A model generated the notes under the pieces. The model was not told the origin of the DNA, did no database searches, and worked only from the letters and a program-made list of their open reading frames with translations. From a virus, in IMG/VR virus record IMGVR_UViG_3300009151_000219, positions 1 to 33,723 of that record: a DNA stretch of 33,723 bases. One strand, given 5' to 3'. Shown in pieces: positions 1 through 33,723 of the stretch. The position numbers and the translations under genes were made by a program. How positions within the stretch are numbered: the first letter of the stretch is position 1; each line of letters opens with the position of its first letter.

Positions 1-116
1 CCTTTTTGATGGTGCAAACAAAGCAAGGTGATATACTGACCTCGTTCCTCCATTGTCAAATCCGCAACGCCGGAAATGAAATCATTCGAGTAAAATAAAA
101 AAGCAGGCGATTTCAT
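1..116 (-). CDS. replication protein, first 38 codons (same gene as 32805-33716)
   Basis: This is the 5' end of the gene annotated in full at 32805-33716, seen again because the ends of the window overlap. The ATG is at 116-114 and reading runs off the left edge. It overlaps the stop codon of the upstream gene (113-394) in an ATGA arrangement, so the two are probably translationally coupled. It should not be counted as a second gene. Confidence 0.93.
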   Translation of the reverse strand, partial: MKSPAFLFYSNDFISGVADLTMEERGQYITLLCLHHQK

Positions 117-123
117 TTTTGAA
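1..123. repeat. terminal direct repeat, left copy
   Basis: These 123 bases are identical to the last 123 bases of the window (33601-33723). An exact overlap of this size at contig ends is what an assembler leaves on a circular or circularly permuted molecule, giving a unit of 33,600 bp. The repeat lies inside the replication gene, so a biological short terminal repeat is less likely than an assembly overlap. Confidence 0.95.
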
Positions 124-394
124 AATTTGAAGCGTACAAAAATTCATCGAAACTTTTATGGATACTTATTACGCCTTTATTTTCTAACATTGTTAAAATC
201 GAAATCATTTTAGAATAATCCATTTGAAAAACTTTACAAATAGTTTCAAAATCAAAATGCCTAAAAATCAAATCGCCACTATTATTATTTTCGGGCTGAT
301 TATCATGAATAATCGAAAAAAAAACCAATTCTTCAGGCGTTAAATCATTTTCAAACGCCTTCAGTAAATCCATTTGCATTTTATAACTTCTCAT
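113..394 (-). CDS. small winged-helix-like protein, upstream of replication gene
   Basis: A 93-aa protein of unknown function. The pattern of helices, with a middle segment resembling a recognition helix (around residues 45-75, containing ICKVFQMDYSKMISILTMLE) followed by KGVISIHKS as a possible wing, suggests a winged helix-turn-helix DNA-binding fold. This is a structural guess. The stop overlaps the start of the replication protein (ATGA), and RusA lies upstream on the same strand, so a role in phage DNA replication is likely from context. A terminator-like hairpin and an inverted repeat lie just upstream of the start, so the gene may have its own control region. It could instead be a helicase-loader accessory or a small regulator. 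Confidence 0.6.
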   Translation of the reverse strand: MRSYKMQMDLLKAFENDLTPEELVFFSIIHDNQPENNNSGDLIFRHFDFETICKVFQMDYSKMISILTMLENKGVISIHKSFDEFLYASNFQK

Positions 395-406
395 AATCTT
401 TTAAAT

Positions 407-449
407 AAAAAACCCCGAAAAAGGTAGGACAAGTACCGATTTCAGGGTT
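407..449 (-). terminator. terminator-like hairpin between rusA and the winged-helix gene
   Basis: On the minus strand AACCCTGAAA (449-440) pairs with TTTCGGGGTT (420-411) with one mismatch, followed by a T-rich run (410-401). Inside the loop GGTA/TACC (423-426 with 434-437) forms a second short hairpin. It would end transcripts from rusA, or attenuate transcripts starting near 452, before the ATG at 394. Confidence 0.6.
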
Positions 450-453
450 AGGT

Positions 454-470
454 GTTCAAATTCTATGAAC
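454..470. promoter_or_regulatory. inverted repeat over a possible minus-strand promoter
   Basis: GTTCA (454-458) and TGAAC (466-470) form an inverted repeat with a 7-bp centre. On the minus strand it contains TAGAATTTG (465-457), close to the Bacteroidota -7 element but with one extra base. No clear -33 element sits at the right distance. This may be an operator over a weak promoter for the gene at 113-394, and the evidence is modest. Confidence 0.3.
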
Positions 471-544
471 AAATTTTTGCTACATTTTCTTGTCCAAAAT
501 GTTCCGATTAGAAATCGAAAAGCAGAATACAAAAATAAATAACT

Positions 545-907
545 TTAATCAAAAACCAAAACAATCTTTCCTTTTTCACCCCAAATTTTACGAGCATGAA
601 GCGTATGAACAAACGAATCGTCCTTACCGAAACAATCCATAAAACCTTTGATAAGGTTATCAATATCAGGCTTTTGCGTGTGGAATTGTCCAATTCGCTC
701 GGCTCTTTTTTTGCCCGTAATACCATCCGCTACAGGCAGTACAAAAATTATTTTCAAAACCTGCTCTAATTCGTATCCGTTTTTTTTGCATAGCCAACGC
801 AATGCCGTCTTATATTGTTCATACTCAATACTTTTAGGCAAGTATTTTGACTTCTGAGTAGTCCTGAGTGCAGGACGGGGTGTAATATCTAATTCGATTT
901 TATTCAT
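545..907 (-). CDS. rusA: RusA-like Holliday junction resolvase
   Basis: A 120-aa endodeoxyribonuclease of the RusA family, which cuts Holliday junctions and branched DNA in replicating or recombining phage genomes. The family signature HTQKPDIDNLIKGFMD is at residues 76-91, with D81, D83 and K87 matching the acidic and lysine catalytic positions of E. coli RusA, and a further acidic pair in KDDSFV (95-100). The start at 907 is chosen over an upstream ATG at 928 because TAATTTTG (918-911) lies only three bases before it, which would put transcription start at about the ATG. The gene diverges from the terminase operon and is upstream of the replication genes on the same strand. Confidence 0.87.
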   Translation of the reverse strand: MNKIELDITPRPALRTTQKSKYLPKSIEYEQYKTALRWLCKKNGYELEQVLKIIFVLPVADGITGKKRAERIGQFHTQKPDIDNLIKGFMDCFGKDDSFVHTLHARKIWGEKGKIVLVFD

Positions 908-910
908 CCC

Positions 911-918
911 CAAAATTA
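911..918 (-). promoter_or_regulatory. -7 promoter element giving leaderless rusA mRNA
   Basis: TAATTTTG on the minus strand fits the Bacteroidota -7 consensus TAnnTTTG and ends three bases before the rusA ATG at 907. Transcription should then start at or next to the start codon. No good TTG -33 element is visible at the usual spacing, so strength is uncertain. Confidence 0.5.
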
Positions 919-965
919 CTAATTTCACCCCGATTCGTATTTTCTGCCCCGATGCACGTGAATTC

Positions 966-993
966 TTGGTCGGGTATTTTTTTCGTATATTTG
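966..993 (+). promoter_or_regulatory. promoter of the terminase operon, nearly leaderless
   Basis: TTG at 966-968, 17 bp, then TATATTTG at 986-993 match the Bacteroidota promoter. The terS ATG is at 998, only four bases after the -7 element, so the 5' untranslated region should be zero or a few bases long. Confidence 0.7.
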
Positions 994-997
994 TGGC

Positions 998-1429
998 ATG
1001 GCGAAACCGACCAAAATAGGACTAATTACGGATGAGGTCTTTGATTTTATTATCGAGGGGCAAACTTATCGGTGGATTGCCGACTATTTTAAGGTAAAAT
1101 TGAGTACATTGGCTGACTATCTATCGAAGCCCGAACGTTCCGCACGTGTACAGATTTGTCTAATAATTTCGGGTGATACTTGTGCTGATAATGCCCAACG
1201 AGCGTATGAGGCAATTTCTGACAATGCGCAAAACGGGGAGATTGCCCGCCAAAGAGAATTAGGTCAATATTGGAAATGGAAGGCGGCTAAACGAGCCCCG
1301 AAAAAATACGGTGACCGTATCGAAATTGATTCAGACCAACCGGTACAACCCACCCCTATCATCAACGTTACCCTCACAGCCGATGCGGTTGCGAAGGCGA
1401 AGAATATAAGTAAATCAAAGAGTAAATAA
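998..1429 (+). CDS. terS: terminase small subunit
   Basis: A 143-aa protein read as the DNA-recognition subunit of the packaging terminase. The N-terminal part (about 5-50) looks like a helix-turn-helix (DEVFDFIIEGQTYRWIADYF), and the second half has the motif KWKAAKRAPKKYGDRI (about 92-107), typical of phage small terminases of the W-x-A-x-R-x-P-x-x-Y-G type. The C-terminus is Lys/Ser-rich. The large subunit follows after one intervening gene, which supports the call. It is the first gene of the late operon and its mRNA is probably leaderless. Confidence 0.85.
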   Translation: MAKPTKIGLITDEVFDFIIEGQTYRWIADYFKVKLSTLADYLSKPERSARVQICLIISGDTCADNAQRAYEAISDNAQNGEIARQRELGQYWKWKAAKRAPKKYGDRIEIDSDQPVQPTPIINVTLTADAVAKAKNISKSKSK

Positions 1430-1431
1430 TC

Positions 1432-1905
1432 ATGACAAAAACACTCGACACCGACATAATCCAAGCCTTATCAGCCCGATGCACGGACGAAATGTATGCA
1501 TCGAATTTCTACCGTTCCGCATCCGCATGGGCACGAGATAAGGGTTTGGATAATTTGGCTAAGTATTTTGCCGAAGAATCAAACACTGAGCAAATCCACC
1601 TGTCTGAATTGATGGATTACTTGGCGGATTGGAACGCACCAACTATCCTTGAATTGCCTGCTAAATGCGAACTCGGAACGACTTTGCCCGAGATACTGCA
1701 ATATGCGTACGACATGGAATTGAAGTTGGGCGACGCGTATAATAACATGAGACGGGCGATATTGGCTACTGACCTATTTACATATGACTTTTTATCGATT
1801 TATACATCACGCCAAAACGAGGCTATCATTGAGTATAACAACTTAATCAAGCAACGTGAACAATCCCCTTCCGATTTGTGGTTTGACAAATTTTGCCTGA
1901 GCTAA
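1432..1905 (+). CDS. ferritin-like diiron protein
   Basis: A 157-aa protein with the four-helix ferritin pattern. DEMYASNFYRSASAW (19-33) aligns with the first helix of bacterial non-haem ferritin (EFYSSNLYLQMSAW). TEQIH (52-56) gives the ExxH of the second helix, YDMELKL (93-99) supplies the third-helix Glu, and SRQNEAIIEY (126-135) the fourth helix. Set against E. coli FtnA from memory, E20, Y27, E53, H56, E96 and Q128 retain the A and B ferroxidase ligands, while two C-site Glu positions are replaced (R127, A131). Iron oxidation and storage, or protection from oxidative DNA damage, is therefore plausible. The gene sits between the two terminase genes, 2 bp after terS and overlapping terL by 13 bp, so it is in the packaging operon. 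Its role there is unknown; a structural use of the fold cannot be excluded. Confidence 0.83.
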   Translation: MTKTLDTDIIQALSARCTDEMYASNFYRSASAWARDKGLDNLAKYFAEESNTEQIHLSELMDYLADWNAPTILELPAKCELGTTLPEILQYAYDMELKLGDAYNNMRRAILATDLFTYDFLSIYTSRQNEAIIEYNNLIKQREQSPSDLWFDKFCLS

Positions 1906-3266
1906 ACGAAGCTCAACAAATTGCCTACATTCTCAGCCATATCGAGGATGTAAAAGAGGTGCATATGGTTACGGGCGTGGGCGTGGGTAAGACCTACACA
2001 CTTGGCGTATGGATGATTCCATTCTTGTCTATCCGAGGTTCACTCGGATTGGTCTGCGCCCCGACCGTACCGATGTTAAGGAATGCCACATTGCCCGGTA
2101 TCATATCCGCGTGGGAAGACTTCGGAATAATACAAGACCGAGATTATGTAATCAATAAGAGATTCAAAGGCGTTCAAGCATATAGCGGTATAGGCTCGGA
2201 TAATGTTATTACATTTCGTTGGGGAAGTTATGTAGTATTAACGAGCATGGAGAATTACAACACCGTCAACGGTTCTCAATGGGATTATATCGCGGGCGAT
2301 GAGGAACGTGATTGGAGGCACTTCGAGGAAGCTATGGGCAAGATACGGGCGAGGCTAAGAGGAAAATTATTCAACAAACTTGGTCTAAAAAATAAATATC
2401 TCGGTGCGACCACACCGCCCGACAATCCATTATATCACATCAAATTAAAAGATTCGCAAGAAACCAATCCGAATATAAGATTAGTAACGGCTACCTCGTA
2501 TATGAATGCGCATAACCTGCCTGATGATTATATCAAGTCGCTCGAAGACACATACGACCCGATGACATTCAGGCGGGAGGTCATGGGCGAGTTAATTATT
2601 GCCAAAGGCAGTCAATGGTTGTACTGCCTTGATGAAGAATTGCACGTTGTTAAGGATATACCGGTCAACCCGAAAGAGCAAGTATATCTGTCATTTGACT
2701 TTAACGTATCGCCCTTAACTTGTATAGCATTTCAACACGTAACCAATTACAAGTTGCCCCCGAACCAATATAACCGCACGCAGATTCGGGCTATTCAGGA
2801 ATTTAGATTAATCAATTCGGATGTTACTGCTATGGCTATGTCAATAAAGAAATGGCTACGTAATAACTTCGGCTCGGATAACACGGACCGGCTTGTTATC
2901 ACAGGAGATGCGAGTGGAAACAATCGGACAAGCATAAGCGTGGGCGAGTCGAATTGGAACAGACTTGTAGGCGATTTGGGCGTGCATCCGAGTCAGTTGC
3001 GAATACTGACCGAGAACCCATCGCATACGGACAGCCTACAATTGACCAACTCAATTATGGCTAAGCACGGGGATATACTTATTTCCGAGCGAGGTTGTCC
3101 GCATTTATTGAGCGACCTGCGATTCGTTCAACGTGATGAAAATTACCACCCTGTGCCACCTGATGCGATGCACGGGCACTTATTAGACTGCTTTAGATAC
3201 TACTTTTGGACATTCCATTATGATTTTTTACGAAAATTTGCTGAGCGAAGTCGAAATTTTCGTTAA
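1893..3266 (+). CDS. terL: terminase large subunit
   Basis: The 457-aa packaging motor ATPase and nuclease. Walker A is GVGVGKT (28-34), Walker B is DYIAGDE (about 131-137), and the RNase H-like nuclease acidic motifs are SFDFNVSP (about 267), TGDASG (about 338) and HLLDCFRYY (about 430). The frame is closed by TGA at 1884-1886, so the start must be ATT 1890 or TTG 1893; the first in-frame ATG is just before Walker A and too late. TTG 1893 is used here. The start lies inside the ferritin-like gene, so translation may be coupled. The last gene portion is complete and the length is typical. Confidence 0.93.
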   Translation: MPELNEAQQIAYILSHIEDVKEVHMVTGVGVGKTYTLGVWMIPFLSIRGSLGLVCAPTVPMLRNATLPGIISAWEDFGIIQDRDYVINKRFKGVQAYSGIGSDNVITFRWGSYVVLTSMENYNTVNGSQWDYIAGDEERDWRHFEEAMGKIRARLRGKLFNKLGLKNKYLGATTPPDNPLYHIKLKDSQETNPNIRLVTATSYMNAHNLPDDYIKSLEDTYDPMTFRREVMGELIIAKGSQWLYCLDEELHVVKDIPVNPKEQVYLSFDFNVSPLTCIAFQHVTNYKLPPNQYNRTQIRAIQEFRLINSDVTAMAMSIKKWLRNNFGSDNTDRLVITGDASGNNRTSISVGESNWNRLVGDLGVHPSQLRILTENPSHTDSLQLTNSIMAKHGDILISERGCPHLLSDLRFVQRDENYHPVPPDAMHGHLLDCFRYYFWTFHYDFLRKFAERSRNFR

Positions 3267-3293
3267 TTAGCGACCTAAACAGAAAAGAAAGAA

Positions 3294-3575
3294 ATGAAAT
3301 ACGTAGCAAAAAACAGAACAGAAATTGAAGCGGTACAGGTACTGAAATGGGATTTTGACCTGCTCAAATCTATCCGCAACCTATCCGCAAGTGATACAGA
3401 GGTAAAATGGGTGCTACCATTCGCAGGGGATGGATTGGTGCTCGAAATAAATGGAGTGCTATTCGGGGCTAAATTAGGGGACTACATTTGGTTTCATGGT
3501 GGTAGTTACCATTGGATGAATGAGAAGGATTTTAAGGAGAATTGGGAGGGGAAAGAATCACTTACCGAAATATGA
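3294..3575 (+). CDS. PGDYG-like small phage protein
   Basis: A 93-aa protein. Its shape, MKYVAKNRTEIEAVQVLKWD at the N-terminus and LEINGVLFGAKLGDYIWFHGG near residues 49-70, resembles small phage proteins with a PGDYG-like domain (a short beta fold with K-x-x-x-V-E-A-x-Q and G-D-Y motifs). Function of this family is not known to me. It is common as cargo between structural genes. The stop overlaps the next start by ATGA (3572-3575), so the two are translationally coupled. Confidence 0.65.
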   Translation: MKYVAKNRTEIEAVQVLKWDFDLLKSIRNLSASDTEVKWVLPFAGDGLVLEINGVLFGAKLGDYIWFHGGSYHWMNEKDFKENWEGKESLTEI

Positions 3576-3877
3576 AACTAACCCGACACCAAGTCTCGGT
3601 TGTTTCGCATACAGAAACGCCTCAAAAAATATTCCGCTTCATGCACGAATTCTTTAATGTGCAATTCGCAGTAACACGAATCGAAGGTGGAATAAAGGTA
3701 TTTCACCCCGAATTGGATTACACCGGCAAGATATATCCTGCCAATCCCAGACCGAAATTATCCTACCCAATCTATATGCCGGCGAATGGCTTCGAGGATG
3801 GTAGGTATTGGTTCAGTCAAGAATGCGAAGATTGGATTGAAATTTATCACGAAAATAAAGTGGAAATATGCGAATGA
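3572..3877 (+). CDS. hypothetical protein
   Basis: A 101-aa protein I do not recognise. The start at ATG 3572 is chosen because it overlaps the previous stop (ATGA); an in-frame TTG at 3542 would overlap far into the neighbour. The sequence is rich in aromatic residues (FRFMHEFFNVQFAV, RYWFSQECEDWIEIYHENK), with no membrane segment or signal peptide, and looks like a small soluble alpha/beta protein. It ends in another ATGA overlap with the gene at 3874. It belongs to a three-gene cassette between terL and the tail genes. Confidence 0.65.
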   Translation: MKLTRHQVSVVSHTETPQKIFRFMHEFFNVQFAVTRIEGGIKVFHPELDYTGKIYPANPRPKLSYPIYMPANGFEDGRYWFSQECEDWIEIYHENKVEICE

Positions 3878-4182
3878 TTAACGAATTATGGCACGGTCAG
3901 AAAACCTCTGAAATGATTGCTATTCCGCACGATTGGAAGCCAACACCGAGGCAGAATTGCGCTAATTTTGGCAGTATATTCTCGATTCCTGATGGCTTCA
4001 ATTTCCCCGAAGGAATATTATTTATCTATCTCGATTCGGTTGAGGTAATTCCGGTCGGATTTAAATTGCCTTCGACATGCATATTTTGCGAAATGATGAA
4101 CGTGACTGAGTTACCTGAAGGATTCGAATTTCCCGAAAGTTGTGTCGAGTATTATTTTAATGGTAAACAATTTTTAAAATAA
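3874..4182 (+). CDS. small leucine-rich-repeat-like protein
   Basis: A 102-aa protein with about two and a half copies of a 21-22 residue unit: IPDGFNFPEG, IPVGFKLPST and LPEGFEFPES recur at a regular spacing, each followed by a short hydrophobic strand. This resembles leucine-rich repeats of the kind found in bacterial surface and phage accessory proteins, although it is too short to form a full solenoid. ATG 3874 gives an ATGA overlap with the previous stop and is preferred over ATG 3868. Function is unknown. Confidence 0.65.
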   Translation: MINELWHGQKTSEMIAIPHDWKPTPRQNCANFGSIFSIPDGFNFPEGILFIYLDSVEVIPVGFKLPSTCIFCEMMNVTELPEGFEFPESCVEYYFNGKQFLK

Positions 4183-4183
4183 A

Positions 4184-4699
4184 ATGAGCATATCCAAAAC
4201 CAATATTGTAACCACTGACGGCACTGAATGGTACACATTCGATGACCCAATGAGCCTGCCAATCGCCCGTGCATGGATGGCAAGTTCTGCCACACGCAGG
4301 TTGAAATTAGTTATGACCGTTGACGAACTAAACAAAATGTTAGTGCGGCAAGAACAATTTATGAATCAAGGATTAATCGTGGATGCAGCGCACATTAATA
4401 AGGTTATAGCGGAACGATTAACCAATTATGGCTATGAAGACGCTTATATCGAATATGCCTGTACCTGTACGGTTTGTCCTGCACTTGGCGAGAGCGAGAA
4501 TAGTTGGGATGCGAATATTGCCAAACGAAAGGCGGAGATACTAATGAGCGAAGGGAACGAAGAGGCACGGTTTTTTTTTATCTTCATGGTAGCGAATATT
4601 TTATTCGATGTCAGTCAGTTTACGCAGGATTCTTTCCTTCAGCTTTTTCGGGAACAGAATCTGAGGTGGGTCGAGCAAAGTCAGAAGCTATATTCTTAA
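4184..4699 (+). CDS. putative tail assembly chaperone, first part
   Basis: A 171-aa protein, not recognised by sequence. It is called a tail assembly chaperone candidate only because it and the next short gene lie directly before the tape measure gene, where siphoviruses carry the gpG/gpGT pair. It has a Cys cluster (YACTCTVC, about residues 88-95) and mostly helical character. Codons for Phe-Phe-Phe at 4571-4579 form a run of nine T, and the -1 frame stays open across it through to 4908, so a longer frameshifted product is possible. The stop TAA overlaps the next ATG (TAATG). Confidence 0.55.
   Translation: MSISKTNIVTTDGTEWYTFDDPMSLPIARAWMASSATRRLKLVMTVDELNKMLVRQEQFMNQGLIVDAAHINKVIAERLTNYGYEDAYIEYACTCTVCPALGESENSWDANIAKRKAEILMSEGNEEARFFFIFMVANILFDVSQFTQDSFLQLFREQNLRWVEQSQKLYS
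4571..4579 (+). other. nine-T homopolymer, possible -1 frameshift site
   Basis: Nine consecutive T within the gene at 4184-4699. The reading phase is TTT TTT TTT, so a slip of one base back would enter the frame that runs on to 4908. No obvious strong pseudoknot was seen just downstream. The frame-1 peptide between 4580 and 4698 looks less protein-like than the zero frame, which argues against obligatory shifting. Confidence 0.3.
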
Positions 4700-4908
4700 T
4701 GACATTTGGTGCAGATTATTTGCGTGATTATTTCCGAGACCTAAACCAATTGCACCAACGCATTTGGGGCACGAGCGTAAACGATTTGCGAGCCGTTGAT
4801 AATATGCTTGCCGAGGAATATTATGCCGTTGTGGATGCTTGGATTGCCAATAAGGATGCCGAAGCTAAGGCATACGAAGAGGCGCAAAAGAAATTCAAGG
4901 AAAAGTAG
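4699..4908 (+). CDS. putative tail assembly chaperone, second part
   Basis: A 69-aa protein starting at ATG 4699 in a TAATG overlap with the preceding stop. It is helical, with DYLRDYFRDLNQLHQRIWG near the start and a charged C-terminal helix (AEAKAYEEAQKKFKEK). It lies immediately before the tape measure promoter and is in the -1 frame of the previous gene, which is how the second half of a tail chaperone gene is usually placed. It may be made independently by coupling, as a frameshift fusion, or both. Confidence 0.5.
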   Translation: MTFGADYLRDYFRDLNQLHQRIWGTSVNDLRAVDNMLAEEYYAVVDAWIANKDAEAKAYEEAQKKFKEK

Positions 4909-4916
4909 TATATTTG
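4909..4916 (+). promoter_or_regulatory. promoter -7 element of the tail operon
   Basis: TATATTTG begins on the base after the TAG stop (4906-4908) of the preceding gene and matches TAnnTTTG. No TTTG was found at the -33 position. Expected transcription start is about 4920-4923, a few bases before the pseudoknot. Confidence 0.65.
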
Positions 4917-4927
4917 CACATAAACTA

Positions 4928-4973
4928 AGGGTTCGGACACCCTGATAAACCGCTAAATTTTGAATTAAGCGGT
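4928..4973 (+). promoter_or_regulatory. pseudoknot leader with alternative start-codon hairpin (tape measure)
   Basis: Stem 1 is AGGGT (4928-4932) with ACCCT (4939-4943). The loop bases CGG (4934-4936) pair with CCG (4950-4952) across the linker GATAAA (4944-4949), giving an H-type pseudoknot. Alternatively ACCGCT (4949-4954) pairs perfectly with AGCGGT (4968-4973) around a 13-base loop, and that hairpin ends on the base before the ATG at 4974. CCG cannot be in both, so the leader can be drawn as a two-state switch. The same design recurs at 13953 and 19692. Confidence 0.7.
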
Positions 4974-7295
4974 ATGGTTTCAAATATAGTTTTCCAACTC
5001 ACGGGCAATGCATCAGGGATTGTTGCTGCATCGAATACGGCAAGTGATGCGATAAAAAAGACCAATTCAGAAGTATCCAAACTCGATTCCGCCCTATCTA
5101 AAGTCGGTGCAGCCGCAGCCGCATATTTTTCTGTTCAGAGTGTTATTGCATTCGGCAAGGAGATTGTCGCAGTCGAGGTAAAATTGACATCATTACGCAA
5201 CCGATTTGAGGGATTGACCGGTAGCGCAGAAGGCAGTATAAAAGAATTCGCACGCCTTCAAGCCTTGTCGGATAAGTTAGGGTTGTCGTTCACCGAAGTA
5301 GCCGATTCGTTCATGGATTTCGCCCAGTCGGCAAAATCTATGAACATCCCACTCAGCCAATCCCGTGCGATGTTCAACGACCTAACGAAAGCCATTGCAG
5401 GTGCGCATCTAAGCACTCAGCAACAAGGTCAGGCGATGTTGGCACTTACGCAGATGATGTCGAAAGGCAAGATACAGGCACAAGAATTGACTTTGCAGTT
5501 GGGGCAAGCACTCCCGGGAAGTATTGGCATCATGGCACGCAGCTTGGGTATAACTACTGCCGAACTAAATAAAATGATGGAGAAGGGCGAACTACTATCG
5601 TCCGTTGTGTTGCCTAAATTCGCTAAAGAACTTGAAAAAACCTTTGGCGGTCAAGCCGAATTAGCTGCGGAAAGTTTGAACGGTAGTATTAATAGGGCTA
5701 CGAATGCGTGGATAAGGATGTTTGATGTCATTTCAGAATCCGCACCGACAAAATCGACCATAAATGCGTGGACGGATTTATTAGATGTAATTACCAAAAC
5801 CATCCAATTAAACCAAGTCGGCACGAGTGGAGTAAGAGAGATTGATGCGGTCGCATCTGCACGAATAGCATCCGAGAAAGCCATCGCAAAAGTGTTGGAA
5901 GCTTTAGACAAAACTAAATTGACTGATGGTGAGAAAGGGCTTAAATTAAATCAAGCAGCCAACGAATCATTAGGCAGGCAGATTCAATTGGCTAAAGAAT
6001 TGAAAGATGCAGACCCGACAGGAAAGATGCCAACTTCGCATGATGAATATTATAAGGTCGAAGCGATTAAATTAAAAATAGCCAAAGAAAAAGAATATCA
6101 AGCCGTCTTATTAGATGCCTCCAAAGCAATATCGGACAAAGATGTTACCGCCCAAGCCGAGCGAAAAAGAATTGCCGAAGAATCTGCACAATTAACCGAT
6201 AAGCAAAAGAAGGCGTTAGAAGACTTTGCGAAAGCGTTGCGTAAACTACAAAACCAAGCCCAAATAGAATTGCATGGAGGGGCTGAAAGTGTGCAAGGAA
6301 TCAGATTAAAAGCGCAACAGGATATTGAATTGCTGAAAGAAACTAAAGAATATTTGGCATTACCCGAAAATGAGCAGTCTGCGTTGGTCGAGGCGATTCA
6401 GAGAGTGGCGCAAAAGCAGGTTGATTCAATCGTTAAGACTCGGTTAGATGCAAAAATAATACTGCAAAAATCCGCAGCGGATGCGCTCAAAGAGGGATGG
6501 GATAAGGGCAGAACGGTCGATACGAGTAAGATGCGCCCTGCTATGGATGCTACAGGGAAGACAATAGACGAGATGGATGCGGAAGCGCAACGCCTGAAGC
6601 AGATTGAATTGGATAAGAACAATTACCGGAACCAAATCGCACAGGATGGATTGCAGACAATAATAAATCTTGAACAATCCGCTGCGAACAAAAAGCAACA
6701 CATACTTGACCGGCAACTTGCGAAGGGATTAATATCCGAAGCGACCTATCAAAAAGAACTTACTAAAATAAAGCGCAAAGAAGCAATTGCGCAAAAAGCC
6801 ACAGCGATAGCATCTATTGCGATTAATACAGCAGTTGCAGTATCAACTAATCTTGGCGCACCTACATTCGGGGCACTCACACCACTCATTATCGGTCTTG
6901 GTGCGGCACAAGCTGCGGTCGTAGCATCGCAACCAATCGCATATGCGAAAGGTACAAAATACGTACCTCAACAAAATGGCGCAATCAGGGGCAAGGATTC
7001 GGTTCATGCCATATTGATGCCGGGCGAGCGTGTCGTGCCAACCGCTATAAATGAAACGCCCGGATACCGTAGCCTACTCGACACTATCCAAGACAAGAAA
7101 ATTTCACCTCGTACGGCACAATATCTGAACGATGTGGCTACGGGCAAGTCAACACGTTCCGCACCTGTGTCTTTCGAGATTGATTATGACGAAATGGGTA
7201 AGGCGGTGGCAAGGTACGCACCTAAAGTGAGTGTAACTGCATCGCAAGGAGTGGATATAAGTGTTACTGAAACTAATCGCAGGTCTCGTTTATGA
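4974..7295 (+). CDS. tape measure protein
   Basis: A 773-aa tail length-determining protein that fills the tail tube during assembly. Residues about 60-260 have the tape measure core pattern (KIQAQELTLQLGQALPGSI, then ITTAELNKMMEKGEL, then VVLPKFAKELEKTFGG). A long charged helical region follows (about 340-600), then a hydrophobic segment (about 608-655, IAINTAVAVSTNLGAP and LIIGLGAAQAAVVAS), then the tail-end motif GKDSVHAILMPGERVVPTA. It has its own promoter and a structured leader, so it can be expressed apart from the terminase operon. The stop overlaps the next ATG (ATGA). Confidence 0.9.
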   Translation: MVSNIVFQLTGNASGIVAASNTASDAIKKTNSEVSKLDSALSKVGAAAAAYFSVQSVIAFGKEIVAVEVKLTSLRNRFEGLTGSAEGSIKEFARLQALSDKLGLSFTEVADSFMDFAQSAKSMNIPLSQSRAMFNDLTKAIAGAHLSTQQQGQAMLALTQMMSKGKIQAQELTLQLGQALPGSIGIMARSLGITTAELNKMMEKGELLSSVVLPKFAKELEKTFGGQAELAAESLNGSINRATNAWIRMFDVISESAPTKSTINAWTDLLDVITKTIQLNQVGTSGVREIDAVASARIASEKAIAKVLEALDKTKLTDGEKGLKLNQAANESLGRQIQLAKELKDADPTGKMPTSHDEYYKVEAIKLKIAKEKEYQAVLLDASKAISDKDVTAQAERKRIAEESAQLTDKQKKALEDFAKALRKLQNQAQIELHGGAESVQGIRLKAQQDIELLKETKEYLALPENEQSALVEAIQRVAQKQVDSIVKTRLDAKIILQKSAADALKEGWDKGRTVDTSKMRPAMDATGKTIDEMDAEAQRLKQIELDKNNYRNQIAQDGLQTIINLEQSAANKKQHILDRQLAKGLISEATYQKELTKIKRKEAIAQKATAIASIAINTAVAVSTNLGAPTFGALTPLIIGLGAAQAAVVASQPIAYAKGTKYVPQQNGAIRGKDSVHAILMPGERVVPTAINETPGYRSLLDTIQDKKISPRTAQYLNDVATGKSTRSAPVSFEIDYDEMGKAVARYAPKVSVTASQGVDISVTETNRRSRL

Positions 7296-9181
7296 TTAGA
7301 TTTCGCTTCAATGGTACACCGATATTAGGCAGGATTTATGGCCTTGACAATATTTCATTAATCATTACTCCTGCGGACGATGCACGACTAAACCAAGTCG
7401 AGATTAGTACGGACTTGACATTCTACGATGATGGCTTTGACATAATTTATGCGCAATTAATCCAACCGCAGAACGGAATATACAATTACATAACGGTCGA
7501 GATATTTGATGATTGCTGCAACACATTTCTACCCCAAAAATATTATTTGCGTGGAGACAAAATAAATTGGTGCGAAGGTGAATGTTACTGCACGGCTATA
7601 CTAATATGTGATGACAATGACCGAGCCATAGCCAATTGCATATCGAATACAATAGTTTCGGATAACCGTAATAATTTCTTTACTAATGGACAATTCCCAT
7701 TAGTACCTTACTGCATCGAATTCAGACCGAGTGCGCTTCAAGACATTGTGATTGCGTTCGGGGCATTGCTTATGTTGGTGGTGGATATAATTACGGGAGT
7801 TGTTCTAATATTTATTGCAGTTGTTTCGGTCGCACTTACTGCCATTTGCGCAGTAGTTCAGGCGGTAGTGTTCTTAGTGAATGCGGTTGCCAACTTATAC
7901 ACTACGATTGCGAATTTTATAAATAATACTATTATACACTTCTTAAATCAAATTCCATTCGTAAACATTTCTCCATTAAACGTAAACGCCTTATCCAACG
8001 TAAATATTTCCTCTACATTTTGTCAAGGATTCTTAGTTCAGCCATTCCAATATACTCAGGACATACTCGACATACGTGCTAAGATTGCGCCACTAATTGA
8101 AGGATGCGGACGTAAACAACCAAGCCCATTGGTAAGAGATTATATTAATAATGTTTGCACCATATGTGGAGCAAGCGCATTCGTTTCATCTGTTCTAAAT
8201 AATCCTGCAAACGAATACTATCAGTTATTGTACTGGAACGCACCGAGCAAAAAAGGAGACCGCACTCCACCCAATTATATTTGGGATAACCGACCTACTA
8301 AAACAGGTGCGGAATTTCTTGATGATTTAGGATTGGCATTCAATTCAAAATGGTTTGTCAAGAACGGACAACTTTTATTCGAGAACGAATATTTTTGGCA
8401 AATTCAACCTGTATTCTTTGATACTACTGCTAATCCGGAAGCTATCTTAGAACGCCCATGCTACCGAATGAGTGATTCGCAATCATACGCAGGAATAAAA
8501 GTAGAATATCAAGTGGATGGCATTGATTGGGTAGGCAATGAGGCTCTTGCATGGTATAAGCATAATGTATCCTATAACCAATTGCACGGGTATCACCCGA
8601 CATGGAAGGGAATAAATACCAAAGAGCTCGCATTCGGGGCGGTACGATTCAGGAATGATTTATTCGAGTTGGATGTGCTTAGTTGGTGGGGGCAAGTAGG
8701 TATAATTAACACCTTATTCGGTGGGGGATTGAGCGCAAGTGGCGATTATCTACTTATCAATAATGGCACTTCATCTATGCCCAAATTATTGATATGGGAT
8801 AATGTCAATACCCCTTGGAATAATGCGAGGGTTAAAGATTACGGAACGAACAAAGGGCGCAATTATCCGATGCAGTTGCGTGAGAGTAGCCTCGATCATA
8901 GGTATAGCAGTACCGACCCTGTACCTGCCCATCCTGAACCACAAGACTTGACAGGTAATTTATGGGACTTCCACAAATTGGACGACCCGTTCATAAATCC
9001 ATACCAATTAATAGATTTCACCTTCACAGGACGATTAGATTGCACTCACTTAGGTACTGCCTCGGTCAGGCAATTAGTATTACTCAGACCGCACGAAAAT
9101 GGGCAAGTGATGCAGGGTAGGATTGACAGAATTGAGTTGAATCTGAGCACACGGCAAATGATTATTTCAGGCAAAGTTTAA
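7292..9181 (+). CDS. tail protein with a long internal hydrophobic block
   Basis: A 629-aa protein directly after the tape measure gene and coupled to it (ATGA), the position of distal tail or baseplate hub proteins. The N-terminal 130 residues are beta-rich with Cys pairs (DDCCNTF, CEGECYCTAILIC). Residues about 150-225 are almost uninterruptedly hydrophobic and could form two or three membrane spans (DIITGVVLIFIAVVSVAL is one part). The C-terminal 350 residues are soluble, with many Trp and Tyr. I do not recognise a named family. A virion protein with such a segment might insert into the host membrane during DNA entry, which is inference. Confidence 0.75.
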   Translation: MIRFRFNGTPILGRIYGLDNISLIITPADDARLNQVEISTDLTFYDDGFDIIYAQLIQPQNGIYNYITVEIFDDCCNTFLPQKYYLRGDKINWCEGECYCTAILICDDNDRAIANCISNTIVSDNRNNFFTNGQFPLVPYCIEFRPSALQDIVIAFGALLMLVVDIITGVVLIFIAVVSVALTAICAVVQAVVFLVNAVANLYTTIANFINNTIIHFLNQIPFVNISPLNVNALSNVNISSTFCQGFLVQPFQYTQDILDIRAKIAPLIEGCGRKQPSPLVRDYINNVCTICGASAFVSSVLNNPANEYYQLLYWNAPSKKGDRTPPNYIWDNRPTKTGAEFLDDLGLAFNSKWFVKNGQLLFENEYFWQIQPVFFDTTANPEAILERPCYRMSDSQSYAGIKVEYQVDGIDWVGNEALAWYKHNVSYNQLHGYHPTWKGINTKELAFGAVRFRNDLFELDVLSWWGQVGIINTLFGGGLSASGDYLLINNGTSSMPKLLIWDNVNTPWNNARVKDYGTNKGRNYPMQLRESSLDHRYSSTDPVPAHPEPQDLTGNLWDFHKLDDPFINPYQLIDFTFTGRLDCTHLGTASVRQLVLLRPHENGQVMQGRIDRIELNLSTRQMIISGKV

Positions 9182-9193
9182 AAAAGAATATAC

Positions 9194-12100
9194 ATGGCAA
9201 ATTGCACCGCAACATATACAGGATTATCGGGAGTGGTTAAATTACTCCCCGGTCAATCACAGACCTACACATTATCCGTAACCGTACCAATAGGATGCGC
9301 AGGATGTGCGAGTAATATCACTGCAATCAATGCGGTGAGTAGTAATTCTCGAATTGTACCGACCATTGTCACAACACCTATACTGCCAATTGTGGGTGGT
9401 GGTTATTGTGGAACGCCTTTTACTATTGTCGTTCAAATTGATGCCGATGCAAGTTCAGTAGCAGGTAGTGATTCGGGCATTATCACCATAACGTATGTCA
9501 ATGCGGGCGCAACCATAACGAGTATCATTCCATTCGCAGTAGTTCGCCCTGAGATGAGTGTAGATTTAGGGCAAGTATGTAGTGGCAGTTACTCATTCAA
9601 TTTATGCAACCCAACCTCGCAGAGATACGATGTGTATTTCGATGGATGTTCGTGCCCTGCGTGGACAGATTTTCCTGCGGGCAGTGCAACCGTTATAGAA
9701 TGTGATTGTGTTGCAATTACAATAAAATTTGTCGGCTCAGGCATAAAAAATATTCAGCAGAATTGCACCGTAACTATACTGACCGCTTTCGGATATAGCT
9801 ACCAACTGACCTTGTACTGGACAGAAATAGAATGCCCTATCACATGGTCATTTTGGGAGATTGCGGACATAAACGGACAACTACCGTACAATTCTGACAC
9901 GTATAATGCCGAGTGCAATGTAATGAATGTCGGGGCTATGGGTGAGCGCAAATACTTTTATGGCGCATGGAGTACATTGGTCAATCCTGTTGTATTTGGA
10001 GATGAAATTTATCTAAGCGCATGGATGTTCGCGCAACTTTCTCAATGGAACTTTAATAAAGGAACACAACCTACAAGTGGATGGAGGTGCAAGCTATGTG
10101 ATTCAGGTAATGGTATAGATGGCACATATACGATGGAATGGTATGGCGAGCAATTCAGTACAGAGAATAGCACATACACACCTCCAATGGTCTGCTATGT
10201 ATCTAATGGCGGGTTGGACATAGGATTTTATTACGAGTTCCATCTGATGGCAGATACGCAATTAGAACCGAGCAATTTCCCTGTTGAAAATCACGAATAC
10301 TTTCTACGTGGAGCATTATCGGGCAACGGTGCGAATACGAATGAGAATAGCCCTTATCGCAATGAAAAGTATATTTCATTCGCAGCGGTATTGAAACGAA
10401 TTACTGCAAACGAATGGCAAGATACATATCTGTCAATTCGGTGCAGATTCGATTATTACGATGCGAACGAGGTTATTCCGAATGTGGTAATGTCGAATGT
10501 GGTTTATACCTTCTCTATCCCATCTACTGCGGATGCGACCAATTGGCTTAGCCCTATTCGCACCACTAATTGCCATGTCGAATTCGATTGGATTACGTCC
10601 GACCCGACAGGAACATTACCCATAAGCACTTGGTTGTATATGTTCCGCAATGACACGAAGAATAATAGCGAGAATCCATTTGCAAATTATCAGTGTTCGT
10701 ATGCGGACATTGCCTCGAGTGTGCCGGGCGGAATGATAATTGCAATTATTACGCCTCCAACCTATTCGGGTTCGGGCAACAGATTTTATTTTGATGTGGA
10801 ACTTGACACTTGCGCATTCCCTGACATCCCGACCGAGCAAATCCCTGACCAATTCAGATTTATTTTAGTCAATTATACTTATACCGATTTTGCGGTACGG
10901 ACAAGTTTAAGTGCGGTATTAGAGTGCATAAACTATGACGATACTGCGATTGTCTTTAATCAATTAGACTTTACATTGGGCGCAGTGGATATGGAATATC
11001 CGAGTACGGTTAATTCTATTCAGTTCCCTGTTCATGCGGATATGCAGACCAATATGGGTTGGATGCCTGCACTGGATAATGCACAAGTTATAGCCAAAAC
11101 AAATGGAGTACAGCGAACAGCGTTAGAGGCATTGACAGGAATAGAATTGCAGGTATTCAGACAAGACGATTTGAATGATTTAGAATTAATAAACACGTCC
11201 TATTTCGCCCCTGCATTGGCACACGACTGCGGTGCATTCAGCGATATTTCAGCACAAACAGGACAAGCAGGGTTAATCAATCTAAGCAGTGGCGGTGCGG
11301 TTCAGTTAGCATTCCCTATGACATTACTCGATAATACTTTCCGAGTAACCTCCCGTGCAAATTTATTCCAAGCACCTAAAAGTAACCCGAATAATTGGGG
11401 CGTATATTCAGGGGCGGATTTGGATTGTGTGGCTAACCGTGTGCCTTGTCAGAGTATTATTATTAATAGGTTGGCGGATTTAGTGCCTGTGAACGCTTCA
11501 GATTTATACCAAATTATTTGGGTATCTGCCACGAATGAAATATGGACTTGTGATGCGTTGAATGGATTAATACTTCGATTCGATGCGAATACTTTAACGC
11601 AATTGGCTGATATTGTTTTGCCAAGTGGAGCAAGTAATTTAGCATTATACTACTGTCAAAATGCTAATTGTGTTTTTGTGGGGGATAATAGTCATGCTGC
11701 CGTTTACAAGATAGATATTTATGCGCTAACTTATTCGGCATCCATTGGGTTCACAGGGTTTGGAAGTTTCGCATTTGTTGAGGTTGGGAATAGTATATAT
11801 AATGCAGATAACAATTTTATCCAAGAAATTGATATTTCCTCGAACACAGAAATAAATACACCAGTACCAACACCGGGATTATACGTTATAGGAATGATTT
11901 ATCTACCTGCGCCAATCAATGAGATATGGTATGTAGATGGAATTAATTCGGCTATAATACGAGTTAACCCAACATCAAATACTATTATTGGTAGTGTATC
12001 CGTGTCTAATCCACCAACTGCATTAACCACTGATGGCACGTATGTTTATGCAAGTTGTATAACTAATATTGACACCGTAGAGATTGCGACCTTATCGGTT

Positions 12101-12817
12101 GTAAATTCTCAAACACTTGGAATTTCATTGCAGGGTATATCTGCCAACTTTGGCATACTTTATTGTGTTGACTACGATTCGGATGCGTTACTAATTATTG
12201 ACCCCTCAACCCTTACATTAATTGCAAGTTATACCACCGATGTAAAGCCTGAGAATTTAGTCGTTGCAAGTGGATTAATTTTCACACAGAACAAGGGCAC
12301 AGAAGATTTATCCGTATTCAAACTTACTCCCTGTGGCGGTCTCCCTCGCTATTCTTGGGCGGGCGAAAATATTTTATTGAAATGGCAACTTGCATTTAAT
12401 TTTCTTGGGAATGTTGAAACGTACAATTACACTCAGCAACTTGCTCGAATTAATCCTACCGTACTTAATCCTGTGCCGTATGTGGATACCGTTACAATTC
12501 AAGAAAAGCAATTAGACGGCTCATACGTAACCATAAGCAAGCCGTGCGTAAATTCATCCCAATTAAAGATTAACGTAGCATATAACGCACCGTATGCCAC
12601 CTTATCGGTCGGAATTGAATTACAACCCGTAAGAGGTATGAAGTATTTTAGCACCTCCGTTCCGCAAGGTCTAACACCGATGCCAATTATACCTGCTGAG
12701 AATCCGTATGTGTCGAATATTATTACGACCGCAACGGATGTAACCTTCGACTTGGATTTCCCTGCATTGCCATTCAGTAATGACATGGAGTTAATAATTC
12801 ACACCATTATCAAATAA
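9194..12817 (+). CDS. large tail fibre or receptor-binding protein with beta-propeller-like region
   Basis: The largest protein here, 1207 aa. The N-terminal 250 residues are Ser/Thr/Cys-rich beta-domains (YTGLSGVVKLLPGQSQTYTL and similar), like immunoglobulin-type adhesion modules. Residues about 770-1050 contain repeated units such as NEIWTCDALNGLILRFDANT, NEIWYVDGINSAIIRVNPTS and DALLIIDPSTLTLIASYT, the pattern of YVTN/NHL-type beta-propellers. A beta-rich C-terminal domain follows. Size, position after the tail-tip gene and this make-up suggest host attachment. No enzyme active site was recognised. It starts 12 bp after the previous gene and likely shares its transcript. Confidence 0.72.
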   Translation: MANCTATYTGLSGVVKLLPGQSQTYTLSVTVPIGCAGCASNITAINAVSSNSRIVPTIVTTPILPIVGGGYCGTPFTIVVQIDADASSVAGSDSGIITITYVNAGATITSIIPFAVVRPEMSVDLGQVCSGSYSFNLCNPTSQRYDVYFDGCSCPAWTDFPAGSATVIECDCVAITIKFVGSGIKNIQQNCTVTILTAFGYSYQLTLYWTEIECPITWSFWEIADINGQLPYNSDTYNAECNVMNVGAMGERKYFYGAWSTLVNPVVFGDEIYLSAWMFAQLSQWNFNKGTQPTSGWRCKLCDSGNGIDGTYTMEWYGEQFSTENSTYTPPMVCYVSNGGLDIGFYYEFHLMADTQLEPSNFPVENHEYFLRGALSGNGANTNENSPYRNEKYISFAAVLKRITANEWQDTYLSIRCRFDYYDANEVIPNVVMSNVVYTFSIPSTADATNWLSPIRTTNCHVEFDWITSDPTGTLPISTWLYMFRNDTKNNSENPFANYQCSYADIASSVPGGMIIAIITPPTYSGSGNRFYFDVELDTCAFPDIPTEQIPDQFRFILVNYTYTDFAVRTSLSAVLECINYDDTAIVFNQLDFTLGAVDMEYPSTVNSIQFPVHADMQTNMGWMPALDNAQVIAKTNGVQRTALEALTGIELQVFRQDDLNDLELINTSYFAPALAHDCGAFSDISAQTGQAGLINLSSGGAVQLAFPMTLLDNTFRVTSRANLFQAPKSNPNNWGVYSGADLDCVANRVPCQSIIINRLADLVPVNASDLYQIIWVSATNEIWTCDALNGLILRFDANTLTQLADIVLPSGASNLALYYCQNANCVFVGDNSHAAVYKIDIYALTYSASIGFTGFGSFAFVEVGNSIYNADNNFIQEIDISSNTEINTPVPTPGLYVIGMIYLPAPINEIWYVDGINSAIIRVNPTSNTIIGSVSVSNPPTALTTDGTYVYASCITNIDTVEIATLSVVNSQTLGISLQGISANFGILYCVDYDSDALLIIDPSTLTLIASYTTDVKPENLVVASGLIFTQNKGTEDLSVFKLTPCGGLPRYSWAGENILLKWQLAFNFLGNVETYNYTQQLARINPTVLNPVPYVDTVTIQEKQLDGSYVTISKPCVNSSQLKINVAYNAPYATLSVGIELQPVRGMKYFSTSVPQGLTPMPIIPAENPYVSNIITTATDVTFDLDFPALPFSNDMELIIHTIIK

Positions 12818-12820
12818 AAT

Positions 12821-13915
12821 ATGCCCGTCATAAGAAAAAATCTCGACCTAAATGTTATCACCTTGCCCTCGACAGGTTCGGGCGCAATTGATGTGCCATC
12901 AGGGATACCCATAGACATATATTGCAACCCGTGCGCACCCGTAACTAACAATCCCGGCATTAATTGTCTTATCACCGACACATGGAATTGCAATCTATGC
13001 GGGAATGACACTCCCTACTTGCAACCGTATAAGGTTGGAGATTGCTTGAATTTTCAGTTTCAATTTCAAGACACTTTGAATTCTGCCAATCCAATATCGT
13101 ACGCACAATTCCAAGCCTTACCATTTCCGAAGATACCTTATGGATGGTATGATTCTTCATTGGACAATACAAATTACACTATCCAAATTCGGATGTATGA
13201 TGCCTGTACCGATGCGCAGGTGGACACGGAAACGCTCGAAGCTATGGTACAACAGGCTTGTGTCTACTTGTTCCAAGATTCCAAAGCCTCGTATATCGGC
13301 TATCCTTCTCAAGCATGGTACAGATGGGGGCAAAACATAAATATATGCCTTACCGACCAAGCCCCTGCGACATTCTATTTTAAATTTACGGTAACGCATA
13401 GTAATTCCTCTCAGACCGATTATTTTTCTGACACCTACGCATTGGCTAATTGCGGATTCCCTACGATGGTAATTGAAGGCATATACGACACGACCGATTG
13501 TAGAGGCTTTACGTATCACGACCCGACCGTTATTCCGAATACACGTAGTACAATCCCACCTTATTCGCTCGCCTCAAATTGTCTGCGCACAGGTCGTTCA
13601 GGGAATTACCGCAACGCATTCAGGGTATATGGCACGAGTGAATATACGGGGGTGAATATTGAAAAAACAATCCCGAAAAGATTCTGCGCATCGGTCAGCA
13701 CAACCTCATACCCTATCTATCGTGTCCGTACCAAACCTGTTCCGCCCTTTGTTGCGGATAGAATGAAATATGCGATGGAGGGCAAATATTCACTTATTGA
13801 TTCAGTACAAGTCAATAATATGGTGGGCATTCAGAAGTCGAACGAGACCGGTCGGATGTGGATTATGGATTTCGAGGTGCAAGGATGCCAGTGTGTTCAA
13901 GACCAAAATTGTTAA
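12821..13915 (+). CDS. cysteine-rich tail protein
   Basis: A 364-aa protein, not recognised, with about 16 Cys spread along its length in pairs such as CNPC, CNLC and CQC at the C-terminus. Secondary structure looks beta-rich throughout, and there is no membrane segment or signal peptide. It begins 3 bp after the large fibre gene and is the last gene of the tail operon, followed at once by the promoter at 13917. A tail-tip or fibre-associated structural role is inferred from position. The Cys content may mean disulfides or metal sites in the virion. Confidence 0.65.
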   Translation: MPVIRKNLDLNVITLPSTGSGAIDVPSGIPIDIYCNPCAPVTNNPGINCLITDTWNCNLCGNDTPYLQPYKVGDCLNFQFQFQDTLNSANPISYAQFQALPFPKIPYGWYDSSLDNTNYTIQIRMYDACTDAQVDTETLEAMVQQACVYLFQDSKASYIGYPSQAWYRWGQNINICLTDQAPATFYFKFTVTHSNSSQTDYFSDTYALANCGFPTMVIEGIYDTTDCRGFTYHDPTVIPNTRSTIPPYSLASNCLRTGRSGNYRNAFRVYGTSEYTGVNIEKTIPKRFCASVSTTSYPIYRVRTKPVPPFVADRMKYAMEGKYSLIDSVQVNNMVGIQKSNETGRMWIMDFEVQGCQCVQDQNC

Positions 13916-13916
13916 G

Positions 13917-13947
13917 TTTGATTTATGAATATTTTTGTATACTTTTG
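13917..13947 (+). promoter_or_regulatory. strong Bacteroidota-type promoter of the tail-tube candidate
   Basis: TTTG (13917-13920), 19 bp, then TACTTTTG (13940-13947) is the best match to the TTTG/TAnnTTTG consensus in the window. Expected start is about 13951-13953, which is where pseudoknot stem 1 begins. Confidence 0.8.
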
Positions 13948-13952
13948 TTGCA

Positions 13953-14013
13953 AGGGATGCGCCCGCACCCTGAGAAACGGGCTTAGAACAATTTTACTCA
14001 ATTCTAAAACCGT
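13953..14013 (+). promoter_or_regulatory. pseudoknot leader with alternative hairpin (tail-tube candidate)
   Basis: Stem 1 is AGGG (13953-13956) with CCCT (13968-13971). Loop bases GCCCG (13961-13965) pair with CGGGC (13978-13982) across linker GAGAAA (13972-13977). In the alternative state ACGG (13977-13980) pairs with CCGT (14010-14013), enclosing TTAGAA/TTCTAA (13983-13988 with 14002-14007) around a 13-base loop, five bases before the ATG at 14019. The stem 2 sequence differs from the leader at 4928 but still pairs, and linker and topology are kept. Confidence 0.72.
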
Positions 14014-14018
14014 ATAAT

Positions 14019-14576
14019 ATGCCACAAACCTGCGCTGGATGTACCGTAACCGTACAGACACTTCCCCCAACCTGTGTAATCACAAAAACTTTAGCCGGTA
14101 TCAACGCAATGGCGTTCGTGTCCTGCTCGAACACCACTATCGCTGCCGCGCCTGACAATATTACCGTTTGGCAGGCAGCAGTTGCAGCCAACGAGGCTCG
14201 TGTAGTAAAATTATTACTTGGCGAGAATCCTGACCCGAATGACAACATGAAGAGATTATCTTCCTGTTTTGCCGAAGAAATTGTAGGTCGTACCAACATG
14301 ATTAATATTGAGGATTACGACTTGTCATTTACTGCCGGAACGCCAAATACCTATGACAAATGGATATTTTGGAACTGGGTAATGGCAAATGCAAGTTCAT
14401 TAAATGTATACTGGACAGATTGCAACGGTCGTAGTTACTACGCAGCCAATCCAACCGTAACCGTGAACGAGGTTAAGCCGAATAATTCAACAGAATTATC
14501 CTATTTCAAAGTGAAGGTTGCATACCTCGGTATCCCGATGGTAGTCCCCTTTGACTTGAACCTTAACGAAGTTTAA
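14019..14576 (+). CDS. putative major tail tube protein
   Basis: A 185-aa protein with its own strong promoter and structured leader, which suggests a high-copy virion protein. The sequence is beta-rich with a few Cys (CAGCTVTV, CFAEEIVG) and ends in alternating hydrophobic strands (YFKVKVAYLGIPMVVPFDL). Size fits siphovirus tail tube subunits (about 150-250 aa), and the other high-copy protein, the capsid protein at 19786, has the same kind of leader. The assignment is from context and shape, not from a recognised motif. It could be another abundant structural protein. Confidence 0.5.
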   Translation: MPQTCAGCTVTVQTLPPTCVITKTLAGINAMAFVSCSNTTIAAAPDNITVWQAAVAANEARVVKLLLGENPDPNDNMKRLSSCFAEEIVGRTNMINIEDYDLSFTAGTPNTYDKWIFWNWVMANASSLNVYWTDCNGRSYYAANPTVTVNEVKPNNSTELSYFKVKVAYLGIPMVVPFDLNLNEV

Positions 14577-14583
14577 TAAAATT

Positions 14584-16449
14584 ATGGGCATTCAACAAAG
14601 CGGTGGGCTAATCAACCCACCGCCTGTTATGTGGCCGTTCAATCCGAACGCACGACCAACCCATGCCGCACGGTGGGGCTCGGCTTTCTATGAAATGATT
14701 ACGCATACGTGGCGACACAATGCACGTAAACTACTATTTCAACATAGACCGACCGAAAGCCCTGAGACGTTAGACTATCGCACGCAGAATGAAGAAGGCA
14801 TTACGACCGGACCAATCACACGAGCGACCAATGAAATATTCTCAGCCATTTTAGGCGGTAAATATTCGTATGAGGTGGATGAATCCATTGCGGATTACAT
14901 CAAAGAGCCTCGATTCGGACTAACAACAGCCAACCGTTACGGATACAACTTTTGGCAATACTTGCGCCATGTTGTATGTCCAAGAATGCGGGACGACCCG
15001 AATGGGTATTTTGTTTGGCTGCCCGAAAGATATGGAGATGTAACGAAGAAGATTGAACCTGATGCGTACCTTGTGTTCTCAATATCTATTATAGAATTGA
15101 GCGAAGAACGAATTACCTTCCTTCGCCCTGAACAATTATATACGGTAGATGCACGTGGCGTTCCGCTTAAAATATTCGTGTCAATTGATAAACATTATTA
15201 TTGGTATCACCAACAACTGACCGACGAGAATGATAATGCCATAGACAAATATTCTTCGCTGCCTTATTATTATCACGGGCTCGGATTTATTCCAATCGTG
15301 TCGCTCGGTGGCGTGTATTCAAGTGCCGCCTATGCGTGGGACGACCGCACTGCCAAATCGCTTCAGGGCGAGCCGACCGCATGGATGCCTTTCAATATGT
15401 CAGGTGGTTCAGCAGGTAATAATGTAATGGGATTTCCGCTTATTGTGAATTACTTTGAAAGTTTTTTTCGTGGGTATATTCCGATGGCAAATGATTTTAT
15501 CAAATTCTATTCCGATTACAAAATATCTTGGGCACGTACCGCACACCCTGTAATTGTCGAGAAGGCTATTGATTGCCGAGTATGTCAAGGGCGTGGAACG
15601 AGATGGGATGCAGAAAATAACAGAGACATAAATTGCGGACATTGTCATGGCACGGGCAGTGAGATACCGAGCAAATCACCTGCTGGCACATACTTGGTTA
15701 AAGTTGCCGACACAGAGAAGATTCCGACAGGCAATAATCCTGCGCAGATGGAAGACCCATTCAGCTATATTGTACCGCCACATGAAGGATTAAGATTCCA
15801 ATGGGATGCGTGCAAAGAGATGCTGATTCAGGCTGAGAAAGAAATATATCAATTCTATACCGACAAGGTGCAGAGTGGTGATGCTAAGGAGATAGACCGA
15901 GAAGGGAAGTACAATATGATTCTCACCCTGAACGACCATATCTTCGACCACAACGCAATCAATATGCTATGGATATTGACCTTGCTACGGAATATCAATA
16001 ATCCAACCGAGCCTGAAATTATCAAGCCGACCGATTTTAAGGTGAAAGATGAACTGGATTTGATTGAAGAGCGCAAGGCAATGGTCGAGGCGAATGTACC
16101 GCTATCAATGCGATTGAAGGTCGATGTGGATTTGGCAAAACGCAGATTTTCGGGTGATGAAAAGCCGGGAACGATTATCATTCTACTTTCTCTTTGGGAT
16201 ACGCTGTATGACAAATCACAGGACGATTACGTAAACATATTAGGCGGTATGCCACAAACAGAGGCGGACGATTTGAAGCGCCGGCACTTGTACGCTGACC
16301 GTGTTATCGGGCAAATACTAAATGAGCAGGGAGAGGAATGGCTTGATAAAGACACAGCCATTCAATTGTCCGATATGGATGCGAAATATGCGACATTAAT
16401 TTCTACAATTCCAAAAGCAATAGCCAATCCTTTATTACCTAATGGCTGA
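14584..16449 (+). CDS. portal protein with DnaJ-type zinc knuckle
   Basis: A 621-aa protein of typical portal size, placed directly before the MuF-like minor head gene. The body has mixed alpha/beta sequence with Tyr/Trp-rich stretches and a long helical C-terminal third (about 410-600). Residues 331-358 hold CRVCQGRG and CGHCHGTG, two CxxCxGxG motifs 20 residues apart (C331, C334, C351, C354), the arrangement of a DnaJ cysteine-rich zinc site. Zinc binding is expected. The zinc knuckle may stabilise a surface loop or contact other head proteins. The portal call rests on size, layout and neighbours; the zinc motif is seen directly. The stop overlaps the next gene by 8 bp. Confidence 0.75.
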   Translation: MGIQQSGGLINPPPVMWPFNPNARPTHAARWGSAFYEMITHTWRHNARKLLFQHRPTESPETLDYRTQNEEGITTGPITRATNEIFSAILGGKYSYEVDESIADYIKEPRFGLTTANRYGYNFWQYLRHVVCPRMRDDPNGYFVWLPERYGDVTKKIEPDAYLVFSISIIELSEERITFLRPEQLYTVDARGVPLKIFVSIDKHYYWYHQQLTDENDNAIDKYSSLPYYYHGLGFIPIVSLGGVYSSAAYAWDDRTAKSLQGEPTAWMPFNMSGGSAGNNVMGFPLIVNYFESFFRGYIPMANDFIKFYSDYKISWARTAHPVIVEKAIDCRVCQGRGTRWDAENNRDINCGHCHGTGSEIPSKSPAGTYLVKVADTEKIPTGNNPAQMEDPFSYIVPPHEGLRFQWDACKEMLIQAEKEIYQFYTDKVQSGDAKEIDREGKYNMILTLNDHIFDHNAINMLWILTLLRNINNPTEPEIIKPTDFKVKDELDLIEERKAMVEANVPLSMRLKVDVDLAKRRFSGDEKPGTIIILLSLWDTLYDKSQDDYVNILGGMPQTEADDLKRRHLYADRVIGQILNEQGEEWLDKDTAIQLSDMDAKYATLISTIPKAIANPLLPNG

Positions 16450-17281
16450 AATAGCAGACATACAGACAGAGCGCATAATAAAGGCGAGTAATAAGGCTAC
16501 GGAGGCGCTGGTTAAAGAATTGACCGCCTATATGGACAAACTACCGACCAACGGTGGAAAGTTCAGTAAAGGCAAGGATTTACAGAGATTAATTAACGGA
16601 CTTGGAAACGAGATTGATTCGATTGTGCGCAAGTCAGGGTACCCCGAAACGGTCGTATCTGTGGCACGTAGTTTAGACGATATTCAAGGCGAGGCAGGGG
16701 CATTATTAAAGAAGTATAATAAGGGCATTCCGTGGGATACAGACATTAAGGCACTCGGTATTGATAAGATGAAGGAAGAGGCGAGTAACACCTTAATCGA
16801 AAGACTTACCGATACCGAATACACATCGAATATTCGAGACCCATTAAGACAGGCATTGTACCAAAATATATCAGGTGGGGCAAGTGTAACTGAAACACGT
16901 GAATTTCTGCGTAGAATGTTATTAGCAGGTGATGCGGACAAGTACGCACCTATGGCGAGATGGTCTGGGCAATTGACATTAGATACTTTACTTGGATATG
17001 ATGGGCAAATTTATGACCGATTCACGACCACATACGATGTTAATACGTACGTTTATATCGGTTCTCTGTTGACCGATTCGAGACCGCAATGTGTTCGATG
17101 GATAAACAAATTCAACGGTAAAATTCCTTCCGATAAATTAGCGAGTGAGATAACTTGGGCGCAAACGAATGGTTCAGGGATGAAGAAATATACCACCGTA
17201 GCCACATTCTGTGCAGACAGGGGCGGTTATCATTGCAGACATAAGTGTATTCCAGTTTTTACAGATTATGAGTTCAATTGA
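16442..17281 (+). CDS. MuF-like minor head protein (SPP1 gp7 family)
   Basis: A 279-aa head morphogenesis protein. The C-terminal part has the family signature GSLLTDSRPQCVRWINKFNG (about 201-220), followed near 256-270 by DRGGYHCRHKCIP, matching the D-S-R...C and R-G-G-x-x-C-R-H pattern of SPP1 gp7/Mu F-type proteins. These are minor capsid proteins near the portal that help assembly or are ejected with DNA. The N-terminal 150 residues are helical. It starts inside the portal gene (8-bp overlap), as usual for this pair. Confidence 0.85.
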   Translation: MAEIADIQTERIIKASNKATEALVKELTAYMDKLPTNGGKFSKGKDLQRLINGLGNEIDSIVRKSGYPETVVSVARSLDDIQGEAGALLKKYNKGIPWDTDIKALGIDKMKEEASNTLIERLTDTEYTSNIRDPLRQALYQNISGGASVTETREFLRRMLLAGDADKYAPMARWSGQLTLDTLLGYDGQIYDRFTTTYDVNTYVYIGSLLTDSRPQCVRWINKFNGKIPSDKLASEITWAQTNGSGMKKYTTVATFCADRGGYHCRHKCIPVFTDYEFN

Positions 17282-17510
17282 ATTAGTATTTATTGACCGC
17301 ATGAAGGCGTGGGCTGTACCCGTAATTTGTGCGGTTGTGGCATTCACGGGCAATGGCATTATTAATTCCGTAAACCGCCTGTATGATGGGATTGAAAAAT
17401 TATCCGACAAGGTCAGCAAGGTGGATGAGCGACAGATACGCACCGAAGAACAGGTTAAGGCGTTCAGTAAGGAATTGGAAGAGGTTAAAGAACATATAGC
17501 ACAATGGTAA
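17268..17510 (+). CDS. holin-like membrane protein with coiled coil
   Basis: An 80-aa protein starting at ATG 17268, 14 bp inside the end of the minor head gene. It has one membrane span (about 12-33, WAVPVICAVVAFTG) followed by a charged helix (36-78) predicted to form a coiled coil. It precedes a DUF5675 protein, often found near lysis genes, so a holin or lysis-accessory role is plausible. Several phage membrane proteins share this simple layout, so the name is tentative. The stop overlaps the next start in TAATG (17508-17512). Confidence 0.6.
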   Translation: MSSIELVFIDRMKAWAVPVICAVVAFTGNGIINSVNRLYDGIEKLSDKVSKVDERQIRTEEQVKAFSKELEEVKEHIAQW

Positions 17511-17920
17511 TGGAACTCTATTTAAAACGGTATGTATTCGGCTCGAAATATACCATAGGCGATTTCTATCAGATGGGACACGCCCCAATGTGTCAGATAC
17601 TCGAAGACCACCTGCCGACACCTTACGTAAAAGTGCCTAAAATCACCTGCATACCATACGGAAGGTATAGGGTTGTATGGGACTTCTCGAACCGCTTCCA
17701 AAAGAACACCCTGCACTTATTGGATGTGCCACAATTCGAGGGCGTTCGCATTCATGCAGGCAATTCAGATGCAGATACGGAAGGTTGCCCAATACCGGGC
17801 AAGTACGATGCCACATACCCCGGCATTGTATCGCACTCTCGTGATACGGTTAAAGCCATAGAGGCGTTGATTTGCCCGCTATTGAGTACGACAGAGGTCT
17901 ATATCAATATTATTTCGTAA
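17510..17920 (+). CDS. DUF5675 family protein, likely lysis-associated
   Basis: A 136-aa protein with the DUF5675 pattern: an N-terminal LKRYVFGSKYTIG, then KVPKITCIPYGRYRVV (41-56), then GVRIHAGNSDADTEGC (78-93). The IHxGN plus DTxGC pair recalls His and Cys catalytic motifs of L,D-transpeptidase-like enzymes, so activity on peptidoglycan is possible but not proven. It follows a holin-like gene. ATG 17510 forms a TAATG overlap, as elsewhere in this genome; ATG 17504 would add two residues. Confidence 0.78.
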   Translation: MELYLKRYVFGSKYTIGDFYQMGHAPMCQILEDHLPTPYVKVPKITCIPYGRYRVVWDFSNRFQKNTLHLLDVPQFEGVRIHAGNSDADTEGCPIPGKYDATYPGIVSHSRDTVKAIEALICPLLSTTEVYINIIS

Positions 17921-17938
17921 ATTCACAACAAAAATAAA

Positions 17939-18514
17939 ATGCAACTAAAAAACTCGTACCCATTTATTATTGTCGGCATTATTGTCGCAATAATCGGATT
18001 CGCCTCGACACAATTCAAGGCTTGTAGTCCCATTTCCGCATCTCCTGCACCTATGTCCATACTTGACACCGTTACGGTATCAGAGATTACAGGAACAGGC
18101 AATGCTATCGTGGCTTTATTCGGCACGAAAAAAGGCGCAGGTTACACTTATCAGACCTATCAACAAGGGCAGGTAGGCAATGCTTATCTTGTGTACGATA
18201 CCGTTGGCGTGGATTCTATTCACTTGCAATTGGTTTCTACCGATGACAAGATTCGGTCATGGGATTTATCGATATTCTATTTCCGCGTGTCAGGCATACC
18301 GCACCAAATCGCAGGCAGTTCACAAAATACAGTTAATTATGCTAATTGGAAATGGTTCACACAGCCAAGTAGATTGCCATTACTTAACGTTACCACTGCT
18401 AAACGTGATTCATTATATCAATGGTCTTTAGCACCAAAGGGAACGATGATATTTAATACAACCATTGATTCTGCGCAGATTAAAGCGAGCGGAACAATTT
18501 GGAGAACTAATTAA
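17939..18514 (+). CDS. N-terminally anchored protein of unknown function
   Basis: A 191-aa protein with a hydrophobic N-terminus (residues 8-24, PFIIVGIIVAIIGFAS) followed by FKAC, a poor lipobox, then a Ser/Thr-rich region and a beta-rich domain containing several Trp. It is probably exported and anchored in the inner membrane, or a lipoprotein if FKAC is processed. Its place after the holin-like and DUF5675 genes suggests a lysis, spanin-like or exclusion role. No motif supports one choice over the others. Confidence 0.6.
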   Translation: MQLKNSYPFIIVGIIVAIIGFASTQFKACSPISASPAPMSILDTVTVSEITGTGNAIVALFGTKKGAGYTYQTYQQGQVGNAYLVYDTVGVDSIHLQLVSTDDKIRSWDLSIFYFRVSGIPHQIAGSSQNTVNYANWKWFTQPSRLPLLNVTTAKRDSLYQWSLAPKGTMIFNTTIDSAQIKASGTIWRTN

Positions 18515-18539
18515 TAATTTTACTTAAACTTAAATCACA

Positions 18540-18758
18540 ATGGCACTAATTAAACTAAGAAACCTCTCTGACCCATCTCGCACGGTGGTAGTCAATGAGC
18601 GTGTGTACGCAATTGAGCAGAAAAGAAAAAACAAAGACGGTAAAAGCATAAGCCAATTCAAAGATTGGGAGCAAGTACCGTTGGAGGATGAAGCTGAGCC
18701 TGCATCCACTGAGCCTGCATCCACTGACAAGCCTGCTAAGAAGACTACTAAGAAATAA
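18540..18758 (+). CDS. small head-region protein with acidic then basic tail
   Basis: A 72-aa protein. The first 50 residues form a small folded-looking domain (MALIKLRNLSDPSRTVVVNE), followed by an acidic, Ala/Pro/Ser/Thr-rich linker containing EPAST twice and a Lys-rich end (KPAKKTTKK). The EPAST repeat is encoded by a 15-bp tandem duplication. It sits two bases before the scaffold gene. It may be a head decoration or scaffold accessory protein, from context only. Confidence 0.6.
   Translation: MALIKLRNLSDPSRTVVVNERVYAIEQKRKNKDGKSISQFKDWEQVPLEDEAEPASTEPASTDKPAKKTTKK
18696..18725 (+). repeat. 15-bp tandem duplication
   Basis: GAGCCTGCATCCACT occurs twice in tandem (18696-18710 and 18711-18725), encoding the repeated EPAST in the small head-region protein. 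It keeps the reading frame. Confidence 0.95.
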
Positions 18759-18760
18759 GT

Positions 18761-19612
18761 ATGTCCAAGTATAAAACTATGGTCGAAGCCTTACTGAAAG
18801 GCACGACCAAAGGGGCTGAGGTGCTAACCGCACTCGAGTCTCTCGATGACAAGGCGGAAGTGCCTGCAAACCTTATCGACATGGCTTCTGATACACAATC
18901 AGAATACCATTTCAAAAATGACAAAGAGCGGTTAAAATCGGTTCGGTCTGAGAACAAAGGACGTGTGTATGACGAAGCAATTTCCGCATTCAAAAAGGCT
19001 TCGGGCATTTCAGGTGAAGACTTGAAAGATTTGAACACTTACGAGGAAATTGTCGCAAAAGGCATTGAAGTTCTCAAAGCTAAATCGGGACTGACCTCGG
19101 ATGAAAGAGTAAAAGAAATCGAAAGACTTCAAGGGATGTTGGTAGACAAGGACACGGAGATTAAAACCTTGCGTGAAGTTGAATTACCTAAGATTACTCT
19201 TGAAGCCAACGAAAAATTACTCAACAAAGAAAGGCGCTCGTTGTTCGCTTCGGAAATTTCGGGAAAGAAAATTACCGGTTCAGAATTTCAAATTAAAGCC
19301 ACCCAAGAGAGTATGTGGAATGCTCTGAATGCTGAGGCTTCGATTGAAATTGATGACAACGGTAAGCACACTTTGAAAGACAAGAATGGTGCAGTCATCA
19401 ATAAGCCCGGTACGAAAGAGCCCGCAACGGTTGGTGATTGGATTACGAATTATGGCACGACGAATGGTGTGTTTTCGCAATCGAATGAGCCCCCGACAAA
19501 GGACATCAAGTTTCCATTGCAAGGTGGCAGTGGCGGTGGTGATAAACGCACAGAGCGCCAAAAAGCGATTGATGCGGATGTGGCTGCGAAAGAGGCATAC
19601 GCAACAAAATAA
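18761..19612 (+). CDS. capsid scaffold protein
   Basis: A 283-aa protein directly before the major capsid gene. It is highly charged and helical, with a likely coiled coil at about 110-160 (ERVKEIERLQGMLVDKDTEI), few aromatic residues, and a C-terminal region with a Gly-rich linker (GGSGGGDKRTERQK) and a basic end. This is the composition and position of scaffolding proteins, which template procapsid assembly and leave or are cleaved. There is no protease motif. A terminator follows, which separates it from the capsid gene. Confidence 0.75.
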   Translation: MSKYKTMVEALLKGTTKGAEVLTALESLDDKAEVPANLIDMASDTQSEYHFKNDKERLKSVRSENKGRVYDEAISAFKKASGISGEDLKDLNTYEEIVAKGIEVLKAKSGLTSDERVKEIERLQGMLVDKDTEIKTLREVELPKITLEANEKLLNKERRSLFASEISGKKITGSEFQIKATQESMWNALNAEASIEIDDNGKHTLKDKNGAVINKPGTKEPATVGDWITNYGTTNGVFSQSNEPPTKDIKFPLQGGSGGGDKRTERQKAIDADVAAKEAYATK

Positions 19613-19639
19613 TTAAATCTTTCTTTCTGTTTTAATATG

Positions 19640-19674
19640 TCCCGTGCGAGTAATTTGCACGGGATTTTTTTTTT
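19640..19674 (+). terminator. intrinsic terminator after scaffold gene
   Basis: TCCCGTGC (19640-19647) and GCACGGGA (19657-19664) form a perfect 8-bp stem with a 9-base loop, followed by ten T (19665-19674). It would separate head-gene transcripts from the capsid transcript. Confidence 0.92.
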
Positions 19675-19685
19675 ATATATCTTTG
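19654..19685 (+). promoter_or_regulatory. capsid gene promoter nested in the terminator
   Basis: TTTG (19654-19657) spans the loop and 3' arm of the terminator hairpin; 20 bp later is TATCTTTG (19678-19685), matching TAnnTTTG. Transcription should start at about 19689-19692, where the first pseudoknot begins. Confidence 0.75.
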
Positions 19686-19691
19686 TTCCCA

Positions 19692-19768
19692 ATGTCACCC
19701 GACATGAAAATGGGTTAAGGCGCAAGACCTGACAACTTGCAACCAAAAACTTTAATGTTACTTAACCC
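19692..19768 (+). promoter_or_regulatory. tandem pseudoknot leader of the capsid gene
   Basis: First pseudoknot: stem ATGT(C)/(G)ACAT (19692-19696 with 19701-19705), loop ACCC (19697-19700) pairing with GGGT (19712-19715) across GAAAAT. Second: AGG/CCT (19718-19720 with 19728-19730), loop GCAAG (19722-19726) pairing with CTTGC (19736-19740) across GACAA. In an alternative state GGGTTAAG (19712-19719) pairs over 8 bp with CTTAACCC (19761-19768), 17 bases before the ATG. That removes stem 2 of the first pseudoknot and stem 1 of the second. Confidence 0.7.
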
Positions 19769-19785
19769 TTAATTCTACACATACA

Positions 19786-20850
19786 ATGGTAGTTTCTCCT
19801 CAATTTTCAGCGATTGCCCCAGCGATTAGCACGCTGTTAAAAGCAATCACCTATAATGACCCCGCAATGAAGAGGTCTCAATTAGGTACGATTTTAATGT
19901 TAAAAAATGCGATGAACACCGCAGGTTCTCAAGCAGCTATTCCTGTTCCAATGAACGGCCAGTTGCGTGATGTACAAGTAAACTACATCAAGAGATATAC
20001 AGAGGCAGAAGCAGGCGATACATTTGCACAATGCTTTGACCCAAATGCGGTAAATACTACCGACAATTTTGCATTCACCGTAGCCGCTGCGGATTTCTTG
20101 TATGCTGACATTACTTTCAGCTATACAGAAGACCAAATTCGTCAGTTGATTGAAGACCAAAATTCATTCATCGCATACGATATGTTGGCTCAGTACGATG
20201 CGCTATCTCGTAAGATGAACCAAGCCATCATAAATTACATATTGGCGAATTTCGGTAACTATTCTGACGGTACTAATTCAGGTTCTGCACCACTTGCCTT
20301 AGGCTTGATGGGTGCATCTAACAACATTTTGGGGGCAAACTATGTTGGCGAAACCAAATTGAAGGCTGAATTAATTCGTATGCGCCAAGCAGGAACTAAA
20401 GCTCTTGCAGTTGGCATGGGTACTGAGCAAGGTATCTTCACTTACACCGATGTGCGTAAGGTGGGTACGGCTAACTTAACAGGTATTGATTTGGCTTCAC
20501 CGCTTAGTTTCGCTTTATTTGCCGATGACCAATTCGCACTAAGTGCGGGCGACCCTGATTACTTTGCAACAATCGAGCCGGGAGCGATTCAATTGCTTTC
20601 ACAAATTCAATATCCTGCAGGAACTGTCTACAATAAAGTTGTGGATAATGTATTCATGAAGGATACCGTGGTTGACCCATACACGATGGTTACTTATGAC
20701 CGTTATATGGAGTACGACCCACGTTGCGGGGTGTATAAAGGTAAATTATCATCCTTCTACAAACCGCAGGCGATGTTCCCTGACAACTTCAAAGCAACTG
20801 ATTACTTGAACGGAGTGACCTACATCACTCAGTGGGATGCTAAACCATAA
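19786..20850 (+). CDS. major capsid protein
   Basis: A 354-aa protein after the scaffold gene, with its own promoter and a long structured leader, both fitting the most abundant virion protein. Sequence is evenly mixed alpha/beta, with no membrane segment; the N-terminal part has long helices (ISTLLKAITYNDPAMKRSQL) and the C-terminal part beta-strands ending in YLNGVTYITQWDAKP. I recognise position and size rather than a sharp motif. An HK97-like fold is the usual expectation. The next gene starts 5 bp after the stop. Confidence 0.75.
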   Translation: MVVSPQFSAIAPAISTLLKAITYNDPAMKRSQLGTILMLKNAMNTAGSQAAIPVPMNGQLRDVQVNYIKRYTEAEAGDTFAQCFDPNAVNTTDNFAFTVAAADFLYADITFSYTEDQIRQLIEDQNSFIAYDMLAQYDALSRKMNQAIINYILANFGNYSDGTNSGSAPLALGLMGASNNILGANYVGETKLKAELIRMRQAGTKALAVGMGTEQGIFTYTDVRKVGTANLTGIDLASPLSFALFADDQFALSAGDPDYFATIEPGAIQLLSQIQYPAGTVYNKVVDNVFMKDTVVDPYTMVTYDRYMEYDPRCGVYKGKLSSFYKPQAMFPDNFKATDYLNGVTYITQWDAKP

Positions 20851-20855
20851 TCTAA

Positions 20856-21269
20856 GTGGTATTAGCACTCGGTAACACAAATGGAAAACTCATCCGCGCC
20901 CTTCGTTGGGTTGCGGATGGGCTTGACCATGCAGGGTATCACATTCGTGTTCGTGAAAGCAATGCGATAAGTGCGGATGTATTATACGCACTCGTTAAGG
21001 CAACGCACAAGGCACGGGATAAGGCAGGACTATACAAGCATCCGAACCCATTACCAAGTGCGAAGAAGTCTTGGGATGCACTGACACGAGGCGAAGGAAT
21101 TACATTTGTGTTGTGTTGGCACAAGACCATATTTCATTCCGAACTTGTTACCGATGCGATTGCACAAGAGGTGGTTGACACCCTGAAAGCATTCGGATTC
21201 GATTCGGATTATTTGCACACAAACAAAGAAACAATATTTTATTATGGTACTCCCAAGCTGTCTGAATAA
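20856..21269 (+). CDS. hypothetical protein after capsid gene
   Basis: A 137-aa protein starting with GTG 20856, as there is no ATG in frame. Sequence is alpha-helical at the start (GNTNGKLIRALRWVADGLD) with a later aromatic segment (FVLCWHKTIFHSE). No family recognised. It lies between the capsid gene and a 342-aa structural candidate that starts 26 bp before its end, so it is probably a head or connector accessory expressed with the capsid operon. Confidence 0.65.
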   Translation: MVLALGNTNGKLIRALRWVADGLDHAGYHIRVRESNAISADVLYALVKATHKARDKAGLYKHPNPLPSAKKSWDALTRGEGITFVLCWHKTIFHSELVTDAIAQEVVDTLKAFGFDSDYLHTNKETIFYYGTPKLSE

Positions 21270-22272
21270 TATTATTGGCGTTGAAGGAAGTACCACATTT
21301 CCTTCGTACTGCAATCAGTATATTCAAAGACTGCCGGGCATTACCATGAACACTATCGCAGCGATGCGAACAAGTGATTATGCCACAACCGATGCGTATT
21401 TGGCTGCGATGATAAACCAATCAACGGCTAATCTTGTCAGCGATGTTAAGGCGTGGTTAAATGCCAAATACAGGGCGCAAGGTGCATTATCTTACCTAAA
21501 TGTAGGCAAGTATCAGCGTGGGGTAATTACGTATAATGTACCCGCTAATTTTAGTCGAGGAATTTATTTCAGGCGCAACCGTGCCGATTTATTTACCCAA
21601 TTATATTTGCCTTCGATTTCGTTCTTGTGCAATAACACCGCAACAGGAAATACCTTGACCATAACAGATTCATTAGGTCAGACTGCTACATATACATTCG
21701 ATACGGCAGCAGGCGTGCCGACCGTTATTAAAACAGATTTCTATTCAGAGGCGTTATGGGTACGTGCGAGTGTAGATAATACCACACTTGATACGGCTAC
21801 CACCCAAATAAATACCACCTGTGGAACGTGCACGTCGATTGAAAGTCCTACATGGATTGCCGAGAGTTGGGATGGTACGAATGCAGGCAAGAGCAAGGAC
21901 ACATACGGAATGATTGCCACAACACAGGTAATATGTGGCGAGGCAAATGAAATGTGCATTTTCAGAAGTTCATATAATTTTCAGCAGGCTGCTCTTCAGC
22001 GATTCGGATTCGATATAATGGAAGCACTCGCATACAGAACAGACCGAGCCAATCCTCAGACCATGCGGAAAGAAGATGCATTGGAATTATTGCCTGTCTA
22101 TGAAAATAAATACGAAACCGCATTGGAATTATTACGAGAGAATAGTTTGCAAGCCATAGCATCCGTCGCAGGTCAATCACCTTGTTTTACGGTGAATAGT
22201 CTAAATTATTCGGATGTAATGGAATCACCCCGAAACAGAAGTATCCCATACAATTATGGCAGGTTGTACTAG
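21244..22272 (+). CDS. putative head or connector structural protein
   Basis: A 342-aa protein, not recognised. It has Cys residues including CGTC (about 194-197), an internal beta-rich segment with Thr repeats (TLTITDSLGQTATYTF), and a helical end. The gene starts 26 bp inside the previous gene and overlaps the next small gene by 17 bp, so it is in the capsid-downstream operon. A connector, decoration or neck role is inferred from position between capsid and gp10-like genes. Confidence 0.6.
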   Translation: MVLPSCLNNIIGVEGSTTFPSYCNQYIQRLPGITMNTIAAMRTSDYATTDAYLAAMINQSTANLVSDVKAWLNAKYRAQGALSYLNVGKYQRGVITYNVPANFSRGIYFRRNRADLFTQLYLPSISFLCNNTATGNTLTITDSLGQTATYTFDTAAGVPTVIKTDFYSEALWVRASVDNTTLDTATTQINTTCGTCTSIESPTWIAESWDGTNAGKSKDTYGMIATTQVICGEANEMCIFRSSYNFQQAALQRFGFDIMEALAYRTDRANPQTMRKEDALELLPVYENKYETALELLRENSLQAIASVAGQSPCFTVNSLNYSDVMESPRNRSIPYNYGRLY

Positions 22273-22390
22273 TTGCGGTTCAGGTAGTGCCAATGCGCAA
22301 CCGAATCAAAGACCTCAAACAATATCAATTCAAAGACCCGGCACGGCTAACCCTGCCATGTACGGCAACGTTAATAAGCAACGCAGATAA
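22256..22390 (+). CDS. 44-aa CxxC protein
   Basis: A very short gene, ATG 22256 to TAA 22390. The peptide starts MAGCTSCGSGS and ends in a basic stretch (NVNKQRR), with many Asn, Gln, Pro. It overlaps the upstream gene by 17 bp and shares TAATG with the next (22388-22392), and it fills the only gap in this operon, which is why it is called a real gene. A single CxxC could bind metal only as an oligomer. Function is unknown. Confidence 0.55.
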   Translation: MAGCTSCGSGSANAQPNQRPQTISIQRPGTANPAMYGNVNKQRR

Positions 22391-22677
22391 TGATAACATT
22401 CGGACACAAACAATTCAATCAAGCCACGCCTGATTTAGCGAAGAAGATTCGCAACACAGCGTTAAAGATTGGCACTGCATTAGGTGGCGCAGGAACGGCG
22501 ATAGTTGTGGCTAATAAATTAATCCTTATCCCGCTCGGATTCTGCTTTCCTCCGGCTATTATGGCATACGCAGCCGAAGCAATAGCGGTAAGTGTTGGCG
22601 TGCCTACTTTGGTCGCTTCGATTGCGCAAGGGTTCGGGATTGCACCTGAACCAACTGACACGCCCGAGCCAAAATGA
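22390..22677 (+). CDS. small membrane protein with two spans
   Basis: A 95-aa protein with two hydrophobic segments (about 31-48, GTAIVVANKLILIPLG, and 53-76 around IMAYAAEAIAVSVGVP), a basic N-terminus and a Pro/Glu/Thr-rich C-tail (EPTDTPEPK). Two-span small proteins are common as holins. It sits in the connector gene cluster, away from the DUF5675 gene, so the lysis assignment is weak. TAATG and ATGA overlaps on both sides show it is tightly coupled. Confidence 0.6.
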   Translation: MITFGHKQFNQATPDLAKKIRNTALKIGTALGGAGTAIVVANKLILIPLGFCFPPAIMAYAAEAIAVSVGVPTLVASIAQGFGIAPEPTDTPEPK

Positions 22678-23288
22678 ACCCCGAACAATTCGAGAAAGCA
22701 ATGCAGAATTTTGCGGTTGCCTTTCAGACCGAATTGCCTAAAATACTCATGAACGGTGCGAATGTCGGGAGTGCATTGATGCAACGAAGAATATTCAATA
22801 AGGGTCAAAGTGCAGACCTTGAAACGATGCACTATCGAAATAAGCGGTACAAGTTATTGCGCACCGATGCAGGATTGCAAGTTGGCGTGAAGGATTTAGA
22901 ATTTACGGGCAATTTATTCAACTCACTTACATTAATGCGCACCGCACCTTATACGGTGGCGTACCAATTTAATAATGCCGAATCAGCGCAAATCGCAAAT
23001 TATCAAGAAGGTTCTGACCAAGTTGGGAAAATTATTTTTGCATTGGCGAACAAAGAAGCCGAGGCAGTTGAGAGGGCTGTAAATATGGATTTCAAACGCT
23101 TGGCTGAACGAGCCGTGGCAAACTCTAATCAAGTACCTAATCTTGCGCCACAATTGAATGAGAAGCCTGTTAAGAGTAGAACCGCAATCAAGAAAAAAGC
23201 CATTAAAAAGAAAGCAAATAAATCCGTAACTTTACGAGAAAAATTACGAAAGGCAAACGCACGCAAGAAAAGATTAGGCTATAAATAA
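22674..23288 (+). CDS. putative head-tail connector (HK97 gp10-like)
   Basis: A 204-aa protein. The sequence from residue 15 to 130 (ELPKILMNGANVGSALMQRR; LEFTGNLFNSLTLM) resembles HK97 gp10-type neck proteins, in which a helix is followed by a short G-x-L-x-x-S-L segment. The last 40 residues are very Lys-rich (KKKAIKKKANKS), which may bind DNA in the neck. The start overlaps the previous stop (ATGA), and it directly precedes a possible tail terminator gene, a usual order in siphoviruses. Confidence 0.6.
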   Translation: MNPEQFEKAMQNFAVAFQTELPKILMNGANVGSALMQRRIFNKGQSADLETMHYRNKRYKLLRTDAGLQVGVKDLEFTGNLFNSLTLMRTAPYTVAYQFNNAESAQIANYQEGSDQVGKIIFALANKEAEAVERAVNMDFKRLAERAVANSNQVPNLAPQLNEKPVKSRTAIKKKAIKKKANKSVTLREKLRKANARKKRLGYK

Positions 23289-23843
23289 ATGACAGAAACA
23301 CAATATTATATCGACCAAATCGCAACGCAAGTGCTGAATATTTCGTCCGTGTTCAGGACAGGATACACGAATGTATTTCTCGACACCGAATCGAATGAGA
23401 TTATGCTACGCCAATCAGGCAACTCAAATGAATATGTGCGTTTTGGTGCAAATGATTCGCTCGGCAATTTCTTTTACATCCGATACAGAGGGCGTGAATC
23501 ATGGACAATACAGCGTGAAATAAAACAACTTGCATCAGACCAATTTAGGCAAATTGAGCGCATACCGTTAAAGATTGTCGGTCTATTCACCGAACAAGAC
23601 CTATACGAAGTAGCGGACGGGTTGCGACATGATATGCTAATGGTTCACCTGCCGAATTATATGAACGCAGGTACGGCATGGATAGAGCAGGAGAAGGTCG
23701 AAATGGATTACCTAAACGCATCGAGCGAAGAGAGTGAAGGACGATTTAGAAGTTATGCGGTTGGTCTACAATCCATCGCAGTAGAATTCACATTGGTTTA
23801 TTCACGGTCGGGCGAATGCAGACAGCCTGCCGAATTATTATAA
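23289..23843 (+). CDS. putative tail terminator protein
   Basis: A 184-aa protein starting on the base after the previous stop. It is mixed alpha/beta (RGRESWTIQREIKQLASDQF, then LKIVGLFTEQDLYEVADGL) and ends with beta-strands. Position after a gp10-like gene suggests tail terminator or tail completion protein. No motif proves this. It could be another connector. Confidence 0.5.
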   Translation: MTETQYYIDQIATQVLNISSVFRTGYTNVFLDTESNEIMLRQSGNSNEYVRFGANDSLGNFFYIRYRGRESWTIQREIKQLASDQFRQIERIPLKIVGLFTEQDLYEVADGLRHDMLMVHLPNYMNAGTAWIEQEKVEMDYLNASSEESEGRFRSYAVGLQSIAVEFTLVYSRSGECRQPAELL

Positions 23844-23855
23844 TCGAAAAAATAT

Positions 23856-24167
23856 ATGAGCAGTTTATCAGTACAGAATCTCGGTAGCATTCCATATTCG
23901 CAGACCGTTGTGAATATTGGCGTAAATGCTCATTTTAGCGACGACTACACGGTTGAATCGCTTATCAATGGTATATTCACCGCACCTGTTACGGTTACGT
24001 GCATAAGCGGTAATGCAATAGAAATTGATAATTCCAATTACCCCGAAGATGCGACCGTATTGGTTCGTGTGCAATTCCCTGTTGGTGAATTAGAATCAGA
24101 TATGAATTACGTAGCCAATGTGCAAGGTTGCATTTGGTTTCAATGGACGAATATACCTGTCAGATAA
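23856..24167 (+). CDS. small beta-rich protein near tail-connector genes
   Basis: A 103-aa protein of mostly beta-strand pattern with Thr, Val and Ile alternation (TVVNIGVNAHFSDDYTVESL, APVTVTCISGNAIEI). No signal peptide or membrane span. It resembles small tail or decoration domains in general shape, but no family is recognised. Its stop shares TAATG with the next gene (24165-24169). Confidence 0.55.
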   Translation: MSSLSVQNLGSIPYSQTVVNIGVNAHFSDDYTVESLINGIFTAPVTVTCISGNAIEIDNSNYPEDATVLVRVQFPVGELESDMNYVANVQGCIWFQWTNIPVR

Positions 24168-24481
24168 TGTTACTAAACTTATTAATTGAGTGCCTATTCG
24201 TATGCGTATGCGCATTCGCTTTGGCTTGTCTGTCTTATTTTATCGAAATGAGCCTTCAACCGTTTCAGATTTTCTCCAAGTGGGGTGATATGGTTGATGT
24301 GATGCACGCAGGAGGTGGAATCTACTGGAAAAAAATACTCGGCGGATGTACGTTGTGCGCTAATATTTGGCTTGGGGTTGGATGCACTGGATTGCTCATT
24401 GGTACGGTCGGAATTCATTGGGTATGGATAATATTCGCACCGGTCGTGAGCAGTTTTTTTTTGAGAAGGTTTATGTCGTGA
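24167..24481 (+). CDS. membrane protein with CxxC
   Basis: A 104-aa protein, the last of the late operon, starting at ATG 24167 (TAATG overlap). It has a hydrophobic N-terminal span (LLNLLIECLFVCVCAFALAC) and two more segments near 65-100 (IWLGVGCTGLLIGTVG, WVWIIFAPVVSSFF), with GGCTLCANIW between. The CxxC-W motif recalls DUF1360-like membrane proteins, a weak resemblance. A role in lysis or superinfection exclusion is possible. Confidence 0.6.
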   Translation: MLLNLLIECLFVCVCAFALACLSYFIEMSLQPFQIFSKWGDMVDVMHAGGGIYWKKILGGCTLCANIWLGVGCTGLLIGTVGIHWVWIIFAPVVSSFFLRRFMS

Positions 24482-24529
24482 GGACTAATTGCCTTTTAAT
24501 ATTACCGTGTGAATTCCAATATATCCCAT

Positions 24530-24551
24530 CGGGAAGGCTACCGACTTCCCG
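24530..24551. terminator. hairpin between convergent operons
   Basis: CGGGAAG (24530-24536) pairs perfectly with CTTCCCG (24545-24551) around an 8-base loop, between the end of the plus-strand operon (24481) and the end of the minus-strand operon (24572). There is no T-run on either side, so it may be a weak or factor-assisted terminator, or a transcript-end stabiliser. Confidence 0.5.
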
Positions 24552-24570
24552 CAGCAACCACGTATTCGGG

Positions 24571-24589
24571 TTTACTTTCCATTTTGTAA
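24571..24589. repeat. 19-bp direct repeat, stop-codon copy
   Basis: TTTACTTTCCATTTTGTAA at 24571-24589 is identical to 24866-24884. This copy includes the stop of the gene at 24572-24877. Confidence 0.95.
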
Positions 24590-24877
24590 TTCTTTTAAAA
24601 TGGTATCAATATTCGCATAAAGCAATCTTTTTCCGGTTAAAAATAAAGACCCCCAATTAGGTCTTGACATTACATTTTCTGCCCACCATTTACTTGATTT
24701 TGATTTAACCATAAAATTATATATCCAAATTGTAGATTCGTCTTCAATTGGGGGTAAATTACCATCATGCATTAATCGGTAAATTTCAACCGACATCCAG
24801 TTGTCAATTCTATCATCCCATATATTATGAAATTCATCAATATTAAATCGCTCAAATATTTTATCTTTACTTTCCAT
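24572..24877 (-). CDS. hypothetical protein bracketed by direct repeats
   Basis: A 101-aa protein, not recognised, with many Trp (IDNWMSVEIYRLM, SKSSKWWAENVM) and an amphipathic end. It is last in the minus-strand accessory group. A 19-bp exact direct repeat covers its start codon region and its stop codon region, so recombination between the copies would remove the gene precisely. No membrane span or signal peptide. Confidence 0.6.
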   Translation of the reverse strand: MESKDKIFERFNIDEFHNIWDDRIDNWMSVEIYRLMHDGNLPPIEDESTIWIYNFMVKSKSSKWWAENVMSRPNWGSLFLTGKRLLYANIDTILKELQNGK

Positions 24878-24884
24878 TTTGTAA
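24866..24884. repeat. 19-bp direct repeat, start-codon copy
   Basis: Identical to 24571-24589, 295 bp away. This copy includes the ATG (24877-24875) and the seven bases upstream of it. Confidence 0.95.
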
Positions 24885-24885
24885 C

Positions 24886-25335
24886 TTATTTATTATTCAT
24901 TTTAGATAGAATCTCAGCAATTTGTAGAATTTGTTCCTCATCTGTTCCAGCCTCAATAACAATTGGTTCATTAATCTTTTTTGGTAAGAATAAGTTAAGA
25001 TATTTTTCACACCTTTCTTTAAATGACATATTTGGATTATTATAATGTTGATTAAATAATTCTATAACATCTTCCACCACTTCCCGCCTCTGTTCCACCG
25101 TTATCCCATTATCAGGGAGCAGGTCAGATGGGATTTCGTACCAGTGTGCCCAATATGTACCATCTATATTGTGATTTCTATTACCAGAATAGGTATCAGT
25201 AATAAAACCACACTCTTTATCCGAACCATTAGTCGTAACAATATACACTCTCCCATCAACTCTGTCTTTCTGTTCCACTTCCTTGCCCAAACTTGCGTAA
25301 GTTGGGTACTTCAATTTTAATTCTGCTGCTGTCAT
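24886..25335 (-). CDS. hypothetical accessory protein
   Basis: A 149-aa protein starting at ATG 25335, 7 bp after the upstream gene's stop. It is mixed, with a central region rich in aromatic residues (GTYWAHWYEIPSDLLPDNGI) and a helical C-terminal half (VEQRREVVEDVIELFNQHY). No known family. It could be an adaptor or host takeover protein, as are many genes in this position, but there is no evidence beyond context. Upstream in-frame ATG at 25416 would overlap the upstream gene substantially and is not chosen. Confidence 0.55.
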   Translation of the reverse strand: MTAAELKLKYPTYASLGKEVEQKDRVDGRVYIVTTNGSDKECGFITDTYSGNRNHNIDGTYWAHWYEIPSDLLPDNGITVEQRREVVEDVIELFNQHYNNPNMSFKERCEKYLNLFLPKKINEPIVIEAGTDEEQILQIAEILSKMNNK

Positions 25336-25342
25336 AATTTGA

Positions 25343-25693
25343 TTAAATAATAATCTTATCCATAAATTCCCCAAAATCCTCGGTAACTGCTTTACCCGTA
25401 GTATATCGGTTTTCAAATTGGTTCAAAAAGCTAATGAAGTCATCGGTTGGAGTAGCTTGCATCAAACTTATAAACCGCATTAATTTAGTATTTTGGTCAA
25501 GGAATTCATCCCATAATTCTTGATTCATGCCCTGTTCCAATCGGTTATAAATTAGCTTGCAATTCATTTCAATTCGATCAATCCAATCCTGAATATCACT
25601 ATCCATTTTCGGGCGTTCCGATTTCGGGAAGCACTGAAACGTGGCGTGAATTAGTTGGATATTTTGGAGTAAAATTGGGAAGAGTGGGTTCAT
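25343..25693 (-). CDS. hypothetical helical protein
   Basis: A 116-aa, mainly helical protein, not recognised (DSDIQDWIDRIEMNCKLIYN and DEFLDQNTKLMRFISLMQ). ATG 25693 overlaps the upstream stop (ATGA). Part of the minus-strand accessory cluster. No transmembrane segment or metal motif. Confidence 0.55.
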   Translation of the reverse strand: MNPLFPILLQNIQLIHATFQCFPKSERPKMDSDIQDWIDRIEMNCKLIYNRLEQGMNQELWDEFLDQNTKLMRFISLMQATPTDDFISFLNQFENRYTTGKAVTEDFGEFMDKIII

Positions 25694-26079
25694 GATTTCT
25701 CAACCGCTAACCCTTTCGGGATTAAATTGAATAAATCAATATGGTTTTGGAAGCAGGTTTGAGCCAGTCCAAAACTGATTGAATCAATACCGGTTTGACC
25801 ATTCGCATAATCGCATAAATCTCTCGACTTAAAAACGCCCAATTCCAACTTCTTCATCTCGGGCGAATTTATACTCGTAAATTTTGAGAGTGGGGTGAGG
25901 ATGGGTTTGACATTTTTAAAATCTTTTTCGAGTAATGCGTTGCCCCATCCAAAATTAATAGCAATTAATTCGGTATCAATTGAAATTAATTTCTCGGGAA
26001 TGTCATTATCGTATCTGAATTTCAACCCATACGGCAAGTAACCGGCAAGGTTGGATAAGAATATTACTAATGTGCTCAT
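25690..26079 (-). CDS. hypothetical protein
   Basis: A 129-aa protein starting at ATG 26079, which overlaps the stop of the small gene upstream (ATGA), rather than ATG 26094. Sequence looks like a soluble alpha/beta fold (STLVIFLSNLAGYLPYGLKF; DTELIAINFGWGNALLEKDF). No family recognised. It ends in ATGA overlap with the gene at 25693. Confidence 0.55.
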   Translation of the reverse strand: MSTLVIFLSNLAGYLPYGLKFRYDNDIPEKLISIDTELIAINFGWGNALLEKDFKNVKPILTPLSKFTSINSPEMKKLELGVFKSRDLCDYANGQTGIDSISFGLAQTCFQNHIDLFNLIPKGLAVEKS

Positions 26080-26228
26080 ATCAACTCCTCCCAAACAAGC
26101 CCGAATAAGGCTGTTAAAACGAATGTGCCATTGAACCCTGACAAGTATGCCACTTGTTCGAATGAATCAATCCTGAACCGCCCTGATGCGATTTGGATAG
26201 GGAATTTAAAGTTCTGTGTGATTATCAT
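26076..26228 (-). CDS. 50-aa hypothetical protein
   Basis: A short gene, ATG 26228 to TGA 26076, starting one base after the stop of the DnaA-like gene and ending in ATGA overlap with the gene at 26079. The N-terminal half is polar (MIITQNFKFPIQIASGRFRI) and the C-terminal half hydrophobic (VLTALFGLVWEELI), perhaps a single membrane-associated helix. The tight fit on both sides supports a real gene. Confidence 0.5.
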   Translation of the reverse strand: MIITQNFKFPIQIASGRFRIDSFEQVAYLSGFNGTFVLTALFGLVWEELI

Positions 26229-26229
26229 C

Positions 26230-26634
26230 TTACAACTTGTTTGAATGAGTGAAAAACATTAAATCTGTCCATAAATGGGTGTATGCTAAATTCCCTGTTA
26301 CCAACAAATCTTCATGCATCGTAATAGAATGTATTATTGTGGAATGATTTCTGTTCATTACCAATCCGATTCGTGTAACAGACATTTTTTTTTGCTGATA
26401 TAAATATACGGTAATACATCTACGAACATCCATTAAATCTGTCTTCTTATTCTTACCAAGAATATCTTTAATCGTGTAACCTTGAGCCTCAATCCACATG
26501 GTATATGGGTTCAAATCGAATGAGCCTCGGTAATTAGATATTTCGTGCCCATCAAGTAACTTTGTAATAACCTTATCAAATTTATCTTCGCCAAATTTGG
26601 CTCGGAGTAGGGTTAATTTTTGTTCAATTTCCAT
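26230..26634 (-). CDS. stand-alone DnaA domain IV-like protein
   Basis: A 134-aa protein. Residues about 70-110 match the DNA-binding domain IV of DnaA: a segment with RR and YLYQQKKMS, then VTRIGLVMNRNHSTIIHSI, corresponding to the helix-turn-helix and the N-R-x-H-S/T-T-I signature that reads DnaA boxes. The AAA+ ATPase part is absent. The protein could bind host DnaA boxes or the phage origin, either to recruit replication or to block host initiation. The start is placed at ATG 26634 within the end of the upstream gene, in the same junction sequence as at 27212. Confidence 0.75.
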   Translation of the reverse strand: MEIEQKLTLLRAKFGEDKFDKVITKLLDGHEISNYRGSFDLNPYTMWIEAQGYTIKDILGKNKKTDLMDVRRCITVYLYQQKKMSVTRIGLVMNRNHSTIIHSITMHEDLLVTGNLAYTHLWTDLMFFTHSNKL

Positions 26635-26642
26635 CATCTTCA
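26624..26642. repeat. repeated gene junction, copy 1
   Basis: On the minus strand GAAGATGATGGAAATTGA (the end of one gene overlapping ATG of the next) is nearly identical to the junction at 27202-27220 (GAAGACGATGGAAATTGA), one base different. In both, the upstream gene ends EDDGN and the downstream gene starts MEIE. Confidence 0.85.
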
Positions 26643-26905
26643 ACATCTTGGTAAAAGTGGTCTTGGGCGGGGAGTTGGATGTATTTTGAATCTAATAACA
26701 TTCGGTATAAATTATGCCAATACATAACTCCTTCTTTTGAATTCGACCATGAAAAACCATTGAAAATTGCAATATAAATACACGAAACTTCCTCGGTAAT
26801 ATTCTCAAATTTCCAATCCCAATTCTCCTTAGCCTGTGTCCGATACGGCTCAGGTAACTGGTCATAGAATTGGAAGTAAAGTTGTTGTAGTTCTGATTTG
26901 TTCAT
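26624..26905 (-). CDS. hypothetical protein
   Basis: A 93-aa protein, ATG 26905 overlapping the stop of the tiny membrane gene upstream (ATGA). It has several Trp/Tyr (NWDWKFENITEEVSCIYIAI) and an acidic C-terminus (QDVEDDGN). Not recognised. The end overlaps the start of the DnaA-like gene by 11 bp. Confidence 0.55.
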   Translation of the reverse strand: MNKSELQQLYFQFYDQLPEPYRTQAKENWDWKFENITEEVSCIYIAIFNGFSWSNSKEGVMYWHNLYRMLLDSKYIQLPAQDHFYQDVEDDGN

Positions 26906-27012
26906 GATTGCAAACACGCTTTTAAAATGAATCCAATTATTACAATTGCTATACAAACCGCCACCACCCTATCGGTGTAATGCGGTTGTTCCGGGTTCGG
27001 GGTGGAGGTCAT
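26902..27012 (-). CDS. 36-aa membrane peptide
   Basis: ATG 27012 to TGA 26902, with ATGA overlaps at both ends. The peptide has a polar start (MTSTPNPEQPHYTDR) and one membrane span (VVAVCIAIVIIGFILKACL). Tight packing between two genes supports expression. Small membrane proteins of this kind in phage early regions often alter host membrane functions, but nothing specific can be said. Confidence 0.5.
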   Translation of the reverse strand: MTSTPNPEQPHYTDRVVAVCIAIVIIGFILKACLQS

Positions 27013-27212
27013 AACTCGTTAATTAATTTTTGTAATCTCAATTTAATTTTATACTGAACGTATTTAATCTGCCACATCCTATCTCTTCTGTTCTCACGTG
27101 TCCAAAATTCTATCATCAAATCCGCATCACCAATCAATTCAAGGCACTTATGGCATTTTTCGTATTTGGACATTTCCGACCAAAGTTTTTTGGGTTTGGA
27201 TTCAATTTCCAT
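27009..27212 (-). CDS. hypothetical basic helical protein
   Basis: A 67-aa helical protein with many Lys, Arg and Trp (KKLWSEMSKYEKCHKCLELI; RENRRDRMWQIKYVQYKIKL). The CHKC pair could bind metal in a dimer. Not recognised. The start overlaps the end of the RHH gene by 11 bp. Confidence 0.5.
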   Translation of the reverse strand: MEIESKPKKLWSEMSKYEKCHKCLELIGDADLMIEFWTRENRRDRMWQIKYVQYKIKLRLQKLINEL

Positions 27213-27220
27213 CGTCTTCG
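27202..27220. repeat. repeated gene junction, copy 2
   Basis: Minus strand GAAGACGATGGAAATTGA at the junction of the RHH gene and the gene at 27212; see the copy at 26624-26642. Confidence 0.85.
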
Positions 27221-27366
27221 GATTTAAGTTGCTCCAATTCTTTTTTAAGCGATTTCCGAAGGATGCTATCTGCCAATCCTTGAATGGATACTTTGTCGTT
27301 TTTGCGATATTTCAAGGCTCTGAGCGCCCGATGAATATCGTTTTCTATTCTTATGTGGTTTGACAT
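27202..27366 (-). CDS. ribbon-helix-helix DNA-binding protein
   Basis: A 54-aa protein, ATG 27366 to TGA 27202. The pattern MSNHIRIENDIHRALRALK (short strand then helix) followed by VSIQGLADSILRKSLKKEL (second helix) is the layout of Arc/MetJ-type ribbon-helix-helix repressors, which bind DNA as dimers through the N-terminal strand. A promoter with direct repeats lies just upstream (27398-27433), so self-regulation and control of the downstream accessory genes is likely. First gene of that promoter's operon. Confidence 0.68.
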   Translation of the reverse strand: MSNHIRIENDIHRALRALKYRKNDKVSIQGLADSILRKSLKKELEQLKSEDDGN

Positions 27367-27397
27367 AGTTTATGGAAATTTTCTACCATTAAAATTT

Positions 27398-27433
27398 GTT
27401 CACAAGTGTACAAGTTCACACATTACCACGCAA
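27398..27433 (-). promoter_or_regulatory. promoter and direct-repeat operator of the RHH operon
   Basis: On the minus strand TTG (27433-27431), 20 bp, then TACACTTG (27410-27403) is close to the TTG/TAnnTTTG consensus. The -7 element lies between two copies of GTTCAC (plus strand, 27399-27404 and 27414-27419) and carries ACAAGT repeats, a likely operator. Expected start is about 27396. Confidence 0.5.
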
Positions 27434-27446
27434 GAATTATTTTTTA
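27430..27446. repeat. 17-bp repeat upstream of a minus-strand promoter, copy 1
   Basis: GCAAGAATTATTTTTTA, identical to 31101-31117. It contains the TTG -33 element (minus strand) and an A/T tract upstream of it. Flanking sequence is also partly similar, so a promoter module may have been duplicated. Confidence 0.85.
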
Positions 27447-27997
27447 ACTGGTTGGGAATGAGGGGAATAAATTTTGAAATAATACCTCTTAAACTCATCC
27501 GAATTAATCTTATCCATTCCACCCATGCCATAACCATATTCACAAACAGCATATTTCCAAGCAATTTCGGGAGTAACATTGCCTAACCTGTTACACCAAT
27601 TATCATAATTCCGATGTAGTAATATTGCCACCATCCGAAGATTATCACACGGAACAAATCGGTTGAATTGTGGGAGGCTTGCGCCCGTTCCTTCGAGGAT
27701 TTGACCGTAACCGTAAGCAGAACTATTAATATTCTTAGCCTTATGATTCCACCCCGATTCCAATTGAATTAATCTGAAATATAACCGTACCGGAACTTCA
27801 CATATTTCGGCACATTCAAAAGCCGTTTCGAGGTGAACAGGTGATACGTGTGGTAGCCATAGATTTGATTCAATATAAGCCTGTTGGTGAACCGATAATG
27901 TACGGGGTAAAGTAGTTCGCCATGTCCTGTCTGTATTGGCTGTAATGAGCCAAAATAGGGCGAAGATGGGTAATGTGAGGTAGATTAGGTTTTTCAT
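27437..27997 (-). CDS. lytic transglycosylase-like protein
   Basis: A 186-aa peptidoglycan-cleaving enzyme candidate. Residues 4-20 form a signal or membrane anchor (LIYLTLPIFALFWLITA). The SLT-type core follows: RLIQLESGWN (75-84) carries the catalytic Glu E80, and SSAYGYGQI corresponds to the G-x-x-Q-I motif. It is on the minus strand with early-type genes, apart from the DUF5675 lysis candidate. It may act in cell lysis after export, or in another cell-wall step. The stop lies beside the RHH promoter repeat. Confidence 0.8.
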   Translation of the reverse strand: MKNLIYLTLPIFALFWLITANTDRTWRTTLPRTLSVHQQAYIESNLWLPHVSPVHLETAFECAEICEVPVRLYFRLIQLESGWNHKAKNINSSAYGYGQILEGTGASLPQFNRFVPCDNLRMVAILLHRNYDNWCNRLGNVTPEIAWKYAVCEYGYGMGGMDKINSDEFKRYYFKIYSPHSQPVKK

Positions 27998-28085
27998 TTC
28001 TGTTTTAATTCAATTCATTCATTCCAACCCCGAAGGGTAACATTCTAACTGACCGTTGCCTCATTTCACTGGCGTGGTCTTTTCT

Positions 28086-28274
28086 TTATTCCCAATGCTC
28101 TTTAACCGAATCCGATTCAATCAAATCCTCCTCGCACAATTCGCAATTACCCCGGTCGCTCAATTCCTCCACTTCCCTTCTGCAACTATCGCAGATTAGA
28201 ACGTGGTCTTCTTCGGTGCATCCCAAGTCGCATTCGATTTCAAATTGTTCGCAGATTCGGCATTTGGTGCTCAT
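28086..28274 (-). CDS. small zinc-binding protein
   Basis: A 62-aa protein with four Cys pairs or clusters: CRIC, CDLGC, CDSC and CELC, plus acidic residues. This is a zinc-ribbon-like layout and two zinc ions could be bound. Acidic surface suggests interaction with protein rather than DNA. The start overlaps the stop of the gene upstream (ATGA). Function unknown; possible host RNA polymerase or nuclease modulator. Confidence 0.6.
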   Translation of the reverse strand: MSTKCRICEQFEIECDLGCTEEDHVLICDSCRREVEELSDRGNCELCEEDLIESDSVKEHWE

Positions 28275-28519
28275 AAAATTTTTGCTACGTAAAAATAAAA
28301 TTTATCTGTACTTGTCCAGTTACCTTCGCAACTTGCAGGAGTCAAGCCCAGTGTTAGCAAGGTGCAGAACGCAGGTAAATTGCTACGTTCCGCCCCTACA
28401 ATTACCACCACCTTGCACAATTTCCCATCAAGCATAATCTCCTCTCCATCCTTCAATCGGAATGGGTGCGCAAAGGATACGAATTGCTTTGCATCGGTTT
28501 TGGTTGTGAGCGAAATCAT
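28271..28519 (-). CDS. hypothetical protein
   Basis: An 82-aa protein, beta-rich (GEEIMLDGKLCKVVVIVGAE), not recognised. It lies between a DUF3127-like gene (3 bp away) and the small zinc protein (ATGA overlap), so it is part of the recombination/replication operon. Confidence 0.55.
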   Translation of the reverse strand: MISLTTKTDAKQFVSFAHPFRLKDGEEIMLDGKLCKVVVIVGAERSNLPAFCTLLTLGLTPASCEGNWTSTDKFYFYVAKIL

Positions 28520-28522
28520 TGC

Positions 28523-28882
28523 TTAAAACGGTAGGTCGTTATCTGGCTCTGCAGGAACGCTCATCTGTTGAGCAGGTTGCGCAGGTTGCGAACCTGTTCC
28601 GAGTCGGGAGATTTTCCATGCTGACAAGCAATTAAATGTAACCGTCTTACCTGTTTTATTCTCCCAATCACGCCCTTTAAAATCGAAATCAACCTCTACA
28701 CTATCACCCACATTCACCGTATCCAATAAGGGCACATTCTTATCTCCATTGCACTCCATTAGCGCAAGTTCGGGATATTGATTTTGCGGATTAATTTCGA
28801 GCGAAAATGTCCGCTTCTTAAATTGTTTTTCACCGACCAATTCAAGGTCGTCAATTCTTTTAATGATTCCTGATACTTTCAT
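28523..28882 (-). CDS. DUF3127-like OB-fold protein with SSB-type tip
   Basis: A 119-aa protein matching the DUF3127 pattern found in Bacteroidota and their phages: an OB-like beta-barrel core (residues about 1-95; KKRTFSLEINPQNQYPELAL; GDSVEVDFDFKGRDWENKTG). After a Gln/Pro/Ala-rich linker it ends in DNDLPF, like the acidic tip that bacterial SSB uses to bind partner proteins. It probably serves as the phage single-stranded DNA-binding protein, next to an exonuclease gene. Family function is inferred, not proven. Confidence 0.75.
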   Translation of the reverse strand: MKVSGIIKRIDDLELVGEKQFKKRTFSLEINPQNQYPELALMECNGDKNVPLLDTVNVGDSVEVDFDFKGRDWENKTGKTVTFNCLSAWKISRLGTGSQPAQPAQQMSVPAEPDNDLPF

Positions 28883-28893
28883 AATTGTTTTTT

Positions 28894-29496
28894 TTAAAAA
28901 ATTACTTGTTGATAATACTTTTCAATTTTTGCCCAAAATGCAACCACTTCATTCATGGTATTCTCCAAAACGAAATCCTCCCTTTTTACCCTAATAGAAT
29001 GAAATGGCTTCGGGGTGAATCGTGGGTCAAAGCTAACAAAATCGAGCCATTCCTGTTTTTCATTCACAAGGAAATACTGCTCGACTTGCCTCATGTGCTT
29101 GGCCGGAATTATATTCATCCGAATATACTGGACATGATTCTTTGTGTCGGGGCATTTTATTTCGCACCCACCAGTACGGTCAGGTGTCAATCGGTCGGGG
29201 GACATTCCTAACCAATCGAATATTGAATGAGTACAGAATCCGACACGTTCCGCAACACATCCTGTGCGCATCTCCCACTCCTTAGCCGCATCGTCCTCGT
29301 GTTCTGTACCCCACTGCATAGCCTCGGACACGTACCCATCTTCTGACACTTCCATTAGCACACGTTCGGCTATGATTTCATCGACTAAAGACAAATTATC
29401 TTTTTTAAATATGTCCGCAACCCTGCTCGAAGTGATGCGGTTTAATCGCAATTCGTGCCATTCGTATGTGCCTTGCTCAACTGCCCACTCTCTCAT
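28894..29496 (-). CDS. YqaJ/lambda-exo-like recombination nuclease
   Basis: A 200-aa nuclease of the PD-(D/E)XK fold, YqaJ type. WHELRLNRITSSRVADIF (13-30) is the typical N-terminal motif, QWGTEHE is at 61-67, SPDRL gives D101, and CEIKCP supplies E112 and K114 of the D-x(n)-E-x-K active site. It processes double-strand ends to single strands for annealing, working with SSB-like and annealing proteins; a DUF3127-like gene follows. It is coupled to the upstream gene by ATGA. Confidence 0.88.
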   Translation of the reverse strand: MREWAVEQGTYEWHELRLNRITSSRVADIFKKDNLSLVDEIIAERVLMEVSEDGYVSEAMQWGTEHEDDAAKEWEMRTGCVAERVGFCTHSIFDWLGMSPDRLTPDRTGGCEIKCPDTKNHVQYIRMNIIPAKHMRQVEQYFLVNEKQEWLDFVSFDPRFTPKPFHSIRVKREDFVLENTMNEVVAFWAKIEKYYQQVIF

Positions 29497-30005
29497 GCTA
29501 ATTGTGTTTTAAGTTCGTCCTTTAATCTAATTACATCAGGATGTGCCTGCTCGTCTTTGCTTAGACCCTTCCAAATCACTCCCAATTCGGCAATATCCTG
29601 CGCACCATTCATTTTGATTAACGCATCGGTAATATCTATTGACTTCGGGGCAGATACGGTTGTCTTGATGCGCAATGCATCGACATAATCCCCGAAAGCC
29701 TTGACCTTCTTCACCTCTATTGTACATTTTTGATTTGCCCATTTCTCGATAAAATTGGATTTTGCCAATTTCGCCAAGACCTTGCAATTCGTCTTGTTCA
29801 GAATCATTGGTTTGATTCCTAACTCTACCCAGCTTGCTACGATGCAGTCCGATTCGCTCCCATCAGTACCTTTGACCTTTTCCTGCTTAACTGTGGCTAC
29901 GGTCAGCGTTACTTCTTTTGATTCCGAATCGTTCAGCATCAGGTCGTGGCTACCGAGATAATTCGGATTGCCTAATTTTTTCCAATGTGTGAGTTGCTCA
30001 GACAT
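29493..30005 (-). CDS. conserved phage protein of the recombination cluster
   Basis: A 170-aa protein starting at ATG 30005. It resembles a widespread phage family with the layout HWKKLGNPNYLGSHDL, then KPMILNKTNCKVLAKL (about 75-90), then EKWANQKCTIEVKKVKAFGD, and ALRIKT. In other phages it is found next to annealing proteins and exonucleases, and is probably involved in single-strand annealing or DNA processing. Its C-terminal 50 residues form a separate helical extension. The stop is ATGA-coupled with the YqaJ gene. Confidence 0.65.
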   Translation of the reverse strand: MSEQLTHWKKLGNPNYLGSHDLMLNDSESKEVTLTVATVKQEKVKGTDGSESDCIVASWVELGIKPMILNKTNCKVLAKLAKSNFIEKWANQKCTIEVKKVKAFGDYVDALRIKTTVSAPKSIDITDALIKMNGAQDIAELGVIWKGLSKDEQAHPDVIRLKDELKTQLA

Positions 30006-30264
30006 TTTTTCCCCTATTTTGAAGCGGCTTAAGTAACATTTCGGATTCGCCACTTATTGCAATCAACTTCTCAACGGCTTGGATTGCCCCGATAATATTA
30101 GCAACGCCTACATTCATATCGGTCTGAAGTTGCGCTATTTTGTCAAATTCTTTACGAGCATCTTCAGGCAATAAGTGCGGATACTTGACCTTATTCGTGT
30201 CCAAAATGTTGTCCAATTGTCGGGCAATGTTGCCCAAAGCACGATTAATGTTGGTTGTGTTCAT
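29998..30264 (-). CDS. hypothetical helical protein before the recombination cluster
   Basis: An 88-aa protein starting at ATG 30264, the first in-frame Met after the structured segment upstream. It is mostly helical, with heptad-like spacing (NRALGNIARQLDNILDTNKV; VGVANIIGAIQAVEKLI). The end overlaps the next gene by 8 bp. No family known. A 106-bp intergenic region with strong secondary structure separates it from the upstream gene. Confidence 0.55.
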   Translation of the reverse strand: MNTTNINRALGNIARQLDNILDTNKVKYPHLLPEDARKEFDKIAQLQTDMNVGVANIIGAIQAVEKLIAISGESEMLLKPLQNRGKNV

Positions 30265-30288
30265 GTTTAATAATTTAATTTTATTAAG

Positions 30289-30332
30289 TTCCGGACGGTG
30301 GAATCGAACCACCATAAAAACCATTTCCGGAA
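30289..30332 (-). ncRNA. tRNA-like acceptor/T-arm minihelix
   Basis: On the minus strand TTCCGGA (30332-30326) pairs with TCCGGAA (30295-30289), a 7-bp acceptor-like stem. After a 12-base linker comes a perfect T arm: GGTGG (30313-30309), loop TTCGATT (30308-30302), CCACC (30301-30297). The T-loop has the tRNA consensus GGTTCGATTCC. D and anticodon arms are absent and there is no CCA. It may be an RNase P or other tRNA-enzyme recognition site between two coding regions of the mRNA, or a tRNA remnant. Confidence 0.6.
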
Positions 30333-30334
30333 AC

Positions 30335-30367
30335 CATCCAGCCGAAAAAACGACTAAACGGTGGATG
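30335..30367 (-). ncRNA. hairpin preceding the minihelix
   Basis: CATCCA and TGGATG, plus CCG and CGG with one bulged base, form a hairpin (plus coordinates 30335-30367) just before the tRNA-like element. Together they fill most of the 30265-30370 gap, which suggests a designed RNA segment. Confidence 0.55.
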
Positions 30368-30370
30368 CTG

Positions 30371-31048
30371 TTAGCACACAAAATGATTCGTTCTGCCTGT
30401 GTTGCCAACTTCGTCAGAATAACGTGCATTGTGCCATTGATTGGCTTCATTTTTAAATTCTGCAATGCGTTCAGCACTTGGTGTCGATACTGATATGCTG
30501 AGCGAATTACAGAACAATGAAGAATGGTACAACTCTATTATTTCACCGTTTGATTTTTTAGCAAAAACGTAAGTTTTGCCCTTAGAATTCAATAGATTAG
30601 CATCTTCAACACTTATATCGAGAGTTTTCGCAAGTCTTCCAACATCGAAAAATCTCCCTTGTGATTCTTCATTGCTCAGCTCAACGAATGTGCCGTAATC
30701 GAATGTGATTAGTGAATACACGCCATTCTTCTTAGCCTCCAAGATTCTTTTTGCTACTATTTTTTGTGCTAAAATACGTGCTTTCAATTCTTTTTTTCTA
30801 TCGGCAATCATTTTTTTGTAGGTTGCAACTTGTTTTTTTGTGATTTTTACAATCCCTACAATTTCGTGGCGAATCGATGAATTCCATTTTTTCCCACGTC
30901 CTGAGTACCATTCACGGTCATCGAATTTGAATTCTTCCCCATCCGGCATTACCACCGTCTGTGTTCCGCCCATCTTGTAGCTGTAGCCTGACTTATAGTA
31001 GGTTGCAATCTCTAAATTTGTGATTTGATTTGTTTTTGTCGTTTTCAT
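30371..31048 (-). CDS. hypothetical early protein
   Basis: A 225-aa protein starting at ATG 31048. It has a basic helical central part (about 75-115; VATYKKMIADRKKELKARI) and a mixed start (YYKSGYSYKMGGTQTVVMPD). No known family. It is the first gene after a minus-strand promoter (31074-31104) that carries the 17-bp repeat also found near the RHH promoter, so it is likely an early gene. Start ATG 31084 would lie upstream of the expected transcription start and is rejected. Confidence 0.6.
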   Translation of the reverse strand: MKTTKTNQITNLEIATYYKSGYSYKMGGTQTVVMPDGEEFKFDDREWYSGRGKKWNSSIRHEIVGIVKITKKQVATYKKMIADRKKELKARILAQKIVAKRILEAKKNGVYSLITFDYGTFVELSNEESQGRFFDVGRLAKTLDISVEDANLLNSKGKTYVFAKKSNGEIIELYHSSLFCNSLSISVSTPSAERIAEFKNEANQWHNARYSDEVGNTGRTNHFVC

Positions 31049-31073
31049 TTTGTCGTTTTTAAAATTGTTGAAA

Positions 31074-31104
31074 CAAAGTAACAACGTTTTATTTTATCGT
31101 GCAA
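31074..31104 (-). promoter_or_regulatory. promoter of the minus-strand early operon
   Basis: TTG (31104-31102), 21 bp, then TACTTTG (31080-31074), one base shorter than the consensus TAnnTTTG. Upstream are an A/T tract and the 17-bp repeat. Expected start about 31069, giving a leader of about 20 bases before ATG 31048. Confidence 0.55.
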
Positions 31105-31117
31105 GAATTATTTTTTA
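31101..31117. repeat. 17-bp repeat upstream of a minus-strand promoter, copy 2
   Basis: GCAAGAATTATTTTTTA, identical to 27430-27446, again containing the TTG of a minus-strand promoter. Confidence 0.85.
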
Positions 31118-31162
31118 TTATTTCGTAACTTGCTGAGAATCAAAGAGAATAATTTTATTCCG

Positions 31163-31203
31163 TATATATACCATATATATGCCATATATATTCCCTATAT
31201 TTG
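31163..31203. repeat. phased TA-rich repeats upstream of the 58-aa gene
   Basis: TATATATA (31163), ATATATAT (31173), ATATATAT (31184) and TATATTTG (31196) recur every 10-12 bp, about one helical turn, so they lie on one face of the DNA. The last is the -7 element of the plus-strand promoter. The array may be easily melted DNA or a binding site array. Confidence 0.55.
31196..31203 (+). promoter_or_regulatory. promoter -7 element of the 58-aa gene, nearly leaderless
   Basis: TATATTTG ends five bases before the ATG at 31209, so transcription should start at or next to the start codon. No TTG at -33; the TA-rich repeats occupy that region. Confidence 0.6.
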
Positions 31204-31208
31204 CACCC

Positions 31209-31385
31209 ATGAAAAATAAGCCCAAAATTATCAACCCATCCAAAATGTGCCTTAAGTGGTATAAGGCTCAGGCAATTATAGCCGAATCGAACGCTAAAAA
31301 CTTGATGGAAAAGCATCTTGAGCAACTCGCCACAGGTACTCATAAACTGGTCAAAGTACGTACTAAGAAGGTTAAAACGGACTAA
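31209..31385 (+). CDS. 58-aa basic protein, convergent with dnaB
   Basis: A small Lys-rich protein (MKNKPKIINPSKMCLKWYKA; KVRTKKVKTD at the end), the only plus-strand gene within the early minus-strand region. It has its own promoter and no leader. Its last 14 bp overlap the end of dnaB on the other strand, so its mRNA would be antisense to the dnaB 3' end. A DNA-binding regulator or a small early protein is likely, but no motif is recognised. Start 31209 was chosen because it follows the promoter directly. Confidence 0.65.
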   Translation: MKNKPKIINPSKMCLKWYKAQAIIAESNAKNLMEKHLEQLATGTHKLVKVRTKKVKTD

Positions 31386-32808
31386 TATTGTCTTGGTCAA
31401 AGTCGTATCCATCGAATTTTGTTGATGGGCTATAACTCTCCTTAACTGATTGGCTCTCAACAAATTTGACATACTCAGGAATCCAATTTAATTTAATTGT
31501 CGCAAGACCACCATTGCGATGTTTAGCGACAATTATTTGACCAATTCCTTTGAGGCTATTGCCGTCTTCGTCTATCTCAACGCCATAATACTCAGGGCGG
31601 TGAACGAACATAACAATATCCGCATCCTGCTCAATTGAACCTGATTCACGCAGGTCGGAAAGTTTTGGTACTTTATCCTTACTTGCCTCAACGCCACGCC
31701 CAAGTTGAGCAAGTGCAATGATGGGTATATTCAACTCTTTGGCAAGTGCCTTTAAGCCGGCACTGATAGCACTAACCTCCTGCTCACGTACAATCTTATT
31801 CGCTCCCGACCGCATTAATTGTAGATAATCTATTATTATTAATTCAATATTGGATTCAGATTTCAACTTCCTGCATTTAGAGCGCAACTCAGGCAATGTA
31901 ATTGAGGGAGTGTCATCAAAAAACATCTTAGAATTACGAATAGAATTTAACCCTGAATTAATCGCATCCCATTGATGCCGTGCTAACTTACCCGTCCGCA
32001 TCAGGTCAGAATTAATTGCCAATTCACTACTTATTAACCTGTTCACAAGTTGCTCATTACTCATTTCGAGGGAAAATACTGCTATGGCTCTATTGAATCT
32101 TATTGCAATATTCCGAGCAATATTCAACATCAATGCAGATTTACCCATCGCAGGACGGGCAGCGATAATAATTAAGTCGGGCGATTGGAATCCACCTGTC
32201 AATTGGTCAAGTTGATAAAATCCTGAAGGCACTCCATAAATTGTACCTTCATGGGTACTAAGTACTTTAAGCTTTTCGATATTTTTCTGCAAAATATCGA
32301 GCACAGGCATTACCTCATTTCGCACCGTGAATTTCCCAAGTTTAAAAATGGCAAGTTCCGCATCATTCAGCAACTCGAATGCATCCTTTGTATCATCGTA
32401 TCCATCCCGTAATAATGCGCTCGATATTCTAATTACCTCCCTACTCAGATACCTTTCGACAATAATCCGAGCATGAAACGAGGCGTGAGCACCTGATGCA
32501 ACCGTACCGGTCATTTCTACGAGGTATGTTACACCTCCCGCATTATCAAGTTGTCCTGTTGTAAGTAATTCATCTTTGACAGTGAGTAGGTCGATAGGCT
32601 TATTATTCACATACAGCGATTTTATCGCCTTGAAAATTACTCGATGCTCATCCTCATAAAATGCATCATCGGACTGGATTATATCCATTACGGGAAGAAT
32701 AGCATCCTTCTCAAGTAACATCGCCCCTATTACGGCACGTTCCGCATCGCCCGAATGAGGGGGCAATTTACCGAGGTTTACTAAATTCATGTTAGTTTTT
32801 AAGTTCAT
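31372..32808 (-). CDS. dnaB: replicative DNA helicase DnaB
   Basis: A 478-aa hexameric helicase that unwinds DNA at the phage fork. The N-terminal DnaB domain (about 20-125) has SGDAERAVIGAMLLEKDAIL. The RecA-like C-terminal domain has Walker A ARPAMGKS (217-224), Walker B IELIIIDYLQ (321-330) and the later motifs LAQLGRGVEASKDKVPKLSD and RESGSIEQDADIVMFVHRP. It is coupled by ATGA to the upstream replication protein, which probably helps load it. Confidence 0.95.
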   Translation of the reverse strand: MNLKTNMNLVNLGKLPPHSGDAERAVIGAMLLEKDAILPVMDIIQSDDAFYEDEHRVIFKAIKSLYVNNKPIDLLTVKDELLTTGQLDNAGGVTYLVEMTGTVASGAHASFHARIIVERYLSREVIRISSALLRDGYDDTKDAFELLNDAELAIFKLGKFTVRNEVMPVLDILQKNIEKLKVLSTHEGTIYGVPSGFYQLDQLTGGFQSPDLIIIAARPAMGKSALMLNIARNIAIRFNRAIAVFSLEMSNEQLVNRLISSELAINSDLMRTGKLARHQWDAINSGLNSIRNSKMFFDDTPSITLPELRSKCRKLKSESNIELIIIDYLQLMRSGANKIVREQEVSAISAGLKALAKELNIPIIALAQLGRGVEASKDKVPKLSDLRESGSIEQDADIVMFVHRPEYYGVEIDEDGNSLKGIGQIIVAKHRNGGLATIKLNWIPEYVKFVESQSVKESYSPSTKFDGYDFDQDNISPF

Positions 32809-33716
32809 TTTTGTGGTGGTATATATTTTTGATTTTTAATATCTAAACCTGTGAAACTGAGCCAAATCGAATATAATTCATCGGGCAAGTTAAGGGCATA
32901 ATCGAATTCGAGAGGTCTTGGGAATCTATACCCCTTCAGGTCAGAATTAGCCAAAAACGAAGGTGAATGCAGTGGTTCTGACCATTTTAACTTCAAAATA
33001 TTCACACCGTCCGTTATTACAGACGGTCGAGGTTGAGAACTACTTGGGTTATATTTCTCAATTTCGCAATTTAAAGCCTGTAGTTGAATTATTTTTCCGT
33101 CTTTGGTATCTTTCCTCGACCAAGACAATACAGTGTGATAGTGGCTCGCATATTTGGCATTACGTGAAAGTATGTAGTCATTTAGGTTCTGAATTTTCAG
33201 TTCCGTGCCGATTTTGCCAAATTGAGAAAGTAATTTTGAATATTCTTCCGAGGTAAGATAAACAGCCTCAGAAAAAAGCAATTTTTCGGGATTTTTTTCT
33301 TTAATTTTTTTTTGCGACACCTTTTTTGTTCCAGTATTACTTGTACCTTGTATTTCTATACTAATTATATCTTTATTTATATTTTCCATATGCATAGGCA
33401 TATGTTTTGCATATGCTGAGCATATGCTTTCCTCTTTTTTTGCATTATTTCTTCTTGATTCGACATAGGAATTTCTCTTATTAGCCTCAATTTCAAGGCG
33501 TTTATTAAAAAACAAGCCAGTTTCATCCTGCTCAAATTTTTCTAAAACATACTTTGACAGGTCACGAACTGACCTATTTATGGTATCTAATGATAAACGA
33601 CCTTTTTGATGGTGCAAACAAAGCAAGGTGATATACTGACCTCGTTCCTCCATTGTCAAATCCGCAACGCCGGAAATGAAATCATTCGAGTAAAATAAAA
33701 AAGCAGGCGATTTCAT
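32805..33716 (-). CDS. replication initiation/helicase loading protein (O-like) with internal iterons
   Basis: A 303-aa protein. The N-terminal region (FLFYSNDFISGVADLTMEER to about residue 95) resembles DUF1376/YdaU-type phage replication proteins. A low-complexity linker (about 97-145) is encoded by the CATATG array and an A-rich tract, and a C-terminal domain follows (about 150-303). The gene directly precedes dnaB, as lambda O precedes P, so origin binding and helicase recruitment are likely. The origin candidate lies within the gene. The 5' end is duplicated at 1-116 by the contig overlap. Confidence 0.75.
   Translation of the reverse strand: MKSPAFLFYSNDFISGVADLTMEERGQYITLLCLHHQKGRLSLDTINRSVRDLSKYVLEKFEQDETGLFFNKRLEIEANKRNSYVESRRNNAKKEESICSAYAKHMPMHMENINKDIISIEIQGTSNTGTKKVSQKKIKEKNPEKLLFSEAVYLTSEEYSKLLSQFGKIGTELKIQNLNDYILSRNAKYASHYHTVLSWSRKDTKDGKIIQLQALNCEIEKYNPSSSQPRPSVITDGVNILKLKWSEPLHSPSFLANSDLKGYRFPRPLEFDYALNLPDELYSIWLSFTGLDIKNQKYIPPQK
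33280..33426. other. replication origin candidate: CATATG iterons plus AT-rich tract
   Basis: Four copies of the palindrome CATATG at 33387, 33399, 33410 and 33421, spaced 11-12 bp (one helical turn), lie in the linker of the replication gene. Beside them is a long A/T tract (about 33290-33325) that could melt. The arrangement is like lambda ori, where iterons and an AT-rich region lie inside gene O. CATATG occurs elsewhere in the window only singly as far as I saw. Confidence 0.6.
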
Positions 33717-33723
33717 TTTTGAA
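33601..33723. repeat. terminal direct repeat, right copy
   Basis: Identical to bases 1-123; marks the join of the circular unit. Confidence 0.95.

Follow-up and report, generated by a model that had tools for sequence, protein, structure and literature searches.

Do the late messages of this phage begin with a shared, selected RNA structure and, if so, what would it do? The window, that is, the whole 33,723-nt stretch of DNA analyzed here, is an IMG/VR virus record of a tailed phage with Bacteroidota-type promoters and carries terminase, tape measure and DnaB-like helicase genes. To our knowledge, the way in which Bacteroidota phages raise and time the expression of their late genes has been little studied. 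Shine-Dalgarno signals are largely missing from the messages of Bacteroidota (PMC7366714). A leader RNA common to late operons, with compensatory evolution in relatives, would offer a concrete and testable handle on late expression. A preliminary description of the window had proposed four H-type pseudoknots in three leaders, each next to a promoter, and had assigned the downstream genes to the tape measure protein (TMP), a tail-tube candidate and the major capsid protein (MCP).

The TAnnTTTG sequence is the Bacteroidota -7 element, a motif centred at -7 (PMC7366714). Since the box is centred at that position, the predicted +1 lies approximately 3-4 nt after TTTG; therefore, the first hairpin of each leader would be located at or very near the 5′ end of its transcript. 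On the plus strand, we localized these boxes by direct reading at 4909-4916 for the TMP transcript (TATATTTG; TATCTTTG is also found in its relatives, close and distant), 13940-13947 for the tube-candidate transcript (TACTTTTG) and 19678-19685 for the MCP-candidate transcript (TATCTTTG). The first hairpin begins 5 to 11 nt past the box in the window, and 3-11 nt past TTTG when the relatives are included, so the proposed placement right after the promoters was borne out, with the second MCP-candidate knot following the first. An intrinsic terminator, TCCCGTGC...GCACGGGA with a T run (19640-19673, plus strand), was read just 5′ of the MCP-candidate promoter. Regarding the genes served, also on the plus strand, the identity of the tape measure gene (4974-7295) is supported by PHROG and Pfam TMP_3. 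The names tail tube (14019-14576; relatives 35-36% identical) and major capsid (19786-20850; same-place relatives 35-37% identical) were not substantiated: neither product gave a family match or a confident match to a single-stranded DNA-binding protein (SSB), and their AlphaFold models, with a pLDDT of 30-33, were too poor to use. We refer to both as candidates.

Direct reading of the three leaders recovered all four proposed complementarities between a loop and the sequence downstream of it. In the TMP leader (4928-4952, plus strand; 100% identical in the closest relative, L002), hairpin 1 is formed by AGGGT (4928-4932) and ACCCT (4939-4943) around the loop TCGGAC, and in the candidate stem 2 the loop bases CGG (4934-4936) face CCG (4950-4952) across the linker GATAAA. 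In the tube-candidate leader (13953-13982, plus strand), AGGG (13953-13956) pairs with CCCT (13968-13971), or, in an alternative drawing, AGGGaTGC pairs with GCACCCT around the loop GCCC, while stem 2 joins GCCCG (13961-13965) to CGGGC (13978-13982) with the linker GAGAAA. The MCP-candidate leader holds two candidate knots in tandem on the plus strand. The first (19692-19715), found by direct reading and tested against shuffles, consists of ATGTC (19692-19696) with GACAT (19701-19705) as hairpin 1 and ACCC (19697-19700) with GGGT (19712-19715) as stem 2, with the linker GAAAAT; the second (19718-19740), also read directly, consists of AGG (19718-19720) with CCT (19728-19730) as stem 1 and GCAAG (19722-19726) with CTTGC (19736-19740) as stem 2, with the linker GACAA.

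Scoring the first 62 nt past TTTG by stacking energies, with the knot geometry kept as proposed, we found that the best knot of the TMP, tube-candidate and MCP-candidate leaders was matched by 10, 1 and 10 of 1000 dinucleotide shuffles, respectively, i.e., each beats 99-99.9% of the shuffles; both tandem knots of the MCP-candidate leader were reached together in none of 300. Knots with stacking energies of -13 kcal/mol or lower number 177 on both strands of the window, approximately one per 380 nt per strand. Nevertheless, four non-overlapping knots are seen in 228 nt of leader against 0.6 expected (P=0.003). Additionally, four of the five strong GAnAA-linked knots of the window lie in the leaders, which make up 0.34% of the sequence, a clustering with P about 6e-10 that is post hoc, as the linker was first noticed in these very sites.

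The preliminary description missed a second partner for the 3′ strand of stem 2: in all three window leaders, this strand can also pair with downstream sequence, forming hairpins that are more stable by nearest-neighbour energies. In the TMP leader, the minimum free energy (MFE) fold contains a hairpin 2, ACCGCT/AGCGGT (4949-4973, plus strand), which abuts the ATG at 4974 with a 0-nt gap and has CCG in common with stem 2; its CCGC/GCGG pairs are kept in L002 with a changed loop. In the tube-candidate leader, both direct reading and the MFE fold give a hairpin 2 with ACGG/CCGT enclosing TTAGAA/TTCTAA (13977-14013, plus strand), 5 nt before the ATG at 14019. In the MCP-candidate leader, GGGTTAAG (19712-19719) can pair with CTTAACCC (19761-19768; 19712-19768 overall, plus strand; P=0.018 against shuffles), 17 nt before the MCP-candidate start, a pairing incompatible both with stem 2 of the first knot and with stem 1 of the second. 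RNAfold, under its nearest-neighbour model, picks the downstream hairpins over the knots in the window leaders, and the nested folds lie approximately 3-10 kcal/mol below the knots, a rough estimate that uses a crude knot penalty. As base-pairing potential, the double hairpin and the pseudoknot are mutually exclusive in these leaders. Judged from the pairing possibilities, each leader would either switch between folds or consist of two plain hairpins whose loop pairing is incidental.

Masking of the start codon was considered as the purpose of such a switch. Complementarity between leader and start codon (GCCAUA/UAUGGC, AAAUGAC/GUCAUUU) gave P values of 0.02-0.98 against shuffles and was not significant in most leaders; sequestration of the start codon by leader sequence is thus at best suggestive. 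Because, in addition, the distance between hairpin 2 and the ATG varies, from 0, 5 and 17 nt in the three window leaders to about 27 nt or more in the relatives, a start-codon switch is not demonstrated.

Single-protein scans with the MCP candidate, the tube candidate and the TMP gave nothing, or only L002 and two distant TMPs. A search with a two-sequence terminase alignment yielded 25 distant relatives with terminases 48-54% identical and the same gene order, only 3 of which reach the MCP-candidate gene. L002, with a terminase 83% and a TMP 70% identical, is the only close relative. Its TMP leader keeps TAAGGGTTCGGACACCCTGATAAACCGC letter for letter, while the flanks, the promoter spacing and the hairpin 2 loop differ; the identical core of 28-31 nt comprises the stem, loop, linker and stem-2 strand. 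Since the loop and linker are invariant, this conservation argues for more than a plain hairpin; it is what a knot or a bound factor would lead one to expect, and a plain hairpin less so. The linker GAnAA, described as kept, is so in the window and L002 and is absent in the distant relatives. The stem 2 strands do differ in sequence yet remain complementary, as proposed, but a comparison among the four window copies does not amount to covariation between homologues, and no stem 2 pair of the window varies in L002.

In the distant relatives that reach these three genes, a TAnnTTTG box is followed 3-5 nt later by a 5′-terminal hairpin at each of them, in leaders that cannot be aligned with those of the window. 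The TMP leader of the relatives reads 5′-TATCTTTG-CCC-TGACC-GCCC(C)-GGTCA-TTA-GGC-(ATCAC or GAATC)-GCC-ATA-3′, that of L287 reads 5′-TATATTTG-CATA-TCGCT-ACCCA-AGCGA-ATA-GGC-TCTGA-GCC-ATA-3′, and the tube leader reads 5′-TATCTTTG-TACAA-CCTCT-CCC-AGAGG-GTA-GGC-AGTTT-GCC-ATA-3′. The MCP-candidate leader reads 5′-TATCTTTG-TTCC-GTTCGAT-GCCA-ATCGAAC-TTAGG-TGGC ... GGGTT-ATCCCCTCG-AACCC-ATAAATGA-CGAGGGAT-3′. A covariance model, R2, built from the TMP leader of the relatives also picked up the tube leader of those phages (E=0.01 over 243 kb), which indicates that the leaders of one phage resemble each other; the same search did not recover the leaders of the window.

Three of the five pairs of the relatives' TMP hairpin 1 have both partners changed when L287 is compared with the other relatives, a result reached by 0-2 of 500 shuffles. 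In the MCP-candidate leader, for which three sequences are available, hairpin 1 has two pairs changed on both sides, and one of the sequences has a C-A mismatch. Over columns 22-92 of that alignment, only columns 53 and 78 vary, and these two columns are partners within stem 2 of the second knot, as A-U in one sequence and C-G in two. This leader also contains two tandem candidate knots, the best with P about 0.003 and both together in none of 300 shuffles; the score of the whole structure is reached by 31 of 500 shuffles, with few sequences contributing. For the 5′-most hairpin of the relatives, the match between loop and downstream sequence lacked significance in the TMP leader (GCC/GGC, P=0.16), in that of L287 (0.75) and in the tube leader (0.45), and was borderline in the MCP-candidate leader (0.06). 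The loop pairs number just 3 and 2 in the TMP and tube leaders, respectively, which is at chance level, and it is sterically doubtful that the 3-nt linker of these leaders could span 5-7 bp. Pooled with the window sites, the match was reached in 0 of 20000 trials, for a set partly chosen for its complementarity.

A selected RNA structure with covariation in related phages, as had been anticipated, therefore holds in part. Hairpin 1 covaries, as does one stem 2 pair of the MCP-candidate leader, and the core is retained in L002, but stem 2 of the window does not covary, and the relatives' TMP and tube leaders reproduce it no better than chance. At the level of sequence comparison, hairpin 1, its promoter-proximal place, its association with the same three genes in the relatives and the tandem MCP-candidate knots of the relatives are established. 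The folding of the leader itself seems to be selected, judging by the folds that relatives keep at the same three places despite different sequences. The specific pseudoknots of the window are likely, though not proven.

How widely such leaders are distributed was addressed by several searches. In scans of 2.9 million viral contigs for the pattern AAGGG..ACCCTGAnAAA, the matches listed beyond the window and L002 were coding or due to chance. The leaders of five Bacteroidota phages and approximately 20 Bacteroidota prophage loci contained no GAnAA knots after TAnnTTTG; thus, the feature is not general to Bacteroidota phages. The MCP candidate had one 22% match among 299 genomes of one order, at a gene without such a leader. 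In line with the statement that no named RNA family fits, Rfam 15 gave no family at the gathering threshold and, below it, up to E of 10, only chance matches or none. A literature search of limited scope found no papers describing such leaders. RNAs kept in position and pairing, and not in sequence, may escape sequence-based RNA family searches.

Among known systems, the T4-type gene 32 mRNA pseudoknot is a phage translational operator (PMC3014915). The likeness is that, within the 5′ leader of a phage message, an H-type pseudoknot precedes the region where ribosomes enter; in the window this is a candidate knot backed by complementarity and shuffles, with a stem 2 that does not covary. The gene 32 knot serves an ssDNA-binding protein, which binds it, and is accompanied by an A+U-rich tract, UUAA(A), that covers the ribosome site; in contrast, the candidate knots of the window lie at the very 5′ end and serve three late operons that encode the TMP and two proteins lacking an SSB match. 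The operator of E. coli rpsO, the gene of ribosomal protein S15, has two alternative folds: a pair of hairpins, and a pseudoknot in which the loop of the first hairpin joins a strand of the second. The same alternative between a double hairpin and a loop-made pseudoknot is available, as pairing potential, to the leaders described here. Nevertheless, in rpsO the ribosome site is part of the knot, where the ribosome is trapped with the help of S15 (entrapment is mentioned in PMC4137082), whereas none of the three window leaders has its ATG within the knot. The PreQ1-I riboswitch, an Rfam family, likewise forms a very small H-type knot, whose third loop is rich in A. The loop sequences of the window leaders differ from it, their genes are unrelated to queuosine and the leaders gave no match to the PreQ1 model of Rfam at E up to 10. 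Finally, the 5′-terminal mRNA-stabilizing stem-loops of ompA and papA, treated in works that PMC3997798 cites, also place a hairpin at the extreme 5′ end; the window leaders add loop complementarity and a second, competing hairpin, and a stabilizing role is proposed for them by analogy. Taken as analogies, the leaders would work most like the rpsO operator, the gene 32 knot and the 5′-terminal stabilizing stem-loops, although they lack the defining features of the first two.

The reading that we favor, with a probability of approximately 0.5, is that of a 5′-terminal leader able to switch folds and aiding the expression of late structural genes. Each of the three late transcripts would carry a cis-acting leader, beginning no more than a few bases from the predicted +1 and composed of a 5′-terminal hairpin and a second element capable of pairing in two mutually exclusive ways, i.e., with the loop of hairpin 1, as an H-type pseudoknot, or with downstream sequence, as a hairpin. 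The pseudoknot could form first, during transcription, and the downstream hairpin nearer the start codon would then be favored in the complete leader. The most likely task of this element would be to raise and coordinate late structural gene expression, the structured 5′ end protecting the mRNA from 5′-end-dependent decay and the choice of fold tuning access to the start codon. Because the 5′ end, and not the distance to the start codon, is the most constant property across lineages, a role in decay protection is favored over pure start-codon masking, and because the pairings are mutually exclusive and the loop and linker are frozen in L002, an additional switch is favored. We infer that the window leaders form knots, that they switch and that they influence decay or translation.

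The strongest competitor, which we nevertheless regard as rather unlikely, is that these are plain 5′-terminal stem-loops similar to those of ompA and papA, in which the mRNA end owes its protection solely to hairpin 1, hairpin 2 is an ordinary structure that happens to lie nearby and the loop matches downstream sequence by coincidence. It would account for the greater stability of the nested folds, for hairpin 1 being the only covarying element in the TMP leader, for the scarce loop pairing in the relatives' TMP and tube leaders and for the start of most hairpins 3-6 nt past TTTG. The invariant loop and linker in L002, the excess of knots in the 228 nt of leader and the compensatory stem 2 pair of the relatives' MCP-candidate leader are what it leaves unexplained. 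Appreciably less probable is a site for a trans-acting protein or ligand, of the gene 32, rpsO or small-riboswitch kind, through which a phage or host factor would repress or activate all late transcripts together. The recurrence of one type of element at three late operons, the A-rich linkers, the mutually exclusive folds and the strong conservation of unpaired bases in L002 are consistent with such a regulator, but across lineages there is no shared sequence signature except C-rich loops followed by GG in most copies, nor did any Rfam riboswitch match even at E up to 10. A DNA operator in the form of an inverted repeat was ruled out, the stem sequences being wholly different between the leaders. 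Chance pseudoknots picked by eye are a very improbable explanation, for although such energies arise about once per 380 nt per strand, the clustering by position and linker, the shuffle tests, the L002 conservation and the covarying hairpins at the same places in relatives all speak against it.

Returning to the switchable leader, we tentatively suggest a new class of 5′-terminal leader RNAs jointly controlling the late operons of a group of uncultured Bacteroidota phages, in which only position and pairing would be kept between lineages while the sequence evolves fast, and whose members would also have a second new RNA at their early genes, namely a kissing-loop terminator.

In the relatives, this second RNA was observed at L269:171-263 (+), L279:741-833 (+), L281:4550-4641 (+), L272:183-274 (-) and L277:8399-8491 (-). 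A TAnnTTTG or TACATTTG-like box upstream of early genes is followed by a hairpin P1, a small second hairpin (P2) and an intrinsic terminator. The loops of P1 and of the terminator are exact complements, giving a kissing pair of 7-8 bp. A model built from the relatives, R1, found the window copy at 405-526 on the minus strand (E=0.0064; fold z=-4.2), with a promoter box at 537-530, the elements P0, P1, P2 and terminator, and a location between the RusA gene and a small gene. Its P1 loop GGACAAG (495-489) and terminator loop CTTGTCC (433-427) are exact complements. R1 has stem P1 shifted by one column; all copies were still recovered through the terminator and the sequence, and the pair counts use the right columns. 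Six distinct kissing pairs were identified: CTGGCAGA/TCTGCCAG, GGTGGAAG/CTTCCACC, GGTCAGAG/CTCTGACC, GTGGCAG/CTGCCAC, GGTGAGAG/CTCTCACC and the GGACAAG/CTTGTCC of the window. Across four versions, eight pairs are changed on both sides, four of them in the kissing helix (0 of 500 shuffles), and the copies had no Rfam match. This RNA is better supported than any single leader knot, and it shows that promoter-proximal loop pairing is habitual in these phages. The element may serve as an attenuator or an sRNA; by analogy with P4-type immunity RNAs, one could speculate that it acts as a specificity determinant. Within the window copy, CGATTTC of hairpin P0 matches GAAATCG, its complement in the 5′ half of the terminator stem, and the two may form an antiterminator.

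Other sites were noted in these genomes. In L291:322-420 (+), and at the same place in L292, L293, L294, L295 and L296, TATCTTTG follows the homologue of g12821, and a strong terminator, GATGCAGGAGG...CCTCCTGCAT with a T run, lies within approximately 60 nt of it, before the next gene; this site is a candidate for another attenuator or sRNA. At about 4565-4580 (plus strand) of the window, a run of nine T falls in a stretch identical in L002, where the ORFs 4184-4699 and 4504-4908 overlap in different frames. Situated just upstream of the tape measure gene, it is likely the programmed frameshift of a G/GT-type tail assembly chaperone. In L264-L285, 0.5-1.3 kb of variable sequence, longer than that of the window, separates the g4184 homologue from the TMP gene just 5′ of the TMP promoter, and this stretch is possibly an accessory gene slot.
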